From contig NZ_VIRS01000001.1 in NCBI RefSeq assembly GCF_006912135.1, positions 124,001 to 188,000 on the forward strand: a stretch of 64,000 nucleotides of DNA, read 5' to 3'. The DNA is from Cryptosporangium phraense. Its GTDB lineage: Bacteria; Actinomycetota; Actinomycetes; Mycobacteriales; Cryptosporangiaceae. Position numbers and translations under genes: made by a program. The number at the start of each line of letters is the position of its first letter. Positions within the stretch are counted from its first letter, which is position 1. The notes beneath the pieces are model-generated. The model did not search any database. It was given only the letters and a program-made list of their open reading frames with translations, and was not told the origin of the DNA. This document shows, in pieces, positions 1 through 64,000 of this stretch.

Positions 1-51
1 GCGCCGGGTGAGACGCTGATCTTCGTCGTCGACCTCGTCGGCGTGCGCTAG
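1..51 (+). CDS. C-terminal end of FKBP-type peptidyl-prolyl isomerase (partial)
   Basis: Only the last 16 codons are inside the window, ending with TAG at 49-51. The readable tail is APGETLIFVVDLVGVR. A glycine followed by a hydrophobic strand of the type TLIFVVDLxxVR is the usual last beta strand of FKBP-type peptidyl-prolyl cis-trans isomerases, which speed up folding at X-Pro bonds. The rest of the gene lies to the left. The call rests on one short strand, so it is suggestive only. A hairpin that could end transcription follows 23 bases downstream. Confidence 0.5.
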   Translation, partial: APGETLIFVVDLVGVR

Positions 52-74
52 TCAGCGCTAGTCCGAGTGCAGGG

Positions 75-109
75 ACGCCGCCCGGTGGAAGGGGTGCACC
101 GGGCGACGT
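75..109. terminator. Bidirectional terminator-like hairpin
   Basis: GCCCGGTG (80-87) and CACCGGGC (97-104) pair perfectly around a 9-nt loop. One more C-G pair and, after a mismatch, a 3-bp extension follow. It sits between two genes that converge on it. There is no T-run, as is common for actinobacterial hairpin terminators. Confidence 0.55.
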
Positions 110-114
110 CCGGC

Positions 115-762
115 TCAGGGGGCCCCGACCCGGTACGACCGGAGCGGCCGATGCGGGTTCACCGGTAGCGCGACCGGCTCGGCGGCGGCGAGCAGAAGCC
201 GGCCCAGCCCGGGCGCGTTTGCCCAGCTCGTCATCAGATCCCGCAGGTCGGGGTCGCGGAACGCCCCGGCGTCGGTGAGATCGGCGTCGGCGTCCTCGAA
301 CGCGACGAGCACCGGCCAGTTCGGCAGCACGTGGACGGCGAGCAACCCGAACCGCACCGACCAGGGATGCGCCCGGTTCCGCAGCGGCACGGCCAGGACG
401 GGCCACGGATGCCCGGCCGGGTGCCCGGCCGCGCGAGCGGCGTCCACCAGGGCGGCCGCGGTCACGTCGAGCACCTCCCCCGCGCTGGTCGGCCCGACCA
501 GCCGGACGACGATCCGGCCGCGCGCGGAGCAGTCGGACGCGTCCGTACCGACGGCGGCGGGCGTGTTCGTGCCGACGACGGCGGGCGTGTTCGTGCCGAC
601 GACGGCGGCGAGGAGTTCCGCCCGGGCCGCACGGGAGCCGCCGTGGAGCTGGACCCCGCCGGTCGCGGGTTCGGCCAGCGACCGGAGGACGGCTCGGACC
701 TCCTCGTCGGCGGCGATCCGGTGCTCGGTCACGGTCGGCCCGACGTCACTCGGACGGTGCAC
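115..762 (-). CDS. Hypothetical protein resembling a worn-down STAND-type NTPase fragment
   Basis: A 215-residue protein with no clear family assignment. In its last third, a hydrophobic strand VLVAFEDADADL followed by DPDLRDLMTSWANAPG and GRLLLAAAEPVAL resembles the Walker B and sensor region of STAND NTPases that accompany CHAT/TPR proteins in actinobacteria. The front part contains GGSRAARAELLAA where a P-loop might be expected, but GxxxxGK[ST] is absent, so ATP binding is unlikely. Residues around 55-75 carry a tandem VVGTNTPA repeat. It may be a relic or a regulatory paralogue. The ATG at 762 is used; a GTG ten codons further in is also possible. Confidence 0.45.
   Translation of the reverse strand: MHRPSDVGPTVTEHRIAADEEVRAVLRSLAEPATGGVQLHGGSRAARAELLAAVVGTNTPAVVGTNTPAAVGTDASDCSARGRIVVRLVGPTSAGEVLDVTAAALVDAARAAGHPAGHPWPVLAVPLRNRAHPWSVRFGLLAVHVLPNWPVLVAFEDADADLTDAGAFRDPDLRDLMTSWANAPGLGRLLLAAAEPVALPVNPHRPLRSYRVGAP
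557..604. repeat. Two exact 24-bp tandem copies inside a coding region
   Basis: The 24-bp unit beginning GCGGGCGTGTTCGTG occurs at 557-580 and 581-604 with no difference. It keeps frame and encodes VVGTNTPA twice, with a third degenerate copy (AVGTDA) beside it. This is a recent in-frame slippage or duplication. Confidence 0.85.
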
Positions 763-919
763 GGCCCCTCCCCCGGGTGCGGCCGCGTTTCCCCCCGCGG
801 CGCCGCCCCATCATGCGCCCCGGGGCGGGCGTTGGCCTGTCCCCCGACGCAAAGTCCCATGGTTCGGCTGATGGCCCCCTCAGCCGGGCGGCCGATCGCC
901 GGTTCCACGGTAGGCGGAT

Positions 920-2047
920 TCAACGGTAGGCGGGGGCCAGCGGCAGCGGCACGTTCCCCCACGCCCGCCGGGTCGCCGCGTGCGCCTCGGCGGCAAGCGC
1001 CCGGAGCGGCTCCAGGTCGGACGGCATCGACGCCTCGGCGAGCAGGCCGAGCCGGTACTGCAGAATCTGACGCCGGCTCGGCCGCGGACGGCGCGGGTCG
1101 GTCGTCGGCGGGTCCCCGGCCAGCGCCGACGGGAGGAACCACGCGGTCGTGAGCAGCACCCAGGCGACGACGGCCCGGTCGAGCGTCTCGTCGAACTCCG
1201 GCGTCGCGACGGCGGGCAGCGCCGGGGCCAGCGTCGCGCGCCAGCGGTCGAGGGCGCGGCCGGCGACGTCCGGCGGCATCCGCCAGCTGCACCAGCAGCT
1301 CGGCCAGGGCACCCGCAGGTACGCGGCCTGCCAGGCGACCGACCGGAACTCGGCGAACTCGAAGTCGATCAGCACGAGGCCGGCGGGCGTCTCGACGTTG
1401 TTGTCCGGGCAGGCGTCGCCGGGGTCGAGGGCCCGGGCGGTGGGTTCGAAGCGGTCGGCGGCCGTCGCCAGCACGGCCAGCGCGGCCGGGTCGGGCACGA
1501 CGCCGAGCTGCGGCAGGTACGCGGCGAGCTCGGCCGCGGCCTCGGCCAGCAGCTCGGCGCTGGTGTCGAGCGGGGGTGGCCCGAGCGGCGAGAGCGACGC
1601 CAATTCGTCGGCGTAGGCGGATTCGAGGCCCACGGTCGCGGCCTGGAACCGGGCCGTCGCCTCGGCCCAGCCGAGCAGCGCCTCGGTCGCCGCGTCCGGA
1701 TCGGAGCCGGTCAGACGGTCGGCGAGCGACGGCCCCCGGCCGGCGTCGGCCAGGACGAGCACCTCGGGATCGTCGGCGACGGCGAGCAACCGGGGCGCGC
1801 CCGGCACGCCGGAGCGGCTGAGCAGCGTCAACGCGGCCCGTTCGCGGGGTGGGAACACGCCGGTCGGGGTCTTCAGGATGACCGTGCCCGGCTCGCCCGA
1901 CGTTCGGGCCCGGAACACCTGGGCCCGGGAGCTGCCCGACAACCGCTCCGGGCCGGTGATCCGCACCGACCCGAACCGGTCGTGCAGCGCGGCGGCGGCG
2001 GCCGCGATCACCGCGTCCGCAGTGGTATCGGACGGGGAGGGAGGCAC
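920..2047 (-). CDS. Aminoglycoside phosphotransferase (APH)/choline kinase-family protein
   Basis: A 375-residue protein of the APH fold, which transfers phosphate from ATP to small alcohols or antibiotics; the substrate is unknown. The N-lobe has the nucleotide lysine strand GTVILKTPTG and the acidic run EVLVLADAGRGPSL. The catalytic (Brenner) loop reads DPGDACPDNNVETPAG, where the usual HGDxxxxN is weakened to GDACPDNN with D and N kept. The metal-binding IDFEFAEF follows. The GTG at 2047 is chosen because longer versions run into the divergent gene and lose family resemblance. The start lies 78 bp from the divergent rhodanese gene, so the two probably share a promoter region. Confidence 0.75.
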   Translation of the reverse strand: MPPSPSDTTADAVIAAAAAALHDRFGSVRITGPERLSGSSRAQVFRARTSGEPGTVILKTPTGVFPPRERAALTLLSRSGVPGAPRLLAVADDPEVLVLADAGRGPSLADRLTGSDPDAATEALLGWAEATARFQAATVGLESAYADELASLSPLGPPPLDTSAELLAEAAAELAAYLPQLGVVPDPAALAVLATAADRFEPTARALDPGDACPDNNVETPAGLVLIDFEFAEFRSVAWQAAYLRVPWPSCWCSWRMPPDVAGRALDRWRATLAPALPAVATPEFDETLDRAVVAWVLLTTAWFLPSALAGDPPTTDPRRPRPSRRQILQYRLGLLAEASMPSDLEPLRALAAEAHAATRRAWGNVPLPLAPAYR

Positions 2048-2125
2048 GCGGTCAGCCTGCCATCCCTCGGGACACCGAGGCAGTCGGATGGGCAGCATTG
2101 GGCAGAGCGGGACACAATCGGGGTC

Positions 2126-2521
2126 GTGCCCGAGAACCGCGAGAACCACGACAACGAGGAGTTCGCCTGGCGGCTCACCCCGGCGGAGACCGTGTCCGCG
2201 TTCGTGCGTGGTGCGCTGCTGATCGACCTGCGGACGCCGACGGAGCGCGCGTCGCAGGGGCTGTTGCCGGGGGCGATCGTGGTGGACCCGTCCGTGCTGG
2301 AGTGGCGGCTGGTGCCGGGGAGCGGTGGGCACCTGCCCGAGATGACGAGCTACGACGTCGAGATCGTGCTCGTGTCGTGGGACGGATCGTCGTCGAGCGT
2401 GGCGGCCGAGCGCCTGCGTGAGCTCGGGCTCTGGCGGGCGACCGACCTGGCCGGTGGGTTCGAGGCCTGGCGTGCGGCGGAGTTCCCGGTCGGCGGCGAC
2501 GCGACGGCGATCCGCGGGTGA
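2126..2521 (+). CDS. Rhodanese-like domain protein lacking the active-site cysteine
   Basis: A 131-residue single rhodanese domain. The early motif LLIDLRTPTERASQGLLPGA and the late motif DLAGGFEAWRAA are typical. The active-site loop, normally a cysteine followed by xxGxRS, reads VLVSWDGSSSS, so serine replaces the sulfur-carrying cysteine and sulfurtransferase activity is not expected. A binding or structural role is more likely. The start is GTG 2126, placed by the domain boundary. Its stop overlaps the GTG start of the next gene by 4 nt, so the two are probably translationally coupled. Confidence 0.8.
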   Translation: MPENRENHDNEEFAWRLTPAETVSAFVRGALLIDLRTPTERASQGLLPGAIVVDPSVLEWRLVPGSGGHLPEMTSYDVEIVLVSWDGSSSSVAAERLRELGLWRATDLAGGFEAWRAAEFPVGGDATAIRG

Positions 2522-3435
2522 TCCTCCCGGCCGACCTGGTGCGGAACGTCGAGGGGACGTGGGGCGAGGACGGACGCCGGTGGCTCGCCGAGCTGCCGTC
2601 GCTCGTGGACGCCGTGGCGGCGCAATGGGAACTGACCGTCGGCGAGCCGTTCGCGTTGTCGTTCAACTGGGTCGCGCGGGCGGTCGACGCGTCGGGGACG
2701 CCGGTCGTCCTGAAGCTGGGGCCGGTGTCGGGCGCGCACCTGGGGCCGGAGGCGGCCGCGCTCCGGGCGTTCGACGGGCGCGGGGCCGTGCGGCTGCTGG
2801 CCGCGGACGCGGCCCGGGGCGCCCTGCTGCTCGAGCGGGCCACTCCGGGCACGCGCCTGCGCGAGATGGTGACCGCGGGCCGTGACACCGAGGCGACCGA
2901 GATCCTGGTGCTCGTCGCGAACTCGCTGCACGACGCCGCCCCCGACCCCGCGCTCCCGGACGTCTCGACGCTCGGGGTCGCGTTCTCGCAGTACGAGCGG
3001 GCTTTCGGGGACGCCGGGCCGCTGCCGCTCGCTCTCGTTCGGCGGGCCGGTGCGCTCTTCGCCGAGCTGTGCGGCTCGGCCCCGCGCCGGGTCGTGCTGC
3101 ACGGGGACCTGCACCACGACAACGTGCTGCGCTCCGACAGCGTGCTGCGCTCCGGCGACGGCTGGCTGGCGATCGACCCGCACGGCTACGTCGGCGACCC
3201 CGGCTTCGAGGCCGGCGCGATGCTCTACAACCCCGACCCCGACCGGGCCGACGACGCGTTGCTGGCCGCGGTGCCGCGTCGGATCGAGCAACTCGCCGAC
3301 GGGCTGGGTGTTCCGCTGGACCGGCTCACCGACTGGGGATTCGCGGTCGCGATGCTGTCCGCGGTGTGGGACACCGAGGGCGACCCGGGGCCGCCCGGCC
3401 GGGCGCTGGACGTCGCGCGGCTGCTACTCCGCTAG
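2518..3435 (+). CDS. Streptomycin 6-kinase/hydroxyurea kinase-family phosphotransferase (APH(6)-like)
   Basis: A 305-residue kinase matching the APH(6)/hydroxyurea-resistance family. These cytoplasmic enzymes phosphorylate aminoglycosides or related small molecules. The ATP-binding lysine strand is TPVVLKLG, the catalytic loop is VLHGDLHHDNVL and the metal loop is AIDPHGYVGDPGFEAG. The last of these is a strong family signature. The GTG start at 2518 overlaps the rhodanese stop (GTGA). The 3' end overlaps the convergent winged-helix gene by 12 nt. Resistance to streptomycin-like compounds is possible but not shown. Confidence 0.85.
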   Translation: MILPADLVRNVEGTWGEDGRRWLAELPSLVDAVAAQWELTVGEPFALSFNWVARAVDASGTPVVLKLGPVSGAHLGPEAAALRAFDGRGAVRLLAADAARGALLLERATPGTRLREMVTAGRDTEATEILVLVANSLHDAAPDPALPDVSTLGVAFSQYERAFGDAGPLPLALVRRAGALFAELCGSAPRRVVLHGDLHHDNVLRSDSVLRSGDGWLAIDPHGYVGDPGFEAGAMLYNPDPDRADDALLAAVPRRIEQLADGLGVPLDRLTDWGFAVAMLSAVWDTEGDPGPPGRALDVARLLLR

Positions 3436-4602
3436 CTCCCGCTCGGTCGGCGTCCGGAACCGTGGGATCACCCGGACGCCATCCGCGTCGGCGAACCACC
3501 GTTCCAGCCGTTCGGCCTCCGCGTAGACGCGGGCCCGGGCGTCGGCGCCGACGTCCTCGAACAACCGCACCGCGATCGAACCGTCGGCGCGCTGGGCCCA
3601 GCCACCCACGATCCGCCCGTCGGACCAGACCGTCGGGCCGGCGTTGCCCGCGCGGTCGAACAGCCGCGGGCCGTACTCGCCCAGATACCAGTCGCGCTGG
3701 GCCCAGCCCATCGTCGTCGGGTCGAGCGCGGGCAGGAACGCCACCCAGGGCCCGGGATCGGCGGTCGGCTCGAGGTCGTCGGGGAGCGCGACGCCGGTGC
3801 CGCCGGACAGCGCGACCTCGACCGCACCCAGGTCGGCGAGCGCCCGTTTGACGTGCGCGCCGGTCCAGCCGGTCCACCACTGCAGGTCGGCCGGGTGGGC
3901 GGGGCCGTAGGCGCGCAGCCAGGCCGACGCGAGCCGGGCCCGGGCGTCGGTCTCGGACGGACGGTCGAGCGGAACCGGGAGCCACTGCTCGGCCAGCGCC
4001 CACTGGTAACGCTGGGAGACCCAGGAGCCGGACGGGCGCCCGCGGACGATGCGTCCCTCGGCGCCGAGCACGGTGAGGACCCGGCTCGTGATCGCGGTCC
4101 TGGCCTCGTACGGTTTGCCCGGGGCCAGGTGCAGCGTCGTGCGCAGCCGGGGCTCGTCGGCCGCCAGCTCGACCGCCGTCGCGGTGCCGCCGCGGGCCGC
4201 GAGCGCGTCGAGCGTGCACCGGTCGACGTCGGCCAGCCAGCGTTCGGTGTCGTCGATGCCGGCCTCGCGCAGATGCTTGACCAGCAGCCGCCGCTGCGCC
4301 CCGGCCACGCGCTCCATCGTGGACGCTTCGACGACCGGCAGCAGCGGGCTCGGGACGACGAACATCGTCCGGCGCATGCCGAGCATCCGGACCAGCGTGC
4401 GCTGCTCGTAGAGCGCGTCCTCCAGCGCGGACGGGAGGCTGTCGGCAACGCGGGCGCGGACGGAGAGGAACACGGTCGCGGGGTCGGTCGCGTGGAGCGC
4501 GACGACGCATTCGGCCGCTGAGACGGGGTCGGTCGCGCACATCTGCCGCGCCCCGATGCGCCGCCGCCGCTCCGAATCCGAGAATTCCCGCACCCCGAGC
4601 AT
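3424..4602 (-). CDS. Winged-helix DNA-binding domain protein (HTH_42, YcaQ-like)
   Basis: A 392-residue protein of the HTH_42 family. Some members (YcaQ/AlkX) are DNA glycosylases acting on alkylated or cross-linked bases. Family marks are RMLGMRRTMFVVP near residue 70, GTATAVELA in a winged-helix unit, and a late LPALDPTTMGWAQRDWYLG segment. The C-terminal part has SDGRIVGGWAQR and ends in an acidic/arginine helix. ATG 4602 gives the family's usual N-terminus; the codon at the apparent upstream valine is GTA and cannot start translation. It is a single gene between a converging kinase and the downstream P450. Confidence 0.8.
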   Translation of the reverse strand: MLGVREFSDSERRRRIGARQMCATDPVSAAECVVALHATDPATVFLSVRARVADSLPSALEDALYEQRTLVRMLGMRRTMFVVPSPLLPVVEASTMERVAGAQRRLLVKHLREAGIDDTERWLADVDRCTLDALAARGGTATAVELAADEPRLRTTLHLAPGKPYEARTAITSRVLTVLGAEGRIVRGRPSGSWVSQRYQWALAEQWLPVPLDRPSETDARARLASAWLRAYGPAHPADLQWWTGWTGAHVKRALADLGAVEVALSGGTGVALPDDLEPTADPGPWVAFLPALDPTTMGWAQRDWYLGEYGPRLFDRAGNAGPTVWSDGRIVGGWAQRADGSIAVRLFEDVGADARARVYAEAERLERWFADADGVRVIPRFRTPTERELAE

Positions 4603-4692
4603 CCTGCCCTGCCGTTCCGATACCGGCGCCCCGGCCTCCTCGGGCACCCGCGGCCCGGGCCGCGAGCAACCCACCGCGTCAGGTCCTCGGCG

Positions 4693-5982
4693 TCAGCGGG
4701 GCAGTACCCGGAAGCGGGTTCCGACGTGGTCGAACGTTCCCGGCAGCGGGTCCGGGTACGGCCTCGTCGTCAGCGCGAACGCGTGCCCCCGCAGGAGCGT
4801 CTCGAGCATCGTGCTCGTCGTGAACAGCACCAGATTACGGCCCGGGCACTCGGCCGGACCGGCGCTGAACGGCAGCATCGACCAGCTCTCCGCCGCCCGC
4901 CCGTCCAGCCACGCCTCGGGCGTGAACCGGTGCGCCCACTCCACCTGACTCTCGTCCCTGGCGAAGAACGGCGTGTAGATCACGACCAGCTCCCCGTCGG
5001 CGAGCTTGTGGTCGACCCGGCCGGCGACCGGGCGATCGTCGGCCCCGAACGGCGGCGCCACGTAGTCGCGCAGGATCGCCGGCGTCGTCGGCCACAGCCG
5101 GATCGCCTCCTGCACGCACGCCTGGAGGTAGGGCAGGTCCCGCCCATGCCCCGGACGCGACGACAACAGCGCCAGCACCCGGTAGGTGGCGATCCCGGCC
5201 GCGTCGAACGCGAACAGCCACTGCGGGAGCTGCCCGACGCCCTCCGGCCCGGCCAGCGACGCCAGGCTGCCGGGCTCGGCGCGGTCGACGTACGCGCGCA
5301 CCCGGTCCAGGAAGTCGGCCCGCACCCGGGGCCGCGCCGGGTGGAACGGTCCCCAGTTGGCGTCCCGGCGCAACCGCGCCAGCAGGTCCGTCGTCTCGAA
5401 GTCCTCGCGGGCCGAGTCGCCGAGGACGATCCGCCGCACCATCCGCCACCAGCCGGCCGCGAACCGGTCCCAATCGAGCACGCCGCTGACGGCCAGCGCG
5501 GCGCCCTCCTCCCGGATGACGGCCCGCATCGCGTCCGCATGACGGTGGTGCGGCCGGGAGGCGTCGAGAACCTCCTCGTTGAGGGCCCGCTTCGCGGGCC
5601 GTTCCCCGGCCGGGGAGATCAGCACCCCGCCGGGCTCGAAGCGCGAGAGCGCGGCGCGTTTCTCGGCCGCGGCCGGGGTGAAGGCCGTGGTCGAGGACAG
5701 CACGGTCCGGACGTCGGACGGGGACAGCAGGAGCGTCACGCGCCGGAACGGGGTCCGCAGGCGCAGTGGACGGTCACCGTAGCGGGCCCGTAGGCGCTGC
5801 AGTTGCCGGACGCCGTGCCGGTCGGCGTCGATGCGGGCGGCCAGCCGGACCGCCCACGGCCGCCGCTGGATCACCCCGATCGCGATCGTCGCGGCGAGCG
5901 GGACGGCCAGCGCGCGGACGGTGTCGGCCAGCGACGCCTGCTCGGTGCGGCGGAGCGACCTGCGCGTCAGGAACGACGTCAT
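4693..5982 (-). CDS. Cytochrome P450
   Basis: A 429-residue heme monooxygenase. The heme loop is PFSAGPAECPGRN with the thiolate ligand at C379. The K-helix ExxR motif is in QEAIRLWP. The I-helix oxygen-activation region FAFDAAGIATYR is weak: the usual A/G-G-x-D/E-T-T is not kept. The first 45 residues include a hydrophobic patch (VRALAVPLAATIAIGVI) that could be a membrane anchor, which is unusual for bacterial P450s. No ferredoxin or reductase gene is adjacent, so the electron donor must be elsewhere. The substrate is unknown. Confidence 0.85.
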   Translation of the reverse strand: MTSFLTRRSLRRTEQASLADTVRALAVPLAATIAIGVIQRRPWAVRLAARIDADRHGVRQLQRLRARYGDRPLRLRTPFRRVTLLLSPSDVRTVLSSTTAFTPAAAEKRAALSRFEPGGVLISPAGERPAKRALNEEVLDASRPHHRHADAMRAVIREEGAALAVSGVLDWDRFAAGWWRMVRRIVLGDSAREDFETTDLLARLRRDANWGPFHPARPRVRADFLDRVRAYVDRAEPGSLASLAGPEGVGQLPQWLFAFDAAGIATYRVLALLSSRPGHGRDLPYLQACVQEAIRLWPTTPAILRDYVAPPFGADDRPVAGRVDHKLADGELVVIYTPFFARDESQVEWAHRFTPEAWLDGRAAESWSMLPFSAGPAECPGRNLVLFTTSTMLETLLRGHAFALTTRPYPDPLPGTFDHVGTRFRVLPR

Positions 5983-6052
5983 CGCGGTTCCTCCTCGGTT
6001 CGCGTTCGACGACGGTTCCTCCCGGCGAGGTCATTAAACGCGACAAACCGCC

Positions 6053-6646
6053 CTATCGCGATCCGCCGCGCCCGTTGTAGACGAGCGCCTGCGTGCCGCC
6101 GTAGTCGGCGAACACCGCGAGCGCCTCGTTCCGCAGCACGTCCTGCACCACCTCGATCCCGCGCGCCGCGAGCTGGGCGTCCCAGTCGTCGCGCACCGGG
6201 CCCTCGTCGAAGCCGGTGAGCTGCTCCAGCTCGGGCCCTGACCCGGCGACGACCAACCGGGTCACGCCCGACCACAGCACCGCGCCGTAGCACATCGCGC
6301 ACGGGCGCCAGTTGACGACGAGCTCGTGGGCCGGGCCGCCGGCCGCGCCCAGGTCCCAGGCCGAGGCGGCCACCTGGGCCAACGAGAGCGCCACGACCTC
6401 GGCGTGCATCGACGACAGCCCGCTGGAGAGCACGACGTTCACCCCGACCGACACGATCCGGCCGGTGGCCCGCTCGGCCACCACCGCGGCGAACGGGCCG
6501 CCGTTGCCCTCGACGTGATTGCGGGCGGCCAGCCGGTGGACGAGCGCCATGCGCTCGGCGTCCGAATGGGTCTGGGCGGGAACCTCGGCCAGTTCGGCGC
6601 TGACCCAGTCCGGCAGGGCGGCACCGAAGTGCGTTTCGACCTTCAT
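6053..6646 (-). CDS. Zinc-dependent nucleoside/cytidine-type deaminase
   Basis: A 197-residue member of the cytidine/deoxycytidylate deaminase superfamily. The zinc ligands are in MHAE (H81, catalytic E83) and PCAMC (C116, C119). The arrangement and the following YGAVLWSGVTRLVV strand resemble guanine deaminase or small-nucleoside deaminases more than tRNA deaminase TadA. These cytosolic enzymes hydrolyse an exocyclic amine in base salvage. It stands alone between the P450 and methyltransferase genes on the same strand, with 51-70 nt gaps. The exact base is not determined. Confidence 0.8.
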   Translation of the reverse strand: MKVETHFGAALPDWVSAELAEVPAQTHSDAERMALVHRLAARNHVEGNGGPFAAVVAERATGRIVSVGVNVVLSSGLSSMHAEVVALSLAQVAASAWDLGAAGGPAHELVVNWRPCAMCYGAVLWSGVTRLVVAGSGPELEQLTGFDEGPVRDDWDAQLAARGIEVVQDVLRNEALAVFADYGGTQALVYNGRGGSR

Positions 6647-6697
6647 TCGCCGATTGAACCGCCCGCGGGAACGGTCCGGCGGGTGCGAAACCAGGAT

Positions 6698-7483
6698 TTA
6701 GCAGACGGTCGCGGTGGAGAGGAGGTACTCCCACTCCATCGCGCCACCGGTGAGCCAGCGGTCGCCGAGCTCGTCCAGCGCGCGCCGGAGCTCGTCCGGC
6801 CGGTCGGTCCCGCGCAGGGCGACGATCGTCGGCCCGTACACCGTCGTGAAGTACTCCCGGAACGATGCCCCGGTGGCGAACGCGTCGACGCGCACGGTCC
6901 GGCGTTCGGCGGTCAGGTCGGTGACCCGGTCGCCGAACAGCTCGGCGACGTGCGACGGCGAGCCCCACAGCGGCGCCGGCGAGACCCCCGGCGGAGGCGG
7001 CGGCACGAACGGCTTCAGCGTCGCGAACAGCTGCCCGATGAACCCCTCCGGGGTCCAGCTGATCAGCCCGATCGTCCCGCCCGGCCGGGCGACCCGCACC
7101 AGCTCGTCGGCCGCCGCCCGGTGGTGTGGCGCGAACATCACGCCGACGCAGGAGACGACCACGTCGAACGCGTCGGACTCGAACGGCAGGTCCTCGGCGT
7201 CGGCCTCGCGCCAGTCGAGGGTCGCGCCGCGCTCGGCGGCGAGCTTCTCCCCGGCGGCGAGCAGCGACGGCGTGAGGTCGCTGGCGACGACGTCGGCGCC
7301 GGTCAGCGCGGCCGGGATCGCCACGTTGCCGGTGCCGGCGGCGACGTCGAGCACGCGCTGCCCGGGTCTGATCCGGCACGCCTCGACGAGCACGGGTCCG
7401 AGGGAGGGAATGAGGTCCGCGGCGACGGCCGGGTAGTCGCCGAGGGCCCAGAGTGCACGATGTTTCTGCTTGAGTTCATCCAT
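6698..7483 (-). CDS. Class I SAM-dependent methyltransferase
   Basis: A 261-residue Methyltransf_11-type enzyme. Motif I is VLDVAAGTGNVAI near residue 45, the acidic end of strand 2 is VVASDLTPS, motif II/III lie in DAEDLPFESDAFDVVVSCVGVMF, and LVRVARPGGTIGLISW is the usual post-motif strand. The acceptor substrate is unknown. It is divergent from the HxlR regulator with only 60 bp between starts, and an inverted repeat lies there, so it is probably the regulator's target. Confidence 0.85.
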   Translation of the reverse strand: MDELKQKHRALWALGDYPAVAADLIPSLGPVLVEACRIRPGQRVLDVAAGTGNVAIPAALTGADVVASDLTPSLLAAGEKLAAERGATLDWREADAEDLPFESDAFDVVVSCVGVMFAPHHRAAADELVRVARPGGTIGLISWTPEGFIGQLFATLKPFVPPPPPGVSPAPLWGSPSHVAELFGDRVTDLTAERRTVRVDAFATGASFREYFTTVYGPTIVALRGTDRPDELRRALDELGDRWLTGGAMEWEYLLSTATVC

Positions 7484-7519
7484 GCTCCCGACGGTAGGAA
7501 AATCGCCGGGCCGGCCCTA

Positions 7520-7534
7520 GTACACGATCTGTAC
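7520..7534. promoter_or_regulatory. Inverted repeat, probable HxlR operator
   Basis: GTACACGATCTGTAC has perfect 5-bp arms (GTACA and TGTAC) around a 5-nt centre. It is 9 nt before the HxlR start codon and 36 nt from the divergent methyltransferase start, where a dimeric winged-helix regulator could control both. Confidence 0.55.
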
Positions 7535-7543
7535 CGTCGAGTC

Positions 7544-8230
7544 ATGGGTGCCTCGTACCACCAGTTCTGCCCGGTCGCCAAGACCATGGAGCTGCTCGAC
7601 GAACGCTGGACGCTGCTCGTCGTCCGGGAGCTCGTGGCCGGCAGCCGGCACTTCAACGACCTGCGCCGCGGGCTCCCCCGCATCTCGCCGACCCTGCTGT
7701 CCAAACGCCTGCAGCACCTGACTGCGGCCGGGATCGTCGAGCGGCGCCCCAGCGACCGCGACGTCCAGTACGTGCTCACGCCGGCCGGCGAGGAGCTGGC
7801 GCCGATCGTCCAGGCGCTCGGCGCGTGGGGCGTCCGCTGGATCGGCGAGCTCGGCGACCGCGACCTGGACCCCAAGCTGCTGCTCTGGGACTGGCACCGG
7901 AACGTCGATCTGAGCGCGGTCCCGGCCGGGCGCACGGTCGTCGGCTTCCGCTTCCCCACCGCGCCGGCCCGCCGCCGCGACTGGTGGCTCGTCCTCACGC
8001 CGGCCGAGGCCGACGTCTGCGACGCCGACCCCGGCTACGACGTCGCCGTCCAGGTCACCGCCGACCTGCGCCGGCTGATCGACGTCTGGCGCGGCGACGT
8101 CACCTGGTCGGACGCGATGCGGGCGGGCGACGTCGAGCTGACCGGGCCGGCGGCGCTGCGCCGGGCCGTGCCGGACTGGTTCCGCCCCAGCGCGTTCGCG
8201 GCGGTTCCGCGCGTCAGTTCGGCCGACTAG
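7544..8230 (+). CDS. HxlR-family transcriptional regulator with C-terminal SCP2-like domain
   Basis: A 228-residue protein. Residues 1-110 are an HxlR winged helix with the family's CPVAKTMELLDERWTLLVVREL opening, LPRISPTLLSKRLQHL recognition region and DVQYVLTPAGEEL wing. The cysteine near residue 8 could sense electrophiles or redox state, as in other HxlR proteins. Residues 120-228 resemble the sterol-carrier-like effector domain seen in long HxlR regulators. ATG 7544 fits the domain start. It probably regulates the divergent methyltransferase and itself through the repeat at 7520-7534. Confidence 0.85.
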   Translation: MGASYHQFCPVAKTMELLDERWTLLVVRELVAGSRHFNDLRRGLPRISPTLLSKRLQHLTAAGIVERRPSDRDVQYVLTPAGEELAPIVQALGAWGVRWIGELGDRDLDPKLLLWDWHRNVDLSAVPAGRTVVGFRFPTAPARRRDWWLVLTPAEADVCDADPGYDVAVQVTADLRRLIDVWRGDVTWSDAMRAGDVELTGPAALRRAVPDWFRPSAFAAVPRVSSAD

Positions 8231-8266
8231 CCACGCGTTCCCGGCCGGACCTGCCACTGTGGCCCG

Positions 8267-8464
8267 ATGGGCCCACTTCTGGTCGTCTACGGCATCATCG
8301 CCGGGATCGCGTTCCTGGTCGTCGTCGCGGTGGCCGCGTTCGGCATGGTCGGGCTGGCGTCGTTCGGCGTCACCCGCACCCAGGGCTGGGCCGACCGCAG
8401 CGAGCGCGACCTCCCGGCCGACGGCCGGGACAGCGGCCTGGCCGTCCTCGGCGACGACGACTGA
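8267..8464 (+). CDS. Small single-pass membrane protein, unknown function
   Basis: A 65-residue protein. Residues 3-33 form one long hydrophobic helix (VVYGIIAGIAFLVVVAVAAF within it), followed by a charged cytoplasmic or external tail rich in D and R. It lies 36 nt downstream of the HxlR gene on the same strand and ends 4 nt before the converging peptidase gene. No family was recognised; reading frame and composition are consistent with a real gene. Confidence 0.5.
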   Translation: MGPLLVVYGIIAGIAFLVVVAVAAFGMVGLASFGVTRTQGWADRSERDLPADGRDSGLAVLGDDD

Positions 8465-8468
8465 GCCC

Positions 8469-9566
8469 CTACTGCACCGAGAGGTGGACGTGGTTGGTGT
8501 GGGCGGCCGACGGGTCGCTCCCACTCTGGTAGGCGCGCCAGCCGCTGCCAGGTAACCAGATCTGGCGGTACCAGATCACGTACAGCACCCCGAGCCGGTC
8601 GGCGTTCGCGATGAACCAGGCCGCGAGCCGGTTCCCGTAGGCACGGTCGTCGCCGGTCGCCGCTCCTCCGAAGCCGCTCTTGGCCGCCGCGAAGTCGCAG
8701 GCCCGGCCCTTCGGGTGCTCGCCGAACGAGGCCGGCCGGAAGCAGTGCACGTAGTGCGTGAAGCCGGCCGCCCGGGTCTGGCGCAGCGCGTGCAGGGTCC
8801 GGGGCGTGAGGCAGCCGTCGGAGGTCGGGTCGTCCTGGCTGCAGCCCTCGGAGCCGTAGGTGCCGTCGGAGCGGCGGGGTGCGGCGGTGGGTTTCCGTCG
8901 TGGTTTGGGGGCGGCTTTGCGTGCCGGCGGGCCGGCGGCTGCGGGGTGGTCGTCGGCGTTGTCGGTGAAACCTCCGGTCGGCTGGCCGCCGACCTTCGCG
9001 TCGGCCAGCGCCTTCTCGGCCGCGGCCCGTTTCCGCCCCATCGTCCGCTGGGCCGCCCGCTGCTTCGTCAGTTGCGCGTCGACGTCCTTCTGCGTGTCGG
9101 CCAGGTCCCGCCTGGCCTGCCGGAGGTCGGCGAGGGTCTGGCTGCGACGTTCGGAGAGCGTGTCGACGAGCCCCAGGTTGCCGATCAGGTCGGGCAGCGA
9201 GCGCGAGTTCGCCATCGCGGTCGCCGCGTCGGGGACGCCGTTCCGGTAGGCGGCCGCGCTCAACTCCTGGACCTGGGCGTCGAGGGCCGAGATCCGCTTC
9301 TCCAGCACGGCGATCTGCGAGACCAGCGCGGTGCGTCGCTTCTCCGACGCCTGCGCCTCGGCCCGGGCGTTGTTGTAGCCGGTGGCCGCCTCGTCCAGCC
9401 GTTGCTGCAGCGTCGCCGTGCCGCCCTCGTCGTCCGCGGCCGCCGGGGCGACCGGCCCGACGAGCACGCCGAGTCCGATCAGGACGGCGAGCAGCGCGGG
9501 CACGACTCGGGGAACGGTCACGATCGGTGACCGTACGTCGCCCGACGAGACTCCCCCGACCCGCAA
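8469..9566 (-). CDS. Secreted coiled-coil protein with M15/ARB-07466-like C-terminal domain
   Basis: A 365-residue exported protein. Residues 20-45 form a signal peptide ending near APAAADDEGG. Residues 50-200 are a heptad-rich coiled coil like those in peptidoglycan-hydrolase regulators (RipA/CwlO type), followed by a Pro/Lys/Arg linker. The C-terminal 125 residues carry HPKGRACDF and HTNHVHLS, which match the zinc-site pattern of the M15-related ARB-07466 family, and cysteines suited to disulfides. A role in cell-wall peptide cleavage is likely. The true start may be one of the downstream GTG codons just before the signal peptide. Confidence 0.8.
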   Translation of the reverse strand: MRVGGVSSGDVRSPIVTVPRVVPALLAVLIGLGVLVGPVAPAAADDEGGTATLQQRLDEAATGYNNARAEAQASEKRRTALVSQIAVLEKRISALDAQVQELSAAAYRNGVPDAATAMANSRSLPDLIGNLGLVDTLSERRSQTLADLRQARRDLADTQKDVDAQLTKQRAAQRTMGRKRAAAEKALADAKVGGQPTGGFTDNADDHPAAAGPPARKAAPKPRRKPTAAPRRSDGTYGSEGCSQDDPTSDGCLTPRTLHALRQTRAAGFTHYVHCFRPASFGEHPKGRACDFAAAKSGFGGAATGDDRAYGNRLAAWFIANADRLGVLYVIWYRQIWLPGSGWRAYQSGSDPSAAHTNHVHLSVQ

Positions 9567-9596
9567 AGGATCGGATGCGACCCGCTTAATTCGCCC

Positions 9597-10169
9597 CTAA
9601 CGAACCTGTGACGCGTGTGACCACTGTGACCGATACCGAACCAGCACGACACCCGACCGAAACGCCCGAGTCTCGGCCAGCCCGAGCCGCGGAAGGGCCG
9701 GCGCGCCCTCGAACAGCCGGCGGCCGCTTCCCTTCACGACCGGGTACACGAACAGCCGGAACTCGTCGACCAGTCCCCCGGCCACCAACTGCTGCACCAG
9801 CGACACGCTCCCGGTGACGACGATGTCCTTGCCCGGTGCGCGCTTGATCGGGCCGATCTCGTCGAGTCCTCGCAGGACCGTCGTCGGCTCCCACCCCGGG
9901 TCGGTGAGCGTCGACGACACGACGTACTTCTGCACCTGGTTCAGGTAGGCGGACACCCCGCTCGTGTCATCGGTCCGGGCCGGCCAGTACCCGCGCATCG
10001 CCTCGAACGTCTCGCGCCCGGTGAGGAACGCGTCGGCGGCTCGCATCTGCTCGTTCAGGGCCTCGGTCACGTCGGAGAAGTCGTCCGGACCGGCCGGGTC
10101 GAACCAGCCGCCGTCCGCGTCGATGACGCCGTCGAGCGTGATGTTCTCGGTCACCACCAGCGATCGCAT
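9597..10169 (-). CDS. Dihydrofolate reductase-like (RibD C-terminal) protein
   Basis: A 190-residue member of the RibD C-terminal/DHFR-like family. The opening VVTENITLDGVID, the FLTGRETFEAMRGYW motif, the KYVVSSTL strand and VTGSVSLVQQL, followed by DEFRLFVYPVVKGSGRRLFE, are family hallmarks for NADPH binding. Most small actinobacterial members have no proven substrate; stand-alone copies are not riboflavin enzymes by default. It is a single gene, divergent from the glycosyltransferase. Confidence 0.85.
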   Translation of the reverse strand: MRSLVVTENITLDGVIDADGGWFDPAGPDDFSDVTEALNEQMRAADAFLTGRETFEAMRGYWPARTDDTSGVSAYLNQVQKYVVSSTLTDPGWEPTTVLRGLDEIGPIKRAPGKDIVVTGSVSLVQQLVAGGLVDEFRLFVYPVVKGSGRRLFEGAPALPRLGLAETRAFRSGVVLVRYRSQWSHASQVR

Positions 10170-10277
10170 GTCCTATCCTCCCGCCCGGACGCGCCGTTCG
10201 TCTCTTTCGCGGGACTTGCTGGCGCAGTAGTCACAGATCTCCTTCTGCGGGAAGGGTGCGTCCCCTACCTTTCAGGC

Positions 10278-11345
10278 ATGCGCGTTCTGGTGGTCGCGGC
10301 GCCCGTGCCGGGTCACGTACTTCCGTTGCTCCCGCTCTCGCGTGCGCTGGCCGCGGCCGGCGCCGACGTCCTGATCGCCACCGGCGGCGACGCGATTGCC
10401 CCGGTCGAGAGATCCGGTCTTCCGGTGGAGGACGTCGCGCCCGGTTTCGACCTCACTTCGGCCTCGCGGGCGGTGACGCTGCGGCGCCCGCTGGCCGGCA
10501 CCACCGGCTCCCGGGGCCTCGGTGCGCTGTTCGGCGCGATCAACGCGCGACTGCTCGACGCCGTCCGGGCCACCACCGACCGGTTCGCGCCGGACGTCGT
10601 CGTCACCGAACCGCTGGCCGTGGCCGGGCTGGTGTCCGCCGCGGCGCGCGGCGTCCCCGTCGTCCGGCACGAGATCAACCTGTACGACGGCGCCGAGCTC
10701 AGCGCGGCAGCCGGCGGACCGGCACTCCGGCGCCTGCGGATCGACCGGCTGCCGGAGCCGGCCGCGGTGATCCAGGTGCTGCCGTCCGCGATCGTCGGGG
10801 ACCGGCCGGGCTGGACGATGCGGTACGAGCCGCCGCTGCTGGCGCCGCTACCGTCGTGGCTCAGCGAGACCCCGGCGCAGCCCCGGATCCTGGTCGGCCG
10901 GAGCCCGGCCGGGCTGATGAAATCGCTGGTCCCGATCGCGGGCCGGGTCGACGCCGAGATCGTGCTGGTGCGGCCGGAGCCGGCCTTACCGCCGCAGCTG
11001 CCCGACAACGTCCGGACGATCGGCTCGGTCTCGCTCGACGCGGTGCTGCCGACCTGCTCGGGGATCGTCCACCACGGCGGTGCCGGGACGATCCGGTCCG
11101 CGTTCGCGGCCGGCGTACCGCAGCTGATCCAGGCCACCGCGGCCGATCACCGCCACAACGCCGAGGCCGTCGTCCGGGCCGGTGCCGGGCTGAGCCTCCC
11201 GGGCCGGAACCTGACGCTCGACGACGTGACCCGCCTGTTGACCGACGACGGGCTCCGCAAGGCCAGCGTCACCATCCAGGACGAGCTCGCCGCGCGCCCG
11301 TCGCCGGCCGAGATCGCCGAGCGCACGCTGGCCCTGGCCGGCTGA
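10278..11345 (+). CDS. GT1 (UGT/MGT-like) glycosyltransferase
   Basis: A 355-residue GT-B enzyme. The N-terminus VVAAPVPGHVLPLLPLSRAL is the acceptor-domain strand and turn of macrolide/UDP-type glycosyltransferases. The donor-binding signature is VHHGGAGTIRSAFAAGVPQL near residues 250-275, followed by DHRHNAEAVVRAGAGLSL. It probably glycosylates a small lipophilic or polyketide-like acceptor with a nucleotide sugar. It is slightly shorter than typical 380-420-residue members, with a compact linker. No biosynthetic partners lie next to it, so the acceptor is unknown. Confidence 0.85.
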   Translation: MRVLVVAAPVPGHVLPLLPLSRALAAAGADVLIATGGDAIAPVERSGLPVEDVAPGFDLTSASRAVTLRRPLAGTTGSRGLGALFGAINARLLDAVRATTDRFAPDVVVTEPLAVAGLVSAAARGVPVVRHEINLYDGAELSAAAGGPALRRLRIDRLPEPAAVIQVLPSAIVGDRPGWTMRYEPPLLAPLPSWLSETPAQPRILVGRSPAGLMKSLVPIAGRVDAEIVLVRPEPALPPQLPDNVRTIGSVSLDAVLPTCSGIVHHGGAGTIRSAFAAGVPQLIQATAADHRHNAEAVVRAGAGLSLPGRNLTLDDVTRLLTDDGLRKASVTIQDELAARPSPAEIAERTLALAG

Positions 11346-11420
11346 CACCGTTCGGAAGCGAACACTGGGCGCGGCAGCGCGCGCACAGAGCGGCCGGCCT
11401 CGGGCCGCTTCAATCGGTGC

Positions 11421-11897
11421 ATGGCCGAGATGATCAGCACCGCAGCCCCCGCCCGGACCTCCGGGCTCGACCACCTCGAGCCCTACCTCCTGGCCCCGTC
11501 CTCGCTCACGCCGACCGCGCTCCGCGAGCGCGCCGAGATCATCACCGCCGAGATCGCCGCGGCCGGTGGGGCCGAGGCGCTTTTGGCCGCGTCCGACGGC
11601 GGGCCGGTGGCCCTCCGCGGCAACTTCCTCTACGACGCCTGGCTGGTCCGCTGGGCCCCGGGCGACGCGACCGACCTGCACGCCCACTCCGTGGGCTTCC
11701 AGACCGTGACGGTCCTCGGCGGCAGCCTCCGCGAGACCGTGGCTTCTCCCGCTTCTCTGGACGAGACGGAGCTCGCCGCCGGTGGGCAGCTCGCCGCCCG
11801 CCCGGGCCACACCCACCGCCTGGTCGCCGGTGAGGCCGGCGCGGTCACGCTGATGCTGTCGTCGCCGCCGCGGCCGGTTCCCGTGATCAAGGGCTGA
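11421..11897 (+). CDS. Cysteine dioxygenase-like cupin
   Basis: A 158-residue cupin. The first metal motif WAPGDATDLHAHSVGFQTVTVLGG gives the HxH pair, and GHTHRLVAG gives the later histidine, as in cysteine/thiol dioxygenases that bind Fe(II) with three histidines. Substrate specificity cannot be read from the sequence. The C-terminus overlaps the converging secreted-protein gene by 11 bp. Confidence 0.7.
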   Translation: MAEMISTAAPARTSGLDHLEPYLLAPSSLTPTALRERAEIITAEIAAAGGAEALLAASDGGPVALRGNFLYDAWLVRWAPGDATDLHAHSVGFQTVTVLGGSLRETVASPASLDETELAAGGQLAARPGHTHRLVAGEAGAVTLMLSSPPRPVPVIKG

Positions 11898-13215
11898 GGG
11901 TGATCCGCAGCAGGCGCTGGGCGCCGGTCGACTGCTGGTAGTACGTGACGTACTGGATCAGGCCGTTGCGCTGGGCGTACTCCGGGTGGGCGAAGGCCGC
12001 GTAGTTCGCGCCGTAGGCACCGGCGTCCGTGTCGGCGATCGTGAACGGCGCCGACCACGGCCCGTACGGGGACCCGCCCACCTGCGCGTCCAGCTCGTGC
12101 GAGCCGAACTCCATGTAGACGTTCATCCAGGCCTTCAGCGCGGGGTCGAAGAAGACGCTGTTCCCGGCCGCCCCGGCGTGGATCGTCGCCACGGCGTCGG
12201 CCGGGTCGTCCGACCAGATCGGACGGTGGTCGTCGTCGCGTCCGCCGTAGAAACGCCAGGCCGAGCGGTCGGTGAGCCGGTCCAGCGGGACGCGAGCCAC
12301 CCGGCAGCGGCTGTCGGCGGTGCAGTCGCCGTAGACGTAGACGTCGTCGCCGGCCAGGACCGCCTCGGACGCGTAGAGCGTGCCGGCCGGGAAGAACAAC
12401 GTCGGGTCACGGCCCTCGATGCTGCTGACCCCCGGACCGTTCGCCGGGGTGAGGCGGGTGACCTCGTACGTGGTCATGTCGACGGCGGCGACGCCGGTGC
12501 CGAGGTCCTGGCCGTAGCGCTGGGAGCACGGTTCGCCGGGCGCGCCGCCGCGGCAGAGCTTGTGGTAGAAGACCAGGACGCGGTGGTTGGCCTGATCGGC
12601 GATGACCGGGCCGGGCCAGAGCCCGAACGTCACCTGGCAGTAGGCCTCGGTGAGGCAGTTCCTGGCGTGCGACTTCTCGAACGACTTCTCGCGGGAGCTC
12701 CAGGGCAGGAACTCGTCGTGGACCGTGCCGTCACCGGTGCCGGAGAGGTCCCCGGCGGTGAGCGTGATGCCGTCCGAGGCGTCGAGGTCGGACGTCGAGA
12801 CCGCGGTGTTCGAGAGGAACGCGTCCGGCTTCGTCAGCACGGTGTCGGCGAAGACCCAGACCGAGTGGTCGCCGTAGCGGACGCTCTGCCCGTTGTCCCG
12901 GGCCTTCACCCGGCTCTCCTGCCGGAGCGGGTCGAGCTGTACGACTTTTTCGACGTCCGGGATCGGCGGGATCTCGTCGGACATCGGGGGCGCCTCGTCA
13001 CGCTGCGGGGCGGCTACGACGGGAGCGCGGGGGGCGGGGGTGGGGGTGGATGTCGGTGCCGACGGGCGGGCGTTGCCGCCGGTGACGAGGAGGCCGGTGA
13101 CCAGCAGGGTCAGTGCGTAGGCGACGATTCCGGTGATGACCTGGCTGCGCGACGGCCGACGGGTCGACGAAACGCCCCGGGTCTCCTCGTCGGGTAACGC
13201 AGTGGTCGGCACCAC
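11887..13215 (-). CDS. Membrane-anchored or secreted beta-propeller protein (DUF4185-like)
   Basis: A 442-residue protein. Residues 25-46 form a membrane helix or uncleaved signal (ITGIVAYALTLLVTGLLVTG), followed by a Pro/Thr/Ala-rich stalk to about residue 75. The outer domain repeats blade-like strands such as HSVWVFADTV, GPVIADQANHRVLVFYHK, DVYVYGDC and WMNVYMEFGSHELDAQ. This fits a five-bladed glycosidase-type propeller of the DUF4185/GH-like group, some members of which cut arabinan. Cysteine pairs (RNC...AYC, LC...PC, DC...RC) suit an extracytoplasmic place. Catalytic residues could not be assigned. Its leader contains a terminator-like hairpin that may control expression. Confidence 0.6.
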   Translation of the reverse strand: MVPTTALPDEETRGVSSTRRPSRSQVITGIVAYALTLLVTGLLVTGGNARPSAPTSTPTPAPRAPVVAAPQRDEAPPMSDEIPPIPDVEKVVQLDPLRQESRVKARDNGQSVRYGDHSVWVFADTVLTKPDAFLSNTAVSTSDLDASDGITLTAGDLSGTGDGTVHDEFLPWSSREKSFEKSHARNCLTEAYCQVTFGLWPGPVIADQANHRVLVFYHKLCRGGAPGEPCSQRYGQDLGTGVAAVDMTTYEVTRLTPANGPGVSSIEGRDPTLFFPAGTLYASEAVLAGDDVYVYGDCTADSRCRVARVPLDRLTDRSAWRFYGGRDDDHRPIWSDDPADAVATIHAGAAGNSVFFDPALKAWMNVYMEFGSHELDAQVGGSPYGPWSAPFTIADTDAGAYGANYAAFAHPEYAQRNGLIQYVTYYQQSTGAQRLLRITLSP

Positions 13216-13532
13216 GGCTCCTTCGGGGCAGCTTTCCGGGCGGTGCCCGTCAGGAAGACACTGGCAGAAAAAAGCCCCGTTCGAGGCGAGTCAGAAGAGT
13301 CTTTGTGTGATCTCCGACCGGTTCGTGCGGCCGGTTGGTACCCGAGAGTTCCGGGGCCGAACCGGCGAGGGGTGGCTGAAACGATTCGGGGCGCAGGTGC
13401 CCAGTCTGAAATAGGACTGGGCGGGACGGTCGGGTACGTCCACCCAGGAAATTGGTGATAACGGCTGCCGGGAGCGCCTGGTATGCGGTTCCATCGACCC
13501 CGAGCGATGCATTCTGCTGGGGGTGGGGCGGG
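13216..13532. other. 317-bp divergent intergenic region with structured leader
   Basis: This stretch separates the minus-strand propeller gene from the plus-strand TIR gene. It holds a perfect 8-bp stem (GCCCAGTC at 13399-13406 with GACTGGGC at 13415-13422), a second long-range pairing GGTTC/GAACC around 13320-13370, and an intrinsic-terminator-like hairpin on the minus strand at 13268-13287. Read from the minus strand it looks like a long 5' leader, hairpin then terminator, then the propeller gene. No known riboswitch consensus was recognised. Confidence 0.5.
13268..13287 (-). terminator. Intrinsic terminator in the leader of the propeller gene
   Basis: On the minus strand GCCTC-GAAC-GGGGC folds into a 5-bp stem (one G-T pair) followed directly by six T. 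It lies 53 nt upstream of the propeller gene's start at 13215, so it would stop transcription before the gene unless prevented. That is the layout of an attenuator. Confidence 0.55.
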
Positions 13533-16289
13533 ATGGCGGTTTTCGTTAGTTACAGCCGGGCCGACCGAGAGTTCGTCGCGTCGTCGCTGGTTCCTGACCT
13601 GGAGCGGGCGGGGTTCGTCGTCGACTGGGATCACCCCGACGGTGACGCGTTCCCGCCGGGCGTCCGGAGGGCGATCGACGCGTGCACGGTGGTCGTGGTG
13701 GTGGGGAGTCGCGCGGCGGTTTCGTCGGTGCGGGTGCGGGGTGAGTTGGCCCATGCGGCGCGGCGGGGGAAGCCGGTGTTCGCGGTGAAGGTGGAAGTGT
13801 GTGAGTTGGCGGGGGTGGCGTACGAGGAGTTGACCCGAAGACCGTCGGGCGCGTTCCTGGACCGTCTCCGAAGACACACGGGGCCGGTCGCTGACCCTGC
13901 CGCCGCCGCGGCCGGTACGGCCAGTGCGTGCCGGCCCGCCGCGGGAGCGGGCGAAGCCGCCGCAGGGGCTGGCGGGCCTGCCGCGGGAGCGGGTGGGGCA
14001 GGCGCAGGGTTGGGCGGGGCAGGCGAGCGGGCAGTGGCAGGCGGGGCTGCCACTGTGCCGCCACCCACCGGGACCGCCGCCGCGACGGCCGCGCTCGCCG
14101 AGGCGCCAATCTCAGCAGTTACCGACGACAGGGCCACGACCCTGCTCTCCGCGTCCGACGCCGCATCTGTTCAGCGGCCCGCCGCGAACAGTCCTTCCGC
14201 CCCTGACAAAGCCGCCGCCGGGGAGCGACCCGGCGCAGGCAGGGTCGCGGCGTCGCGGCCACCCGACGCGGTCGCCGCACCCGAATCGGACCAGGCGACG
14301 GCGCTGCTGTCGGCCACAGACGCCACTTCTGTCCTGCCGCCCAGGACCGCGATGGACGTGCCCACCGTGCCGGCGACTCGAGCCGCCAGCACAGACCGCC
14401 CCGGCCCACGCACCACGGGTGCGGCAACCGCTCCGAGGCTCGCCGCACAGGCGGCAGTTGGCCAGGAACCGGCTGCGACCGCGGCCGCCGGCCAACCCTC
14501 CACCGGCGGTGCGTCACCCGCTCCACGGGCCGCGGGCATCGCGCCGACTGCGCGCGCCGCGGGTGCCGCATCAGCCCCCCGCGCCGCCGGTGCGGCGGCT
14601 CCGCTTGCCGGCGGGGCATCGGCAGCGCGGGCGGCGGGCTCGGCGCCGATCTCGCCGGTCCAAGGTGCAGCGGATGCGCCCGCCGACCGGGACGCTCCCC
14701 CCGACCGGGACGCTCCCCCCGACCGGGACGCTCCCGGCGCGGGCGGTAGGGACGTGGGCAGCGCCACCTCCGCGCCCCCGGCCGACGAGCCGATTCGGCA
14801 GGCGGCGGCGCCGACGGTTCTCGCGGCCAGCGGCGCGCCCATCCCGGGCGCAGCGCCCGCCGCAGGCAGGGCTTCCATCCCAGCCGATGCACCCGTGTCC
14901 GGCGGCCCGCACCTTCGCGGGAAGGCTTCCGTTCCGGGGAAGTCCGCCGCTCCTGGCTCGAGCGGGGATGGCGCACGCGCCGTGCCGCTCGGGGGCGCGG
15001 CGGCCCCGGTGGTTGGGCCTGCTCCGGCCGCGGAGGGGAAACGCGCAGCGGGCAAGGCCTCCGTCACGCCATCGACCGCCGAGGCACCCGGCGCGCCTCC
15101 GCCGCCCTCACCCACCGCGCGCGGCGCCGCCGCGCCCCCTTCCCCCACCGCCGGCGCCACGCCCACCGCGGACTCCCCGCCCGCCAAACCCGCCGGACGC
15201 GCCACACCCACTCCGCCCCCCGGGCACGCCGCGCCCGCCCCGCCCGCCGAACGCGCCACACCCACTCCGCCCGCCGAGCGGGCCGCGCCCGCTCAACCCG
15301 CCGAGCGCACCACACCCACGCCGCCCGCCGGACGCGCCACGCCCACTCAGCCCCCCGGACGCGCTACACCCACTCCGCCCGCCGAGCGCGCCACACCTGC
15401 CGGGCGCACCACACCCGCCGGGCGGGCCGCGCTCGGGCGGGGCGCTGCGGGCGGCTCGCCGGCTCGGGGCGTCGCGGGGTCGGCTGGGGTGGCGCGTCCG
15501 GCGGCGCCGCCAGCGGCAAGCGACCCGGGCCCCGCAGGCTCCCTCCTCGACGGCCTGCCGCACCCACCCTCGGACGACGAACCCTCAGGTCGAGCGAAGG
15601 TCAAAACCGACTGGTCGCTCTCGCTCTTCACCCGCGGCCCCAAGGCACCCCTCCCCCCACCCCTCCCGTTCCCCCGCGGCCTCGACGGCATCGGCGCCCC
15701 CCGCCGCCCACGAATCGTCTGGCACCTCGCCATGACCGCCACCACGCTGCTCCTCCCTCCCCTCGGCGTCTACGCGGCCCTCTTCACGCTCTGGACGCTC
15801 CGTCGGTCGCGCGACACGAAGGGACGCTCTCCGCGCCAGCGGGCGGCGATCTCCAAGACCCAACGCATCGTGTTCCGCTACGTCCTCGCCGGCACGCTCT
15901 GGTTCACCGGCCTGACGCTCGTCTCGCGACGAAACCCCGGCCTGCTCCCGATCGACCTCTGGACCCTCGTCTCCACCCAGAAACCCGGCACCGGCTGGGA
16001 GAAGCTCGCCCTCCTGTACTTCGCCGCCGCGGCCGCGATCGCCGTCGCCGTGTACCTGTACGCGACCGCCGGGAGCGCCACGCGCCCCCCGAACAGCGAG
16101 CGCCCGATGATCGCCTGGATGCTGGCGATCACGCTGAGCGCGCTCAGCTCGGCCGTGTTCTTCGCCTACTTCTGGCCCTCGTTCGCCCTGACGACCGCGC
16201 TCATCCTGGTCGCCGTCCACGTGGCCCTCACCGCCCTCCAGCTCGCGCTCTGGCTCCCCGAGCACCGCGCCGCGGTCCAGAACGGCTGA
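13533..16289 (+). CDS. TIR-domain protein with long disordered linker and C-terminal membrane domain
   Basis: A 918-residue protein from ATG 13533. Residues 1-140 are a TIR domain: it opens MAVFVSYSRADREFV, has a WDHPDGDAF loop, and keeps the likely catalytic glutamate E71 in SSVRVRGELAHAARRGKPVF, so NAD hydrolase activity is possible. Residues about 150-720 are almost only A, P, G, T, R and S, with tandem DRDAPP and ERATPTPPA-like repeats, and are surely disordered. Residues about 745-918 contain roughly five membrane helices (LAMTATTLLLPPLGVYAALF, ALLYFAAAAAIAVAVYLY, ALTTALILVAVHVALTALQL among them). Bacterial TIR proteins serve in defence or signalling; a tethered TIR on a long flexible arm fits a membrane sensor. 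No partner gene is obvious. Repeat content makes sequencing errors here possible. Confidence 0.8.
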   Translation: MAVFVSYSRADREFVASSLVPDLERAGFVVDWDHPDGDAFPPGVRRAIDACTVVVVVGSRAAVSSVRVRGELAHAARRGKPVFAVKVEVCELAGVAYEELTRRPSGAFLDRLRRHTGPVADPAAAAAGTASACRPAAGAGEAAAGAGGPAAGAGGAGAGLGGAGERAVAGGAATVPPPTGTAAATAALAEAPISAVTDDRATTLLSASDAASVQRPAANSPSAPDKAAAGERPGAGRVAASRPPDAVAAPESDQATALLSATDATSVLPPRTAMDVPTVPATRAASTDRPGPRTTGAATAPRLAAQAAVGQEPAATAAAGQPSTGGASPAPRAAGIAPTARAAGAASAPRAAGAAAPLAGGASAARAAGSAPISPVQGAADAPADRDAPPDRDAPPDRDAPGAGGRDVGSATSAPPADEPIRQAAAPTVLAASGAPIPGAAPAAGRASIPADAPVSGGPHLRGKASVPGKSAAPGSSGDGARAVPLGGAAAPVVGPAPAAEGKRAAGKASVTPSTAEAPGAPPPPSPTARGAAAPPSPTAGATPTADSPPAKPAGRATPTPPPGHAAPAPPAERATPTPPAERAAPAQPAERTTPTPPAGRATPTQPPGRATPTPPAERATPAGRTTPAGRAALGRGAAGGSPARGVAGSAGVARPAAPPAASDPGPAGSLLDGLPHPPSDDEPSGRAKVKTDWSLSLFTRGPKAPLPPPLPFPRGLDGIGAPRRPRIVWHLAMTATTLLLPPLGVYAALFTLWTLRRSRDTKGRSPRQRAAISKTQRIVFRYVLAGTLWFTGLTLVSRRNPGLLPIDLWTLVSTQKPGTGWEKLALLYFAAAAAIAVAVYLYATAGSATRPPNSERPMIAWMLAITLSALSSAVFFAYFWPSFALTTALILVAVHVALTALQLALWLPEHRAAVQNG
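14685..14738. repeat. Three 18-bp tandem repeats encoding DRDAPP
   Basis: The unit starting GACCGGGACGCTCCC begins at 14685, 14703 and 14721. The third copy differs only at its 3' end. It stays in frame inside the disordered part of the TIR protein. Confidence 0.85.
15190..15430. repeat. Imperfect Pro/Ala/Arg repeats in the TIR protein linker
   Basis: About eight imperfect copies of a 27-30 bp unit encode variants of ERATPTPPA, RTTPTPPAG and RATPTQPPG. The expansion is typical of slippage in a disordered linker and may vary in length between strains. Confidence 0.75.
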
Positions 16290-16304
16290 CGTACGATTCG
16301 CGAC

Positions 16305-17009
16305 GTGAGCGCTCAGGCCGAGGACGTTCCTGAGGCGCGGGCCCCGCTGACCAGGCCGCGGGTGCTGCGCGCGGCGATCGCGCTGGCCGACGAACGCGGG
16401 GTCGAGGCGCTCACGATGCGCCGGCTCGCCACCGAGCTCGGCGTCGAGGCGATGTCGCTCTACCACTACGTCGCCAAGAAGGACGACGTCCTCGACGGCG
16501 TCGTCGACGTGCTCGCGAGCGAGATCAACGACGCGGTAGCGGAGATCGACGTACCGACCGCGGGCGCGGCCTGGCAGAGCGCCGCGCGGCAGCGCATCCT
16601 CACCGCCCGGCAGGTCATGCTGCGGCACCCGTGGGCGCCGCGGGTCTTCGCGACCCGGACCGTGATGAGCCCGGCGACGATCCTGTACCACGACCGGCTG
16701 GTCGGCCTGATGCGCGACGGGGGCTTCTCCTACGACCTCGCGCATCGCGCGATGCACGCGCTCGGGAGCCGGTCGCTGGGCTTCACCCAGGAGATGTTCG
16801 ATCCGGGCGGCTCGATGCCCGCCGAGGCGGACCCGGAGGTCCTGCTCGGCGACTTCGCGACGATGGTGCCGAACCTCGTCGGCATGCTGGTCGACGCCCA
16901 GGCGCACGTCGACCCCGAGTCGCGCCTCGGCTGGTGCGACGACCAGGCCGAATTCGAGTTCGGGCTCGACTTGATCCTCGACGGCCTCGAGCGCCTCGTC
17001 TCCCGCTGA
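16305..17009 (+). CDS. TetR-family transcriptional regulator
   Basis: A 234-residue repressor. The N-terminal helix-turn-helix is at residues 20-65 (ALTMRRLATELGVEAMSLYHYV is the recognition core) and the rest is a TetR_C_1-type ligand domain, as in TetR/TtgR relatives that sense drugs or aromatic compounds. The start is GTG 16305, 16 nt after the TIR gene. The gene lies directly upstream of the oxidoreductase, and three palindromes in the gap between them are the obvious binding sites. Confidence 0.9.
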   Translation: MSAQAEDVPEARAPLTRPRVLRAAIALADERGVEALTMRRLATELGVEAMSLYHYVAKKDDVLDGVVDVLASEINDAVAEIDVPTAGAAWQSAARQRILTARQVMLRHPWAPRVFATRTVMSPATILYHDRLVGLMRDGGFSYDLAHRAMHALGSRSLGFTQEMFDPGGSMPAEADPEVLLGDFATMVPNLVGMLVDAQAHVDPESRLGWCDDQAEFEFGLDLILDGLERLVSR

Positions 17010-17020
17010 ACCCAGAACCC

Positions 17021-17049
17021 TTGACGTTCTTACACCGTAAGGCTACCTT
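17021..17049 (+). promoter_or_regulatory. Probable promoter of the oxidoreductase gene
   Basis: TTGACG (17021-17026) and TACCTT (17044-17049) are separated by 17 nt, close to the -35/-10 layout. The -10 region and the bases after it fall in the operator array, so a bound repressor would block RNA polymerase. Confidence 0.5.
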
Positions 17050-17077
17050 ACGCCGTAAGCCAGCCTTACAACGTAAG
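17029..17077. promoter_or_regulatory. Three phased palindromic operators, CTTAC-N3-GTAAG
   Basis: Perfect 13-bp palindromes lie at 17029-17041 (CTTACACCGTAAG), 17047-17059 (CTTACGCCGTAAG) and 17065-17077 (CTTACAACGTAAG). Starts are exactly 18 bp apart. The first two cover the promoter and the third runs into the AAGGAG ribosome-binding site of the oxidoreductase. The likely binder is the TetR protein encoded just upstream. Confidence 0.85.
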
Positions 17078-17085
17078 GAGCTCCG

Positions 17086-18075
17086 ATGAAGGCCATCGTC
17101 CAGGACCGCTACGGCTCACCCGACGTGCTCTCGTTCACCGACGTGCCGACACCCCGGCCGAGCAAGGACGACGACGTGCTGATCCGGGTCCGCGCCGCCT
17201 CGGTCAACGCCCGCGACTGGCACGTCATGCGCGGCGACCCTTACGTCGCCCGGCTCATGGCCCCGGACGTCGGCGGCCTCACAGCCCCGAAACAGCGCGT
17301 CCGCGGCACCGACTTCGCCGGCGTCGTCGAGTCGGTCGGCGCGTCGGTCACCCACGTCCGGCCGGGCGACGCGGTGTTCGGCGAGGCCCCGGGCGCGTTC
17401 GCCGAGTACGTGGTGGCGCCGCGGAACGCAGTCGCCGGCAAACCCGCGAGCATGACGTTCGAGCAGGCCGCGGCCCTGCCCCTGGCCGGGAACACCGCGC
17501 TGCTCAGCCTCGTCGAGATCGCGGGGGTCGAGGCCGGGCAGACCGTGCTGATCAACGGCGCGTCCGGCGGCGTCGGCACGTACGCGGTGCAGCTCGCCGC
17601 GGCCCACGGCGCGACCGTCACCGCGGTGTGCAGCACCCGCAACGTCGAACTGGTCGAATCGCTCGGCGCGCACGACGTCGTCGACTACCGGAAGACCGAC
17701 TTCCGGACGCGTGACCGGCAGTACGACGTGGTCTTCGACCTCGTCGGGAACCGGTCGCTCCGCGACCTCAAGCGGTCGCTGACGCCGACCGGGACCCTGC
17801 TGCTCTCCGGCGGCGGGGTCTCCACCGGGGGGACGCCCTTCGGGCCGATGAAACTCATCGTGGCCGCCAAGCTCCAGTCGCGGTTCGTGAAGCAGCGGAT
17901 CGAGGTGCCGGAGGCGAAGCCGAGCACGCGCGCGTTGACCGAGCTCGGCGCGCTGGTCGAGGAGGGCAGGCTGACGTCGGTCATCGACCGCACGTACGCG
18001 CTGGCCGCCGCGGCCGACGCGATCCGCTACCTCGAGACCGACCACGCCCGGGCCAAGGTCGTCCTCACCGCGTAG
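17086..18075 (+). CDS. Zinc-independent MDR oxidoreductase (quinone reductase-like)
   Basis: A 329-residue NAD(P)H-dependent medium-chain reductase. The substrate domain contains VNARDWHVMRGDPY and VRGTDFAGVVESVG. The cofactor domain has TVLINGASGGVGTYAVQLA with the AxxGxxG turn. The cysteine and histidine zinc ligands of true alcohol dehydrogenases are absent, as in quinone or enone reductases. AAGGAG lies 5 nt upstream of ATG 17086. Repression by the upstream TetR protein through the phased operators is likely, with induction by a toxic quinone or enone. Confidence 0.88.
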   Translation: MKAIVQDRYGSPDVLSFTDVPTPRPSKDDDVLIRVRAASVNARDWHVMRGDPYVARLMAPDVGGLTAPKQRVRGTDFAGVVESVGASVTHVRPGDAVFGEAPGAFAEYVVAPRNAVAGKPASMTFEQAAALPLAGNTALLSLVEIAGVEAGQTVLINGASGGVGTYAVQLAAAHGATVTAVCSTRNVELVESLGAHDVVDYRKTDFRTRDRQYDVVFDLVGNRSLRDLKRSLTPTGTLLLSGGGVSTGGTPFGPMKLIVAAKLQSRFVKQRIEVPEAKPSTRALTELGALVEEGRLTSVIDRTYALAAAADAIRYLETDHARAKVVLTA

Positions 18076-18148
18076 AACGCCAGGCCGCGCGATCGACTCG
18101 CTGGAGGGCCTGGCTCGCCTGCTCTTCCGCCCCTACCTGTAGCCTGGG

Positions 18149-18158
18149 CGAAATTTCG
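18149..18158. promoter_or_regulatory. Perfect palindrome CGAAATTTCG before the sugar-binding protein gene
   Basis: This 10-bp palindrome is 26 nt before the GTG start. A TAGCCT hexamer at 18140-18145 could be the -10 box, which would put the palindrome at the transcription start, a usual place for an operator. A half copy (AATTTCG) follows at 18169-18175. Confidence 0.4.
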
Positions 18159-18184
18159 TTTATGCGGCAATTTCGGGGGTACAG

Positions 18185-19447
18185 GTGCAGATTCGCCGTC
18201 GATCGCTCCTGAAGGCGTCGCTGTTCGCGCCGGTGGCCGCCGCCGGGTGCGGCACGAAGACCGGCGCCGGGAAGACCGACGGGACCTCGCTCTGGTGCTG
18301 GCCCGGCGGCCTCAGCACCAAGGTCGTCGCCGACGCCAAACAGAAGTTCCGGAACGACACGACGCTGATCTACAGCGAGTACTCCGGCAACTTCCGGCAG
18401 AAGCTGACGTCCGCCCTGTCCGGGAGGGCCCCCGCGATCACCGGGATCAAGGGTGAGGACATCGCCTCGTTCCTGCCCCGCGCCGACCAGTTCGTCGACC
18501 TGACCACGCTCGGCGCCGACCGGCTGACGTCGGCCTACCTGCCGTCGAAGTGGCAGGAGGCGACGGCGGTCGACGGCCGGCAGGTCGGGATCCCGATCGA
18601 CATCGGCCCGACCGCGATGTTCTACCGGACCGACGTGTTCGACCGCGCGGGCCTGCCGACCGACCCGGCCGACGTCGACGCGGCCACCGCGACCTGGGCC
18701 GAGTTCCTCGCGTTCGGCAAGCGGCTGCGCGCGCGGCTACCGGGGACGTACGTGCTGGCCAACACGCTGACGATGTTCACGATCGAGGTGTGCCAGTCGG
18801 GCAAGCGCTTCGTCGACCAGTTCAACCACTTCGTCGGCGACGACGAGCACGTCAAGAACGCCTGGGACGTCGCGGTGCAGGCGTCGACCGGTGGGCTGTG
18901 CGCCGGGATCGACAACGACGACAAGCGGTGGGGGCCGGCGCTGGCCGCCGGGTCGATCGCGGTGTCGTTCGGAGCCGCCTGGCACGCGCAGGACATCGAG
19001 AGCGACGCGCCCAGCGCGTCGGGGGCCTGGCGGGTCGCGGCCGGCCCGGCCGGCGGCGCCAACATCGGCGGGTCGTTCCTCGCGATCCCGGCCTCGACCA
19101 CCGATCAGGCGACCGCGTTCGAGATCATCGAGTGGATCCTCAGCCCGGAGAACGAGGCCCGCGCGTACACCGACGCCCGGCTCTTCCCGTCGACGCCGTC
19201 CAGCTACTCGATGCCCGCGCTGACCGAGCCCGAGCCCTACTACGGCGGTCAGCGCACGATCGACGTGTTCAGCGCGTCGGCCCGGAAGACCCGCCGGGCG
19301 TACGAGGCACCCTCGGACGCGGCGATCCAGGACGTCTACCTCAACGAGCTGCGCAACGTCGAGTACCACGGCAAGAAGCCGGAACAGGCCTGGTCGGACG
19401 CGGTCAAGGCAGCCCGGACGGTGGCGGCCGAGAACGGCGTCAACTGA
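18185..19447 (+). CDS. Extracellular sugar-binding lipoprotein (ABC-type family 1), orphan
   Basis: A 420-residue solute-binding protein. The leader RRRSLLKASLFAPVAAAGCG combines a Tat-like arginine start with a lipobox cysteine at residue 22. The mature part has the family 1 pattern, including WQEATAVDGRQVGIPIDIGPTAMFYRTDVF and WAEFLAFGKRLRARLPGTYV. It probably binds an oligosaccharide outside the membrane. No permease or ATPase gene is adjacent, so it must share a transporter encoded elsewhere or act as a sensor. GTG 18185 fits the signal peptide. Its stop overlaps the converging binding-protein gene by 8 bp. Confidence 0.82.
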   Translation: MQIRRRSLLKASLFAPVAAAGCGTKTGAGKTDGTSLWCWPGGLSTKVVADAKQKFRNDTTLIYSEYSGNFRQKLTSALSGRAPAITGIKGEDIASFLPRADQFVDLTTLGADRLTSAYLPSKWQEATAVDGRQVGIPIDIGPTAMFYRTDVFDRAGLPTDPADVDAATATWAEFLAFGKRLRARLPGTYVLANTLTMFTIEVCQSGKRFVDQFNHFVGDDEHVKNAWDVAVQASTGGLCAGIDNDDKRWGPALAAGSIAVSFGAAWHAQDIESDAPSASGAWRVAAGPAGGANIGGSFLAIPASTTDQATAFEIIEWILSPENEARAYTDARLFPSTPSSYSMPALTEPEPYYGGQRTIDVFSASARKTRRAYEAPSDAAIQDVYLNELRNVEYHGKKPEQAWSDAVKAARTVAAENGVN

Positions 19448-20471
19448 GCGTCGCGTCGGCCAGCGGCTTCAGGTACCGGGCCGGGTGGTCGGCGATCTGG
19501 TCGGCCTGGGCGCGGAACCAGGCGGCGGTCGTGGCTGCGTCCCGCTGCCGGGCGACGATCCCGGCGACGTTCATCCGGGTGATCGCCAGCGGCGGGATCT
19601 GCACCCAGCCGGTCGGGAGGCTCTCGCCGTAGCGCAGGTACCGCGCCTGCAGCCGGCCCAGCACCGCACCCTGCAGGAACGTCTCCCCCGAGACGAGCGC
19701 CAGGTCGTCCCGGACGACCGCCTGCAGCGCCCCGGCCGCCAGACCGACGCCGCCGGCGGCCCAGTGGGCGTGGTGCGCGGCCCGGGCCGCGACGATGCTG
19801 ACGCTGTCCATGTCGCCCACCCCGACGAACGCCAGCGCATCGGGATTGGCCGCGACCAGCACGTTCCAGGCTTCCTGGTTGATCTTCGGGTCGAGCTTCG
19901 TGTCGAACGGACCGAGCACCCGGACGCCGGGGAACAGAACGCCGAACGCCTCCCGGAGCCCGGTGATGCGGGCGTCGTAGGACTGGACGCCGGGGGCCGG
20001 GTTGCCGATCACGATCGTGCCGGTGGCTCCGGTCGGCACCCGGCGGGCGACCTGACGCGCGAGCAGCCCGCCGAGCAGCCGGTTGTCGTTGCCGACCAGC
20101 AGCGGGACGTCCGAGCCGGGCGCCGGCGCGCACTGCAGCATCGCGGCTGGCGTCCCGTCGTCGGCCAGTTCGGCCAGCGGGTCGGCGAACAGCTCCGGGC
20201 TGTAGGTGAAGATCGCGTAGCTGTCCGGGCGCGGCGTGCGCTGGGTCTGGAACTGGCGCAACTGCTGGGCGGTGTCGGCGATCTGCGGGCCGAACTCGCG
20301 GTGACGCACGCCGCCGACGCGGTCGACGCCGGTCGCGAAGCCCCGGACCAGCTGCGTGACCGAGTTGAGCTCCGCGCCCACGACGACGAGCGCGGCCAGC
20401 GGCGTCGTCGTGGGTTCTCTCGTGCAGCCGGCGACGGCGACGAGCAGCGCCACGACGAGCAGGACGCGCAT
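19440..20471 (-). CDS. Periplasmic sugar-binding-like lipoprotein (Peripla_BP_4 type), orphan
   Basis: A 343-residue lipoprotein from ATG 20471, preceded by a good GAGGAGG ribosome-binding site. The leader MRVLLVVALLVAVAGC ends in the lipobox cysteine. The body has the ribose-binding type fold: VPLLVGNDNRLLGGLLARQVA, TIVIGNPAPGVQSYDARITGL and NPDALAFVGVGDMDSVSIV are typical strands and hinge segments. No transport genes adjoin. The start is 106 bp from the divergent GGDEF-EAL gene, so it may supply the signal for that membrane enzyme, which is inference only. Confidence 0.75.
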   Translation of the reverse strand: MRVLLVVALLVAVAGCTREPTTTPLAALVVVGAELNSVTQLVRGFATGVDRVGGVRHREFGPQIADTAQQLRQFQTQRTPRPDSYAIFTYSPELFADPLAELADDGTPAAMLQCAPAPGSDVPLLVGNDNRLLGGLLARQVARRVPTGATGTIVIGNPAPGVQSYDARITGLREAFGVLFPGVRVLGPFDTKLDPKINQEAWNVLVAANPDALAFVGVGDMDSVSIVAARAAHHAHWAAGGVGLAAGALQAVVRDDLALVSGETFLQGAVLGRLQARYLRYGESLPTGWVQIPPLAITRMNVAGIVARQRDAATTAAWFRAQADQIADHPARYLKPLADATLS

Positions 20472-20577
20472 GCCCTCCTCATCGGCCCGCGCACTTCGTT
20501 CTGCAGGGGTTTGTTGCGTCCGGCGGCTCAGCCCACCCCCACCGCGGCCGATGGGTCCCAGGATGGGGTTCTCGTGG

Positions 20578-22512
20578 ATGCGACGACGCGCGGTCGCGCG
20601 GAGCGCGGCGGCCGCCTTGGCGATCGGCCTGGCTCTCCTCGCGGGTCTCGCCGTGTTCAGCAGCCGCGGGTCGGCGAGCGCGATGGCCACGATCTCCGCC
20701 CACGAGCAGACCAGCCAGCAGTGGAACCAGGTCTACCTGAAGATCAGCATCGAATACGAACAGCTGGTCGATTTTCTGCGCGCGGACAGCGCGGTCGGAC
20801 GGCAGCCGCTGATCTCGTCGATCGGCTCGGCGGAGCCGAACCTCCGCTGGCTGACCGCCAACGGCAGCAAGGCCGACGCCTTCCAGGCCCGCGCGCTCCA
20901 GAACACCTACGGCGGGTACAGCTACACGCTGCGGACGCTCGTCGAGGCCGACAAGCGCGGCGACCGGGCCGAGGTGCTGCTCGACGCCGAGCAGGCCGCG
21001 CTGAGCGCGTCGGCGCTGCGCAAGCAGGCGACGGTGAACATCGCCCGCAACGGCCTGGAGGCCAGCGGCGTCCTCCGCGACGCCCAGCAGGCCAACCACC
21101 GGATCCTGGTCGCGGTCGAGGTCATCTCGGCGGTCGACGTCGCGCTCGTCGTCCTCTGCACGCTCGTGCTGTTCGCCTATCAGCGGGGCACCGAGCGGCA
21201 GGCCGACGAGAGCCAGTACCGGGCCTCGCACGACAGCCTGACCGGCGTGGCGAACCGCGGCCTGCTGCACGAGCGGGTCGACCAGGCGCTGGCCGACTGC
21301 GCCCCCGGCGACGGGGTCGCGCTGCTGCTGCTCGACCTCAACCGGTTCAAGGAGGTCAACGACACGCTCGGGCACCACGCCGGCGACGAGCTGCTGAAGG
21401 AGGTCGCGGCCCGGTTGACCCAGGCCGCCCGCCGGCACGACCTGGTGGCGCGCCTCGGTGGCGACGAGTTCGCCGTGCTGATCCCGGGCGTCCCCGACGA
21501 CCGCACCGCGGTCGAGATCGGCGATCGCTTCCACGTGGCCCTCTGCGGGCCGATGGTGGTCGAGGGCGTCATGGTCGACGTGTCGGGGAGCGTCGGTATC
21601 TCCCGCTATCCGACGCCGAGCGGCTCGGCCGGGGAGCTGCTGCAGCACGCGGACATCGCGATGTACCTGGCCAAGCGGGGCGGGCTGGGGATCGCGTTCT
21701 ACCGCCCGGACGACGACCGGCACACGTCCGAGCGGCTGACCGTGGTCGCGGAGCTGCGCGAGGCCGTCGAGCGCGGCGACCTGACCGTGCACTACCAGCC
21801 GATCGTCCGCCGGTCGACACACGAGGTGCGCGGGGTCGAGGCGCTGGTCCGATGGCCGCACCCGTCCCGCGGGCTGCTCACGCCGGAGGAGTTCGTGCCG
21901 ATCGCCGAGGAGAACGACCTGATCCCGGCGCTGACCGACCTGGTCCTCGACCGGGCCCTGGCCCAGCACCGGGCCTGGCTCGACGCCGGCCTCGACCTGC
22001 CGGTGGCGGTGAACGTCGGCGGCGCGTGCTTCCTCGACGCCGGTTTTCCGGCCCGGGTCCGGTCGCTGCTCGACCGGCACCGGGTCGAGCCCGGCCGGCT
22101 GACCGCCGAGATCACCGAGAGCGCGGTGCTCCCCGACGCCGGCCGCGCGTCGGCGGTGCTCACCGAGCTGCGCGGGCTGGGCGTCCGGCTGTCGATCGAC
22201 GACTTCGGGACGGGCTTCTCGGCGATGGGCCACCTCCAGTCGATGCCGCTGGACGAGCTCAAGATCGACCGGTCGATCACCGCCCAGATCGGGGCGACCG
22301 AGGGCGGGAAGGCGGTCGTGGGTGCGCTGATCGAGCTGGGGCACGCGCTGCGGCTGGAGGTGGTGGTGGAGGGCGTCGAGGACGCGGCGACGTGCGCGGT
22401 CGTCGATTCGCTGGGCGCCGACCGGCTCCAGGGCTACGCGTTCAGCCGCCCGCTGCCGCCGGAGGAACTCGTCGCCTGGACCCGCCCGATCCCAGCCGCC
22501 GCCACACCCTGA
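20578..22512 (+). CDS. Membrane GGDEF-EAL protein (c-di-GMP synthesis/breakdown)
   Basis: A 644-residue protein. One helix lies near residues 10-30 and a second near 185-205, with an extracytoplasmic helical domain between them. The GGDEF motif is intact (294-298), and an inhibitory RxxD site (RRHD) lies five residues before it. The EAL motif starts at E421; later EAL residues (VNVGG, AEITES, IDDFGTG, ELKID, VVEGVED, LQGYAFSRP) are all kept. Both diguanylate cyclase and phosphodiesterase activity are therefore possible. ATG 20578 is preferred because GGATGGGG lies 9 nt upstream; ATG 20563 and 20551 are alternatives. Confidence 0.9.
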   Translation: MRRRAVARSAAAALAIGLALLAGLAVFSSRGSASAMATISAHEQTSQQWNQVYLKISIEYEQLVDFLRADSAVGRQPLISSIGSAEPNLRWLTANGSKADAFQARALQNTYGGYSYTLRTLVEADKRGDRAEVLLDAEQAALSASALRKQATVNIARNGLEASGVLRDAQQANHRILVAVEVISAVDVALVVLCTLVLFAYQRGTERQADESQYRASHDSLTGVANRGLLHERVDQALADCAPGDGVALLLLDLNRFKEVNDTLGHHAGDELLKEVAARLTQAARRHDLVARLGGDEFAVLIPGVPDDRTAVEIGDRFHVALCGPMVVEGVMVDVSGSVGISRYPTPSGSAGELLQHADIAMYLAKRGGLGIAFYRPDDDRHTSERLTVVAELREAVERGDLTVHYQPIVRRSTHEVRGVEALVRWPHPSRGLLTPEEFVPIAEENDLIPALTDLVLDRALAQHRAWLDAGLDLPVAVNVGGACFLDAGFPARVRSLLDRHRVEPGRLTAEITESAVLPDAGRASAVLTELRGLGVRLSIDDFGTGFSAMGHLQSMPLDELKIDRSITAQIGATEGGKAVVGALIELGHALRLEVVVEGVEDAATCAVVDSLGADRLQGYAFSRPLPPEELVAWTRPIPAAATP

Positions 22513-22584
22513 CCGGTGTCGGTCGGGCGGGGAGTTCCGTAGGCTGGCTCCACCTACCAGACCTATCGGTTAGGCGGTGTAGCC

Positions 22585-23991
22585 ATGACGCACGCACTGG
22601 ATCCGACCTTCTACCGCACTGCCGCCGACGCCGCGGCGGCTCCCGTCGAAGAGCTCGCGTACGTGGCCGTGTTCGACCGCGCGGCCGAGCAGCGGGACGC
22701 GATGACCGTGGTCGACGTCAACCCGGCATCGCCGGAGTACGGCCGGGTCGTCGGCTGGACCGAGGTGCCGAACCTCGGCGACGAGCTGCACCATTTCGGC
22801 TGGAACGCCTGCTCCAGTGCCCTCAAGCACGAGGGTCACGACATGCACGGGCTGGCCCGGCGCAACCTGCTGGTGCCCGGCCTGCGGTCCTCGAACATCT
22901 ACGTGCTCGACGTCGCCGCCGACCCGCGCGCCCCCGAGCTGGTCAAGACCATCGACGCGAAGGAGCTGGCCGCGAAGGCCGGCTACTCCCGCCCGCACAC
23001 GCTGCACTGCGGCCCGGACGGCGTGTTCCTCACCTGCCTCGGCGGTCCCGAGGACGATCCGGACGGTCCCGGCGGCATCGCGCTGCTCGACCACGCCACG
23101 TTTGACGTCGTCCGCAAATGGGAGACCGACCGCGGGCCGCAGCACTTCCACTACGACGCCTGGTGGCACCTGAACCAGAACGTCCTCGTGTCCAGCGAGT
23201 GGGGCAGCCCCTCGATGATCGAGAACGGCGTCGTCCCCGAGCTCCTGCTCGGCGGCCAGTACGGGCACGCGCTGCACTTCTGGGACCTGGCCGAGGGACG
23301 TCACCTGCAGCGCGTCGACCTGGGCGCGGAGCAGCAGATGGTGCTGGAGGTCCGGCCCTCGCACGACCCGGAGGCGACCTGGGGTTTCGTCGGCGTCGTG
23401 GTCTCCACCGCGGACCTGTCCGCGTCGGTCTGGCGGTGGTTCCGCGACGGCGACCGCTTCGCGGTCGAGAAGGTCGTCACGATCCCGGCCGAGCCGGCCG
23501 ACCCCGCGTTGCTGCCGCCCGCGCTGCAGCCGTTCGGCGCGGTTCCGCCGCTGGTCACCGACATCGACCTGTCGGTCGACGACAAGTTCCTCTACGTCTC
23601 GTGCTGGGCGACGGGCGAGCTCAAGCAGTACGACGTCAGCGACCCCGCGCACCCGGTCGAGGTCGGTTCGGTGCGGCTGGGCGGCATCGTCGGACGGACG
23701 CCGCACCCGGCCCGGCCCGACCTGCCGCTGGCCGGCGGGCCGCAGATGGTGGAGGTCAGCCGGGACGGCCGGCGCGTGTACTTCACGAACTCGCTGTACG
23801 GGGCCTGGGACGACCAGTTCTATCCGGACGGCGTCGGCGCCTGGATGGCCAAGCTCGACGTCGACCCGGCCGGCGGGCTGAGCATCGACGAGTCGTTCTT
23901 CCCGCACGGCGACGACTTCCGGGGACGGCGGGTCCACCAGATCCGGCTCCAGGGCGGCGACGCGTCGTCCGATTCGTACTGCTACCGCTGA
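22585..23991 (+). CDS. Selenium-binding protein family, probable methanethiol oxidase
   Basis: A 468-residue SBP56/SELENBP1-type protein. Signature stretches are ELHHFGWNACSS, LVPGLRSSNIYVLDV, YSRPHTLHCGPDG and FHYDAWWHLNQNVLVSSEWG, running through a seven-bladed propeller. Family members oxidise methanethiol to formaldehyde, hydrogen sulfide and hydrogen peroxide and bind metal through conserved histidines, which are present. The gene is monocistronic, with AGGCGG before ATG 22585. A small inverted repeat (CCTA-N5-TAGG, 22562-22574) lies just upstream and could be an operator. Confidence 0.9.
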   Translation: MTHALDPTFYRTAADAAAAPVEELAYVAVFDRAAEQRDAMTVVDVNPASPEYGRVVGWTEVPNLGDELHHFGWNACSSALKHEGHDMHGLARRNLLVPGLRSSNIYVLDVAADPRAPELVKTIDAKELAAKAGYSRPHTLHCGPDGVFLTCLGGPEDDPDGPGGIALLDHATFDVVRKWETDRGPQHFHYDAWWHLNQNVLVSSEWGSPSMIENGVVPELLLGGQYGHALHFWDLAEGRHLQRVDLGAEQQMVLEVRPSHDPEATWGFVGVVVSTADLSASVWRWFRDGDRFAVEKVVTIPAEPADPALLPPALQPFGAVPPLVTDIDLSVDDKFLYVSCWATGELKQYDVSDPAHPVEVGSVRLGGIVGRTPHPARPDLPLAGGPQMVEVSRDGRRVYFTNSLYGAWDDQFYPDGVGAWMAKLDVDPAGGLSIDESFFPHGDDFRGRRVHQIRLQGGDASSDSYCYR

Positions 23992-24003
23992 TCCACCAGA
24001 TTC

Positions 24004-24026
24004 GCCTCCGGAAGGAGGCAACCTCC
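24004..24026 (+). terminator. Overlapping alternative hairpins after the methanethiol oxidase gene
   Basis: GCCTCC-GGAA-GGAGGC (24004-24019) is a perfect 6-bp stem. The same GGAGG can instead pair with CCTCC at 24022-24026. It lies 12 nt after the stop codon and overlaps the putative -35 box of the next promoter. There is no T-run. Confidence 0.4.
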
Positions 24027-24047
24027 GTGCTCCCGGCGGGCTCTTAG
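24017..24047 (+). promoter_or_regulatory. Putative autoregulated sigma promoter, GGCAACC-N19-CTTAG
   Basis: GGCAACC (24017-24023) and CTTAG (24043-24047) lie upstream of the sigma gene. The paralogous sigma gene at 35147 has GGCAACC-N20-CATAG at nearly the same distance from its start. The shared elements suggest each sigma factor transcribes its own operon. Confidence 0.5.
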
Positions 24048-24081
24048 TGGTGAGACCGCGGGGGCAACCGGAGGGCACAGC

Positions 24082-24606
24082 GTGAGCGACCGGCCGGACG
24101 AGGCATTTCGGGAGTACGTGGAGGAGCGCTTACCCGCGCTCCAGCGCTTGGCGTACCTGCTCTGCCAGGATCGGCACCACGCCGACGACCTGGTGCAGGA
24201 CGCGCTGGTCAAGCTCTACACGAGGTGGGACCGCGCGAGCGCCGCCTCGCACCTGCACGCCTACGCCCGCACGACGCTGGTGCGGACGTTCCTGTCCGAG
24301 CGTCGCACCAACTGGGCGCGCCGGGTCGTGCTGGTCGACCGGTTCCCGGAGGACCTCGGCTCGTCGGACCCGGATGCCGCGTCCGCGGTCGCGGTCCGCC
24401 GCGCGCTGGCCGGGCTGCCGCCCCGGCAGCGGGCCGTGATCGCGCTCCGTTACTACTCCGACCTCTCGGTGGAGGAGACCGGCGAGACGCTCGGCTGCTC
24501 CCCCGGCACGGTCAAGAGCCAGACCGCCAAAGGCCTCGCTGCGCTCCGCCGCGCATTGCCCGACGTCGACGCGGACGACACGACGTCGACCCGGACGAGG
24601 AGTTGA
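24082..24606 (+). CDS. SigE-family (ECF) RNA polymerase sigma factor, copy 1
   Basis: A 174-residue ECF sigma factor. Region 2 contains LQRLAYLLCQDRHHADDLVQDALVKLY, and region 4 contains LAGLPPRQRAVIALRYYSDLSVEETGETLGCSPGTVKSQ, the helix-turn-helix for the -35 box. It directs RNA polymerase to a small stress regulon. GTG 24082 is the start. The next gene begins 2 nt after its stop and encodes a membrane-bound partner, the usual place for an anti-sigma factor. It closely resembles the sigma factor at 35147-35671. Confidence 0.92.
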   Translation: MSDRPDEAFREYVEERLPALQRLAYLLCQDRHHADDLVQDALVKLYTRWDRASAASHLHAYARTTLVRTFLSERRTNWARRVVLVDRFPEDLGSSDPDAASAVAVRRALAGLPPRQRAVIALRYYSDLSVEETGETLGCSPGTVKSQTAKGLAALRRALPDVDADDTTSTRTRS

Positions 24607-24608
24607 TC

Positions 24609-25730
24609 ATGGACGAGTCCCGGACCCGCGCGCTACTGACCAGGGTGGTGGCCGAGGCGCCGCCGCCCGCCGCGGTCGACATCGATCGCATCATCGAGCT
24701 CGCCCAGGCCCGCGACCGCGACCGGACGCGCTGGGTGATCGCCGCGGCCGCGGCCGTGCTCGTGGTCGTCGTCGTGGCGGTCACCACGCTGACGCTCGGC
24801 GGCAGCGCCGAGCGGGCCGCGCCACCGGCCGGGCCGATGAAGCTACCGATCCAGAAGCTCCCGGCCGAGAACCCGCACGCGAGCATCCCGCAGCCGGGCA
24901 GCGTGCCGGTCCGGTTCGACCTGATGCGCAGCGAGCTGCTGGTGAGCAACGTGCCGGACTCGCTGTACGAGCGGGGCACCTCGGTCCGGTACACCACGCT
25001 GGGCTTCTACGCCATCGGGCGCGGCCCGAACATGACCAGGAACTCCGTCTCGATCGTGCTGGGCTCCCGGGGCACGAAACTGAACCGCGAGAGGGGCAAC
25101 AAGATCGTGGAGACGAGGCCCGGCCCGAGCATCAACGGCCATCCGTCCACGCTGAACAAGTGGGACGACCCCTTCGGCTGGCAGCTGCTCTGGAACTGGG
25201 CGCCGGACGCGGAGGCCGAGGTCGACATCGAGGGGCTGCCCAACCCGGAGCAACTGGCGGCCAAGATCGCCACCGCCGTTCGGGTCAACTTCGCCGGCCA
25301 CGCCCGGCTGCCGTTCACGCTGCGCGCCCCGACCGGTGCCCTGCTGAGCGAATTCCAGGCGACGATCGACCTGTCGTCCGGCAAAGGCCGGAAGCCGTCG
25401 GCGACCGTCGCCTTCGCCGGGCCCGGCTCGGGCTTCATCAGCATCAACGCGAACCCGCTCGGCACCGGCATCGGCAAGCCGGACTCGGTCTACGAGGACC
25501 GGCCGGCGCGGATCAAGCACGAGCGGTCGGGCAACGGTCAGGGCGGCACGTTCAGCACGATGATCGTGGCCGCCGACGACCTGAAGATCACCGGCACCTG
25601 CAACTGGAACCCGAATCCGGAGGTCACCGAAGCGGAGTTCAAGAAGTTCTGCCTGTCGACGACCGCGAGCGTCCAGCGCGTCGGCAACTTCCGGAACGCG
25701 GCGGATTGGCCGATCTTCACCGTGCGCTAA
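24609..25730 (+). CDS. Single-pass membrane protein, probable partner of the sigma factor (copy 1)
   Basis: A 373-residue protein. A short cytoplasmic part opens MDESRTRALLTRVVAEAPPPAAVDIDRII, one helix follows at residues 40-60 (VIAAAAAVLVVVVVAVTTL), and the external domain is about 300 residues. The opening is very similar to that of the protein at 35674 (MDETTTRVLFQQISADAPRPSAVDLHRVV), so the cytoplasmic part probably binds the sigma factor. No zinc anti-sigma HxxxCxxC motif is seen. The outer domain has two cysteines near the C-terminus (TCNWN, KFCLS) but no family that I recognise. Confidence 0.7.
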   Translation: MDESRTRALLTRVVAEAPPPAAVDIDRIIELAQARDRDRTRWVIAAAAAVLVVVVVAVTTLTLGGSAERAAPPAGPMKLPIQKLPAENPHASIPQPGSVPVRFDLMRSELLVSNVPDSLYERGTSVRYTTLGFYAIGRGPNMTRNSVSIVLGSRGTKLNRERGNKIVETRPGPSINGHPSTLNKWDDPFGWQLLWNWAPDAEAEVDIEGLPNPEQLAAKIATAVRVNFAGHARLPFTLRAPTGALLSEFQATIDLSSGKGRKPSATVAFAGPGSGFISINANPLGTGIGKPDSVYEDRPARIKHERSGNGQGGTFSTMIVAADDLKITGTCNWNPNPEVTEAEFKKFCLSTTASVQRVGNFRNAADWPIFTVR

Positions 25731-25780
25731 TCCCACGATAACCGCCCATTGTGGATGTGACCCAGGCCACAATCGACGGC

Positions 25781-27721
25781 ATGGCTCCCCTTACCCCGGT
25801 CCGACGACGGCGCCCCTTCCGAGGCGTCGCCGTCGTCGTGACCACCCTGGCCCTGGCCGCGTTCCCGACCGTCCTCCCCGAGCCCGCTCGGGCGGCGTCG
25901 GACGCGCCCTACCTCAACCCCCGACTACCGGTCGAGCGGCGGGTCGACGACCTGCTGAAACGCATGACCCTGGACGACAAGGTCGGCCAGATGACGCAGG
26001 CCGAGCGGGCCGCCGTCACCGCGGATCCCTCGAAGATCACCACCCTGCGCTACGGATCGGTGCTCTCCGGCGGCGGCTCGACGCCGACGCCGAACACCGC
26101 CGCGGCCTGGGTGTCGATGATCAACGGGTTCCAGCGGGCGGCGCTGGCGACACCGCTGCACATCCCGCTCCTCTACGGGGTGGACGCGGTCCACGGCAAC
26201 GGCAACCTGCTCGGCGCGACGGTGTTCCCGCACAACATCGGCCTGGGCGCGACGCGGGATCCGGCGCTGGTGCGGAAGGTCTACGCCGCGACCGCCGACG
26301 AGACCGCCGCGGCCGGCGTGCCGTGGGACTTCGCGCCGTGCGTCTGCGTCACCCGCGACGAACGCTGGGGACGCACGTACGAGAGCTTCGGCGAGGATCC
26401 GGCCCTGGTCATCTCGATGGAGACCGCGATCGACGGGCTCCAGCGCTCGGGCGTGCTGGCCACCGCGAAGCACTACGCGGGCGACGGCGACACCGAGTTC
26501 GGCACCGGCAGCGGTGACTTCACGATCGACCAGGGCGTCACGGTCACGTCGCGCGAGGACTTCGCGCGCATCGACCTGGCGCCCTACGTCACCGCGATCC
26601 GGAAGCACCACGTCGGCGCGATCATGCCGTCGTTCTCCAGCGTCGACTGGACCGAGGACGGCGTCGGCAACCCGGTGAAGATGCACGCGAGCAAGGAGCT
26701 CATCACCGACGTCCTCAAGAAGAAGCTCGGGTTCGACGGGCTCGTCGTCACGGACTGGGAGGGCATCCACCAGCTGCCCGACCCGTCGGTGCCGGCCGAT
26801 GCGCCGCGGCCGACCGCGCTGCAGGTCCGGACCGCGGTGAACGCGGGAATCGACCTGTTCATGGAGCCCAACACCGCGCCGCAGTTCGTCGCCCTGCTGA
26901 AGGCCGAGGTCGTCGCCGGGCGGGTCAGCCAGGCGCGGATCGACGACGCGGTCCGGCGGATCCTCCGGACGAAGTTCCGGCTCGGGCTGTTCGAGCACCC
27001 CTACGCGTCGGTCGGCCAGGTTGGCACCGCGGCGCACCGGGCCCTGGCCCGCGAGGCGGTCGCGAAGTCCCAGGTGCTGCTCAAGAACTCGGGTCACGCG
27101 CTGCCGCTGTCGCGGAAGGCTCGCCTCTACGTGGCCGGTCGCAACGCCGACGACATCGGCAACCAGGCCGGCGGCTGGACCCTCGACTGGCAGGGCCGGT
27201 CCGGAGCCGACACGATCCCCGGCACGACGATCCTGGACGGCATCCGCGCGGTGGACCCGTCGGTGACGTACAGCGCTGACGCGTCCGCCCCGGTCGGCAA
27301 CGCCGATGTGGGTGTCGTCGTGGTCGGCGAGACGCCGTACGCGGAGGGCTTCGGGGACGTCGGTGGTCCGGTGTGGCCGAACGGCACCGAGGCCCAGAAG
27401 GAACCGAAGTCGCTGACGCTCTCGGCCGGCGATCGGGCCGTCGTGGCGAAGGTCTGCGCGGCGGTCTCCACGTGCGTGGTGCTGCTGGTCTCCGGCCGGC
27501 CGCAGGTCGTCACCGACCAGTTGCCGGTGATGGACGCGCTGGTCGCGTCGTGGTTGCCGGGCAGTGAGGGTGCCGGGGTCGCGGACGTCCTGTTCGGGCG
27601 GAAGCCGTTCACGGGCCGGTTGCCGGTGAGCTGGCCTCGTTCGGTGTCCCAGGTCCCGATCAACGTCGGCGACCGGTCGTACGACCCGCTGTTCCGCTTC
27701 GGCTACGGCCTGCACACGTAG
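25781..27721 (+). CDS. Secreted GH3-family beta-glucosidase
   Basis: A 646-residue glycoside hydrolase with a signal peptide (VAVVVTTLALAAFPTVLP, cut near ARAASDAP). The GH3 N-terminal barrel has GVDAVHGNGNL, WDFAPCVCVTRDERWGRTYESFGEDP and ATAKHYAGDGD. The nucleophile is D325 in VVTDWEG. The C-terminal alpha/beta domain contains VLLKNSGHALPL and SWLPGSEGAGVADVLFG. It releases glucose from beta-glucans or cello-oligosaccharides outside the cell. ATG 25781 is preferred for signal peptide length; GTG 25751 is in frame. A perfect bidirectional terminator follows. Confidence 0.9.
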   Translation: MAPLTPVRRRRPFRGVAVVVTTLALAAFPTVLPEPARAASDAPYLNPRLPVERRVDDLLKRMTLDDKVGQMTQAERAAVTADPSKITTLRYGSVLSGGGSTPTPNTAAAWVSMINGFQRAALATPLHIPLLYGVDAVHGNGNLLGATVFPHNIGLGATRDPALVRKVYAATADETAAAGVPWDFAPCVCVTRDERWGRTYESFGEDPALVISMETAIDGLQRSGVLATAKHYAGDGDTEFGTGSGDFTIDQGVTVTSREDFARIDLAPYVTAIRKHHVGAIMPSFSSVDWTEDGVGNPVKMHASKELITDVLKKKLGFDGLVVTDWEGIHQLPDPSVPADAPRPTALQVRTAVNAGIDLFMEPNTAPQFVALLKAEVVAGRVSQARIDDAVRRILRTKFRLGLFEHPYASVGQVGTAAHRALAREAVAKSQVLLKNSGHALPLSRKARLYVAGRNADDIGNQAGGWTLDWQGRSGADTIPGTTILDGIRAVDPSVTYSADASAPVGNADVGVVVVGETPYAEGFGDVGGPVWPNGTEAQKEPKSLTLSAGDRAVVAKVCAAVSTCVVLLVSGRPQVVTDQLPVMDALVASWLPGSEGAGVADVLFGRKPFTGRLPVSWPRSVSQVPINVGDRSYDPLFRFGYGLHT

Positions 27722-27731
27722 TCCGGCCGCT

Positions 27732-27767
27732 GCCGGGCGGGCCCTCCCCCTGATGGGCCCGCCCGGC
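27732..27767. terminator. Bidirectional terminator with 13-bp perfect stem
   Basis: GCCGGGCGGGCCC (27732-27744) pairs completely with GGGCCCGCCCGGC (27755-27767) around a 10-nt loop. It lies between the converging GH3 and GntP genes and serves both. Confidence 0.85.
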
Positions 27768-27772
27768 GCGGG

Positions 27773-29470
27773 CTAGAGAATCGACCAGACGATGACGGTC
27801 ATCGCGAAGCCGACGATCGAGAGGATCGTTTCCAGGACGGTCCAGGTGGCGAGCGTCTGTTTCACGGTCATGTTGAAGTAGCGGGAGATGATCCAGAAGC
27901 CGCCGTCGTTAACGTGGCTGGCGATGATCGAGCCGGCGCTGATCGCGATCACCAGCACCGCGAGTTGGGCGGCCGAGTAGTTCTCGTTCTCGACCAGCGG
28001 GGCGACGATGCCGCCGGTGGTGACCAGGGCCACGGTCGCCGAGCCCTGGGCCAGGCGGAGCGCACAGGAGATCAGGTAGGCCAGCGCGATGATCGGCAGG
28101 CCGGCGTCCTTGAGCGTGCCGGCCAGCGCGTCGCCGACGCCGGTCGCCGAGATGACCTTGCCGAAGAACGCGCCCGCGCCGACGACGAGCAGGATCATCC
28201 CGACCGGGCGCAGGGCCGCGGCCGTGACCTCGGAGAGCTCGGCGACCGTGCTTCCGCGGCGCACGCCGAGGAGCCAGAACGCGAGCAGCGTGGCGATCGT
28301 GAGCGCGACGGCCGGGTTGCCGAGGAACGTGAGCACCTGCAGGAACGTGCCCGGGTCGAGCGCGACCGTGCCGAACGTGGCGCCGAGGATCAGCACGAGC
28401 GGCACCAGGATGATCCCGAGCACCGTCCCCAACCCCACCGGCCGCACCCCGACCGCTCCGGCTACCCCGACCGACCCACCGGCCGGGCCCGCGGGCGCCG
28501 GGCTGATCGGCGCGGCCGCGCCCGCCCCGCGGCCCTCGCTCGCGCTCGCGCTCGCGCTCGTGCTCGCGCTCGTGCTCGTGCTCGCCGAGGTATCGGCCGC
28601 GTCGTCGGCTCCGGCTCCGGCTCCGGCCAGGCCATCCTCCGCCCGGCTCACGCCGCCGTCCCCAGTTCCTACGCCGCCGCCCGCGGCGCGGCCACCGCTC
28701 ACGCCGTCATCCCTACCGCCCGAGCCACGGTCACCGCCGACACCCGCACCGACCACCGCCGGCTGGGCGACGACCGACGTCTCGGCCTCTACCATCTCCT
28801 CCGGCACCGAGATGCTGATCCGCCGCCCGATCCACAGCGGCCAGGCGATACCCGCCGCCGCGAACGCCGGCAGCCCACAGATCAGACCCATCAGGATCAC
28901 CCACCCGAGGCTCACCCCGAGCAGCCCGGCCGCCGCCGTCGGACCCGGGTGCGGCGGCAGGAACGCGTGCGTCATCGACAACCCGGCGACCATCGGCAGC
29001 GCATAGAGCACCAGCGACCGCCCGCCCCGCAGCGCCGCGATGTACACCAGCGGCGCCAGCACGAAGATGCCGATGTCGAAGAACACCGGGATCCCGAAGA
29101 TCAACCCGGCCAGCCCCATCGCGACCGGCGCCCCGCGCTCGCCGAACCGCCCGGTGAGCTTCTCGACCAGCACGTCGGCGCCCCCGGACCGCTCCAGGAT
29201 CCCGCCGAGCACGGTGCCGAGCCCGACGATCACGGCGATGTGGCCGAGGATGCCGCCGAACCCGGTCTCCAGCACCGAGTCCGACGCCTTCAGCGCGGTG
29301 CCGACGATCTGCGACACCGGCAGCCCGGCCGCCAGCGCCAGCGCGAACCCGGCGATCAGCAGCGAGATGAACGGCTCGAGCTTGACCACGATGATCAGCG
29401 CGAGCAGCACGGCGATCGCCGCCGCGCAGAGCAGCAGTAAGCCGCCCGTCGAATCTTGCAGCCAACTCAC
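27773..29470 (-). CDS. GntP-family sugar-acid permease with unusual insert
   Basis: A 565-residue transporter of the gluconate:proton symporter family, about 110 residues longer than usual. Two blocks of hydrophobic helices (residues 15-220 and 345-565) carry family marks such as ETGFGGILGHIAVIVGLGTVLGG, LPPHPGPTAAAGLL and SHVNDGGFWIISRYFNMT. Between them, at about residues 225-345, is a low-complexity G/A/S/D-rich loop that follows the variable loop of normal members. It should import an aldonic or amino-aldonic acid. It is the last gene of the minus-strand cluster and overlaps the KDPG aldolase stop by 4 nt. Confidence 0.85.
   Translation of the reverse strand: MSWLQDSTGGLLLLCAAAIAVLLALIIVVKLEPFISLLIAGFALALAAGLPVSQIVGTALKASDSVLETGFGGILGHIAVIVGLGTVLGGILERSGGADVLVEKLTGRFGERGAPVAMGLAGLIFGIPVFFDIGIFVLAPLVYIAALRGGRSLVLYALPMVAGLSMTHAFLPPHPGPTAAAGLLGVSLGWVILMGLICGLPAFAAAGIAWPLWIGRRISISVPEEMVEAETSVVAQPAVVGAGVGGDRGSGGRDDGVSGGRAAGGGVGTGDGGVSRAEDGLAGAGAGADDAADTSASTSTSASTSASASASEGRGAGAAAPISPAPAGPAGGSVGVAGAVGVRPVGLGTVLGIILVPLVLILGATFGTVALDPGTFLQVLTFLGNPAVALTIATLLAFWLLGVRRGSTVAELSEVTAAALRPVGMILLVVGAGAFFGKVISATGVGDALAGTLKDAGLPIIALAYLISCALRLAQGSATVALVTTGGIVAPLVENENYSAAQLAVLVIAISAGSIIASHVNDGGFWIISRYFNMTVKQTLATWTVLETILSIVGFAMTVIVWSIL
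28536..28585. repeat. Hexanucleotide repeat in the GntP insert
   Basis: Eight tandem copies of GCTCGC or GCTCGT encode alternating Ser-Ala and Ser-Thr on the minus strand. The pure hexamer tract suggests slippage and possible length variation without frame loss. Confidence 0.85.
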
Positions 29471-30084
29471 GTCAGACCTCCGGTGAACTCGGTAGCGCGT
29501 CGGGTGATGCCGGACCAGTCAGCGGCGCTGACCACGTCGGGAGGGACCACGCCCGTCCCGGCGGTAACGGCGGCGGCCCCCGCCGCCAGGTACTCGGCCG
29601 CATTGGCGGCCGTGACACCCCCCGAAGGCACGAGCTTCAGCCCCGGATACGGCCCGTGCAGATCACGCAGGTAGCGCGGCCCGAACGCCGACGCCGGGAA
29701 CACCTTCACCGCGGCCGCGCCCAGGTCGGCCGCGGCCAGCACCTCGGTCGGCGTCAACGCGCCGAGGAGGAACGGCACGCCCGCGTCGAGCGCGACCGAC
29801 GCCACCGCGGGCAGCACGCCCGGCGTCACCAGGAACCGGGCCCCGGCGTCGATCGCGGCCCGGGCGTCGGACGCGGTCAGCACCGTGCCCACGCCCACGA
29901 CCACGCCGGGCACGGACGCCGCCGCCGACAGGTGGCGCAGCACGTCCGGCGTCGTGAACGTCAGCTCGACGGTGCGGATCCCGCCGTCGGCCAGCGCCTG
30001 GCACAACGCCGGAGCCGACGGCAGCACCGGCGCCCGCACCACGCACACGACGCGGTCGGCGAACATCGCCCCGAGCGCGCTCAC
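29467..30084 (-). CDS. eda: KDPG/KHG aldolase
   Basis: A 205-residue class I aldolase that cleaves 2-keto-3-deoxy-6-phosphogluconate to pyruvate and glyceraldehyde-3-phosphate. The catalytic glutamate E40 is in TVELTFTTP and the Schiff-base lysine K127 is in AAVKVFPASAFGP, with VPSGGV as the phosphate-binding turn. Start and stop overlap both neighbours by 4 nt, placing it firmly in an operon with the deacylase and permease. With the KDG-type kinase encoded divergently it completes the lower Entner-Doudoroff steps. Confidence 0.9.
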   Translation of the reverse strand: MSALGAMFADRVVCVVRAPVLPSAPALCQALADGGIRTVELTFTTPDVLRHLSAAASVPGVVVGVGTVLTASDARAAIDAGARFLVTPGVLPAVASVALDAGVPFLLGALTPTEVLAAADLGAAAVKVFPASAFGPRYLRDLHGPYPGLKLVPSGGVTAANAAEYLAAGAAAVTAGTGVVPPDVVSAADWSGITRRATEFTGGLT

Positions 30085-31646
30085 CGCAGCGACCGGCCGG
30101 GCCGCGCCGACGTCCGGCGCCCGTCGTCGATCACTCGCTGACCGTCCACGAAGACGTACGGGATGCCGACCGCAGGCCGGCGCGGATCCTCGAACGTGGC
30201 CCCGGCCGCGACCGTCGACGGATCGAACAACACCAGGTCAGCCACCGCGCCCACCCGCAGCACGCCGCGGTCGGCGAGCCCGAGCCGGGCCGCGGGGCGG
30301 CCGGTCATCCGGGCCACGCACTCCTCCAGCCCGAGGACCCGCTCCTCCCGCACGTAGTGGCCGAGGTACCGCGGGAAGGTCCCCCACGCCCGCGGATGCG
30401 GACGCCCGCCGACCAGCAACCCGTCGCTGCCGGCCAGGTGCTTCGGGTGCCGCATGATCTCGCGGACGTTCGGCTCGTGGCCGACGTGCTGCAGGATCGT
30501 CGTGCCGAGGCGGTCACGGCGGAGCACGTCGACGAAGACCTCGAACGCCTCCCGGCCGGATTCCGCGGCCACCGCCGCGATCGTCGCGCCGACCAGCGCC
30601 GACAGCTCCGGGTTCCGGACGCCCGAGATCTGCAGCGTGTCCCACTCGGCCACCACGCCGTGGCAGCCGTCGGAGCCGGTGACCTCGAGGTTCTCACGAA
30701 TCCGGGCCAGCGCGCCCGGATCCTCCAGACGGGCCAGCGTCGCGGCCGGACCGCCGGTCGCCGACCAGCTCGGCAGGACCGCGGCGAGCGTCGTCGAGCC
30801 CGGGAGGTACGGGTAGGTGTCGAGCGTGACGTCGAGGCCGTCGCCGAGCGCCGCGTCGACGAGCGCCAGTAACTCGCCCGCCCGGCCGCGGTTGACCGAG
30901 AAGTTCATCGTCGCGTGGGTGAGGTGCAGCGCGACGCCGCTGCGCCGGGCGACCTCGACCATCTCGGCGTAGGCCTCGATCGCGCCCTTCCCGTAGGAGC
31001 GCTGGTGCGGCGCGTAGAACCCGCCGTGCTCGGCGACGACCCGGCAGAGCGCGACCAGCTCGTCGGTGTCGGCGAACATGCCCGGCACGTAGGTGAGCCC
31101 GCTCGACATCCCGGCCGCGCCCTCGTCGAGGCCTTCGCCCACGAGCGCGGCCATCCGCCGGACCTCGTCCGGCGTCGCCGGCCGGTCCTCGGTTCCCACG
31201 ACCATCATGCGGACGCTGCCCTGCGGCACGAGATACACGACGTTGACGGCGGCGCCGCGATCGACGACGTCCAGATAGCCCCCGACCGTCCGCCACGGAA
31301 TCTCGTCGGGGACGCCGTTCCAGCCCGCCAGCTGCTCGCGCAGGATCGGGAGCGTGGTGTCGTCGATCGGCGCGTAGCTCAGGCCGTCCTGGCCGACGAC
31401 CTCGGTGGTGACGCCCTGGGTGGTCTTGGCCAGGTGTTCGGGGTCGGCGACGACCGCGAGATCGGAGTGTGCGTGCATGTCGATGAAGCCGGGCGCGAGG
31501 ACGAGACCGTCGGCCTCGATCGTGTGCGTGGCGGTGGCCGTCGACCCGAGCTCGGTGATGCGACCGCCCTCGATCAGTGCGTCAGCGCGGTACCCGGGCG
31601 CGCCGGTGCCGTCGACGATCGTGGCGCCCCGGATCGCGGTGCTCAT
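30081..31646 (-). CDS. N-acyl-D-amino-acid deacylase (D-aminoacylase-like amidohydrolase)
   Basis: A 521-residue metal amidohydrolase. It opens IRGATIVDGTGAPGYRADALIEGG and has the HxH metal pair in GFIDMHAHSDLAV, later LHLTHATMN, and a C-terminal DPSTVAAGATFEDPRRPAVG. Family members release D-amino acids from N-acyl forms. The usual NCG with a metal-bridging cysteine reads VVGQDGLSYAP here, with aspartate in its place, which may shift specificity. ATG 31646 overlaps the stop of the upstream PLP enzyme (ATGA). In this cluster the best-fitting substrate is N-acetyl-D-glucosaminate, whose C2 is D-configured; this is inference. Confidence 0.82.
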   Translation of the reverse strand: MSTAIRGATIVDGTGAPGYRADALIEGGRITELGSTATATHTIEADGLVLAPGFIDMHAHSDLAVVADPEHLAKTTQGVTTEVVGQDGLSYAPIDDTTLPILREQLAGWNGVPDEIPWRTVGGYLDVVDRGAAVNVVYLVPQGSVRMMVVGTEDRPATPDEVRRMAALVGEGLDEGAAGMSSGLTYVPGMFADTDELVALCRVVAEHGGFYAPHQRSYGKGAIEAYAEMVEVARRSGVALHLTHATMNFSVNRGRAGELLALVDAALGDGLDVTLDTYPYLPGSTTLAAVLPSWSATGGPAATLARLEDPGALARIRENLEVTGSDGCHGVVAEWDTLQISGVRNPELSALVGATIAAVAAESGREAFEVFVDVLRRDRLGTTILQHVGHEPNVREIMRHPKHLAGSDGLLVGGRPHPRAWGTFPRYLGHYVREERVLGLEECVARMTGRPAARLGLADRGVLRVGAVADLVLFDPSTVAAGATFEDPRRPAVGIPYVFVDGQRVIDDGRRTSARPGRSLR

Positions 31647-32896
31647 CCGAACACCGTTCGCACCAGATCGACGACGACCGGCTCGGGCGCGTGGGCGTCG
31701 TCGAGGACCGGGAGCAGGCCCCACTTGTCGAACGTCGTGCACGGGTGGGAGAGGCCGAGCCGCAGGACGTCGCCGACCCGCAGGTTCTCGGCGTCGCCGG
31801 TGAGGCGGACGAACGTGTGCTGGTCGGCCAGCGCGGTGACCTCGGCGCCGGTCACCGCCTCGGCCGGGCCGGCACCGCTACGGCGGACCGCCTGCACCTC
31901 GGGCAGGCCCTCGTCGAATGGCAGGTCGCGCTTGCCGCCGTCGGCCAGCGCGAGCCCGGGCTCGGGCCGGGAGATCACCCGGACCCAGCCGTGCAGCGCG
32001 GCCCGGAAGCCCGGCCCGGAGGCCCGGTTCGACGGCGAGATGCCCCGGTAGAAGCCGTCGTCGTGGGCCAGGTAGGCCCCGGCCCGGACGACGACGCGGG
32101 TGGCCGGCGGGTCGTGCAGCGGTGCGAGCACGTCGGCGACCAGGTCGAAGTACGCGCTGCCGCCCGCGGTGACGATCGCCTCGCCGTCGTAGAGGTCACC
32201 GAGCGCGGTGTGCAGGGCGGCGAGTTGCTCGAGGTAGGCCCGGATCGTCGCCAGGCTCTCGGCCGACGCGTCGTGGGCCAGCACGCCCTCGTAGCCGGCG
32301 ACCCCGGCCAGGCGGAGGCCGGGCGTGGCGGCGACGGCCCGGGCGGTGGCCACGGCGGCCTCGATCGTCCGGGCGCCGGTGCGCCCGCCGGACGCTCCGA
32401 AGTCGACGAGCACGTCGATCGGTTGCGCGGCCCCGGCGACGTGCGGCGCCATCGCCTCGACAACGTCCACGCCGTCGGCCCAGACCAGGACGCGCGCCGA
32501 CCGCGGTTGCCCGAGCCGGCGCAGCACGGCCGGGACCAGCACCGGATACGCGGCCAGCACGCACGGCACGCCCTCGGAGAGCGCGACCGCCAGCTGCCAC
32601 GGCGTCGCGACCGTGATGCCCCAGGCGCCGTCGTCGAGCTGGGCGCGCCAGAGCGACGGGGCCATCGTGGTCTTGCCGTGCGGTGCGAGATCGACGCCGA
32701 CCCGGCCGGCCCAGCCGGTGAGCGCGGCGGCGTTGCTGTTCAGCGCCCCGGCGTCGAGCGTGACCAGCGGGGTGGGCAGCGTCGCCAGACCGGGCGCGTA
32801 GGCGACGAAGTCGGCCCCGGTGCGGCCCCAGGCGTCGACCGGGATCGCCTTGTACTCCGGGCCGAGCAGCCCGATCTTCTCCGCGTCGTACCGCAC
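31643..32896 (-). CDS. Fold-III PLP enzyme: D-serine dehydratase/D-threonine aldolase-like
   Basis: A 417-residue enzyme of the DSD1/D-threonine aldolase family, with an alanine-racemase-type barrel. The PLP lysine is in LAPHGKTTMAP. The C-terminal domain has SHPCTTFDKWG, which gives the histidine and cysteine of the family's zinc site. Such enzymes act on D-amino acids with a beta-hydroxyl group, eliminating water or splitting off an aldehyde. GGAGG precedes GTG 32896. It is the first gene of the minus operon. Acting on D-glucosaminate, dehydration would give 2-keto-3-deoxygluconate plus ammonia, the substrate of the kinase encoded divergently. Confidence 0.82.
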   Translation of the reverse strand: MRYDAEKIGLLGPEYKAIPVDAWGRTGADFVAYAPGLATLPTPLVTLDAGALNSNAAALTGWAGRVGVDLAPHGKTTMAPSLWRAQLDDGAWGITVATPWQLAVALSEGVPCVLAAYPVLVPAVLRRLGQPRSARVLVWADGVDVVEAMAPHVAGAAQPIDVLVDFGASGGRTGARTIEAAVATARAVAATPGLRLAGVAGYEGVLAHDASAESLATIRAYLEQLAALHTALGDLYDGEAIVTAGGSAYFDLVADVLAPLHDPPATRVVVRAGAYLAHDDGFYRGISPSNRASGPGFRAALHGWVRVISRPEPGLALADGGKRDLPFDEGLPEVQAVRRSGAGPAEAVTGAEVTALADQHTFVRLTGDAENLRVGDVLRLGLSHPCTTFDKWGLLPVLDDAHAPEPVVVDLVRTVFG

Positions 32897-32915
32897 GCCG
32901 CCACACCTCCGAGCG

Positions 32916-32940
32916 TTGCGCATTGTGCAATGGGCGTTGC
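32916..32940. promoter_or_regulatory. Palindrome and direct repeat, probable IclR operator
   Basis: TTGCGCATTGTGCAA (32916-32930) is a 15-bp near-perfect palindrome with 6 of 7 pairs matching. GCGTTGC occurs at 32913-32919 and again at 32934-32940, 21 bp apart. The site is midway between the two divergent operons of the cluster, so the IclR protein could control both. Confidence 0.6.
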
Positions 32941-32971
32941 AAAATCGATGCCACCGTTTTAGCATCGACGC

Positions 32972-33919
32972 ATGCCGGGGGCAATGGATCAAGCGGGAAA
33001 AATCGTCTGCGTCGGCGAGGCGATGGCGGTGCTGACGCCGGCCCACGACGTCCCGCTCCGCGACGCCGCGGAGTTCGTGCGCACGGTCGGCGGGGCCGAG
33101 CTGAACGTCGCGCTGACGCTGGCCGGCCTCGGCGTGCCCACCGCGTGGCTCTCCCGGCTCGGCGACGACGGGTTCGGGGCCCACGTGCTCGCGGTCGCGG
33201 CGGAGTCCGGAGTGGACGTGAGCGCGGTCGAGAACGACCCGGTCCGTCCGACCGGCCTGTACGTCAAGGCGCCCGGCACCGCGTCCGACGGCTCCCGCCG
33301 GTCGGCGATGCTCTACTACCGCGACGGTTCGGCCGCGTCCGCGCTCTCCCCCGGCTACCTGCGCCGTCCGGCGGTCGCGGCCGCGCTCGCCGGCGCCCGG
33401 TTCGTGCACGTCAGCGGCATCACCCCAGGTCTCTCCGACGACGCCGCCGCGTTCTGCGACGCGCTCGCCGCCGGGCCGGCCACGCTCACCGTCGACCTGA
33501 ACTACCGGCCCGCGCTGTGGCGCGATCGGGACGACGCCCCGCTGCGCCGGCTGCTGGCCGCCGCCGACGAGGTGCTGCTCGGCGCCGACGAGGCCGCGCT
33601 CGTCTTCGGCACCACCGAGCCCGGGGCGCTGCTGCGTGCGCTGCCGTCGGCCCGCCGGGTCTTGCTCAAACAGGAGGAGCACGGCGTCCTCGTCCTCACG
33701 CCCGGGGAGGCGCCCGTTCACGTCCCCGCGCTCGACGTCGAGGTCGTCGAGCCGGTCGGCGCCGGCGACGCGTTCGCCGCCGGCTACCTGGCCGGGCGGT
33801 GGCACCGTCTGGCCGTCCCCGAAGCGGTCGCGCTGGGGCACCGCTGTGCGGCGGCCGCGCTGGTGGTCCGGGAAGATCGACCGGTGACGCTGCCCGCCTG
33901 GGAGGACCTCGTCGGATGA
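32972..33919 (+). CDS. kdgK: PfkB-family 2-keto-3-deoxygluconate kinase
   Basis: A 315-residue ribokinase-type sugar kinase. The opening VCVGEAMAVLTP and GGAELNVALTLAGLGVPTAWLSRLGDDGFG bind the sugar, and EPVGAGDAFAAGYLAG near the end holds the anion hole and catalytic aspartate. The strand LYYRDGSAASALSP matches KDG kinases. It should make KDPG for the aldolase encoded divergently. ATG 32972 or 32984 could be the start. The stop overlaps the IclR gene by 4 nt (ATGA). Confidence 0.85.
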   Translation: MPGAMDQAGKIVCVGEAMAVLTPAHDVPLRDAAEFVRTVGGAELNVALTLAGLGVPTAWLSRLGDDGFGAHVLAVAAESGVDVSAVENDPVRPTGLYVKAPGTASDGSRRSAMLYYRDGSAASALSPGYLRRPAVAAALAGARFVHVSGITPGLSDDAAAFCDALAAGPATLTVDLNYRPALWRDRDDAPLRRLLAAADEVLLGADEAALVFGTTEPGALLRALPSARRVLLKQEEHGVLVLTPGEAPVHVPALDVEVVEPVGAGDAFAAGYLAGRWHRLAVPEAVALGHRCAAAALVVREDRPVTLPAWEDLVG

Positions 33920-34662
33920 GTCAGTCAGTAGCCCGGGCGCTGTCGCTGCTCGATCGCGTCGCCAACGGCACCGCGACGCTCGGCGAGCTCGCCGCGGCCG
34001 AAGGCGTCCACAAGAGCACGGTGCTGCGGCTGCTCCGGGTCCTGGAGGACGAGGGTTTCGTCCACCACGACGGCGAGCACCGGTACGTGCTCGGCCCGCA
34101 CCTGTTCCGGCTGGCCCAGCAGGCGCTCGACTCGTTCGACGTCCGGGTGGTGGCGATGCCCCGGCTCAAGGCGCTCCGCGACGAGATCGGCCAGACCGTG
34201 CACCTGGCGATCCTCGACGGCTCGGTGGCGGTCTATGTCGACAAGTTGGAGCCGCGCGAGATGCCCGTCCGGATGGCGTCCCGGATCGGGAAGACCGCGG
34301 CGCTGCACAGCACCGCGGTCGGGAAGGTCCTGCTGGCCGGGCTCGATCCCGCGGAGCGGGGCGAGCTGATCGCCGACCTGACCTATCCGCGGTTCACCGA
34401 CCGCACGCCGGCCGGGCCGGCCGAGCTCATCATCGAGGTCGACACCGCGGCCGCGCACGGCTGGGCCGAAGACCACGCCGAGAACGAGACGTTCATCAAC
34501 TGTGTCGGCGCACCGATCCGCGGTGCCGACGGCCGCACGCTGGCCGCGGTGTCGATCTCGGTGCCCGACGTGCTGCTGCCCTACGAGGGTGTGCTCGATC
34601 TGGTGCCCGCCCTGCTCACCGCCACCACCGACATCTCCCGCGAGTGCGGGTACCGAGACTGA
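33916..34662 (+). CDS. IclR-family transcriptional regulator
   Basis: A 248-residue regulator. The N-terminal winged helix has LGELAAAEGVHKSTVLRLLRVLEDEGFV. The effector domain has MASRIGKTAALHSTAVGKVLLAGL and FINCVGAPIRGADGRTLAAVSISVP. IclR proteins of the KdgR type sense 2-keto-3-deoxygluconate or related acids. Its place between the kinase and RidA genes, and the palindrome upstream, point to local control of both divergent operons. Start overlaps the kinase stop by 4 nt. Confidence 0.9.
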   Translation: MSQSVARALSLLDRVANGTATLGELAAAEGVHKSTVLRLLRVLEDEGFVHHDGEHRYVLGPHLFRLAQQALDSFDVRVVAMPRLKALRDEIGQTVHLAILDGSVAVYVDKLEPREMPVRMASRIGKTAALHSTAVGKVLLAGLDPAERGELIADLTYPRFTDRTPAGPAELIIEVDTAAAHGWAEDHAENETFINCVGAPIRGADGRTLAAVSISVPDVLLPYEGVLDLVPALLTATTDISRECGYRD

Positions 34663-34670
34663 GGAGTTCG

Positions 34671-35069
34671 ATGAACACCGCGATCAGCACCAACCAGGCC
34701 CCGACGCCCGCGCACACGTACTCCCAGGGCGTCCGCCAGGGCAACGTGCTGCAGGTGTCCGGCCAGGGGCCGGTGGACCCGGCGACGAACGAGTACCTGC
34801 ACCCCGGCGACGTCGCCAAGCAGACCGAGCGGACGCTGCTGAACGTCGAGGCGATCCTCCAGGCCGGCGGCGCGACCTTCGACGACGTGGTCATGCTGCG
34901 CGTCTACCTGACCGATCGGGCGCACTTCGCGACGATGAACGAGGCCTATGGCGCGTTCGTGTCGTCGCGGGTCACGTCGGGCGTGCTCCCGGCCCGCACG
35001 ACCGTGATGGTCGGCCTCCCCCGCGAAGAGATGCTGGTCGAGATCGACGCCCTGGCGGTCCTCGGCTAG
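34671..35069 (+). CDS. RidA/YjgF-family enamine/imine deaminase
   Basis: A 132-residue member of the Rid family. Marks are YSQGVRQGNVLQVSGQGPVDPAT, a central NVEAILQAGGATFDDVVMLRVYLTD and late LPARTTVMVGLP with the usual arginine for carboxylate binding. RidA hydrolyses reactive enamines and imines released by PLP dehydratases, so it suits the divergent PLP enzyme. GAGGAG lies 4 nt before ATG 34671. It is the third gene of the plus-strand operon. Confidence 0.9.
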   Translation: MNTAISTNQAPTPAHTYSQGVRQGNVLQVSGQGPVDPATNEYLHPGDVAKQTERTLLNVEAILQAGGATFDDVVMLRVYLTDRAHFATMNEAYGAFVSSRVTSGVLPARTTVMVGLPREEMLVEIDALAVLG

Positions 35070-35081
35070 CTCGCCGACGCG

Positions 35082-35113
35082 GGCAACCGTACGCCGGGCA
35101 GCGCCCGTCATAG
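35082..35113 (+). promoter_or_regulatory. Putative autoregulated sigma promoter, GGCAACC-N20-CATAG
   Basis: GGCAACC (35082-35088) and CATAG (35109-35113) lie upstream of the second sigma gene, matching the elements at 24017-24047 before its paralogue. Confidence 0.5.
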
Positions 35114-35146
35114 ACGGGACTGATCCTCGGCGACCGGAGGACCGAC

Positions 35147-35671
35147 GTGAGCGAGCGGCCGGGCGACGCGTACCTGGAGTACGTGCGAGCCCGCTTACCG
35201 GTGTTCCAGCGGCTGGCGTACATGCTCTGCCAGGACCGGGACCGCGCCGACGACCTGGTTCAGGACTCGCTCGAGCGGCTGTACCTGAAGTGGGACAAGG
35301 CCGACGACGCCCGCAACACCGACGCGTACGCCCGCCAGATGCTGGTGCGCGTCTTCCTCAGCGAACGCCGGACGCCGTGGGCGCGACGGGTCGTGCTGGT
35401 CGACCGTTTCCCCGACGCGGCGGGCGCGGCCGGCCCCGGCACCGCGGCGACGCTCGCGGTGCGGGCCGCGCTGGCCCAGCTACCCCCGAGGCAGCGCGCG
35501 GTGCTGGTCCTGCGGTTCTTCTCCGATCTTCCGGTCGACGAGGTCGCCGAGACGCTCGGGTGTTCACCCGGGACGGTCAAGAGCCAGACGTCGAAAGGGC
35601 TGGCGGCGCTGCGGCGCGCGTTACCGGACTTCGAGACCACGGCCCCGGCCGGCCTCGGGACGAGGAGCTGA
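35147..35671 (+). CDS. SigE-family (ECF) RNA polymerase sigma factor, copy 2
   Basis: A 174-residue protein, the same length as the sigma factor at 24082 and similar throughout: EYVRARLPVFQRLAYMLCQDRDRADDLVQDSLERLY in region 2 and LPPRQRAVLVLRFFSDLPVDEVAETLGCSPGTVKSQTSKGLAALRRALP in region 4. The linker ERRTPWARRVVLVDRFP is nearly unchanged between the two. GTG 35147 follows GGAGGACCGAC. The next gene starts 2 nt after the stop. The pair is a duplicated signalling unit. Confidence 0.92.
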   Translation: MSERPGDAYLEYVRARLPVFQRLAYMLCQDRDRADDLVQDSLERLYLKWDKADDARNTDAYARQMLVRVFLSERRTPWARRVVLVDRFPDAAGAAGPGTAATLAVRAALAQLPPRQRAVLVLRFFSDLPVDEVAETLGCSPGTVKSQTSKGLAALRRALPDFETTAPAGLGTRS

Positions 35672-35673
35672 GA

Positions 35674-36723
35674 ATGGACGAGACCACGACCCGGGTGCTG
35701 TTCCAGCAGATCTCCGCGGACGCCCCACGCCCTAGCGCCGTCGACCTGCACCGGGTCGTCCGCCGCGCCGAACGGAGGCGGCGGCGCCACCGACGGCGGG
35801 TGGCCTCGGTGGCCGGGCTGACCGTGCTCGTGCTGACGTCGGCCGTCGCGGTGCTGGTCACCGGCGTCGGCCCCGATCGCACCGACATTGCGGCCCCGGC
35901 CGTGCCCGGCCCCGGCTACGGGCCGACGCTCACCAGCGCACCGGCCGAGTTCGATCCGGCCCGCCACGCCATCCAGGTCGGCTGGCTGCCGTCCGGCAAC
36001 CCGTACGTGACGCAGCAGGTCAGCACCACGGAGGTCGCGCTCATCGCGTCCGACCGGGACGGCGAGTCCGACTACTGGATCCGGCTGGCGCCACGGGGCC
36101 ACGCGCTGAACCAGACGTTCCACGGCATGCAGAACGCCTCGTCCGTCGCCGGACCGGAGATCGGCGGAGAGCCCAGCCGCTGGTTCACCGCGGCGGGCAC
36201 GCACGAGCACGAACTGCGGTGGCAGTGGGCTCCCGGGGCCGAGGCCGGCGTGCTGGTCGACGACGGGCCCGACGCCCTCGAGACCGCCGTCCGCATCGCG
36301 ACGTCGACCCACGTCACCGACACCGCACTGCGCCTGCCGTTCACGATCGCGACCCCGCCGGCCTACCGGCTCGACTCGGTCACGTTCAGCCGCCGTGGCG
36401 ACGAGCTCCGCACGTACGGGGCGACGTACCAGGACCCGGCCACCGGCTCGTTCATCGACGTCGGCGTCGCGTCGAACACGCTCACGCTCGACTTCGAGCC
36501 GAACGCGGTGATCGCCCACCGGCCCGGGCAGACCATTCAGGACGGCGAGTTCAGCCGGGTGCGCGTGCGGCAACCGACCGTGCAGTTCGAAGTCAGCTGC
36601 GCCGAGCGGCCCAAGACCGCGCGGAGCGTCGCGATCGCGACCGGGACGTGCCGGGCGGCCGCCGACACTATCCGGCTCGTCGCGAACCCGTTGCGATGGG
36701 ACACCTGGCCCCGTGTGCGCTGA
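35674..36723 (+). CDS. Single-pass membrane protein, probable partner of the sigma factor (copy 2)
   Basis: A 349-residue protein with the layout of the one at 24609. It has a short cytoplasmic opening with an arginine-rich stretch ([13 protein letters not shown]), one helix near 48-66 (VASVAGLTVLVLTSAVAVLV), and an external domain with a segment (HELRWQWAPGAEAGVLVDD) matching QLLWNWAPDAEAEVDIE in copy 1. This supports common descent. Two late cysteines (VSCAERP, GTCRAA) are kept in both. Anti-sigma or signal-receiving function is inferred from gene order. The 3' end overlaps a hydrolase remnant on the other strand. Confidence 0.7.
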   Translation: MDETTTRVLFQQISADAPRPSAVDLHRVVRRAERRRRRHRRRVASVAGLTVLVLTSAVAVLVTGVGPDRTDIAAPAVPGPGYGPTLTSAPAEFDPARHAIQVGWLPSGNPYVTQQVSTTEVALIASDRDGESDYWIRLAPRGHALNQTFHGMQNASSVAGPEIGGEPSRWFTAAGTHEHELRWQWAPGAEAGVLVDDGPDALETAVRIATSTHVTDTALRLPFTIATPPAYRLDSVTFSRRGDELRTYGATYQDPATGSFIDVGVASNTLTLDFEPNAVIAHRPGQTIQDGEFSRVRVRQPTVQFEVSCAERPKTARSVAIATGTCRAAADTIRLVANPLRWDTWPRVR

Positions 36724-37024
36724 CCCCGGACCAGGCCGCGTTTCGCAGGTCAGCAGCCCACTCGGTGACGATCTTCGCGTATCGCGGCGGGTCGAACTGG
36801 TGCATCGTGTGCGGCGCGTCCGGCACCGACTCGTACGCGACCGGCACGCCGGCCGCCTCCATCAGCGTCCGCGCGTAGCCGGCCTGGTCATCGGAGAGCG
36901 CGCCGATCAGGTCCCCGGTCTCCGGGTCGATCGTCCGCAGGTGGTGGGTCATCGGCACCGGCTTCTTCACCTGCGCCAGCATCCGCTCGTGCGGACAGTG
37001 CAGACCGACCGTCCCTTCGTAGAA
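36668..37024 (-). pseudogene. C-terminal remnant of an alpha/beta hydrolase
   Basis: Reading leftwards from about 37,024, the frame gives FYEGTVGLHCPHERMLAQ, then THHLRTIDPETGDLIGALSD and YESVPDAPHTMHQFDPPRYA. This looks like the last 110 residues of an alpha/beta hydrolase, with the catalytic histidine in APHTMHQFDP. The N-terminal core with the nucleophile is missing. The frame is open but starts abruptly at the point where the IclR remnant on the other strand also starts. Confidence 0.7.
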
Positions 37025-37026
37025 CG

Positions 37027-37535
37027 GTGGGCGCGTTGGAGCGTCTCCCGGACGGCGAGTTCGTCGTCGGGTTGCAGCTGCTGGAGATCGCGTCGTGGGC
37101 CCCGCGGGGGCACGGCCTGCGCGCGGCCGCGCTGCCGTACCTGGAGGACCTGCACCGGGTGACGCGTCAGCACATCCTGCTCGGGGTGCGGGACGGGTCC
37201 GAGGCGGTGCTGGTCGAGCGGCTGTCGGCGCCGGACGAGGTGCGCGACGCGGTGCTGGCCGAGGCGCCGGAGGCGGGCCGGATACGGCGGTTCATGGCCC
37301 AGGTCCGGGCCGAGGGCGTCTGCGCGGTGACCGGCCCGAACCCGGTCGGAGGCGCGGGCCCGGCCACCGTCTCCACGGTCGCGGCGCCGATCGTGACCCG
37401 GAGCGGAGAGGTCACGGGAGCCGTCTCGCTGGTGGCCCCGGACGACGGAGGGGCGCTCCTCGCGGCCCGCGTCGCGGTCCGCACGGCCGCCCTCCCGATC
37501 TCCCGAGCGGCCGCCCGGCCCACCCCCGCGGCCAC
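37027..37535 (+). pseudogene. IclR-family regulator remnant
   Basis: The frame begins ALERLPDGEFVVGLQLLEIASWAP, the wing of an IclR helix-turn-helix; the first 55 or so residues are absent. The effector domain lacks the block between LSAPDEV and RDAVLAEAP (where the RLPLHATGVG-type motif should be) and another before IRRFMAQVRAEGV. The end AAPIVTRSGEVTGAVSLVAP is readable, but the frame then runs without a natural stop into the antisense of the PucR gene. It is therefore non-functional. Confidence 0.75.
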
Positions 37536-37557
37536 GAACCCGCGGCCACGAACCCGG

Positions 37558-39168
37558 CTACGGACGCAAGGCCCGCAACTGCACCATCAGGCCGAACCGC
37601 TGATCAGGGTCGCTGAGATCGCACTGCCCCACGTCGGCCACCCGGCGCAGCCGGTACCGGAACGTGTTCTGGTGCACGCCGACCGACTCCGCGGCCAGCA
37701 CGGTGTCCCCGAACGCGTCGAGCCAGGCCCGCAGCGTCTGGATCAGGTTGCCGCGGTGCTCGTCGTCGTACTCGGCCAGCCGGGCCAGCGCCCCGGTCGG
37801 CTTCTCGCCGCGGGCCGCGGCCAGGTCGCGCAGCTCGGAGATCAACGCCTCGCCCTGCAACTCGTCGAACCGGCCGATCCGGCGCCGGGGACGTCCGTCG
37901 CGCAGGAGGCGCAGCACCCGGTCGACGCTCGACCGGCTGCGGGCGACGTCGGACAGGTCGTGCGCCACCGGGCCGACGGCGGTGATCGACGGCAGCCGGT
38001 CGCCCAGCCGGTCGAGGAAGCCCTGCAGGATCCGCTCGGCCCGGCTCCCGGCCTTCTCCGGCGCCCCGGTCGCCGGCACCAGCCCGTAGGTGACCGCGCC
38101 GATCGCCGCGGCCACCGCGGACGGGTGCACCGCGTGCAGGTGCAGCGCGAACGCGTCGCTGAGCCCCTGCCGGTCGTGCATCACGCGCGCGCTGTCGGAC
38201 GTGTCCCGCTCGTCCAGCGCCACGCCCAGCACGAGCAGCGGCTGACTCGACAGCCCGAGCCGCTCGAGCGCCTCACCCGCCCCGACCCCGCCCTCCAGCG
38301 CCGCGTTGAGCAGGTCGGCCCGCATCCGCCGCTGGACGTCGGCCCCGGCCCGGACCCGCAGCAGGTGCAGGGCGACGAGGTTGGCCGCCTCGCGCAGGGC
38401 GTCGTTCCGCTCGTCGCTCAGCGGCCCGGGCACCGCGGCCCAGATCGAGCCGAGCACCTCGTCGCCGGCCCGCACCCGGATCGCGACGCGGGGCACGACG
38501 AAGCCGTTGATCCGGTCCGGGATCGGCTCGATGTACACGGGCTGGTCGCCGCGGAGCAGCTCCCGGAAGACCCCCCGCTCGTGCAGCACCCGCGCGTACC
38601 GCTCCGGCACCTGACGGCCGAGGATCGTGTCGACCCGCGACGAGTCGGCCTCGTCCTGGCGCCCGGAGAAGGCCAGCACGCGGGAGCTGCGGTCCTCGAT
38701 CGTCACCGGCCCGTCGAGCAGGGCGGCGATCGCGTTGGCCACCGCGAACAGGTCACCGGCGGGCAGCCCGCCGAGCACGGCCTCGTCGGCCGGGCCGGGG
38801 TCGGATCCGGGCGCGAGCAGCGAGCGCAGCATCTCGTTGAGGTGGCCCCAGGTGACGCCCCGGCGCAGGCCGAGCACGACGACCCCGGCCTCGTCGGCCG
38901 CGGCCCGCACCTCGTCGGTCAGCGGCACCGGGGCCCGGACGACGAGCGCGGCCACGCGCTGCTCCCCCAGTCGGCGGACGAGCTCCGGCGACACCGACAG
39001 GCCGATGCCGAGCACCAGCGCCGAGGCCGGCAGCACCGGCTGGTCGGACGGGTCGTGGAAGACGACCGCGCCGAGCTCGTCCGGGCGGCCGACGTCGCCG
39101 TACACGTGCTCGAGCAGCGTGGCGCCGAGGTCGTCGACCACGCGACCGAGACTCACGCGAGGCCGCAT
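37558..39168 (-). CDS. PucR/CdaR-family transcriptional regulator
   Basis: A 536-residue regulator. Residues 1-150 fit the PucR N-terminal domain (LGATLLEHVYGDVGRPDELGAVVFHDP). The middle is a GGDEF-like degenerate domain, and the C-terminus has the HTH_30 motif AAESVGVHQNTFRYRLRRVADV. PucR proteins activate catabolic operons in response to nitrogen compounds. ATG 39168 is 17 nt after the racemase stop, so it is the last gene of the D-peptide operon and probably its regulator. A long antisense reading frame across it is a shadow. Confidence 0.88.
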   Translation of the reverse strand: MRPRVSLGRVVDDLGATLLEHVYGDVGRPDELGAVVFHDPSDQPVLPASALVLGIGLSVSPELVRRLGEQRVAALVVRAPVPLTDEVRAAADEAGVVVLGLRRGVTWGHLNEMLRSLLAPGSDPGPADEAVLGGLPAGDLFAVANAIAALLDGPVTIEDRSSRVLAFSGRQDEADSSRVDTILGRQVPERYARVLHERGVFRELLRGDQPVYIEPIPDRINGFVVPRVAIRVRAGDEVLGSIWAAVPGPLSDERNDALREAANLVALHLLRVRAGADVQRRMRADLLNAALEGGVGAGEALERLGLSSQPLLVLGVALDERDTSDSARVMHDRQGLSDAFALHLHAVHPSAVAAAIGAVTYGLVPATGAPEKAGSRAERILQGFLDRLGDRLPSITAVGPVAHDLSDVARSRSSVDRVLRLLRDGRPRRRIGRFDELQGEALISELRDLAAARGEKPTGALARLAEYDDEHRGNLIQTLRAWLDAFGDTVLAAESVGVHQNTFRYRLRRVADVGQCDLSDPDQRFGLMVQLRALRP

Positions 39169-39185
39169 CGGCTCACCGTAGTTGT

Positions 39186-40289
39186 TTACGCTGGTAGCCA
39201 CTCGGTCGTTACCGTTACTTCGTCGAGCCGGTCGGGGATCGGCACCACCCCGAGACCGGGGCCGGTCGGCACGTCGAGGTGCCCGTCCCGGAGGACGAAC
39301 GGTTCGGTGATGTCGGCGGCGTAGTACCGGCCGGAGCCCGAGGTGTCGCCGGGCAGCGTGAAGCCGGGCAGCGCGGCGAGCGCCACGTTGGCGGCCCGGC
39401 CGAGGCCGGTCTCCAGCATCCCGCCGCACCAGACCGGCACGCCGTGGGCCACGCACACGTCGTGGATGCGCCGGGCCTCGAGGTAGCCGCCGACGCGCCC
39501 CGGCTTGATGTTCACGATCCGGCACGCGTCCAGGGTGATCGCGGCGGCCGCGGCCCGCGCCGAGGTGATCGACTCGTCCAGGCAGACTGGGGTCCGGATC
39601 TGCCGGGCCAGCTGGGCGTGTCCGAGCAGGTCGTCCTCGTCGAGCGGCTGTTCGATCAGGAGCAGATCGAACGGGTCGAGCCGGGCCAGCTGCCGTGCGT
39701 CGCCCAGCGTGTAGGCGGTGTTGGCGTCGACCTGCAGCAGCACGTCGTCGCCGAAGCGCTCGCGGACCGCCCGCACCGGCTCGACGTCCCAGCCGGGTTC
39801 GATCTTGAGCTTGATCCGCACGTAGCCCTCGTCGAGATAGCCGCCGACCGCGTCGAGCAGCTGCGGGATGCTGTCCATGATCCCGACCGAGACCCCGCAC
39901 GGCACGCGGTCCCGCACGGCTCCGAGTTCTCCCGCGAACGACCGCCCGAGAACGCGCAGTGACGCGTCGAGGACCGCCATCTCCAGCGCGGCCTTGGCCA
40001 TCGGGTGGCCTTTGAACGGCGCGAGCAGCCCGGCGACGCCGGTCGCCGGTACCGGCGACGCCAGGAAGGCCGGCACGAGATACCGCCGCAGGACGTCCGC
40101 GGCCCCGTCGAGGTACTCGGACGAGTAGAGCGGGCTCTCCATCGCCACGCACTCGCCCCACCCCTCGGCGTCGTCGGCCATCGCGCCGACCAGCAGGACG
40201 TCCCGGGTGGTCTGGGTGCCGAACGACGTCCGGAACGGGGCCACCAGGGGCATCGAGATGCGTCGCAGTTGGACGCCGGTGAACTTCAC
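39186..40289 (-). CDS. N-succinyl/N-acylamino-acid racemase (enolase superfamily, MenC-like)
   Basis: A 367-residue enolase-superfamily enzyme of the OSBS/NSAR type. The capping domain has FRTSFGTQTTRDVLLVGAM and YSSEY. Catalytic lysines are K160 and K162 (RIKLKIEPG) and K262 (VNIKPGRVGG). Metal ligands are D188, E213 (LLIEQPLDEDD) and D238 (CLDESI). These line up within one residue of the well-studied Amycolatopsis N-acylamino-acid racemase. Lack of menaquinone genes nearby and the GNAT and M20 neighbours argue for racemase over o-succinylbenzoate synthase. GTG 40289 overlaps the GNAT stop by 4 nt. Confidence 0.85.
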   Translation of the reverse strand: MKFTGVQLRRISMPLVAPFRTSFGTQTTRDVLLVGAMADDAEGWGECVAMESPLYSSEYLDGAADVLRRYLVPAFLASPVPATGVAGLLAPFKGHPMAKAALEMAVLDASLRVLGRSFAGELGAVRDRVPCGVSVGIMDSIPQLLDAVGGYLDEGYVRIKLKIEPGWDVEPVRAVRERFGDDVLLQVDANTAYTLGDARQLARLDPFDLLLIEQPLDEDDLLGHAQLARQIRTPVCLDESITSARAAAAAITLDACRIVNIKPGRVGGYLEARRIHDVCVAHGVPVWCGGMLETGLGRAANVALAALPGFTLPGDTSGSGRYYAADITEPFVLRDGHLDVPTGPGLGVVPIPDRLDEVTVTTEWLPA

Positions 40290-41065
40290 GGTTCCCTCCG
40301 CACTACGTAGTGGCCGCCGCTGTCGAAGCCGTCGATCTGCACGCTGGTCAGGGCGTCCCGGACGGCGAGACGCCAGCGCCGGGCCAGGGCCGGATCGGTG
40401 GCCCGGATCACCCCGATGTCGGGGGGCACGGCGACGAGCCCGACCGCGCCGTCCGCGGGAACGGCGACCGGTCCGCCGTCCGCACCGATCTCGAGGACGA
40501 CGGGCGCGCCGGGTGCGTCCGGAAGACGAGAATCGTCGCGCAGGGCCCAGTGCACGAGCAGCCGATCGGAGTCCTCGTGCCCGTTGAACGCGTCGGTCAT
40601 CGGCCCGTAGAAGTTCGGCAGGTACTCGACCGGCCGGGCCCCCAGCTTGCCCAGGTTGAAATACGCGTTCCGGGCCACCAGCGGGTCGAACGTCCAGGCG
40701 ATGACCGCGACGTCCCGGTCGAGGGCCCAGGCCCGCTGGTGCAGCTTCAGCGCGAAGCCGATCCCGCGGCCGGTGCAGTCGGCCGACACCCCGGCGATGT
40801 GGCTGTGCAGCGCGCTGCCGGCCGGCTCGTGGAAGAACGCCACGCAGGCGCCGACCAGCCGATCGGCGTCGTACGCGCCGGTCACGTAGTTGCCGGCCTT
40901 GCTGAACGCGCGCAGCAGCTCGGCGGTGACCGGCGGGCTCTCCCGGCGTCCCCAGATGTCGGCGAGCAGGTTGACCGCCCCGGTCAGGTCGGCCATCTCG
41001 GTCAGCTCGCGCACGACGACGCCGGCCTTGTCGGCCGCGGCCTCGGCCTCCTCGTAGGCGGTCAC
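40286..41065 (-). CDS. GNAT acyltransferase (COG3375-like), probable D-amino-acid N-succinyltransferase
   Basis: A 259-residue protein of the large GNAT subgroup often beside NSAR enzymes. VNLLADIWGRRESPPVTAELLRAF opens the fold. The acetyl/acyl-CoA site is HSHIAGVSADCTGRGIGFALKLHQRAWAL, with the R/Q-x-x-G-x-G/A-like turn. A conserved AIAWTFDPL-type strand (here IAWTFDPLVARNAYFNLGKLGA) follows. In Geobacillus such a protein puts succinyl on D-amino acids before racemisation. GTG 41065 overlaps the M20 stop by 4 nt. Confidence 0.78.
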   Translation of the reverse strand: MTAYEEAEAAADKAGVVVRELTEMADLTGAVNLLADIWGRRESPPVTAELLRAFSKAGNYVTGAYDADRLVGACVAFFHEPAGSALHSHIAGVSADCTGRGIGFALKLHQRAWALDRDVAVIAWTFDPLVARNAYFNLGKLGARPVEYLPNFYGPMTDAFNGHEDSDRLLVHWALRDDSRLPDAPGAPVVLEIGADGGPVAVPADGAVGLVAVPPDIGVIRATDPALARRWRLAVRDALTSVQIDGFDSGGHYVVRREP

Positions 41066-42138
41066 GGCTGGCCCACCAGCTGCGAGACCAGCGTCCGCAG
41101 CAGCGCGGTGCGCGGCGGGATCTCGGCGATGACGACGTGCTCGTCGGCCGCGTGCGCACCCCCGCCGACGGCGCCCAGGCCGTCGAGCGTCGGCGTGCCG
41201 ACCCCGGCGGTGAAGTTCCCGTCCGACGCACCGCCGACGGCGGCCCGGCCGGGCACCGGCCGTCCACCGTCGGCGGCGATCCGGCACGCCCTCGCGTACA
41301 GCGACGCCGACGCCGACGCGTCGAGCGGAGGGCGGTTCGGGCCACCGGTCACCTCGAGCACCGCGCCCGGGAGGACCGGCCGGAGCGCCCGCATCGCGCG
41401 ATCGACGCGGTCCTGTTCCGCCGGGGTCCCGGCCCGGACGTCGACCGCGAACGTGGCCTCGGCCGGCACGGTGTTCGTCGTGGTGCCGGCGTGCGCCACG
41501 GTGGGCGTGACCGTGGTGGCGCCGTCCGCGAGCGCGCTCACGGCCAGCACCTGGTGAGCCAGCTCGACGGTCGCGTTCACCCCGCGCTCCGGCTCGAGCC
41601 CGGCGTGGGCCGCCCGCCCGACTATCCGGACCTCGTAGATCGACGTGCCCTTGCGCTCGCACTTGAGCGCCCCGCCGTCGGCCGACGCCTCCAGCACCAG
41701 CGCGGCCGACGCACCGCGCGCCTCCTGCTCGATCAGTTCGCGCGAGGTCAGCGAGCCGATCTCCTCGTCGCCGGTGACCAGCAGCGTCACGCCGTCCAGA
41801 CCGGCGGCCGCGTGGAACGCCATGACCAGCCCGGTCTTCATGTCGAAGCAGCCGGGTCCGCGCAGGATCCCGCCGTCGATCGAGTACGGCAGGTCAGCGA
41901 GGGTGCCGATCGGCCAGACCGTGTCGTGGTGGCCGAGCAGCAGCACCCGGGAGGGGTCGGCGCCGAGCCGCCAGCGCAGGTGGATCCCGTCGATCCGCTC
42001 CGGCGCGACGCCGAGGATGCCGGTGCCCAGCTCGGCCACGACCTCGGCCGAGCGGGCCACCGCGACCAGGTCGTCGGACGGCGACTCGCACTCGACGAGC
42101 GCCCGGACGTCGGCGAGCATGTCCCGCAGCTCGGCCAT
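41062..42138 (-). CDS. M20-family metallo-hydrolase (candidate N-succinyl-L-amino-acid desuccinylase)
   Basis: A 358-residue zinc peptidase/amidohydrolase. Metal and catalytic motifs are LLLGHHDTVWP, GPGCFDMKTGLVMAF, TGDEEIGS (general base glutamate) and a late GGGAHAADEHV histidine. A dimerisation domain (residues 165-275) contains VGRAAHAGLEPERGVNA. It resembles carboxypeptidase G2 and amino-acid deacylases. Between a GNAT and a racemase, the best fit is release of L-amino acid from N-succinyl-L-amino acid. ATG 42138 overlaps the fusion gene's stop by 1 nt (TGATG). Confidence 0.83.
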   Translation of the reverse strand: MAELRDMLADVRALVECESPSDDLVAVARSAEVVAELGTGILGVAPERIDGIHLRWRLGADPSRVLLLGHHDTVWPIGTLADLPYSIDGGILRGPGCFDMKTGLVMAFHAAAGLDGVTLLVTGDEEIGSLTSRELIEQEARGASAALVLEASADGGALKCERKGTSIYEVRIVGRAAHAGLEPERGVNATVELAHQVLAVSALADGATTVTPTVAHAGTTTNTVPAEATFAVDVRAGTPAEQDRVDRAMRALRPVLPGAVLEVTGGPNRPPLDASASASLYARACRIAADGGRPVPGRAAVGGASDGNFTAGVGTPTLDGLGAVGGGAHAADEHVVIAEIPPRTALLRTLVSQLVGQP

Positions 42139-45100
42139 CAGCTCACCTTCGGGGTGGCCCGCACGCCGAAGTGCAGGTACGGCTCGCCGGTGGGCAGCGT
42201 GTAGAACGTGACCGGCATCCAGTTCTCGGCCTCCGGCGGCCTGACCGCGAACACTCCCGGCCCGGCCGGCACCAGCGGGTACTCGGTGACCGGGTCCGGT
42301 TCGAGCTCGGCCAGCGGCCCGGTGATCGTCGTCCGCAGGAGGGTCGGCTCCACCTCCATCCGGACGCCGGCCCGCTCGTAGGTCCCGACGTACGCGGACG
42401 CGTCGCCCTCGGCCGACGTCCCGGGGGCGAACGGCGCCGGCATCGACACCCCGTCCTCGGCGAAGATCTCCCGGAACAGGTCCTGGTACAGATCCCGGGC
42501 CGACCCGCCGTTGGTCAGCAGCACGACGGCCAGTCCGGCCGACGGCAGCACGCGCAGGAACGCCGCCTGCCCCAGCGTCGTCCCGTCGTGGCCGATCAGC
42601 CGGTGCCCGTCCCACCCGAACCGGATCCAGCCCAGCCCCCACGAGTCCCCGAGCACCTGCTTGTCGGGCAGGTCGGCCTGGTGGTCGGCCATCGCGGCCG
42701 CGCTCCCTGCGCTCAGCAGACCACCGTCGAGGTGGGCCCGGACGAACGTCAGCACGTCGGCGACCGTCGAGTTGATCAGGCCGGCCGGCCCGATCGCCCG
42801 GGGCAGCATCCAGGTCGTGACCGGCTCGCCGTCCTGGTGGCCGACCGCGGTGGAGTACAGCAGCGCCTCCTCGGGCAGCGTGTTCGTGGACCGCAGCCCG
42901 AGCGGCTCGAACAGCCGCGACCGCAGCGCCTGGTCCCAGGTCTGACCGGTGATCTTCTCGATCACCCGGCCCAGCAGCGAGTAGCCGGAGTTGCAGTACG
43001 AGAACGTGACGCCGAGCGGATGGTTCTGCCCGACCCCCTCGAGCTGCTCGACGTACTTCTCGACGCAGTCGTCGCCCCGGCCCGTGTCGGTGAACACGTC
43101 GCCGTCGATGCCGCTGGTGTGGGTCAGCAGGTGCCGGACGGTCACCGCCTTGGTGACGTCGGGGTCGGACAGCCGCAGCTCCGGCAGCACCTCGGCCACC
43201 GGGGTGTCCAGCCTGAGCAGGCCCTCGTCGACCAGGAGCATCGCCACGGTGGCGGTCCAGACCTTGGTGATCGAGCCGATCTGGAACAGCGAGTCGGTGC
43301 GCACCGGTGCACCGGTGCCGCTGTGCAGCACGCCGTGGGCGAGCTCGATCACCTCGCCGCCCCGGAGGATGCCCAGTTGCGCGCCCGGCACGCGGTGCCG
43401 TGCGGCCAGGACGGCCAGCCGCCGCTGCCAATGCGCCGCGGTCGTGTGTTTGGTGAGCCAGTCCACCACCCGGCGGTGGTAGTCCAGACGCTGCGAGGGA
43501 GCCCCGACCAGCAGGAACGCGTGTGACGCGCCCGGATACACGACCAGCCGGGCCGGCACGCCCTGCTGGCGCAGCGCGGTGTGCCACTGCTGGGCCTGTC
43601 CGACCGGGCAGGTCCGGTCCTCGGCCCCGTGCAGCAGCAGCGTCGGCGTGCGGACGTCGGCCACGCGGGTCAGCGGCGACATCGCGGCATAACTGTCCGG
43701 CTCCGCCCACGGCAGGCCGCCGAGCTCGAACGCGCTGAGGAAGTGCGCGTCGTCGCTGGAGCCGCTGATGCTGACCAGGTCACTCACCGTGCCCCCGGCC
43801 ACCGCGACCGCGAACCGGTCGTCGTGGCCGGTCAGCCAGCAGGTCGTGAACCCGCCGTAGCTGTAGCCGGCGATCGCCAGCCGATCGGGGTCGGCCAGCC
43901 CCTCGGCCACCAGCTCGTCGAGCGGCTCGAGGAAGTCGTCGGCGTCGGCCACGCCCCAGGCGCCGTGCACGCCGTCGTAGAACTCCTCGCCGTAGCCGTC
44001 GCTGCCCCGGGGGTTGACCACGAGCACGACCCAGCCGTGCTCGACCAGCTCCTGGTGGTACAGGTGGACGTCGTCCGCGGCCGCGTTCCAGGCGTTGTGC
44101 GGCCCGCCGTGCACGTCGAGCAGGAGCGGCCGCGGCCCGCGGCGGGCCCGGTCCCGCATGATCCAGCCCTGCACCCGGGTCCCGTCGGAGATCTCGAACC
44201 AGCGCTCCTCCCGCGGGTGCAGCTCCACCGTCCGGTCGGTGACCGCGGAAGAGACCCCGGTCGCCAGGTCCACGACCACGATCTCGCCGAACGACTCCGG
44301 CGTCGCCAGCGCCACCGCGGCCCGCCCGCCCGCGACCGACAGCCCCGACACGACCCGCCCGGCCCCGTCGACCACCGGCCGGGCGTCCCCGCCGTCGATC
44401 GCGACCGACCACAGGTGGGTGCACCCGTGCTCGCGCAGGCAGAAGTACACGCGGCCGTCGGCCGCGACCGGCCGTCCGCCGGGATACCCGATCCCGCCGG
44501 GCAGCACGTTGCGGTCCAGCTCCCCGGAGAGGTCGGTGACCGCCTTCGAGGCCAGGTCGACGTGGTGGAGGTGGGCGTGTCCGCGCGGGTCACCGGCCCA
44601 GCCGACGACCAGCAGCCCGTCGTCCCCGGCCCAGTCCACGGTGGACGCCACCCCGTCGGCGAAAGCGACCACCCGTGCTTCGGACGAGTCGACGTCCAGC
44701 AGGAACACCGGCGTGCGGTAGGTCAGGTCGGCGTCGGGACCGGAGCGGCGGGTGAGCGCGAGCGTCGTGGAGTCCGGCGACCAGGCCAGCGACCCGACGC
44801 CGTCCGGGCCGTCGGTGAGCCGGCGCACGGTCCGGCCGTCCAGATCGACGACGTGGACGTGCGGCCGGACCGCGCCGTGCAGCCCCGAGCCGTCGGTCTG
44901 GTAGTCGAGGCCGTCGGACACGAGCGGGCCGCCGGCGTCACCGGCCGGGGCGAGGAACGCCAGCCGGTTCCCGTCCGGGCTCCAGACCGGCGCCCCGGCC
45001 GGCCCGTCGGTCACCGGCTCGGGCTCGCCCCCGTCGACGTCCAGCACCGCGATCTGCCCGTCGCTCAGGAACGCGAGCCGACGGCCGTCGGGAGACCAGG

Positions 45101-45278
45101 ACGGCGCGGAGCCCTCGGCGAGGCGACGCGGAGCGCCGCCGACGACGGGGGCCAGCCACAGCTCGTCGACGTTCCGGTCGCCGTCGACGTCGAACGTGCG
45201 CAGCACGTAGACGACCTGGGTGCCGTCCGGGGACAGCGCGGGCGCGGACGGGATCGCCAGATCGGCGAGGTGGATCAT
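42138..45278 (-). CDS. S9 prolyl-oligopeptidase fused to a beta-lactamase-fold serine hydrolase
   Basis: A 1046-residue two-enzyme fusion. Residues 1-350 are WD40/TolB-like propeller blades (repeated WSPDGxRLAFL). Residues 370-620 are an S9 acylaminoacyl-peptidase domain with nucleophile S473 in AGYSYGGF, and aspartate and histidine in LLLHGAEDRTCP and YPGASHAF. Residues 635-1046 are a class C beta-lactamase/D-aminopeptidase fold with S669 and K672 (SITK), YCNSGYS and IGHDGTTLG. The second half is a clear paralogue of the gene at 50401-51798. Together they could open peptides from inside and remove D-residues. No signal peptide is seen, so it acts in the cytoplasm after import. Confidence 0.88.
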   Translation of the reverse strand: MIHLADLAIPSAPALSPDGTQVVYVLRTFDVDGDRNVDELWLAPVVGGAPRRLAEGSAPSWSPDGRRLAFLSDGQIAVLDVDGGEPEPVTDGPAGAPVWSPDGNRLAFLAPAGDAGGPLVSDGLDYQTDGSGLHGAVRPHVHVVDLDGRTVRRLTDGPDGVGSLAWSPDSTTLALTRRSGPDADLTYRTPVFLLDVDSSEARVVAFADGVASTVDWAGDDGLLVVGWAGDPRGHAHLHHVDLASKAVTDLSGELDRNVLPGGIGYPGGRPVAADGRVYFCLREHGCTHLWSVAIDGGDARPVVDGAGRVVSGLSVAGGRAAVALATPESFGEIVVVDLATGVSSAVTDRTVELHPREERWFEISDGTRVQGWIMRDRARRGPRPLLLDVHGGPHNAWNAAADDVHLYHQELVEHGWVVLVVNPRGSDGYGEEFYDGVHGAWGVADADDFLEPLDELVAEGLADPDRLAIAGYSYGGFTTCWLTGHDDRFAVAVAGGTVSDLVSISGSSDDAHFLSAFELGGLPWAEPDSYAAMSPLTRVADVRTPTLLLHGAEDRTCPVGQAQQWHTALRQQGVPARLVVYPGASHAFLLVGAPSQRLDYHRRVVDWLTKHTTAAHWQRRLAVLAARHRVPGAQLGILRGGEVIELAHGVLHSGTGAPVRTDSLFQIGSITKVWTATVAMLLVDEGLLRLDTPVAEVLPELRLSDPDVTKAVTVRHLLTHTSGIDGDVFTDTGRGDDCVEKYVEQLEGVGQNHPLGVTFSYCNSGYSLLGRVIEKITGQTWDQALRSRLFEPLGLRSTNTLPEEALLYSTAVGHQDGEPVTTWMLPRAIGPAGLINSTVADVLTFVRAHLDGGLLSAGSAAAMADHQADLPDKQVLGDSWGLGWIRFGWDGHRLIGHDGTTLGQAAFLRVLPSAGLAVVLLTNGGSARDLYQDLFREIFAEDGVSMPAPFAPGTSAEGDASAYVGTYERAGVRMEVEPTLLRTTITGPLAELEPDPVTEYPLVPAGPGVFAVRPPEAENWMPVTFYTLPTGEPYLHFGVRATPKVS

Positions 45279-46012
45279 CGAGTACTCCTTCGGGGCGCTC
45301 GGCCGGGTACGGCGGCCAGCAACTCGCGGGTGTAGTCGTGTTCGGGCTCGGCGAGGACCTGTGCGGTGGGTCCGTGTTCGACGAGCCGGCCGGAGCGCAT
45401 CACCGCGACGTGCGAGGCGACGTAGCGGACGACGGCCAGGTTGTGGGAGATGAACAGCATCGAGAGTCCCAGCTCGCGCTGGAGCTCGCGGACGAGGTTG
45501 AGCACCGCGCCCTGCACCGAGACGTCGAGGGCGGACGTGATCTCGTCGGCGATGATCACGCGGGGCTTGGCGGCCAGCGCCCGGGCCAGCGCGACCCGCT
45601 GGCGCTGACCGCCGGACAGCCGGGACGGGACGGTCGTGACCGTGCCCGGGTCGAGGTGGACGAGCTCGAGCAGGCGCCGGGCCTCGGCGCGCCGGTCGAC
45701 GCCGCTGGGCATCGCCTCGGCCAGCGTCGCACCGATGCTCATCCGCGGGTCGAGCGAGGAGTACGGGTCCTGGAACACCATCTGGAGTGGACGCGGCCGG
45801 CCGCGGGTCGGCACCGGGGCGCCGCCCAGCGTGATCCGGCCCGCGGTCAGCGGGGCCAGGCCGACGGCCGCCCTGGCCAGCGTGGACTTCCCCGAGCCGG
45901 ACTCCCCGACCAGGCCGATCACCGCGCCCTCGGGCACGGTCAGGCTGACGTCGTCGACCGCGGTCGTGCGCCCGTACCGGACCGTGACGTGCGAGAACTC
46001 GAGCTCGCTCAC
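45275..46012 (-). CDS. Peptide ABC transporter ATPase (DppF/OppF-like)
   Basis: A 245-residue ATP-binding subunit. Walker A is GLVGESGSGKSTLARA, the signature is SRLSGGQRQRVALARALAAKP, Walker B is VIIADEITSALDVSVQ and the switch histidine is ISHNLAVV. The Oligo_HPY tail found in DppF is short. It powers peptide uptake with the permease-ATPase fusion encoded just upstream. GTG 46012 and both ends overlap neighbours by 4 nt. Confidence 0.92.
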   Translation of the reverse strand: MSELEFSHVTVRYGRTTAVDDVSLTVPEGAVIGLVGESGSGKSTLARAAVGLAPLTAGRITLGGAPVPTRGRPRPLQMVFQDPYSSLDPRMSIGATLAEAMPSGVDRRAEARRLLELVHLDPGTVTTVPSRLSGGQRQRVALARALAAKPRVIIADEITSALDVSVQGAVLNLVRELQRELGLSMLFISHNLAVVRYVASHVAVMRSGRLVEHGPTAQVLAEPEHDYTRELLAAVPGRAPRRSTR

Positions 46013-47835
46013 GGCGCCTCCTCCCCCGCGTGCCAGCAGGCCACCAGGTGCTGCGGCGAGTCGGCGAGCAGCGGTGGGTCCTCGGTCCGGCAGTGGTCGT
46101 CGGCCAACGGGCAGCGCGGCGCGTAGGCGCACCCCGGCGGCACGTCGGCCGGGTCGACCGGACGCCCGGGGATCGTCGCCAGCGGACGGTCCAGGTCGGT
46201 GGCCATGTCGGGCACCGCGTCCATCAGGGCCCGGGTGTACGGGTGCAGTCCCTTGGCGCCGGCCGGGAGCTCCTCGACGATCCGGCCCGCGTACATCACC
46301 AGCACCCGGTCGCACACGTCGCCGATCACCGCCACGTCGTGGCTGATCAGCACCAGCGCGGCCCCGTCCCCGGCCCGGATCGAGGCGAGCAGGTCCAGCA
46401 CCTGCTGCTGCACGGTGACGTCGAGCGCGGTGGTCGGCTCGTCGGCCACGATCAGCGCCGGGGCGGCCATCAGCCCCATGCCGATCATCGCCCGCTGGCG
46501 CATGCCGCCGGAGAACTCGTGCGGGTACTGGCGGGCGCGGGCGTCCGGATCCGGGATCTGGACGGCGGCCAGCCGGTCGACCGCGCGGCCGCGCGCCTCG
46601 CGCCGGCTCAGGTTCTGGTGGTGGGTGGCCACCTCGGCGAGCTGGGCCCCGATCCGGCGGGTGGGGTTGAACGCGGTCATCGGGTCCTGGAACACCATGG
46701 CCAGCCGGGTGCCGAGCGTCCGCCGCCGGGCCGCGGTGTCCGGCGCCAGCAGGTCGTGGCCGAGCAACGCGAGCCGGGTGGCGTCGGCCCGGCCGTAGTC
46801 ACCGATCAGCCGGGTGACGGCGAGCGCCGTCATCGACTTGCCCGACCCCGACTCCCCGACGATGCCGACCGCCTCGCCCCGGCGGACCTGGAACGTGACA
46901 CCACGGACCGGCCGGATCTCCCCGTCCGGCCCGGCCAGCGTCACCTCGAGGTCCTGAACGTCCAGAACGACATCGGGGTCCGGCTCGACCGGCGCGGCCT
47001 TCCGGGCGACGCGGGCCCGCAGGCCGACGACGGCGGGCACGCCCAGCGTCTTGGCCAGGGACTCGCCGAAGAAGTTGAACGCCAGCCCGGTCAGGACGAC
47101 GGCCGCGCCGGGGGCCAGCGCACCGGCCGCGTTGACGTAGAGCGTGCTCAGCCCGTCGTAGAGCAGCCGGCCCCAGTCGTAGGAGGGTGGCTGGACGCCG
47201 AGCCCGAGGAACGACAGCCCGGCGAACGAGAGAAGCGCGGAACCGGCCCCGATCGCCGCGTTGACGATCAGCGGCTCACCGATGTTCGGCAGCACGTGCC
47301 GGACCAGGATCCGGCCCCGGCCGACGCCCACCGTCCGCGCGGCCGCGACGTAGTCCCGGTTCGACACCTCGGCCACCAGCGTGTGGGTGAGGCGCGCGAA
47401 CGCCGGGGCGCCGGCCAGCCCGATCGCCAGCACCGCGCCGGTGGCCCCGACGCCGAACACGACCGCGAAGAACAGCGCGAGCAGGATGCCGGGGAACGCG
47501 ACCGCGATGTTGACCGCGGCCACCACCAGCCGCCCGGATCGGCGGCCGAGCAGGAACGGCGCCGCCCCCAACACCAGCCCGGTCACGACCGTGATCACGA
47601 CCGCGGCCAGCGCGAGCACGATCGACAGCCGGGTCGCGACCAGCACCCGCAGCAGGATGTCCCGGCCCAGGTTGTCGGTCCCGGCCCAGTGGGCGCCGGA
47701 CGGCGGCGCGAGGATCTGATCGGTGTCGACCGCGTCCGCGCCGTGCCCCCACACGACCGGCCCGATCGCGGCCACGACGAGCACCACGGCCATGAGCACG
47801 ACGCTCACGACGGCCGTCGGGGTGAGCCGGCGCAT
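46009..47835 (-). CDS. DppC-DppD fusion: peptide ABC transporter permease plus ATPase
   Basis: A 608-residue fusion. Residues 1-285 are a DppC-type permease with GTDNLGRDILLRVLVATRLSI at the start and the EAA loop YVAAARTVGVGRGRILVRHVLPN. After a short linker, residues 300-608 are a DppD-type ATPase with GIVGESGSGKSMTALAV, EFSGGMRQRAMIGMGL, LIVADEPTTALDV and the Oligo_HPY cysteines CAYAPRCPLADDHC near the end. Such fusions are known in actinobacteria. It probably pairs with the DppB gene (2-nt gap) and the separate DppF. Confidence 0.92.
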   Translation of the reverse strand: MRRLTPTAVVSVVLMAVVLVVAAIGPVVWGHGADAVDTDQILAPPSGAHWAGTDNLGRDILLRVLVATRLSIVLALAAVVITVVTGLVLGAAPFLLGRRSGRLVVAAVNIAVAFPGILLALFFAVVFGVGATGAVLAIGLAGAPAFARLTHTLVAEVSNRDYVAAARTVGVGRGRILVRHVLPNIGEPLIVNAAIGAGSALLSFAGLSFLGLGVQPPSYDWGRLLYDGLSTLYVNAAGALAPGAAVVLTGLAFNFFGESLAKTLGVPAVVGLRARVARKAAPVEPDPDVVLDVQDLEVTLAGPDGEIRPVRGVTFQVRRGEAVGIVGESGSGKSMTALAVTRLIGDYGRADATRLALLGHDLLAPDTAARRRTLGTRLAMVFQDPMTAFNPTRRIGAQLAEVATHHQNLSRREARGRAVDRLAAVQIPDPDARARQYPHEFSGGMRQRAMIGMGLMAAPALIVADEPTTALDVTVQQQVLDLLASIRAGDGAALVLISHDVAVIGDVCDRVLVMYAGRIVEELPAGAKGLHPYTRALMDAVPDMATDLDRPLATIPGRPVDPADVPPGCAYAPRCPLADDHCRTEDPPLLADSPQHLVACWHAGEEAP

Positions 47836-47837
47836 CC

Positions 47838-48818
47838 TCAGGCCTCCCGGATCGTCGAACGGGGGTCGAGCAGCGCCAGGACGACGTCGACCACGAGGTT
47901 GGTGAGCAGCACCCCGACGCCGTAGACGAGGACGATGGCCTGCACCACCGGATAGTCCTTGGTGAGGATCGACTGGACGATCGTGCTGCCGAGCCCGGGC
48001 CAGGCGAACACGTTCTCGACCAGCACGGTGCCGGCCACCATCGCGCTCAGCAGCAACCCGCCGATGGTCAGCGCGCCGGTGACCGCGTTGGGCAGGGCGT
48101 GGCGCAGGTAGACGGTCCGCGACGGCAGCCGCTTGGCCCGGGCGGTCCGGACGAAGTCGGCCTCGAGCACCGCCGACATCTCGACCCGGACGATCCGCGC
48201 CAGGATCGCCGCCGGTCCGATCGCCAGCGAGATCACCGGCAGCACGTAGGAGGCCGCGGTGTCGTTGCCGGCGATCGGCAGCCAGCCGAGCAGAATCCCG
48301 AACACGTACACCAGCGCGACGCCGATCAGGAAGTCCGGGATCGTCGCGACGACCGTGCTGGTGGACGTGAACGCGACCTCGGTGCGGTGCCCGCGGCCCC
48401 GCCGGGTCGCCACGCCCATCGCGACGCCCAGCGGGATCGCGATCACGACCGCGGTCAGGAACGCCAGCACGGCCAGCATGAGCGTGGCCGGCAACCGCTG
48501 GGCGACGACGTCGGCCACCGGCAGCCGGGACTGGAGCGAGGTGCCCAGGTCGCCGGTGAACAGCCCCTGGAGGTAGTGCAGGTACTGGACGGGCAGCGGG
48601 TCGTCGAGGCCCAGCGCGTGCCGCCGGGCCTCGACCAGGTCGGCCGGGGCGGTCGGGCCGAGCGCGCCCCGGACCGGATCGCCCGGGATCAGGTGGATCA
48701 TCGCGAACGACGCGGTCACCAGCACCCAGAGCGAGACCAGCAGCCGCCCCAGACGGCGCGCGCCGAACCCCACCCACGGGTTGGCCGGGGGTGCCAGTGC
48801 GACGGTGGCCGCGGTCAT
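47838..48818 (-). CDS. Peptide ABC transporter permease (DppB-like)
   Basis: A 326-residue membrane protein with about six helices. It opens ARRLGRLLVSLWVLVTASFAMIHLIPGDPVRGALGP, the usual DppB start with the conserved PGDP. The EAA loop is DFVRTARAKRLPSRTVYLRHALPNAV. It ends in a helix before LLDPRSTIREA. With the DppC-D fusion it forms the channel of a di/oligopeptide importer. ATG 48818 overlaps the binding-protein stop by 1 nt. Confidence 0.92.
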   Translation of the reverse strand: MTAATVALAPPANPWVGFGARRLGRLLVSLWVLVTASFAMIHLIPGDPVRGALGPTAPADLVEARRHALGLDDPLPVQYLHYLQGLFTGDLGTSLQSRLPVADVVAQRLPATLMLAVLAFLTAVVIAIPLGVAMGVATRRGRGHRTEVAFTSTSTVVATIPDFLIGVALVYVFGILLGWLPIAGNDTAASYVLPVISLAIGPAAILARIVRVEMSAVLEADFVRTARAKRLPSRTVYLRHALPNAVTGALTIGGLLLSAMVAGTVLVENVFAWPGLGSTIVQSILTKDYPVVQAIVLVYGVGVLLTNLVVDVVLALLDPRSTIREA

Positions 48819-50404
48819 TACTTGGCCAGCATCCGGATGCTGGTGGGGGCGAGCTGGCCGGGTATGTCGAAGCGGGCCGCCTTGCCGAACATGAGCACGT
48901 TCTTGCTGGCGAACGGCACGATCGAGGCCTTGGCGATCAGCCCGGACTCGGCGTCGAGCCAGGCCTTGCAGCCCTCGGTGCCGGGCAGCGCCTTGGCCGC
49001 GGTGACCGCCTTGTCGTAGTCGGCGTCCTGGATCGCGGCGAAGTTCGTGCCCTTGGGCGCGGCCGGTCCGGACAGGAACGGCACGAGCTGGTCGGGGCTG
49101 GAGACGTTGAGCGACACCCAGCTCACGTCCCAGTCGCCGGCCCCGAAGATCGTGCTGGTCAGCGTCGTCTCGCTCTGGGCGTGGGCCACGGCGTCGACGC
49201 CGATCGCCTTCCACTGCCTGACCGCGAGCTCGGCGCCCGCGTCGCCGCCGCTGCCGAGGTTGTTCTGGTATAGCAGCGTCACCTTGAGCGGCTTGCCGCC
49301 CTTGGCACGCACGCCACCGGCGCCCTTGACCCAGCCGGCCTCGTCCAGCAGCTTCGCGGCCGCGGCCGGATCGGTGGCCGGCAGCGCCGACTTCACCGAG
49401 TCGCCGGGGCAGGCGACCGGGGCGTTCGCCGCCAGCGTGGTCGCGGCCGTGCCCTGGCCCGACGTGACCACCTTCCGGAGCTGGGCCAGGTCGAGCGCCT
49501 GGGTCAGCGCCATCCGGACCTTCGGGTCGCTGGTCACGCGACCGGCCGCGTGGTTGTACCACTGCTCCCCCACCAGGGCCGGAATGCCGGCCGAGAACAG
49601 GCCGGCCTTCTTCAGCCGCTGCGCGTCCGGCCCGATGATCTCGGCCGCGCTCAGGCCTCCGGAGATCAGCAGGTTCGCCGCCGTCGTCTCGTTCTGGACG
49701 ACCTTCACGACGACGGTCTTGGGCGTGCCCTTGGTGGCGGTCGTCGCTCCGTTGGGTCCCCAGGTGTAGCCGTCCCGGACCTCGTACGTGTAGTGGTCAC
49801 CCGGGGCCGCCTCGACCAGCTTGTACGGGCCGGTGCCGGACGTCGCCTTCTGCAGGGTCTTCCGGTCGGCCAGGCCGCTCGGGCAGACGATCGGCAGGTT
49901 CCCCAGTCCGTTGAGGACGAACGGGGCCGGCTCGGCCAGCGTGATCGTGACCTTGCCGCTCGCGTCGTCGCCGGCCGCCTTCGCGCCGTTCGGGTAGAAG
50001 ACGCCGAGGAACGGGCTGGCGTTCTTCGGGTTCGCGACGAAGTTGAGGTTGTCGGCCACCGCCGACGCGGTGAGCTTGGCGCCGTCCGCGCAGGTGATGC
50101 CGTCGTTCAGCGTCAGCGTGACGGTCTTGTCCTGCACCTGCCAGGACTTGGCCAGCGCCGACTGGATCTCGCCGGACTTGCCGTCGACGCTGACCAGCGG
50201 GTCGTAGGCGAACTGGGTGACGGTGAACAGCGACGTACCGGCGCCCATCTGCGGGTCGAGGGCACCGGGGTCGGACGACAGGCCGAGCGTGAACGTGGCG
50301 CCGTCGACGACCGGGGCCGACCCGGCGCCGGTGTCGGCGGCGTTCCCGGAGCACCCGGCGAGGACGAGAACGAGGGCGCTGACGGCCGCGGTCGTGAGTT
50401 TCAT
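48818..50404 (-). CDS. Peptide-binding lipoprotein of the Dpp/Opp type
   Basis: A 528-residue solute-binding protein of family 5. The leader MKLTTAAVSALVLVLAGCSG ends in a lipobox cysteine at residue 18. The mature protein has GATFTLGLSSDPGALDPQMGAG, LAKSWQVQDKTVTLTLNDGITCADGAKLTASAV and TGPYKLVEAAPGDHYTYEVRDGY, typical of DppA/OppA. It captures peptides outside the membrane for the importer. ATG 50404 overlaps the upstream hydrolase stop by 4 nt. Confidence 0.92.
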   Translation of the reverse strand: MKLTTAAVSALVLVLAGCSGNAADTGAGSAPVVDGATFTLGLSSDPGALDPQMGAGTSLFTVTQFAYDPLVSVDGKSGEIQSALAKSWQVQDKTVTLTLNDGITCADGAKLTASAVADNLNFVANPKNASPFLGVFYPNGAKAAGDDASGKVTITLAEPAPFVLNGLGNLPIVCPSGLADRKTLQKATSGTGPYKLVEAAPGDHYTYEVRDGYTWGPNGATTATKGTPKTVVVKVVQNETTAANLLISGGLSAAEIIGPDAQRLKKAGLFSAGIPALVGEQWYNHAAGRVTSDPKVRMALTQALDLAQLRKVVTSGQGTAATTLAANAPVACPGDSVKSALPATDPAAAAKLLDEAGWVKGAGGVRAKGGKPLKVTLLYQNNLGSGGDAGAELAVRQWKAIGVDAVAHAQSETTLTSTIFGAGDWDVSWVSLNVSSPDQLVPFLSGPAAPKGTNFAAIQDADYDKAVTAAKALPGTEGCKAWLDAESGLIAKASIVPFASKNVLMFGKAARFDIPGQLAPTSIRMLAK

Positions 50405-51798
50405 CGGGCTTCCGTTCCGGCGCGGCGGATCGCGCGCCCCAGGTGGAGGTAGAGCGCGTGGCCGGTGCCGTCGTCGCCGAGGAACGCGTGGGGCATGTAC
50501 ATGCCCCGGTCGGCCTCGACCGGGATCAGCATGTCGTCGCGGTAGTGGACGAGCTCGGTCCGTTCGGCCCGGCCACCCATCTCCTCGAAGAAGCCCTTGG
50601 GCACCTGCTCGATCCAGATCCGCCGGTCGTCGTCCTGGCTGACCGTGAGGTCGAAGACCTGGGCCGAGTAGGTGCCGAGGAACCTCTCGGCGTCGATCGT
50701 CGGCGGGTCGGCCGGCGGGGTGGGCATCGGGGGCAGGCTGACCGGGGAGAACTCGGTCAGGACCCGGCCGACGACGTCCCGGTACAGCGACATCGCGTCG
50801 CCGCCGTTCGTCAGCAGCGCGACGGCCAGCCCGGCGTCGGGGACGATCCGCAGGAACGCGGCCTGGCCGACCGTGTTGCCGTCGTGGCCGATCAGGGTGC
50901 CGGTCGGGAGGTCGAAGCGCTCGAACCCGAGGCCCCAGGACGTCCCCATCAGGCCGAGGTCGGGCAGGTCGACCTGCTTCTCGTGCATGGCGGCCGCGGT
51001 GCCGGGCTTCAGCACCGCGGTGCCGTCGGCGGCCCGGCCGTCGTCCAGGTGCATTTGCGCGAACGCGATCAGGTCCCGGGGACGCATGGCCAGCATCGCG
51101 CCGGCCGGCGAGTTGGACTTCGCCATCGCCCACATCGGAGCCGGTTCGTACCCGGCGCCCCGCTCCAGCTCGATGTGGCCCATCGCGGCGCGGTACCTGA
51201 TCGCCTCGTAGGCGTCGGTCGCGGTGTGGGTCAGCCCGAGCGGCGTGATGAGGTGATCGCGCAGCGCGGCGTCGAAGGTCTTCTGACGCTGGACCTCGAC
51301 CAGGCGCCCCAGCACGCAGTAGCCGGCGTTGTTGTACGAGAACTGCTCGCCCGGCGGGAAGAGCTGCGGAACGTCGGCCAGGGTCGCGACGAACTTCTCC
51401 AGGCAGTCGTCGCCGAGGCCGGTGTCGGTGAAGATGTCACCCTCGAACCCGGCGGTGTGGTCGAGCAACTGCCGGACCGTGATCCGCGCGGCCGCCGCCT
51501 CGTCGGCGATGCGGAACTCCGGCAGGTACTCCCGCACCGGCCGGTCGAGCTCCACCGTTCCCTCGTCGACCAGCTGCAGAACGAGCGTGCTTGTCCAGAG
51601 CTTGGTGATCGACCCGATCTGGAAGACCGCGTCCGTGGTGGCTTCTACGCCGGTGGCCTTGCTCAGCAGGCCGGCCGCGCCGTCCACCACCTCGCCGCGA
51701 AGCGCGATCGCCCATCCCGCGGCCGGGACGTCGTGCTTTTCGAGCAGGAGGGGGAGTTGCTCCTGGAGCCAGACCCGGATGTCGTCGAGATCGCCCAT
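50401..51798 (-). CDS. Beta-lactamase-fold serine hydrolase (candidate D-aminopeptidase/esterase)
   Basis: A 465-residue class C-like protein. The nucleophile and lysine are S63 and K66 in FQIGSITKLW, the YxN motif is in FSYNNAGY, and GHDGNTVG replaces KTG. There is no signal peptide, so it is cytoplasmic. The segment TVRQLLDHTAGFEGDIFTDTGLGDDCLEKFV matches the C-terminal half of the S9 fusion protein closely. It is the first gene of the long operon. D-aminopeptidase-type cleavage of peptides with D-residues would fit the neighbours. Confidence 0.85.
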   Translation of the reverse strand: MGDLDDIRVWLQEQLPLLLEKHDVPAAGWAIALRGEVVDGAAGLLSKATGVEATTDAVFQIGSITKLWTSTLVLQLVDEGTVELDRPVREYLPEFRIADEAAAARITVRQLLDHTAGFEGDIFTDTGLGDDCLEKFVATLADVPQLFPPGEQFSYNNAGYCVLGRLVEVQRQKTFDAALRDHLITPLGLTHTATDAYEAIRYRAAMGHIELERGAGYEPAPMWAMAKSNSPAGAMLAMRPRDLIAFAQMHLDDGRAADGTAVLKPGTAAAMHEKQVDLPDLGLMGTSWGLGFERFDLPTGTLIGHDGNTVGQAAFLRIVPDAGLAVALLTNGGDAMSLYRDVVGRVLTEFSPVSLPPMPTPPADPPTIDAERFLGTYSAQVFDLTVSQDDDRRIWIEQVPKGFFEEMGGRAERTELVHYRDDMLIPVEADRGMYMPHAFLGDDGTGHALYLHLGRAIRRAGTEAR

Positions 51799-51834
51799 GC
51801 GGGGTGAGCGTAGGGACGCCCGCCGTTCACCGGT

Positions 51835-51850
51835 TGGTCGTCGGCGACCA
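51835..51850 (-). terminator. Hairpin between the CHAT-locus genes and the peptide operon
   Basis: TGGTCG (51835-51840) pairs with CGACCA (51845-51850) around a TCGG loop. It follows the stop of the membrane-protein gene and precedes the operon's first gene by 37 nt. It may end the former or be a site for control of the latter. Confidence 0.35.
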
Positions 51851-51882
51851 GTTCGCCGGCCGGCTTGGTGCCGCCCGACGAA

Positions 51883-52755
51883 TCACGAGTCCTTGCGCAG
51901 CGCGGACGTGATCCGCTCGCCGACCTCGGCGGTGAGCGGCCCCTCGCACTCCACCCCGAGCAGCTCGGCCAGCTGCCGGCCGTAGAGATCGACCACCGAC
52001 TCGGTGAGCTCGGCGAACGCCTCGCCCGCGACCCGGGCCCGGTACCAGGCGGTGGCCGCCGTGGCCAGCCCGACGACCGCCGACGGCCACCAGACGACGC
52101 CGACCAGGAGGTAGCCGACCGCCCACGCCACCAGCCGGAACGCCGCGGTCAGGGCCGTCCGGGCGGTGGTGACCTCGGCCCGGACGTCGGACGGCAGCGC
52201 GAGCCAGAGCCGCGGCCAGGCCGAGCCGAGATCGAGCCGGTAGATCGACCAGACCCGGGCGTCGACCGCGGCGATCCGGTCGCCGAGCCAGAACGCGCGG
52301 GTCGGCGGAGCGACGCTGATCCGGTTGCGCCGGGCGTTGAGCTCCTGGGCCCGCGCGGTCCCCTCGCCGCCGCGGGCCGCGGCCAGCAGGGCCGCGGTGA
52401 ACTTCTCCTCGGCCGCGTCCCAGCGTCGGCGGCGACGGCGGACGGACCAGCGCGGTCGGTCGGCGAGCCAGAGCCGCTCCACGACCACGCCCAGCGCCGA
52501 CGCGGCCAGGCCGAGGCCGGCCGACGCCACCAGCACCCCGGCCAGCACCAGCACCAGCACGCTCGTGGTGCGGAACGCCGGCTCGGAGGCCAGGTGGTTG
52601 AGCCGGTCGATCAGGCGTCCGACGTCGTGCCAGTGCCGGTGGCCGAGCACCAGCCCGGCGGCCGCGGCGGCGGTCAGCGGCAGGCTGGGCAGCACGAGCA
52701 GCGTGAGCCAGCGCTCGGCCAGCTTGCCGCCGAGCGCTTCGAGGAACTTCGTCAC
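51883..52755 (-). CDS. Two- to four-helix membrane protein of the CHAT locus, unknown function
   Basis: A 290-residue protein. Hydrophobic segments lie at about residues 17-36 (LLVLPSLPLTAAAAAGLVLG), 64-90 (TSVLVLVLAGVLVASAGLGLAASAL) and 205-235 (VAWAVGYLLVGVVWWPSAVVGL). A charged RRRRRR stretch lies between the second and third. No family recognised. GTG 52755 overlaps the stop of the small upstream gene by 4 nt, so the two form an operon that is divergent from the CHAT gene. It may anchor or receive a signal from the CHAT protein. Confidence 0.6.
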   Translation of the reverse strand: MTKFLEALGGKLAERWLTLLVLPSLPLTAAAAAGLVLGHRHWHDVGRLIDRLNHLASEPAFRTTSVLVLVLAGVLVASAGLGLAASALGVVVERLWLADRPRWSVRRRRRRWDAAEEKFTAALLAAARGGEGTARAQELNARRNRISVAPPTRAFWLGDRIAAVDARVWSIYRLDLGSAWPRLWLALPSDVRAEVTTARTALTAAFRLVAWAVGYLLVGVVWWPSAVVGLATAATAWYRARVAGEAFAELTESVVDLYGRQLAELLGVECEGPLTAEVGERITSALRKDS

Positions 52756-53120
52756 GGCCGCAGCCGGGTGACGGTCATCGGCGCGCGGTGGACCGCGCAG
52801 AGGATCGGCTCGGCCGCCGGCCGCTCCACCCGGTCGCAGCTCCGGCCCGGGCAGGTCAGCACCTCCAGGACGCGGTGACCGTCACCGGCGCCGGGCAGCC
52901 GCTGGAACGACCGGGTCCCACCCAGCCCGGCCGCCTGGCCCGCCCGGAGCAGGAGGTCCTCCAGATCGTCGAGATCGTCGGTGAGGTCGTCGGCCGGCAC
53001 GCCGTCGCGGACCCGGGCGGCGATCGACTCGGCGAGCGTCCGGATCGGAGACGGCCGGCGGACCGCGTCCGTCTCGTCGGCCAGACGTCGACAGAGCACC
53101 GCAAGCTGGTCCGCGCTCAT
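52752..53120 (-). CDS. Small protein with C-terminal cysteine pair, CHAT locus
   Basis: A 122-residue protein. The first 70 residues are helical and acidic (ADDLTDDLDDLEDLLLRAG). The last 40 contain TCPGRSCDRVE and ILCAVHRAPM, a CxxxxC plus CxxH arrangement that could bind zinc. No family recognised. The ATG is only 23 bp from the divergent CHAT start, and a TATCCT box 7 nt upstream suggests a leaderless transcript. Confidence 0.6.
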   Translation of the reverse strand: MSADQLAVLCRRLADETDAVRRPSPIRTLAESIAARVRDGVPADDLTDDLDDLEDLLLRAGQAAGLGGTRSFQRLPGAGDGHRVLEVLTCPGRSCDRVERPAAEPILCAVHRAPMTVTRLRP

Positions 53121-53127
53121 CGTTCGA

Positions 53128-53137
53128 AGGATAGCGT
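53128..53137. promoter_or_regulatory. Overlapping divergent -10 boxes for leaderless transcripts
   Basis: AGGATAGCGT gives TAGCGT (53132-53137) 6 nt before the CHAT GTG on the plus strand and TATCCT (53133-53128) 7 nt before the ATG on the minus strand. With only 23 bp between start codons no ribosome-binding site fits, so both messages are probably leaderless and mutually exclusive. Confidence 0.5.
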
Positions 53138-53143
53138 TCCGCT

Positions 53144-56047
53144 GTGGACCCGTCCGACGACGCGATCGCCGAGCATCGGCGAGACGCGGCCGGCGGTTCG
53201 ATCAACGCGATGAACGACCTGGCGATGGCGTTGCGCGACCGGTACCGGTACCGCGGCGACGCCGCCGACCTGCTCGACGCCATCGCGACCCTGCGCACCG
53301 CGATCGCCCACGTGCCCGACCATCCGATCAGGCACTCGCTGCGCGCGAACCTGAGCGCGTTGCTGCTGGACCGCTTCGAGGAGTTCGGCGAGCTGGACGA
53401 TCTCTACCGGGTCCTGGCCGGATGCGACGAGTCGATCCCCCGGCTGGATCCCGACGGCCGGTTGGTCGCCGAGACGATGCGGGCCGAGACGCTGGTCGTG
53501 CTGGCCGAGCACACCGGGCAGGCCGGGTTCGCGGTCGAGGCCCTGGCCGCGGCGGCCGCGCTGCCGGACGACCCGCCGGTGCGCTTCGTCCGCGCGAAGG
53601 CCCAGCTCGTCCGGTACCGGTTCACCGCCGACCGGGGTGCACTGTCCGAGGCGGTCGAGCTCCTGGCGGCCGACGCGCGGACGGCCACCGGGGACCGCGT
53701 CCCGCTGGTGCTCGGCCTGCTCGGCGACGCGTTGCTCGACGTCGCCGACGACACCGGCGACGAGACCGTGCGGCAGACCGCGATCGGCCATCTCCGGACG
53801 ACCCTCGACGACACGCCGAGCGGCTCCCCGCTGCGGCTGCAGCGGCAGATCAACCTGGCCGCGGCGCTGCGCGACCGGGGGCGGCACACCGGCGACGCCA
53901 CCGCCGGGCGGGAAGGCGTCGACCTGATGCGTGACGTCGTCGCCGGGACGGACCCGGAATCCCGGTTCTGGCCCAACCGGCTCGACAACTACCTGACCGC
54001 CCTCGACGATCTGGTCGATCTGACCGGTGACCTCGCGGTCCTGGACGAGGCCCTCCGGATCGCGGGCCGGGCCGGCGGGGGCCGGGCCGGCGCGAGCCGG
54101 GCCGGCGCGAGCCGGGCCGGGGTCACGACCATGCTGCTGACCGGCCTGCTGTATCGGCAGCGCTTCGTCCACACCCGGGACGAGCGCGACCTCGCGGCGG
54201 CGATCGCCGCGTTTGTCGACGCCGTCGACCAGGATCCGGACCAGGTCGCCGCGCAAGGCAACCTGGCCGCCGCCCGGCTGTCGGAGTACGAGCTCACCGG
54301 CGACCCGGAGGCGTTACGCCAGGCGGTGACCGGGTCCGCGGCCGTCGTGCGGGGCAGCCCGCCCGGATCGTCGACCCGCGGTGAGGCCCTGGTCATCCAC
54401 GCGAACGCATTGCTCGCGTCGGCGGAGCGCCGGTCGGACCCGGGGATGCTGGCCGCCGTCCGGCACACCCTGCGTGAGGCCGCGCGAATACCGGCCCTGC
54501 GCCCGGCGAAGCGCGTCGAGGCCGCCCGGGACTGGGCCCGCATCGAGGCCCGTACCGACGCGTGGTCCGCGGCCACCGACGCGTACACCTACGCGGTCGA
54601 GCTGCTGCCGCTGGTCGCGCCGCGCCGGCTGGCCCGCGTCGACCAGCAGCGGGCGCTGGCCCGGCTCGACGGCCTGGCCGCCGAGGCGGCCGCCTGCGCG
54701 CTCCAGGCGGGCGATCCGCCGACCGCGGTGCGGCTGCTGGAACTCGGCCGCGGGGTCTTGGGCGGCCAGGGGCTGCAGCGGCGCAGCGACCTCTCCCAGC
54801 TGCGGTCCCGGGCACCGGGCCTGGCCGACGAGCTGAGCGCCGCGTTCGACCGGCTGGTCCCGTCGGCCCCGGTGACCGGCCTCGACGCCGACGACCGGCA
54901 CGCGCAGGACCTCCGGCTGGCCGAGCTGCTCGACCGGGCTCGCCGGCTGGACGGGCTGGCCGATTTCCTGGCTCCCCCCAACCTGACCCGGCTCCTCGCG
55001 GCGACCGCGGACGGTCCGGTCGTGCTGGTCAACGTCAGCGCGGTGCGCAGCGACGCGTTGATCGTCAAACCGTCGGGCGTCACACCGGTCGGCCTTCCCG
55101 GCCTGACGCCCGGCGCGGTGACCGACCGGGCGGCCGCGTTCGGCGCGGCGCTGGCCGCGGCGGCCGTCCCCGGGCCCGGCGAGCGCGCGGCCCAGGACAC
55201 GGTCGCCGACGTGCTGCGCTGGCTCTGGGACGAGATCGCCGAGCCGGTGCTGGCCAGGCTCGGGCACACGGCCCCCGGGCCGGCCGCCGGGCCGGCCGGC
55301 GGGGTAGCTGGCGGGGTGGCCTGGCCTCGGGTCTGGTGGTCGCCGGTGGGTGAGCTGGCGATGCTCCCGCTGCACGCGGCCGCCCCCGGTCCGGACGGCG
55401 CCGGTGTGCTCGACCGGGTCATCTCCTCCTATACGCCGACGCTCCGCGCGCTGGGCGAGGCCTCGGGGCCGGTCGCTGTGGACGAGGGCGACCTGGTGAC
55501 GGTCGCGGTCGGCGACGCCCCGGGGGCGCCCGTGCTGGCGAACGTGGAGCGCGAGGCCACGGCGATCGGCGCGCCGTTCCGCCTGGACGGCGAACAGGCC
55601 TCGGTGGCCGCGGTCCGGGCCGCGCTGACCACCCATCCGTCCGTCCACTTCGCCTGCCACGGCGCGAGCGACGTCGACGACCCGTCGGCCAGTCATCTCC
55701 TGCTCTCCGACGGCCGGCTCACGGCGCTGGACGTGTCCGCGCTCGATCTGTCGGATGCCCGACTGGCCGTCCTCTCGGCGTGCGAGACCGCGCTGGGCAC
55801 GCGCCGGATCCCGGACGAGAGCCTGCACCTCGTCTCGGCGTTCCAGCTCGCCGGCTACCGGGCCGTCATCGGGACGTTGTGGCCGGTCAACGACCTGGTG
55901 GCCCGGCGGGTCGCGGTAGACCTGCACGCGGGCCTGCGGGCCGGCTCCGACCCGGCGACGGCGCTGCACCACGCCGTGCGACGCTGCCGGGCCCGCTACC
56001 CCGCGACGCCGACTCTCTGGGCCGCGCACGTCCATTCAGGCCGATGA
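53144..56047 (+). CDS. CHAT-domain caspase-like protease with TPR-like array
   Basis: A 967-residue protein. Residues 1-620 are helical repeats of TPR type, each containing a NLAxxLLDRF or AIATLRTAI-like helix pair. Residues about 640-967 are a CHAT domain with catalytic H839 ([10 protein letters not shown]) and C880 ([12 protein letters not shown]), and the usual [15 protein letters not shown]-type end. CHAT proteases cleave partner proteins in response to a signal bound by the repeats and take part in bacterial cell-death and defence systems. A 15-bp repeat ([14 protein letters not shown]) marks about residue 315. GTG 53144 is leaderless. The TPR gene follows after 6 nt. Confidence 0.88.
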
Positions 56048-56053
56048 TGGAGC

Positions 56054-57163
56054 ATGGCCTTCTGGAGGAGAACCAGGAAAACCACCGAACACGTCGAGGG
56101 TGACTACGGCCGCGCGGACATCACGGTCACCGAGCAGCCGGGCGACGTCCCGGTCGTCGAGGTCGACCTCGTGCTCAACGCCGAGACCGCACGCGGCCTG
56201 GACTTCGAGAGCAAGCGGGAACGGCTGGGGCTCGACCACCCGGACACCCGGCACGCGCTGCACCTCTACGCGGTCACGATCGGCGACGACCCGGACCGGC
56301 GCGACGACGCCGTCCAGCTGCTGAGCTGGCTGGCCGACGCGCGGGCGGACGACCCGGAGAACCGGCTCCTGACGCTGAACGATCTCACCCGGCTCCTGGC
56401 CGACGCCGGCGAACTGGCGGTGGCCGAACAGCGGCTGCGCGAGGCGTTGACGGGCTGGGAGGATCTCCGCGGCCGGGACGATCCGCAGACGCTGACGATC
56501 GCGTCGAACCTGGCCAACACGCTGACCGACCTCGATCGCCGGGACGAGGCCGAGGGGCTGATCCGGGACACGGTCACCCGCCTCACCCGCACGCTCGGCG
56601 CCGGGCACCCCGACACGTTGCGGGCCCGCAACACGCTGGCCGGCACGTTACGGGGCTCCCCGGCCCGGCTCGCCGAGGCCGAGCAGATCTACGTCGGCCT
56701 CGTCGCCGACGCCGACGAGGGCGCCGACGTCACGCTGGCCGCGCTGCACAACCTCGGCGCCGTCTACGCCCACCAGGGCAAGTTCGACGAGGCCCGGGAG
56801 GCGTACGGCCGGCTGATCGAGCGGCGCGCCCGTCACCAGGGCGACGACCACCCCGACACCTGGCGCACCCGCCACAACCACGCCGTCGTCCTCAACCTCC
56901 TCGAGCGACCGGCCGAGGCCGAGTCGGAGATGACCGACGTCCTCGACGCCTACCGGCGGCTGTACGGCCGGGAGCATCCGGCGACGATGGGCGTGCAGGT
57001 CGACCTGGCCGCGCTGCTGGCCAACCGGGGAGCGAACAGGCAGGCGGTGCCGTTGGTCCGGGAGGCGCTGGGCACCTACCGGCGCACGCACGGGGCCGGA
57101 CACCCGATGGTGCGGGAGCTGGACGACCTGCTCCGCCGGCTGACCGCGGCCGATCAATCCTGA
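56054..57163 (+). CDS. TPR-repeat (kinesin light chain-like) protein
   Basis: A 369-residue protein with about five TPR_10/TPR_12 units. Each has a DHPDTLRARNTLA or HPATMGVQVDLA-like first helix and an AEQxxREAL second helix. The first 60 residues differ and are acidic. It begins 6 nt after the CHAT stop, so it is cotranscribed and is the most likely substrate, inhibitor or adaptor of the CHAT protease. Nothing suggests enzyme activity. Confidence 0.85.
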   Translation: MAFWRRTRKTTEHVEGDYGRADITVTEQPGDVPVVEVDLVLNAETARGLDFESKRERLGLDHPDTRHALHLYAVTIGDDPDRRDDAVQLLSWLADARADDPENRLLTLNDLTRLLADAGELAVAEQRLREALTGWEDLRGRDDPQTLTIASNLANTLTDLDRRDEAEGLIRDTVTRLTRTLGAGHPDTLRARNTLAGTLRGSPARLAEAEQIYVGLVADADEGADVTLAALHNLGAVYAHQGKFDEAREAYGRLIERRARHQGDDHPDTWRTRHNHAVVLNLLERPAEAESEMTDVLDAYRRLYGREHPATMGVQVDLAALLANRGANRQAVPLVREALGTYRRTHGAGHPMVRELDDLLRRLTAADQS

Positions 57164-57224
57164 AGGGATTGCGTACTCGGCCGGAGTCCTATTCGCTTCG
57201 GTGGTCCGGCCGGCACTGGAGGCG

Positions 57225-58166
57225 ATGATGACCACGCTGTTCGAGAGCACCGACGCCGAGGCGGTCCGGGAGATGCTGTTGAGCGTCTACGACGCGCGCC
57301 GGTTCGCCGCTCCATCCGCGCCGCCCTACCTGCGTATCGGCCTGGACCAGTTCGGGGAGGTCGGGCTGCACCGCATCACGTACGGCATGGACTGCGAGGT
57401 GGGCAGCCACGAGCTCGGCGGGCTGTACTTCGGTCACCTCGCCGCCGGCGGCATCGTCTTCCGCCCCCCGGGCGACGCCCGCCCGTACCGGGCCGGGGAC
57501 GTCTTCCTGGCCGGGCAGCCCGACGAGCCGTATCTGGCCGACATCGTCCAGTCCGACCTCGAGTACGTCGGCCTGGAGCCTTCCCTGCTCACGCAGGTCG
57601 CTGCCACCAGCCCGGCCCGCGTCCCGACGCCGATCCGGTTCACCGGCTACCAGCCGGCCACCGCCCGGGACGCCCAGCGGTGGCTGGCCACCGTCGCCTA
57701 CTTCCGCGAGCTGGTCGCGGACGGAGTGGCCCCGCCTCTCGTGCTGGCCACCGCGTCCCGGCTGCTCGCCGCGACCGCGCTGACCGTCTTCCCGAACGAC
57801 GCGCTGCGCGACCCGACGATCGAGGACCGCCACGACGCCCATCCGGACGCGCTGCGCCGCGCCGTCGCGTTCATCGACGACAACGCGCAGCGCCCGATCG
57901 GACCGGCCGACATCGCCGCCGCCGCCCACGTCAGCATCCGCGCGGTGCAGCTGGCGTTCCGTCGGCACCTGGACACCACCCCGATGGCCTACCTGCGCCG
58001 GGTCCGGCTCACCCACGCCCACGAGGCGCTCCGGGACGGCGACCCGGCCACCACGAGCGTGTCGGCGGTGGCCGCGGCCTGGGGATTCGCCGACCACAGC
58101 AGCTTCACCGAGCTCTACCGCATCACCTACGGTCAACCGCCCAGCAAGACCCTGCGCGGCCGGTGA
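57225..58166 (+). CDS. AraC-family transcriptional regulator
   Basis: A 313-residue regulator. The N-terminal 190 residues are a ligand domain of the AraC_binding_2 type. The C-terminal 100 residues hold two helix-turn-helix units, IGPADIAAAAHVSIRAVQLAFRRHL and SVSAVAAAWGFADHSSFTELYRITYGQPP, the classic pair. GGAGG lies 2 nt before the chosen ATG 57225, with ATG 57228 and GTG 57201 as alternatives. It stands alone; no target is apparent. Confidence 0.9.
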   Translation: MMTTLFESTDAEAVREMLLSVYDARRFAAPSAPPYLRIGLDQFGEVGLHRITYGMDCEVGSHELGGLYFGHLAAGGIVFRPPGDARPYRAGDVFLAGQPDEPYLADIVQSDLEYVGLEPSLLTQVAATSPARVPTPIRFTGYQPATARDAQRWLATVAYFRELVADGVAPPLVLATASRLLAATALTVFPNDALRDPTIEDRHDAHPDALRRAVAFIDDNAQRPIGPADIAAAAHVSIRAVQLAFRRHLDTTPMAYLRRVRLTHAHEALRDGDPATTSVSAVAAAWGFADHSSFTELYRITYGQPPSKTLRGR

Positions 58167-58244
58167 CGGTTCGTTTCGGCCATAGTCGTGGCCCGATCGT
58201 GCGCTGAGAGCGGCAGCGGTGGATTCGGCCATGGATGACGCTCA

Positions 58245-58730
58245 ATGGCGATGGCTTCGCCACACGGCACCCCTCGACCCGACGCCGCCCTCGCCTTCAG
58301 CCGGCGCACGCAGGCGGCGCGCCTACGCGACCGCGCCGAAGCCACCCGCGACGCGTCGCGTCAGATCGTCGAGCGCTCCCGGGACCTCGCCGAGCGCTCC
58401 ACCTTCCTGCTGCGGGCGCGTGGGAGCGGCCACACCATTTCGCTGCACGGCCCCATCGACCGCCAGGCTTCCGGGGATCTCGACGCGATCATCCACGACC
58501 TGAGCGGCGCCGGCCGCGGTCCCGCGATCGTCGACCTCTCGGACGCCACGTTCGTCGGCGCGGTGGCCCTGAACTTCCTCGCCCGTCTCGTTCAGACCTG
58601 CGGAGCCGTCCAGATCACCGGAGCCGGCCACCTGCCGCTCCTCCCCCGGATGCTCGCCGCCGGACGCCTGGAGCAGGTCACGATCTTCCCGGCTCCACCC
58701 CGGCCGGTCAGGCTGGCCAAGGCGGACTGA
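58245..58730 (+). CDS. STAS-domain protein without the phosphorylatable serine
   Basis: A 161-residue protein. Residues 1-50 are a charged helix (RDRAEATRDASRQIVERSRDLAE). Residues 55-150 are a STAS fold: HTISLHGPIDRQASGDLDAII, then IVDLSDATFVGAVALNFLARL, where anti-sigma-factor antagonists usually have D-S-S/T-G. The serine is replaced (VGAVALNFL), so switching by phosphorylation is unlikely. It may be a constitutive antagonist or a scaffold. The downstream end overlaps a SnoaL-like remnant on the other strand. Confidence 0.7.
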   Translation: MAMASPHGTPRPDAALAFSRRTQAARLRDRAEATRDASRQIVERSRDLAERSTFLLRARGSGHTISLHGPIDRQASGDLDAIIHDLSGAGRGPAIVDLSDATFVGAVALNFLARLVQTCGAVQITGAGHLPLLPRMLAAGRLEQVTIFPAPPRPVRLAKAD

Positions 58731-59010
58731 AGGCGCCGACCTGGGTCATGATCGTCACGTCGTCGGCGGCCCACTCCTCGCTGATCCGGCCGTCGGTGAC
58801 CCGGTAGATGTCGACCGCGTCCCACCGGCCGATGAACGACTCCAGCAAGCCGAAGACCGACGCGGCGACCGCCTTGTCGGTGCGCGCTCTCGTCGACGTC
58901 GACCAGCGGCTTGTGTTTGTTCAGCGCCGTACCCGCCCGATCGGGTCTCGATCATCGAGGTCTGGAACGCTTCGACCTGCGCCCGGGTGACGGAGCAGGG
59001 ATCCTCGGCA
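58708..59010 (-). pseudogene. SnoaL-like (NTF2-fold) protein remnant
   Basis: Reading leftwards, one frame gives SVTRAQVEAFQTSMIET near 58,990-58,940. After a frame change come VFGLLESFIGRWDAVDIY and RVTDGRISEEWAADDVTI, ending MTQVGAF and a stop at 58708. These are the helix-1 and end parts of polyketide-cyclase-like SnoaL proteins. The middle is missing or shifted. Confidence 0.6.
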
Positions 59011-59040
59011 GGGTTCGGTTCCAGTCCGCGAGGTAACACG

Positions 59041-59079
59041 AAAAAGGGTTCCCACAGGCCTAATGACCTGCGGAAACCC
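59041..59079 (-). terminator. Intrinsic terminator of the tRNA-Pro gene
   Basis: On the minus strand GGGTTTCCGCAGG and CCTGTGGGAACCC form a 13-bp stem with two mismatched or wobble positions and an 8-nt loop (59079 to 59046), followed by TTTTT (59045-59041). It starts 10 nt after the tRNA's 3' end. Confidence 0.88.
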
Positions 59080-59088
59080 TCGCCGCTG

Positions 59089-59162
<74 letters not shown>

Positions 59163-59308
59163 CGACTCCCCAACCCTACCGCACCCGCCACCCGGCCTCC
59201 GCACCAGTTGCGCCCCCGGGTGCAACACAGGTGCGAACCCCACCAATCCGTGGCATCCCCGCCCGATCGACCGCACTGTGGGTACGTCCCCCCACGAGGA
59301 GCCACACC

Positions 59309-59941
59309 ATGACCATCCCCCTGCCCGCCGGCACTCAGCTGATCCTCACCGGCCCGGTACAGGCCGTCGAGTTACTCACGCTCGCCCCGGCCGAGGTCGG
59401 CGACCAGGAGCAGATCTCGGTGCTGGTCATGGGATCGGAGTCGCCGCCTCAGCGGGGCATGATCAGCATCCCGACCCCGTTCGGCGTGATGCGCACGGTC
59501 GCCGCGCTCGACGTCGACCTGGGCGTCGTCACCTTGAAGATGGCCAAGATCCCTCCGGCGTGGCAGCGCCGCGATGCCCATCGCATGCCGCTCGTGGTTC
59601 CGCTCCGCGGGACCACGGTCTCTCTGCCGGCGCTGGCCGGCAGCGCCGGACCGGCGCAGACGCGGCCGGTCCGGTTCAACGGGACCACGGTCGACATCTC
59701 GCCCGGCGGGCTGAGCGCGGTCCTGACCGTCGAGTCCGACGCGCTGCGCCTGCCGTCCGGCGTCCGCGACGTGTTCCTCGAGCTCGACCCGTTCAGCGCC
59801 CACCCGGTCGCCGCGACGCTCCGCGTCGTCGACGTGCGCTCCGACCAGCTCCGCGGCGAGTTCGAGTATCTGCAGCCCAGCGACTGGCTCCACCTCGCGG
59901 CCATGGCCCGCCAGGCCGCCGAGCTACCCCCGCTCGATTAG
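59309..59941 (+). CDS. PilZ-domain c-di-GMP-binding protein
   Basis: A 210-residue protein. The C-terminal PilZ domain has both binding motifs: RRDAHR (R88xxxR92) and DISPGG (D129xSxxG134). The N-terminal 80 residues fit a YcgR-like small beta domain. It should bind cyclic di-GMP and pass the signal to an unknown partner. It is about 37 kb from the GGDEF-EAL gene in this window, so the two may belong to one signalling network. ATG 59309 follows GAGGAG by 7 nt. Confidence 0.88.
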   Translation: MTIPLPAGTQLILTGPVQAVELLTLAPAEVGDQEQISVLVMGSESPPQRGMISIPTPFGVMRTVAALDVDLGVVTLKMAKIPPAWQRRDAHRMPLVVPLRGTTVSLPALAGSAGPAQTRPVRFNGTTVDISPGGLSAVLTVESDALRLPSGVRDVFLELDPFSAHPVAATLRVVDVRSDQLRGEFEYLQPSDWLHLAAMARQAAELPPLD

Positions 59942-60213
59942 AGCTCCCGGTTCAGCGCATCGAGGACCCTCTGCACGAGACCGCTGTCGCCCGGCTCCAG
60001 CGGTCCGTGCATCTCGACCGACGACCACGGCGACGCGACCCCGACCGTCCCGCGCATCCCGTCCTCCCAGGCCGGACCCTCGCAGAGGGCCCACCACCGG
60101 AAGTCGGCCAGCGTCCCCAGCGCCTCCGACCGCTTGCGCGCCGCCTCGTCGCTGCGCACCCACGTGTCGCCGAACCGGTCCTGCCAGGCGGTGTTGTTCC
60201 CGGGCTCGTCCAT
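59938..60213 (-). CDS. Small hypothetical protein
   Basis: A 91-residue acidic protein, rich in W and D (FRWWALCEGPAWEDGM). The 3' end overlaps the PilZ gene by 4 bp, in convergent orientation. Codon use fits the genome. No family recognised. ATG 60213 is the only reasonable start. Confidence 0.55.
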   Translation of the reverse strand: MDEPGNNTAWQDRFGDTWVRSDEAARKRSEALGTLADFRWWALCEGPAWEDGMRGTVGVASPWSSVEMHGPLEPGDSGLVQRVLDALNREL

Positions 60214-60306
60214 GGCGCGCGTCCCTTCGGTAGGCGGTCCGCTCCGCTTACAGAATCAGCCTTCGGACGCCTGACCGCGCGCCGCCGCACGGACGCTCAC
60301 CATCCT

Positions 60307-60582
60307 TCACGTCTGCCGTGGACCGGCGTCTTCGGTGAGCGCGTTCTGGGCGAGCTCGTAGACCTCCTGCATGCCCTGGTGCTTCGCCGTCGCGATGGCC
60401 TGCGCGAGCTGGCCGGCGCTGAGGGTCACGACCTGGTCAGGGTCCTGTTGCCACTGTTCACGGCTGGCCACGACCAGCGCCGCGCCGGTGCCGAGGTCGA
60501 GGCCGGTCGCGTTCATGCTCAGCTGGTGCTCGGAGATGTGCTCCCGGATCGCGTACAGGATCTCCTGATCGGGCGTTTCCAC
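60307..60582 (-). CDS. Small hypothetical protein, ANTAR-like length but unrelated
   Basis: A 91-residue protein with two helical halves: ETPDQEILYAIREHISEHQL and LSAGQLAQAIATAKHQGMQEVYELAQNAL. It is acidic and has no cysteines. GGAGGT lies 4 nt before GTG 60582, which is preferred over longer starts. Function unknown. Confidence 0.6.
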   Translation of the reverse strand: METPDQEILYAIREHISEHQLSMNATGLDLGTGAALVVASREQWQQDPDQVVTLSAGQLAQAIATAKHQGMQEVYELAQNALTEDAGPRQT

Positions 60583-60654
60583 GGCGACCTCCCTCTCCGG
60601 CGGTGACGCCCTCCACTTTCCCACGGGCCCACTTACTCAATCGACAGCGGATAC

Positions 60655-60680
60655 TACGATCTCGTATCATCCGATCTCGT
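60655..60680. promoter_or_regulatory. Inverted and direct repeats overlapping the MarR start, probable operator
   Basis: TACGA-TC-TCGTA (60655-60666) is a perfect 5-bp inverted repeat. CGATCTCGT occurs at 60657-60665 and 60672-60680, 15 bp apart, the second overlapping the GTG start at 60679. The position suits autorepression of the MarR operon and leaves no ribosome-binding site, so the transcript may be leaderless. Confidence 0.6.
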
Positions 60681-61083
60681 GGAATGGTCTCCTCTTCTCG
60701 CGCTCCAGCGCGCTACCCATGCGACGCTCCAGGTCCTCGCGACCGAGCTCGTCGACCTCGACCTCACCGCGTCCGAGATCAACGTGCTCGCGACGCTGGC
60801 CGACGACCGTCCGCGGACGGTGTCCGCCCTCGGCGCCGACGTCGGCTCGCGACCGACCACGCTGACGAGCGTCCTCGACCGTCTCGAACGGCGGGGACAC
60901 ATCACCCGCGGGCACCGTCCGGGCGACCGGCGGGCCGTCCAGATCGAGTTGACCGAGTCCGGCCGCGCGACGGCCGCGATCATCCGCACGGCGATCGCGG
61001 CGCTCGAAGAGCGCGCCCTCGGCGGGCTGCCACCGGAGGCGGTCGCGGGCCTGCGCGCCGGGCTGGAGGCACTGGCCCGATGA
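60679..61083 (+). CDS. MarR-family transcriptional regulator
   Basis: A 134-residue regulator. The winged helix has ASEINVLATLADDRPRTVSALGADVGSRPTTLTSVLDRLERRGHI, followed by the wing RGHRPGDRRAVQIELTESG. The C-terminal helix completes the dimer region. It heads a three-gene operon; the stop overlaps the next ATG (ATGA). Repeats at the start codon indicate control of its own operon, which includes an alcohol dehydrogenase. Confidence 0.9.
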   Translation: MEWSPLLALQRATHATLQVLATELVDLDLTASEINVLATLADDRPRTVSALGADVGSRPTTLTSVLDRLERRGHITRGHRPGDRRAVQIELTESGRATAAIIRTAIAALEERALGGLPPEAVAGLRAGLEALAR

Positions 61084-61457
61084 CCTTCGAATCGCTGTTC
61101 GCCGAAGTCGCGCCGGACGGCCGCCGGTTCGGCCATCGCGAGCACGTGCACCTGACCTGGCTCGCCGTACGCGCCCACGGCGTCGGACCCGCGGTCGACC
61201 TGATCGGCGACGGCATCCGGAGCGCGGCGCCGTCCAGATACCACGTGACGATGACGCGGGCCTGGGTCGAGCTGGTCGGGTTCCACCTCGGCGAGGAGCC
61301 GTCCTTCGAGGCGTTCGCCGCGCGGAATCCCGCCCTCCTCGACACGCGGCTCCTCACGCGTTTCTACTCGCCGGCCACCCTGGACTCGCCGGCCGCCCGT
61401 ACCGGCTGGGTCGCCCCCGACCGCGAGCCGTTCCCCTGGACCGACGACACTCGCTGA
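61080..61457 (+). CDS. Conserved hypothetical protein with REHVHLTW motif
   Basis: A 125-residue cytoplasmic protein. FGHREHVHLTWLAVRAHGV near residue 18 has two histidines that could bind metal or be catalytic, and RYHVTMTRAWVELVGFHLG continues the helical body. The C-terminus YSPATLDSPAARTGWVAPDREPF looks like a conserved tail. I recall similar short proteins in other actinobacteria but know no function. It sits between the MarR and dehydrogenase genes with a 4-nt overlap and 1-nt gap. Confidence 0.7.
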   Translation: MTFESLFAEVAPDGRRFGHREHVHLTWLAVRAHGVGPAVDLIGDGIRSAAPSRYHVTMTRAWVELVGFHLGEEPSFEAFAARNPALLDTRLLTRFYSPATLDSPAARTGWVAPDREPFPWTDDTR

Positions 61458-61458
61458 C

Positions 61459-62481
61459 ATGCGCGCAGCGGTGTTCGAGCAGTTCGGCGGCCCGATCTCG
61501 ATCGCGACCGTGCCCGACCCCACCCCGGCGCCGCACGGCGTGGTCGTCGCGGTCGAGGCGACCGGCGTCTGCCGGAGCGACTGGCACGGCTGGCAGGGTC
61601 ACGACGACGACGTCTCCGTACCCCACGTGCCGGGTCACGAGCTGGCCGGCCGGATCGTCGCGGTCGGGTCCTCGGTCGTCTCCTGGCGGGTGGGGGACGC
61701 GGTCACGACCCCGTTCGTCATGGCCTGCGGGTCGTGTCCGGAGTGCTCCGCGGGCGCCCAGCAGGTCTGCCGCCGTCAGACCCAGCCCGGTTTCACCGGG
61801 TGGGGATCGTTCGCCGAGTTCGTGGCCCTCGACCACGCCGACGTCAACCTGGTCGCGCTCGACGGCCTCGACCCGGCGTCGGCGGCCGCGCTCGGCTGCC
61901 GGGTCGCGACCGCGTTCCGCGCGGTGCTCGACGTCGGCGCGGTGCGGGCCGGGGAGTTCGTCGCCGTGCACGGGTGCGGCGGCGTCGGCCTGTCGGCCGT
62001 CGCGATCGCGGTGGCCGCGGGTGCGCAGGTGATCGTCACTGATCCTTCTCCGGACGCCCGCCAGCTGGCGCTCGCGTTCGGAGCGTCGCAGGCTCTGGAC
62101 CCGGCCGACGCGGCGGCGATCCCCGACCTGACCGACGGCGGGGCGCACGTCTCACTCGACGCCGTCGGGCACCCGGCCGCGTGCGAGGCGTCGATCCGCG
62201 GCCTGCGCCGGCGGGGGCGGCACGTCCAGGTAGGGCTGTTGCCGCCGGCGGGCGGCCGGCCGGCCGTGCCGATGGACCGGGTGATCGCGTACGAGCTGCA
62301 GGTGCTGGGCAGCCACGGCCTGGCTGCGCACGAGTACCCGCGGCTGCTCCGCCTGGTGCGGACGCCGTCGTTCCCCCTGGATCGCCTGGTGACGCGCCGG
62401 CTGCCGCTGGACGCGGCGCCGCAGGCTCTGGCCGACGTCCCGGCCGCGGGCACGGCGGGCATCACGGTGCTGGAACCCTGA
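61459..62481 (+). CDS. Zinc-dependent alcohol dehydrogenase (MDR family)
   Basis: A 340-residue dehydrogenase. Catalytic zinc residues are C38, H60 and E61 (CRSDWHG, VPGHELAG). The structural zinc cysteines are C90, C93, C96 and C104. The cofactor site is VAVHGCGGVGLSAVAIAV, with DPSPDARQ suggesting NAD preference. It oxidises an alcohol or reduces an aldehyde. It is the last gene of the MarR operon and could detoxify the inducer sensed by MarR. Confidence 0.9.
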   Translation: MRAAVFEQFGGPISIATVPDPTPAPHGVVVAVEATGVCRSDWHGWQGHDDDVSVPHVPGHELAGRIVAVGSSVVSWRVGDAVTTPFVMACGSCPECSAGAQQVCRRQTQPGFTGWGSFAEFVALDHADVNLVALDGLDPASAAALGCRVATAFRAVLDVGAVRAGEFVAVHGCGGVGLSAVAIAVAAGAQVIVTDPSPDARQLALAFGASQALDPADAAAIPDLTDGGAHVSLDAVGHPAACEASIRGLRRRGRHVQVGLLPPAGGRPAVPMDRVIAYELQVLGSHGLAAHEYPRLLRLVRTPSFPLDRLVTRRLPLDAAPQALADVPAAGTAGITVLEP

Positions 62482-62914
62482 CGCCGGAGCCGCCGCTTCG
62501 GGCGCGTGGTGACCTTCCGCGTAGTGATGGACGTAAGTTCTGGGCAGCAATTTCGCCCGCCGCGACCGCGCCGATCACGGCCACTGCGACACCGGCTACC
62601 TCGGAGCACCGACTTCACACGCTCCGGGCTCTCGCGGCCGGCCGGTCCGCTCGCCGGCGCCAACCCGAGCCCCAGTGTGGCCAGGGCATAGCCGGCCTCG
62701 GCTCAGCCGGGACCACCGAGGGTGTCGGAGGAATAGGGCACCGGTCATGATCTGGCCAACCTCGACTCCAGACGTTTCCCCAGATTCTTGATCGTGCACG
62801 GCAGCTTCGGCGTCGTCGTGCAGGAGACCGAGGAAGCCGCTGCCGCTAGGGGCGAACCTCCAGGCTGCATAGCCCGAGCCGCCCCGGTCCCCCTGCCGGG
62901 GCGGCCACCGCCAT
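62482..62914. other. 433-bp stretch without a convincing gene
   Basis: No frame on either strand keeps both codon bias and family resemblance. Minus-strand pieces AGYALATLGLGLAPAS and, in another frame, GVAVAVIGAVAAGEIAAQN look like membrane helices, so a frameshifted membrane-protein relic near 62,530-62,720 is possible. A strong hairpin lies at the right end. Confidence 0.4.
62878..62905 (-). terminator. Terminator-like hairpin after the Nudix gene
   Basis: GCCGCCCCGG (62878-62887) pairs perfectly with CCGGGGCGGC (62896-62905) around an 8-nt loop, 9 nt after the Nudix stop on the minus strand. There is no T-run. Confidence 0.65.
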
Positions 62915-63385
62915 TCACCCGACGACCTGCTCGCCGTTCTCCAAGTACAAAGTTCGGCCGGACCCAGCGGCCACCAGCGCCGCGCGCACACGACGGGCCA
63001 GCAACGGCGACATCCGCGCATCCACCTCGTCGACGGTGCACCACCGCCAGCCGCCCAGCTCCTCCGGCGGCAAACAGATGGCGCTGGTGTCCACGCCCTG
63101 ACCGCCGTCAAAGACGAACATCATGCCCTCGGTCCGGCTCTCCCGCGGCGGCACCCAATCCGACACCAGCAGCCGGCCCGGCCGGACCAGGAGACCGAGC
63201 TCCTCCCTCACCTCACGAGCCGCCGCCTCATAAGGGGACTCGTTCGCCTCGACGGCTCCTCCCGGAAGCTCCCAATAAGGCTTGTAAGTAGGCTCGACCA
63301 GCAGTACACGGCCCAGGTCGTCAATGAAAGCCACCGCCGCGGCGGAGCGCTTGGTCGCCAGAGTCGCGGTGTAGTCGGCAGCCAT
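62915..63385 (-). CDS. Nudix hydrolase
   Basis: A 156-residue pyrophosphohydrolase. The Nudix box is GGAVEANESPYEAAAREVREELGL, a full match to GX5EX7REUXEEXGU. Strands KRSAAAVAFIDDLGRVLLVEPTYKPYWELPGG and LLVSDWVPPRESRTEGMMFVFDGG flank it. The C-terminal ICLPPEELGGWRWCTVDEV is common in actinobacterial members. It cleaves a nucleoside diphosphate linked to another group; the substrate is not predictable. Single gene, ATG 63385. Confidence 0.9.
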   Translation of the reverse strand: MAADYTATLATKRSAAAVAFIDDLGRVLLVEPTYKPYWELPGGAVEANESPYEAAAREVREELGLLVRPGRLLVSDWVPPRESRTEGMMFVFDGGQGVDTSAICLPPEELGGWRWCTVDEVDARMSPLLARRVRAALVAAGSGRTLYLENGEQVVG

Positions 63386-63589
63386 TCGGGCAGATTAGCC
63401 AACTCGCACCACCATGTGTCCCTGAAGCGGGCCGTTGCGCCAAGCGCGCCAGCGCGGCGTCGTCACGCCCACCACCGCTGCCGAGTCTTCGGCCATTCCA
63501 GTAACTGCGCCAGCGCACTGTGCGGGCCGGGCCGACGGCGGAACAGTCGTGCCATCACGCGGGGTCGCTGCGCCCGAGGCTGACGGGAC

Positions 63590-64000
63590 CTCTAGTAGGA
63601 ACACCAGGCGGATCGACCTGACCGCCTCCCGGCGTCGACTCGTGAATCTTGGCTATCTGCATCCGGACCGCTGGCAGGCCGTAGCGGACCATGGTGCCGG
63701 CTACTTCGTCCGCGACCTCGGCCACATGATTGGCCGACTCGAGGCAGAACCAGGGGTCGGCGCCGGGGCGTAGGGAAGTCTGGGTTTGCCTTGCGCTCGC
63801 GCTCCCAAACGTATCGGTCGACGACCGACAGGTTGACTAGGAATCGCAGTCGAGAACCGAAGCCTTAAAAGCGATTTTGGACGCCCATCGCAGCGATTGC
63901 CCGCCCATCAGGCAGGACGAAACTTGTTCCAGATCCGGTCATTCCGGCAGCCCTGAGCTGTGGCGCGATCAAATCGCGCCACATTTCCCTGTTGACCGTG
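63590..64000 (-). pseudogene. DUF4304-like protein, disrupted by a stop and a frameshift (partial)
   Basis: Reading leftwards from the window edge, the frame gives REMWRDLIAPQLRAAGM, then LPDGRAIAAMGVQNRF, followed by TAA (minus strand of 63865-63867). The same frame continues SRLRFLVNLSVVDRYVW and ERERKANPDFPTP. Near 63,770 the homology moves to another frame: GADPWFCLESANHVAEVADE, then YGLPAVRMQIAK. The order and strands fit DUF4304. The 5' part lies outside the window. GC content is lower here than in the rest of the window. Confidence 0.65.

Follow-up and report, generated by a model that had tools for sequence, protein, structure and literature searches.

A divergent seven-gene cluster of Cryptosporangium phraense with a predicted role in the catabolism of N-acylated aminoaldonates

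The ong pathway and its relation to the actinobacterial locus

Degradation of GlcNAc aldonic acid has been demonstrated in Pseudoalteromonas, by gene knock-outs and in vitro, for the products of the ong cluster (PMC9537276). These are a D-aminoacylase-like deacetylase, a fold-III PLP deaminase, a RidA protein, which is essential, and a 2-keto-3-deoxygluconate (KDG) kinase; some genera (Vibrio, Klebsiella, Serratia) add a gene for KDG-6-phosphate aldolase (PMC9537276). The study reports the complete oxidative chitin pathway from Gammaproteobacteria and one betaproteobacterium only, the survey having relied on four co-occurring homologues of more than 30% identity (PMC9537276). In Aeromonas the ong route was looked for and not confirmed (PMC11653859). 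For haloarchaea that eat chitin, a route that is DgaE-like and involves IclR and RutC-family genes has been put forward without tests (PMC12343721). In PpOngB, the GlcNAc1A deacetylase (9kb1, 9kb3), Lys254 anchors the substrate carboxylate, and the substitution S292T drops kcat/Km to 1.3% (PMC12017989).

The locus analysed here lies in a 64,000-nucleotide stretch of the Cryptosporangium phraense genome ("the window"). A sequence-only reading had ascribed to it a likely complete pathway for N-acyl-D-glucosaminate and had pointed to a marine oxidative chitin pathway of like design. That parallel was correct, and the logic of the reading (deacylation, dehydration, kinase, aldolase) is supported, the same kinds of enzyme being proven in Pseudoalteromonas (PMC9537276). 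An OngB-type deacylase, a diagnostic permease and a link to lytic polysaccharide monooxygenases (LPMOs) find no such support, as described below.

The window and the ong system of Pseudoalteromonas prydzensis (PMC9537276) share their enzyme kinds and would share all proposed intermediates; the RidA-family and KDG-kinase members are matched at the family level. The differences lie elsewhere. The window has a GntP permease and an IclR protein where ong has the sodium:solute symporter OngIT and the MurR/RpiR regulator OngR, and its deacylase belongs to another clade with a different metal-site residue. Neither a GH20 enzyme (OngA in ong) nor a TonB receptor is among its seven genes, and the host is an actinobacterium rather than a gammaproteobacterium. 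The chemistry would be that of ong, with another deacylase clade and other importer and regulator families. We judge the cluster to be a variant of an already known pathway, the logic of which is not new; its substrate is a prediction.

Layout, conservation and control region of the cluster

The seven-gene divergent cluster is genuine. Pfam and NCBIfam assign all seven products to the families originally claimed, and the gene families, their linkage, the operator-like dyad and the conserved residues described below are direct observations. The minus-strand arm carries genes for a GntP permease (27773..29470), an Eda-type aldolase (29467..30084), a D-aminoacylase-like deacylase (30081..31646) and a fold-III PLP enzyme (31643..32896), joined by three 4-nt overlaps (29467-29470, 30081-30084 and 31643-31646). 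The plus-strand arm encodes a KDG-type kinase (32972..33919), an IclR regulator (33916..34662) and a RidA protein (34671..35069), with a 4-nt kinase/iclR overlap at 33916-33919. These positions follow from start codons chosen by means of the ORF list and orthologue translations. The PLP gene probably starts at GTG 32894-32896, downstream of a GGAGG; an alternative ATG (32921-32923) falls within the operator dyad. For RidA, ATG 34671 is the more likely start over GTG 34644, from which the frame is open. The adjoining gene 25751-27721 encodes a GH3 protein with glucosidases as its best NCBIfam models, all below cut-off. No RNA element reaches the Rfam gathering score between 25000 and 38000.

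Across 80 close named loci the PLP gene is retained in 79, RidA in 75, IclR in 72, the kinase in 68, the aldolase in 51 and GntP in 47. The divergent PLP/kinase pair is kept in 68 of the 80 and the complete seven-gene set in 30, so the arrangement is conserved far beyond chance. Neither kinase nor aldolase is within reach in 12 of these loci, and the aldolase is absent from 29. Loss of the two genes from most homologous clusters would have refuted the sequence-only reading; both are kept in most (68/80 and 51/80). No gene accompanies the deacylase more constantly than that for the PLP enzyme (79/80 named loci and all 29 class loci, L004-L032). Carriers include Streptomyces, Kribbella, Nocardia, Rhodococcus and Arthrobacter.

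Between the divergent genes lies an operator-like element, GCAAC-N5-TTGC-N7-GCAAC (32915..32940, minus strand; core dyad 32916-32930), which is a probable site for the IclR protein. TTGC-N7-GCAA occurs in 76 of 79 divergent regions, as against 9 occurrences in 1.33 Mb of other sequence from these loci, and the 26-nt element has its sole exact match in the 8.46-Mb genome here. At L050, L053 and L090 the dyad is present with no IclR or kinase match within reach, which leaves IclR binding unexplained there. The regulator itself (PF01614 and PF09339) is probably a local repressor or activator; its closest NCBIfam models, KdgR and BhcR, are both below cut-off. A wider regulon was considered and rejected: genome matches with at most one mismatch number 3, against 6 in a reversed-pattern control, and the local site alone is therefore taken into account. 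Of the two sites with one mismatch, one adjoins a gene read as a WhiG/FliA-like sigma factor. No DasR-like site rises above the shuffled level in the divergent region.

The permease, of the gluconate:H+ symporter family, matches PF02447 GntP_permease (1.6e-114) in two stretches and is interrupted by some 120 residues of low complexity. It is the probable importer. It scores above cut-off with TIGR00791 (gntP), and the DsdX model gives 189 bits against a cut-off of 618. DsdX, a carrier of D-serine, is itself a member of the GntP family, so that the presence of such a permease does not identify the substrate.

The enzymes and the Asp86 clade

The deacylase gene (minus strand, ATG at 31646) encodes a D-aminoacylase-family amidohydrolase (PF07969 Amidohydro_3, 4.2e-41), the proposed N-acyl-D-glucosaminate deacylase, with D-aminoacylase 1m7j and PpOngB 9kb1 as PDB relatives. 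Its AF2 model (pLDDT 90.4) has the subtype V D-aminoacylase fold (beta-domain plus TIM barrel, HxH, catalytic Asp), and the top nine Foldseek hits are all D-aminoacylase-family or OngB entries (E 4.4e-46 to 9.3e-44). It shares its fold with PpOngB over the whole chain (Z 55.9-56.2, rmsd 1.9 A), and also with AfDam (1m7j) and the N-acyl-D-glutamate deacylase BbDam (3gip) (Z 57.1-57.5 for the latter two). With PpOngB the window enzyme also shares the HxH, both metal His, the catalytic Asp and Arg379, and His57, His59 and Asp407 are invariant in the orthologue alignment.

It differs from OngB at the metal site and in the pocket. A GQDG motif places Asp86 (numbered without the start Met) at the metal-ligand position of Cys97, and Asp also stands there in 109/109 orthologue rows (80 named and 29 others, which may repeat species); the two metal His are retained, and the Cys/His/His site of subtype V is absent from the window enzyme. 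Lys254 of OngB is replaced by Thr245, Ser292 by Thr284, Ser290 by Gly and Glu226 by Tyr, while Gln298 aligns, with an uncertain alignment, to a long insertion; the insertion domain is longer than that of PpOngB. In the tree the window deacylase falls within the Asp86 clade, separate from three OngB rows. An identity with OngB is rejected on both grounds. AfDam and BbDam likewise have Thr at the Ser292 position, but the window enzyme has no metal-ligand Cys and no Lys anchor, and has sugar-acid gene neighbours.

Kinase or aldolase genes adjoin the deacylase in 79 of 108 Asp-type rows, versus none of the 16 rows of Cys type that lie outside ong clusters. (One row, L162, has neither residue and is excluded from the 108 Asp and 19 Cys rows; two Asp rows deviate from GQDG, with GADG in L155 and CPDG in L164.) Among 27 further Asp86 rows a kinase or aldolase adjoins in 10, with other gene orders in L130, L140, L142, L146, L148, L149 and L152. 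Asp86 has a single origin on the tree, so its association with the kinase cannot be tested by independent contrasts. The prospects are evenly balanced that deacylases of N-acyl-aminoaldonates evolved a second time, independently, in the Asp86 (GQDG) clade, with an Asp/His/His metal site in place of Cys/His/His. The clade would then be central to a pathway, common among actinobacteria of the soil, by which oxidised sugars from chitin or peptidoglycan are used.

The fold-III PLP enzyme (PF14031 D-ser_dehydrat, 4.4e-20) is the proposed D-glucosaminate dehydratase/ammonia-lyase. Its best PDB match is 3gwq, "D-serine deaminase" (2.7e-57). It is 32% identical (5e-58) to OngC of Pseudoalteromonas shioyasakiensis, where an ong cluster is seen at locus L123, and is placed outside the OngC subclade. 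The PLP lysine is present in 109 of 111 aligned rows (the other 2 being gapped). An HxC pair, scored by aligned columns, occurs in the window and in 79/79 named orthologues and aligns with the HxD of D-threonine aldolase 4v15. HxC is a mark of dehydratases, and we take the pair to be the zinc site.

The RidA/YjgF-family enamine/imine deaminase (PF01042 Ribonuc_L-PSP, 3.6e-32; TIGR00004 above cut-off) has no blastp match to P. shioyasakiensis OngD at E 1e-3 and is 28% identical to Klebsiella OngD. The kinase (PfkB family, PF00294, 7e-42) has the Thermus thermophilus KDG kinase 1v19 as its best PDB match (1.1e-39) and is 25% identical to the ong KdgK. Both would fail the >30% identity criterion of the survey in PMC9537276. 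Arg117 and Arg179 of the kinase are present in 68/68 named orthologues and Asp266 in 67/68. The aldolase (PF01081, 2.1e-41) exceeds the cut-off of TIGR01182 eda (172.5 bits against 156.05) and falls short of that for 2-dehydro-3-deoxy-6-phosphogalactonate aldolase (95.6 against 207). Being Eda-type and not phosphogalactonate-type, it favours a gluco configuration. The Lys, Glu, Thr, Pro and Phe of Eda are kept; the Schiff-base Lys is found in 50 of 51 named orthologues (1 gapped), and Arg49 is Thr in all 51.

Candidate substrates and wider meaning

We infer the following reactions, along with their order, substrate, IclR binding and sign of regulation. The GntP permease would import an N-acyl-aminoaldonate, from which the Asp86-type amidohydrolase would strip the acyl group. 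The PLP enzyme would convert the free D-glucosaminate to KDG with loss of water and ammonia; the enamine/imine would be hydrolysed or cleared by RidA. The kinase would then form KDG-6-phosphate, which the Eda-type aldolase would split into pyruvate and glyceraldehyde-3-phosphate, with the IclR protein acting on the dyad between the divergent genes. The cluster probably serves, under local control by IclR, to break down an N-acylated 2-amino-2-deoxy-D-aldonate, for which N-acetyl-D-glucosaminate (GlcNAc aldonic acid) is the likeliest candidate. The ong-like enzyme set, the linkage, the dyad, the Asp86/kinase association, HxC, the Eda type and the amino-sugar-acid neighbours all speak for this; the choice between acetyl and other acyl groups, or gluco- and other configurations, is beyond what sequence decides. 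Counting against it are the non-OngB residues of the deacylase, the low similarity of kinase and RidA to ong, the D-serine carriers of the GntP family, the activity of OngC on D-amino acids, the taxonomic LPMO signal, the lack of a DasR-like site, a lone DgaE neighbour and the loci without kinase or aldolase.

The neighbours of related deacylases include NagB (near L131), AnmK with NagA (L033), gluconokinase (L062) and PF10282 lactonases (4/80 loci). A suspected oxidase in L076 proved to be an amidohydrolase. At L128 a gene resembling that for the glucosaminate-6-phosphate ammonia-lyase DgaE (below model cut-off) and a RidA gene lie beside an Asp86 deacylase, with no fold-III gene within reach; of 13 DgaE-like hits it is the only co-located one seen. 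The DgaE route shares the passage from glucosaminate to keto-deoxy-gluconate, on a substrate that is phosphorylated and non-acylated. TIGR01437, used for the DgaE comparison, has no match at 1e-30 in the window's genome.

It is unlikely that the cluster instead degrades D-amino acids in N-acylated form (D-Ser, D-Thr or hydroxylated D-residues), with DsdX-like import, deacylation, PLP-dependent dehydration to a keto acid and RidA, the kinase and aldolase being mere neighbours. The D-aminoacylase fold, Thr284 (as in AfDam) and the name of the closest PLP structure all agree with such a role, and OngC itself also deaminates D-Ser and D-Thr (PMC9537276). Enterobacterales relatives of the PLP gene moreover adjoin amino-acid ABC transporter, IclR and RidA genes, and in Pantoea also a racemase-family gene. 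Yet a KDG kinase and a KDPG aldolase would be superfluous for a simple D-amino acid, and they belong, in 68 and 51 of the 80 named clusters, to one divergent unit sharing one dyad; their bias towards Asp86 rows over Cys rows outside ong clusters points the same way.

Equally unlikely is a different 2-amino-aldonate with an acyl group (N-acetyl-D-galactosaminate, a homologue of pentose type or a non-acetyl derivative), degraded via the matching 2-keto-3-deoxy acid. The deacylase pocket, in which several substrate-binding residues depart from those of OngB, would suit it, as would the closest NCBIfam model of the kinase, a bifunctional KDG/KDGal kinase (below cut-off), and the galacto-type kinase and aldolase annotated in the Klebsiella ong-like cluster (L125). 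The aldolase scores, however, are Eda-type, and among solved structures the kinase comes closest to a KDG kinase.

The kinase, Eda-type aldolase, GntP and KdgR-like IclR are typical of sugar acids, but a general KDG route (e.g. for pectin or gluconate) lying by chance beside an unrelated amidohydrolase and deaminase is highly improbable given the operon-like overlaps of the deacylase, PLP and aldolase genes and the steadiness of the PLP gene as deacylase neighbour.

As to the source of the preferred substrate, GlcNAc aldonic acid, the link to chitin is weak. The window's genome has two PF03067 (AA10 LPMO) matches over cut-off, and LPMO genes occur in 86 of 296 class genomes. The co-occurrence that the earlier reading proposed to check does appear in the counts (40/51 cluster genomes versus 46/245 others), yet it tracks taxonomy: two families, with LPMO in 26/26 and 11/11 genomes, drive the signal, and 11 cluster genomes have none. 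It is therefore rejected as proof of a chitin source.

Actinobacteria are major degraders of chitin on land. Among the matches listed in the open-licence PMC literature, we found no actinobacterial version of the pathway and no paper assigning actinobacteria a route for LPMO-derived aldonic acid. If the proposal is true, the cluster would supply such a route in Streptomyces, Kribbella, Nocardia, Rhodococcus, Arthrobacter and others, and GQDG would be a marker parting sugar-acid deacylases from the genes labelled D-aminoacylase. A pathway so far reported, among the literature found, only from Proteobacteria would then have been assembled twice, around different members of a single enzyme family.

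The divergent cluster and its shared dyad

Seven genes at 27773-35069 of the window form two divergent arms. According to family searches, the minus arm encodes a GntP permease, a KDPG/KHG aldolase scoring above the Eda subfamily cut-off, a deacylase of the D-aminoacylase type (Amidohydro_3; 30081-31646) and a fold-III PLP enzyme with a D-serine-dehydratase domain, and the plus arm a PfkB kinase, an IclR regulator and a RidA protein. Window coordinates and translations give 4-nt overlaps at all three minus-strand junctions and between the kinase and IclR genes; the sequence-only reading, which had described such a cluster, was correct. Within the GntP gene, an in-frame Ala/Ser/Thr/Gly-rich low-complexity insert of about 120 residues (about 28435-28813) separates two halves, and Pfam aligns the protein as two stretches.

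Two similar frames (24082-24606 and 35147-35671), read as ECF sigma factors from translations alone and each overlapped or then followed by a membrane-protein-like frame, bracket a GH3 gene and the seven-gene cluster; they perhaps reflect an old duplication around this unit. Further on, 36668-37560 contains two possible gene remnants: the C-terminal part of an IclR protein, matched by PF01614 across about 45 residues and without a DNA-binding match, and a short frame read as an alpha/beta hydrolase tail, with no Pfam match.

Conservation was assessed in the best 80 of at least 556 deacylase relatives confirmed in a scan of named genomes (60-73% identity; hosts include Kineococcus, Streptomyces, Kitasatospora, Kribbella, Nocardia, Rhodococcus, Arthrobacter and Saccharopolyspora). 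Neighbours were searched by tblastn at 1e-8 in flanks of up to 8 kb, some ended by contig ends. The PLP gene lies in reach of the deacylase in 79 of these 80 loci; the counts for its other neighbours are 75 (RidA), 72 (IclR), 68 (kinase), 51 (aldolase) and 47 (GntP). All seven genes occur in 30/80 and the window's exact order in 28/80. Wherever a named locus has both the kinase and the PLP gene (68 loci), the two are divergent. Within the class, 93 of 296 genomes have a deacylase match at 1e-60, and in 29/29 class loci (L004-L032) the deacylase and PLP genes are adjacent.

The divergent region carries the dyad TTGC-N7-GCAA in 76 of 79 cases (the window and 78 named loci). These regions total 28,349 bases and hold 76 sites, whereas the 1,327,480 bases outside them hold 9; mononucleotide shuffles yield a mean of 0.28 regions with the dyad (maximum 2). 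In the window the core dyad, preceded by a half site, is at 32916-32930; searching the genome (8.46 Mb) for the 26-nt element gives a single exact match. Among the 79 regions, those of L033, L070 and L078 lack the dyad, the first two loci having neither IclR nor kinase in reach; L050, L053 and L090 retain it though they too have neither in reach. The dyad fits a putative local IclR site, at which we infer that the regulator binds.

A deacylase clade distinct from OngB

OngB (described in PMC12017989) is the deacetylase of the proven Gammaproteobacterial ong pathway for N-acetyl-D-glucosaminate (GlcNAc aldonic acid). Alignment reveals Asp (Asp86) at the position of its metal ligand Cys97 in the window deacylase and 109/109 orthologue rows (GQDG versus GNCG), with HxH, both metal His, the catalytic Asp and Arg379 kept. 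The Lys254 position is Thr in 104 of 110 rows and Val in 6, and His occurs there too among the clade's more distant proteins; Ser292, Ser290 and Glu226 become Thr, Gly and Tyr. In a 75-row tree made by a quick method and rooted on OngB (long branches: L121, L162, L164), a single branch (SH-aLRT 98) separates 55/55 Asp86 rows from OngB and the remaining Cys rows. Judged by its sequence, the window deacylase is part of a clade separate from OngB.

Its AlphaFold2 model (pLDDT 90.4) matches both D-aminoacylase and OngB entries over the full length (Z 55.6-57.6), so that the fold is uninformative on substrate. PDB entries 9g5m and 9gv8 (Klebsiella pneumoniae 'N-acyl-D-amino-acid deacylase') rank alongside them; their substrate assignment may be worth checking against GlcNAc aldonic acid.

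A kinase or aldolase is in reach in 79 of 108 Asp86 rows (68/80 named, the window and 10/27 others) versus 3 of 19 Cys rows, all three being ong-type loci, with 0/16 in the remainder. The 27 and 16 rows come from 40 hand-picked stretches and four plasmid records, and one row with neither residue was excluded. The link is kept within the Asp86 clade despite differing gene orders: PLP-aldolase-kinase-RidA-X-deacylase in L140 (36-42% identity), a deacylase-kinase operon in L130 (55%), and kinase plus aldolase on the far side, beyond PLP-deacylase-IclR, in L146, L148 and L149 (36-42%). Because Asp86 arose once, this association counts as one historical event, not many. Cys-type neighbours include peptide ABC transporters and RidA (Azospirillum) and a dipeptide epimerase gene (Natrialba). 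L140 (9557-10756) and L141 (4377-5564) each encode, near the Asp86 deacylase and RidA, a protein of some 400 residues that has no Pfam match.

Relation to the ong pathway and the probable substrate

The Pseudoalteromonas prydzensis ong cluster encodes OngB, OngC, OngD and KdgK (PMC9537276). OngC is a fold-III PLP enzyme converting D-glucosaminate to 2-keto-3-deoxygluconate and ammonia, and OngD is a RidA protein essential in P. prydzensis; Vibrio, Klebsiella and Serratia ong clusters additionally contain kdgA (PMC9537276). We located an ong-type cluster in P. shioyasakiensis (L123). Against its proteins, the window deacylase matches OngB in two pieces (34% and 40%), the PLP enzyme OngC at 32% (5e-58) and the kinase KdgK at 25% (2.5e-14); the window RidA has no match to L123 OngD at 1e-3 and is 28% identical to a Klebsiella RidA. 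The two clusters thus share the same enzyme kinds, but their proteins are distantly related. The window cluster resembles ong in its way of working, whereas its deacylase, importer and regulator place it outside the ong family. An ong-like cluster in K. pneumoniae (CP125156.1; L125, 7562-14823), whose kinase and aldolase are annotated as galacto-type and whose deacylase frame looks broken, is possibly a galactosaminate version of ong.

Several neighbours bear on the substrate. In L128 a DgaE-family PLP gene (10450-11577), scoring below the DgaE model's cut-off, adjoins the Asp86 deacylase and RidA, with no fold-III gene in reach; of 13 DgaE matches in 9/296 genomes, no other was seen next to a deacylase. 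PF10282 lactonases occur in 4/80 named loci (L033, L076, L094, L102) and 0/40 stretches drawn from genomes outside the named set. In Eleftheria terrae (L118, 5619-8152), a lactonase gene directly precedes an OngC-like fold-III PLP gene, and the annotation of the stretch shows neither deacylase nor kinase. NagB and ROK genes lie near the deacylase in L131, AnmK and NagA are present in L033, the window's nearest relative, and a gluconokinase in L062. In Promicromonospora (L072, 8001-11441) the Asp86 deacylase adjoins an ACC-deaminase-type PLP gene scoring above that model's cut-off; frames resembling a LacI regulator and sugar ABC parts were also seen. The window aldolase is Eda-type rather than galacto-type. 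Each hint alone is weak; combined, they point to an amino-sugar acid, gluco over galacto.

The co-occurrence with chitin-oxidising LPMO genes raised by the sequence-only reading tracks taxonomy, which leaves the chitin link weak. The window's genome has two AA10 LPMO genes, and LPMO is present in 40 of 51 cluster genomes (those of the class with the strongest deacylase matches, at least 475 bits) versus 46 of 245 others; but two families contribute 26/26 and 11/11, and 11 cluster genomes have none. The family search found no chitin-active family among the seven cluster proteins, and no DasR-like site stands out. The acid could alternatively derive from oxidised peptidoglycan or free GlcNAc. 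The pathway reading of the seven-gene cluster is likely, and its substrate, as far as sequence comparison can tell, is probably of the N-acyl-D-glucosaminate type.

Follow-up and report, generated by a model that had tools for sequence, protein, structure and literature searches.

A conserved ten-gene actinobacterial unit that probably links peptide import to the conversion of D- to L-amino acids

The window analysed here is a 64,000-nucleotide stretch of the Cryptosporangium phraense genome (contig NZ_VIRS01000001.1, positions 124,001 to 188,000), and ten genes run along its minus strand from 51798 to 37558 (Table 1). All ten are open frames at the coordinates given, Pfam backs each of the families named, and seven of the nine gene junctions are overlaps of 1–4 nt, bearing out the tightly packed run that a preliminary description of this DNA had reported. 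A search for sigma-70 promoters and terminators 5' of the first gene found none and is uninformative in DNA of 73% GC. The genes immediately upstream (51883–53120) were considered as operon members and left out because a congener carries other genes at that place. A separate D-amino-acid cluster lies downstream of the operon at 27773–35069; it too was considered as part of the system and was dropped, as it does not adjoin the operon in the congener.

Table 1. Genes of the unit in order of reading, with supporting family evidence and the junction to the following gene
Product	Coordinates	Strand	Evidence	Junction with next gene
Serine hydrolase (SH), 465 aa	50401..51798	-	PF00144; beta-lactamase/S12 fold + C-terminal domain	4 nt overlap
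Solute-binding lipoprotein (SBP), family 5, Dpp/Opp type	48818..50404	-	PF00496, 177 bits	1 nt overlap
ABC importer permease 1, DppB-like	47838..48818	-	PF00528, PF19300	2 nt gap
ABC permease 2 + ATPase 1 fused (DppC-DppD), 608 aa	46009..47835	-	PF00528, PF00005, oligo_HPY	4 nt overlap
ABC ATPase 2, DppF-like	45275..46012	-	PF00005, 104 bits	4 nt overlap
S9/beta-lactamase fusion, 1046 aa	42138..45278	-	PF00326, 164 bits; PF00144, 234 bits	1 nt overlap
M20 amidohydrolase, carboxypeptidase-G2-like	41062..42138	-	PF01546/PF07687	4 nt overlap
GNAT N-acyltransferase	40286..41065	-	PF00583 at cut-off	4 nt overlap
Enolase, identified as N-succinylamino acid racemase (NSAR)	39186..40289	-	628 bits to 1SJA; TIGR01928 above cut-off	17 nt gap
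PucR-type regulator (HTH_30)	37558..39168	-	PF13556, 65 bits; AdeR-like match below cut-off	

The importer has the complete set of parts of a Dpp/Opp-type system, i.e. a family 5 binding protein, two permeases and two ATPases, in a compressed form where permease 2 and ATPase 1 are joined in a single protein (PF00528 at residues 83–261, PF00005 at 311–469, and oligo_HPY). The same fusion is present in 26 of the 30 frames bearing the C permease among 80 relatives. The binding protein carries a lipobox at its N terminus (...VLVLAGC, as read from the sequence), and the second ATPase has the dipeptide ATPase PRK11308 as its best NCBIfam match, below the cut-off of that model, with oligo_HPY also below cut-off. 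None of the importer proteins reaches the NCBIfam equivalog cut-offs for peptide, nickel or opine importers, and since matches to the nickel and opine models are also seen, all of them below cut-off, peptide transport is assigned at the level of family. At that level the Dpp-type importer proposed earlier is supported, and the system would be expected to carry peptides.

Two of the proteins contain a beta-lactamase fold. The serine hydrolase is a two-domain chain with SxxK (S63, K66), YxN (Y155, N157) and HxG (H305, G307) motifs, all invariant in 40 relatives, and its model (pLDDT 95) matches IS11 with a Z of 47.2 over 440 residues, compared with 40.8 for SurE, 40.7 over 336 residues for Pab87 and 39.6 for Ulm16. 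The fold relatives include both an esterase, IS11, the closest structural relative, which was characterised as a carboxylesterase (PMC9972953), and D-specific enzymes such as Pab87 (PMC2651629); the matching SurE structure has D-Leu bound. The model thus places the hydrolase in a beta-lactamase-fold class that holds D-peptidases, with D-specificity putative. No obvious signal peptide is present in its sequence and the protein is therefore probably cytoplasmic. In the S9/beta-lactamase fusion, the beta-propeller/S9 peptidase part carries GYSYGG at 471, GAEDRT at 551 and ASHAF at 584 and is nearest to 8wt1 and acyl-peptide hydrolases, and the second domain carries SITK at 669, SYCNSG at 760 and IGHDG at 895 and is nearest to IS11, SurE, Ulm16 and Pab87. 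Together, these matches uphold the earlier assignment of the hydrolases to folds of the class containing D-peptidases. The fusion occurs solely beside NSAR/GNAT in the class sample (11/11). Within related clusters, M19 dipeptidases and PRK09061-family amidohydrolases also recur.

The enolase aligns with the Amycolatopsis NSAR over residues 1–365 (1SJA, 4e-188) and, on sequence, is a close orthologue of that characterised enzyme. The KxK lysines (K160, K162), the opposite lysine (K262) and the Asp-Glu-Asp metal ligands (D188, E213, D238) are all there and invariant across 16 orthologues, so that both the NSAR-like identity and the intact catalytic set put forward in the preliminary description stand. 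Public annotation would instead make this protein an O-succinylbenzoate synthase (OSBS) for menaquinone, as relatives carry the name menC and the TIGR01928 equivalog match exceeds its cut-off. However, the genome contains the futalosine menaquinone gene MqnE above cut-off, a search of it for MenD gave nothing above cut-off, and the neighbours of the enolase gene are GNAT and M20 rather than men genes. With this gene content OSBS would not be needed; genome context therefore makes OSBS unlikely as the biological role and lends the racemase indirect support, and we give the annotated function almost no credence.

The GNAT is barely over the PF00583 cut-off (20.8 bits against 20.7), and its model (pLDDT 95) predicts a clear GNAT fold (Z 16.6 over residues 15–177), although fold matches leave the C-terminal part after residue 180 uncovered. 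The protein is genetically tied to NSAR: among 148 genomes GNAT is found in 36, NSAR in 38 and both in 35 (Fisher p 2.7e-29), i.e. 35 of the 36 genomes with GNAT also have NSAR. Across 80 named loci a same-strand GNAT adjoins NSAR in 71 and a same-strand M20 lies beside it in 49, with no opposite-strand GNAT or M20 beside NSAR at any of the 80. With a profile built from 60 GNATs, the GNAT encoded close to NSAR is recovered at E values of 1e-47 to 1e-57 in Lysinibacillus, Priestia, Deinococcus and Sulfitobacter; the homologous pairs lie together in Bacillota, Deinococcus and Sulfitobacter, and in Lysinibacillus, Priestia and Deinococcus ficus an M20 is close by. We propose that the GNAT is an N-succinyltransferase for D-amino acids.

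The M20 protein is closest to carboxypeptidase G2 (1cg2, 121 bits), and in 38 relatives H70, D72, D99, E125, E126 and E150 are invariant and H329 nearly so. Its metal ligands are intact, but it stands on a different branch from the aminoacylase-type M20 proteins of the Bacillota modules examined, and desuccinylase activity is therefore not carried over by orthology; N-succinyl-L-amino acid desuccinylase is a proposed function. Of the GNAT-NSAR-M20 module claimed earlier, the GNAT and NSAR components are thus homologous to those of modules in other phyla, whereas the M20 is of another branch than that of the Bacillota modules examined.

All ten genes are kept in unchanged order in the congener, with different flanking genes, and large parts of the unit recur across actinobacterial families, Amycolatopsis included, which argues for more than chance. 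In Amycolatopsis pretoriensis and A. kentuckyensis, M20, GNAT, NSAR, the serine hydrolase, the importer and S9 are found together. GNAT and NSAR form the constant core among loci, and the peptidases vary. The importer lies outside the NSAR run in most of the 80 loci, and the module can therefore occur without it. From the congener synteny and the recurrence in actinobacteria we conclude that the unit is widespread, assembled from known parts, and that importers were recruited repeatedly. The coupling of module to importer had been presented as a new whole, and this was overstated: it recurs in many actinobacteria, Amycolatopsis among them, and elsewhere the NSAR-GNAT pair adjoins quite different transporters.

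We consider it likely that the ten genes form a conserved nutrient-acquisition unit for peptides containing D-amino acids, which are turned into L-amino acids. The lipoprotein and ABC importer would take up peptides; in the cytoplasm the S9 domain would cut L-peptide bonds and the two beta-lactamase-fold hydrolases bonds of D-residues, yielding free amino acids. The GNAT would then acylate the freed D-amino acids, most likely with succinyl from succinyl-CoA, the NSAR would racemise the N-acyl-amino acid, and the M20 hydrolase would deacylate only the L form, so that the mixture is drawn irreversibly towards L-amino acids. Local regulation probably falls to PucR. The succinyl group, the D/L preferences, the peptide substrate, the direction of flux and cotranscription are parts of this scheme that we infer. 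NSAR kinetics have been studied in the Amycolatopsis enzyme, and the reported substrates are hydrophobic or aromatic N-acyl compounds (PMC8142540); because of this, the earlier emphasis on murein and D-Ala fits poorly, and the D-residues taken up are more likely to be hydrophobic or aromatic than to be the D-Ala or D-Glu of murein. More tentatively, the S9/beta-lactamase fusion may be a dedicated two-headed peptidase whose single chain holds one site for L- and one for D-bonds and which evolved together with the NSAR module to degrade peptides of mixed chirality, the operon then being a complete line from uptake to L-amino acids for nonribosomal peptides; we hold this extension to be possible but doubtful.

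The same genes could serve general scavenging, with ordinary peptides as food, the beta-lactamase-fold proteins acting as esterases or broad peptidases, the M20 working as carboxypeptidase or dipeptidase, and the racemase module handling only occasional D-residues. The nearest relatives of the M20 (carboxypeptidase G2), of the serine hydrolase and fused domain (the esterase IS11) and of the S9 part (ordinary peptidases) all agree with such a role, but the constancy of GNAT and NSAR amid variable peptidases and the confinement of the fusion to the side of NSAR speak against it, and we judge it unlikely. Alternatively, the proposed chemistry might be aimed at destroying D-residue peptide antibiotics, imported or self-made. 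The serine hydrolase resembles ClbP as well as SurE and Ulm16, which are peptide natural product cyclases, and many carriers are antibiotic-rich actinobacteria; yet the unit holds no biosynthetic genes, its flanks are not conserved with it, and an active importer would raise exposure, so that defence or self-protection seems improbable. Racemases run in both directions, and D-specific succinylases exist and have already been combined with NSAR (PMC7431475), so the module might produce D-amino acids out of L-amino acids. The importer, the peptidases and the carboxypeptidase-G2-like M20 point instead to catabolism, no gene for a biosynthesis using D-amino acids lies in the unit, and reverse flux appears very improbable. 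The reading that fits best is import of D-residue peptides with subsequent conversion of D to L forms.

As a pathway the D-to-L chemistry is known, but its recurrent combination with an importer and a putative, unusual two-headed peptidase appears to be undescribed. No description of the operon was found in the open-access papers searched, and with subscription papers outside that scope this absence is no proof. The unit bears on the recycling of D-amino acids, a question raised in PMC3960212. NSARs have long drawn study for biocatalysis and for their promiscuity with OSBS, their natural actinobacterial role being left vague, and public records still name them menC. A unit joining NSAR to uptake and D-type hydrolases would offer a concrete, testable role, i.e. 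feeding in soil on D-residue peptides, together with an unusual S9-S12 fusion architecture and a GNAT family for which a single assay could reveal both acyl donor and stereo-preference.

Among known systems, Pab87 of Pyrococcus abyssi is an S12 D-peptidase adjoining a dipeptide ABC transporter, proposed to act on environmental D-peptides (PMC2651629). Pab87/CubicO resembles the serine hydrolase in its beta-lactamase fold with C-terminal domain, type of catalytic motif, dipeptide transporter neighbour and proposed use of D-peptides; in contrast, no NSAR module is reported there, and over its full length the serine hydrolase is nearer in fold to IS11, SurE and Ulm16. Modules with homologous GNAT and NSAR occur in Lysinibacillus (POT peptide transporter-M20-GNAT-NSAR), Deinococcus ficus (NSAR-binding protein-GNAT-M20) and Sulfitobacter (ABC importer-NSAR-GNAT), with other transporter families and no annotated S9/S12 fusion. 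The Amycolatopsis NSAR/OSBS (PDB 1SJA, 4A6G) is a full-length orthologue of the enolase with like catalytic residues; in Amycolatopsis the gene order is permuted, the NSAR module preceding the importer, whereas here it follows. In Geobacillus kaustophilus a GNAT succinyltransferase, an NSAR and an M20 desuccinylase reportedly form a D-to-L pathway, and there, as here, the NSAR and GNAT families adjoin with an M20 hydrolase in the run. The Bacillota plasmid modules examined have an aminoacylase-like M20 where this unit has a carboxypeptidase-G2-like one, and to the Geobacillus pathway the unit adds an ABC importer, the S9/S12 fusion, an S12 hydrolase and PucR.

All ten genes of the unit are present where the preliminary description placed them, as open frames with Pfam support (see the table), and seven of the nine junctions between them overlap by 1–4 nt, with gaps of 2 nt and 17 nt at the remaining two. 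The congener has the complete set of ten in identical order but with unlike genes on both sides, which sets the borders of the unit at the serine hydrolase (SH) and PucR. In the congener (L146) PucR is followed directly by another importer of the Dpp type, in which permease and ATPase are fused in the same way (50% identity). As first proposed, the best explanation of the unit is that it serves the uptake and use of peptides containing D-residues, with D-to-L conversion. Such peptides would be taken up by the importer, and the D-amino acids would be acylated, racemized and then L-specifically deacylated to yield L-amino acids. Its gene content, conservation, homology and folds were observed; its chemistry, stereo-preference, substrate and cotranscription we infer.

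Features of the operon and of the adjacent DNA, in window positions
Feature	Position	Strand	Remark
Serine hydrolase (SH)	51798-50401	minus	first of ten genes
Solute-binding lipoprotein (SBP)	50404-48818	minus	second gene
Permease	48818-47838	minus	third gene
Permease-ATPase fusion	47835-46009	minus	fourth gene
ATPase	46012-45275	minus	fifth gene
S9/beta-lactamase fusion	45278-42138	minus	sixth gene
M20	42138-41062	minus	seventh gene
GNAT	41065-40286	minus	eighth gene
Enolase (NSAR)	40289-39186	minus	ninth gene
PucR	39168-37558	minus	tenth gene
Second D-amino-acid catabolism cluster	27773-35069		just downstream of operon; GntP permease, KDPG-type aldolase, D-serine-dehydratase-like enzyme, PfkB kinase, IclR regulator, RidA
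N-acyl-D-amino-acid-deacylase-like amidohydrolase	30081-31742		in downstream cluster
Stretch between both clusters	36668-37500		plus-strand IclR C-terminal domain piece (45 residues, 37 bits); orphan minus-strand frame
Two small genes	51883-53120	minus	no Pfam match
CHAT-domain and TPR protein	53144-56047		967 aa; just upstream of operon; reads away from the two small genes

The IclR piece and the orphan frame look like gene remnants. The downstream cluster does not adjoin the operon in the congener.

Every catalytic residue previously listed for the racemase is present, and these residues do not vary in 16 orthologues. In a PDB sequence search the enolase aligned over its full length with the Amycolatopsis NSAR/OSBS (1SJA and variants, 628 bits), and other NSARs of solved structure were the next-best matches (~315–330 bits). 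It also scores above the cut-off of NCBIfam TIGR01928, and because that model is named o-succinylbenzoate synthase, relatives of the enolase bear the label menC. An OSBS role is unlikely and would have no evident job, since the genome encodes the futalosine enzyme MqnE (525 bits, well above cut-off) and gave no match above cut-off to MenD, which was detected in 105 of the 148 genomes of the class sample. Among public records, NSARs of Deinococcus radiodurans MP1 (locus L139, 8977-10164) and of other plasmid records are annotated menC, o-succinylbenzoate synthase, despite an adjoining GNAT; those so labelled include the Deinococcus type with published kinetics.

The GNAT lies barely at the Pfam cut-off and had no noteworthy match among PDB sequences. 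A structure model built from 60 relatives (pLDDT 95) has a clear GNAT fold at residues 15–177 (against 5isv, Z 16.6, rmsd 2.0, 148 aligned, 14% identity). In the class sample the GNAT occurs in 36 genomes, NSAR in 38 and both in 35 (n = 148; Fisher p 2.7e-29), with the GNAT within 2 kb of NSAR on the same strand at 35 of 47 NSAR loci. Of 80 named loci, 71 have the GNAT and 49 have M20 next to NSAR in the same orientation, neither ever on the opposite strand, and the GNAT profile also detects GNATs close to NSAR on Lysinibacillus, Priestia, Deinococcus and Sulfitobacter plasmids. The operon M20 is carboxypeptidase-G2-like with intact metal ligands, whereas the M20s of the Bacillota modules examined are aminoacylase-type amidohydrolases (TIGR01891 above cut-off) that reach only 25–31 bits against the operon M20 profile. 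The GNAT and NSAR are thus homologous across phyla, and the third enzyme of the pathway looks like a replacement.

SH is related to the fusion's C-terminal part, and both carry the motifs S-x-x-K, Y-x-N and H-x-G, invariant in 40 sequences. The SH model (pLDDT 95) superposes over nearly its whole length on IS11 (Z 47.2, rmsd 3.1, 440 aligned), SurE (Z 40.8, rmsd 3.6, 429 aligned) and Ulm16 (Z 39.6, rmsd 2.5, 395 aligned), and over 336 residues on Pab87 (Z 40.7, rmsd 2.5). Pab87 attacks D-amino-acid peptides from both ends and is encoded close to a D-aminoacylase gene and to genes of a dipeptide ABC transporter (PMC2651629), but IS11 is described as a carboxylesterase whose lipocalin domain serves as lid (PMC9972953), so that D-peptidase activity of these beta-lactamase-fold parts is likely rather than certain. 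Cutting would probably follow import, since inspection of the sequences revealed no evident signal peptide in SH or the fusion while the SBP has a lipobox. The S9 half is nearest to 8wt1 and acyl-peptide hydrolases. The class sample holds ten full-length fusions and one split match inside a single 1481-aa frame; as all 11 share a contig with NSAR or its GNAT, at most ~8 kb away, the fusion looks dedicated to the NSAR system.

Murein D-Ala or D-Glu is the less likely kind of substrate. Kinetic substrates of the Amycolatopsis, Deinococcus and Geobacillus enzymes are N-succinyl-phenylglycine, N-succinyl-phenylalanine and N-acetyl-methionine (PMC8142540), by analogy with which hydrophobic or aromatic D-residues are the favoured candidates. 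Most of the unit also occurs in Actinomadura, Nocardioides, Kibdelosporangium, Lentzea, Microbacterium, Arthrobacter, Streptomyces and Jiangella, and importer, M20, GNAT and NSAR form a single run at no fewer than 13 of the 80 loci, a lower bound set by a strict test (10-kb flanks, 300-nt gap limit between aligned stretches). M19 dipeptidases, which cleave dipeptides whose C-terminal residue is D, lie ahead of M20 on the same strand at eight of the 80 (≥60% identity; L126 at 6846-7928, L105, L095, L076, L065, L092, L091, L096). Seven loci carry PRK09061-family amidohydrolases near M20-GNAT-NSAR, often adjoining M20 (L062 at 6419-7921, L068, L075, L058, L067, L080, and L108 with 638 bits against a cut-off of 340); this family was originally labelled D-glutamate deacylase. 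Both co-occurrences serve as leads only.

The unit had been put forward as a new whole. Its individual parts are already known and the joining of the module to transport is seen elsewhere, but neither the S9-S12 fusion nor the unit as a conserved whole seems to have been described before, judging by the literature searchable here. The genes and order of a record labelled as a Stenotrophomonas rhizophila plasmid (L143, CP031730.1 70987-86081) match those of the Lysinibacillus plasmid L141, and it may be mislabelled or contaminated. In Amycolatopsis, the genus of the characterized racemase, A. pretoriensis and A. kentuckyensis have most of the unit with its genes permuted relative to C. phraense. 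Where C. phraense has a Dpp-type ABC importer, Lysinibacillus has a POT-type peptide transporter followed by M20-GNAT-NSAR; in Deinococcus a binding-protein gene separates NSAR from GNAT, and in Sulfitobacter NSAR-GNAT comes after the full gene set for an ABC importer of the amino-acid type. As these transport genes differ, uptake genes have been recruited repeatedly by the NSAR module and the joining is a general trend, of which the C. phraense operon is the most elaborate form among those compared.
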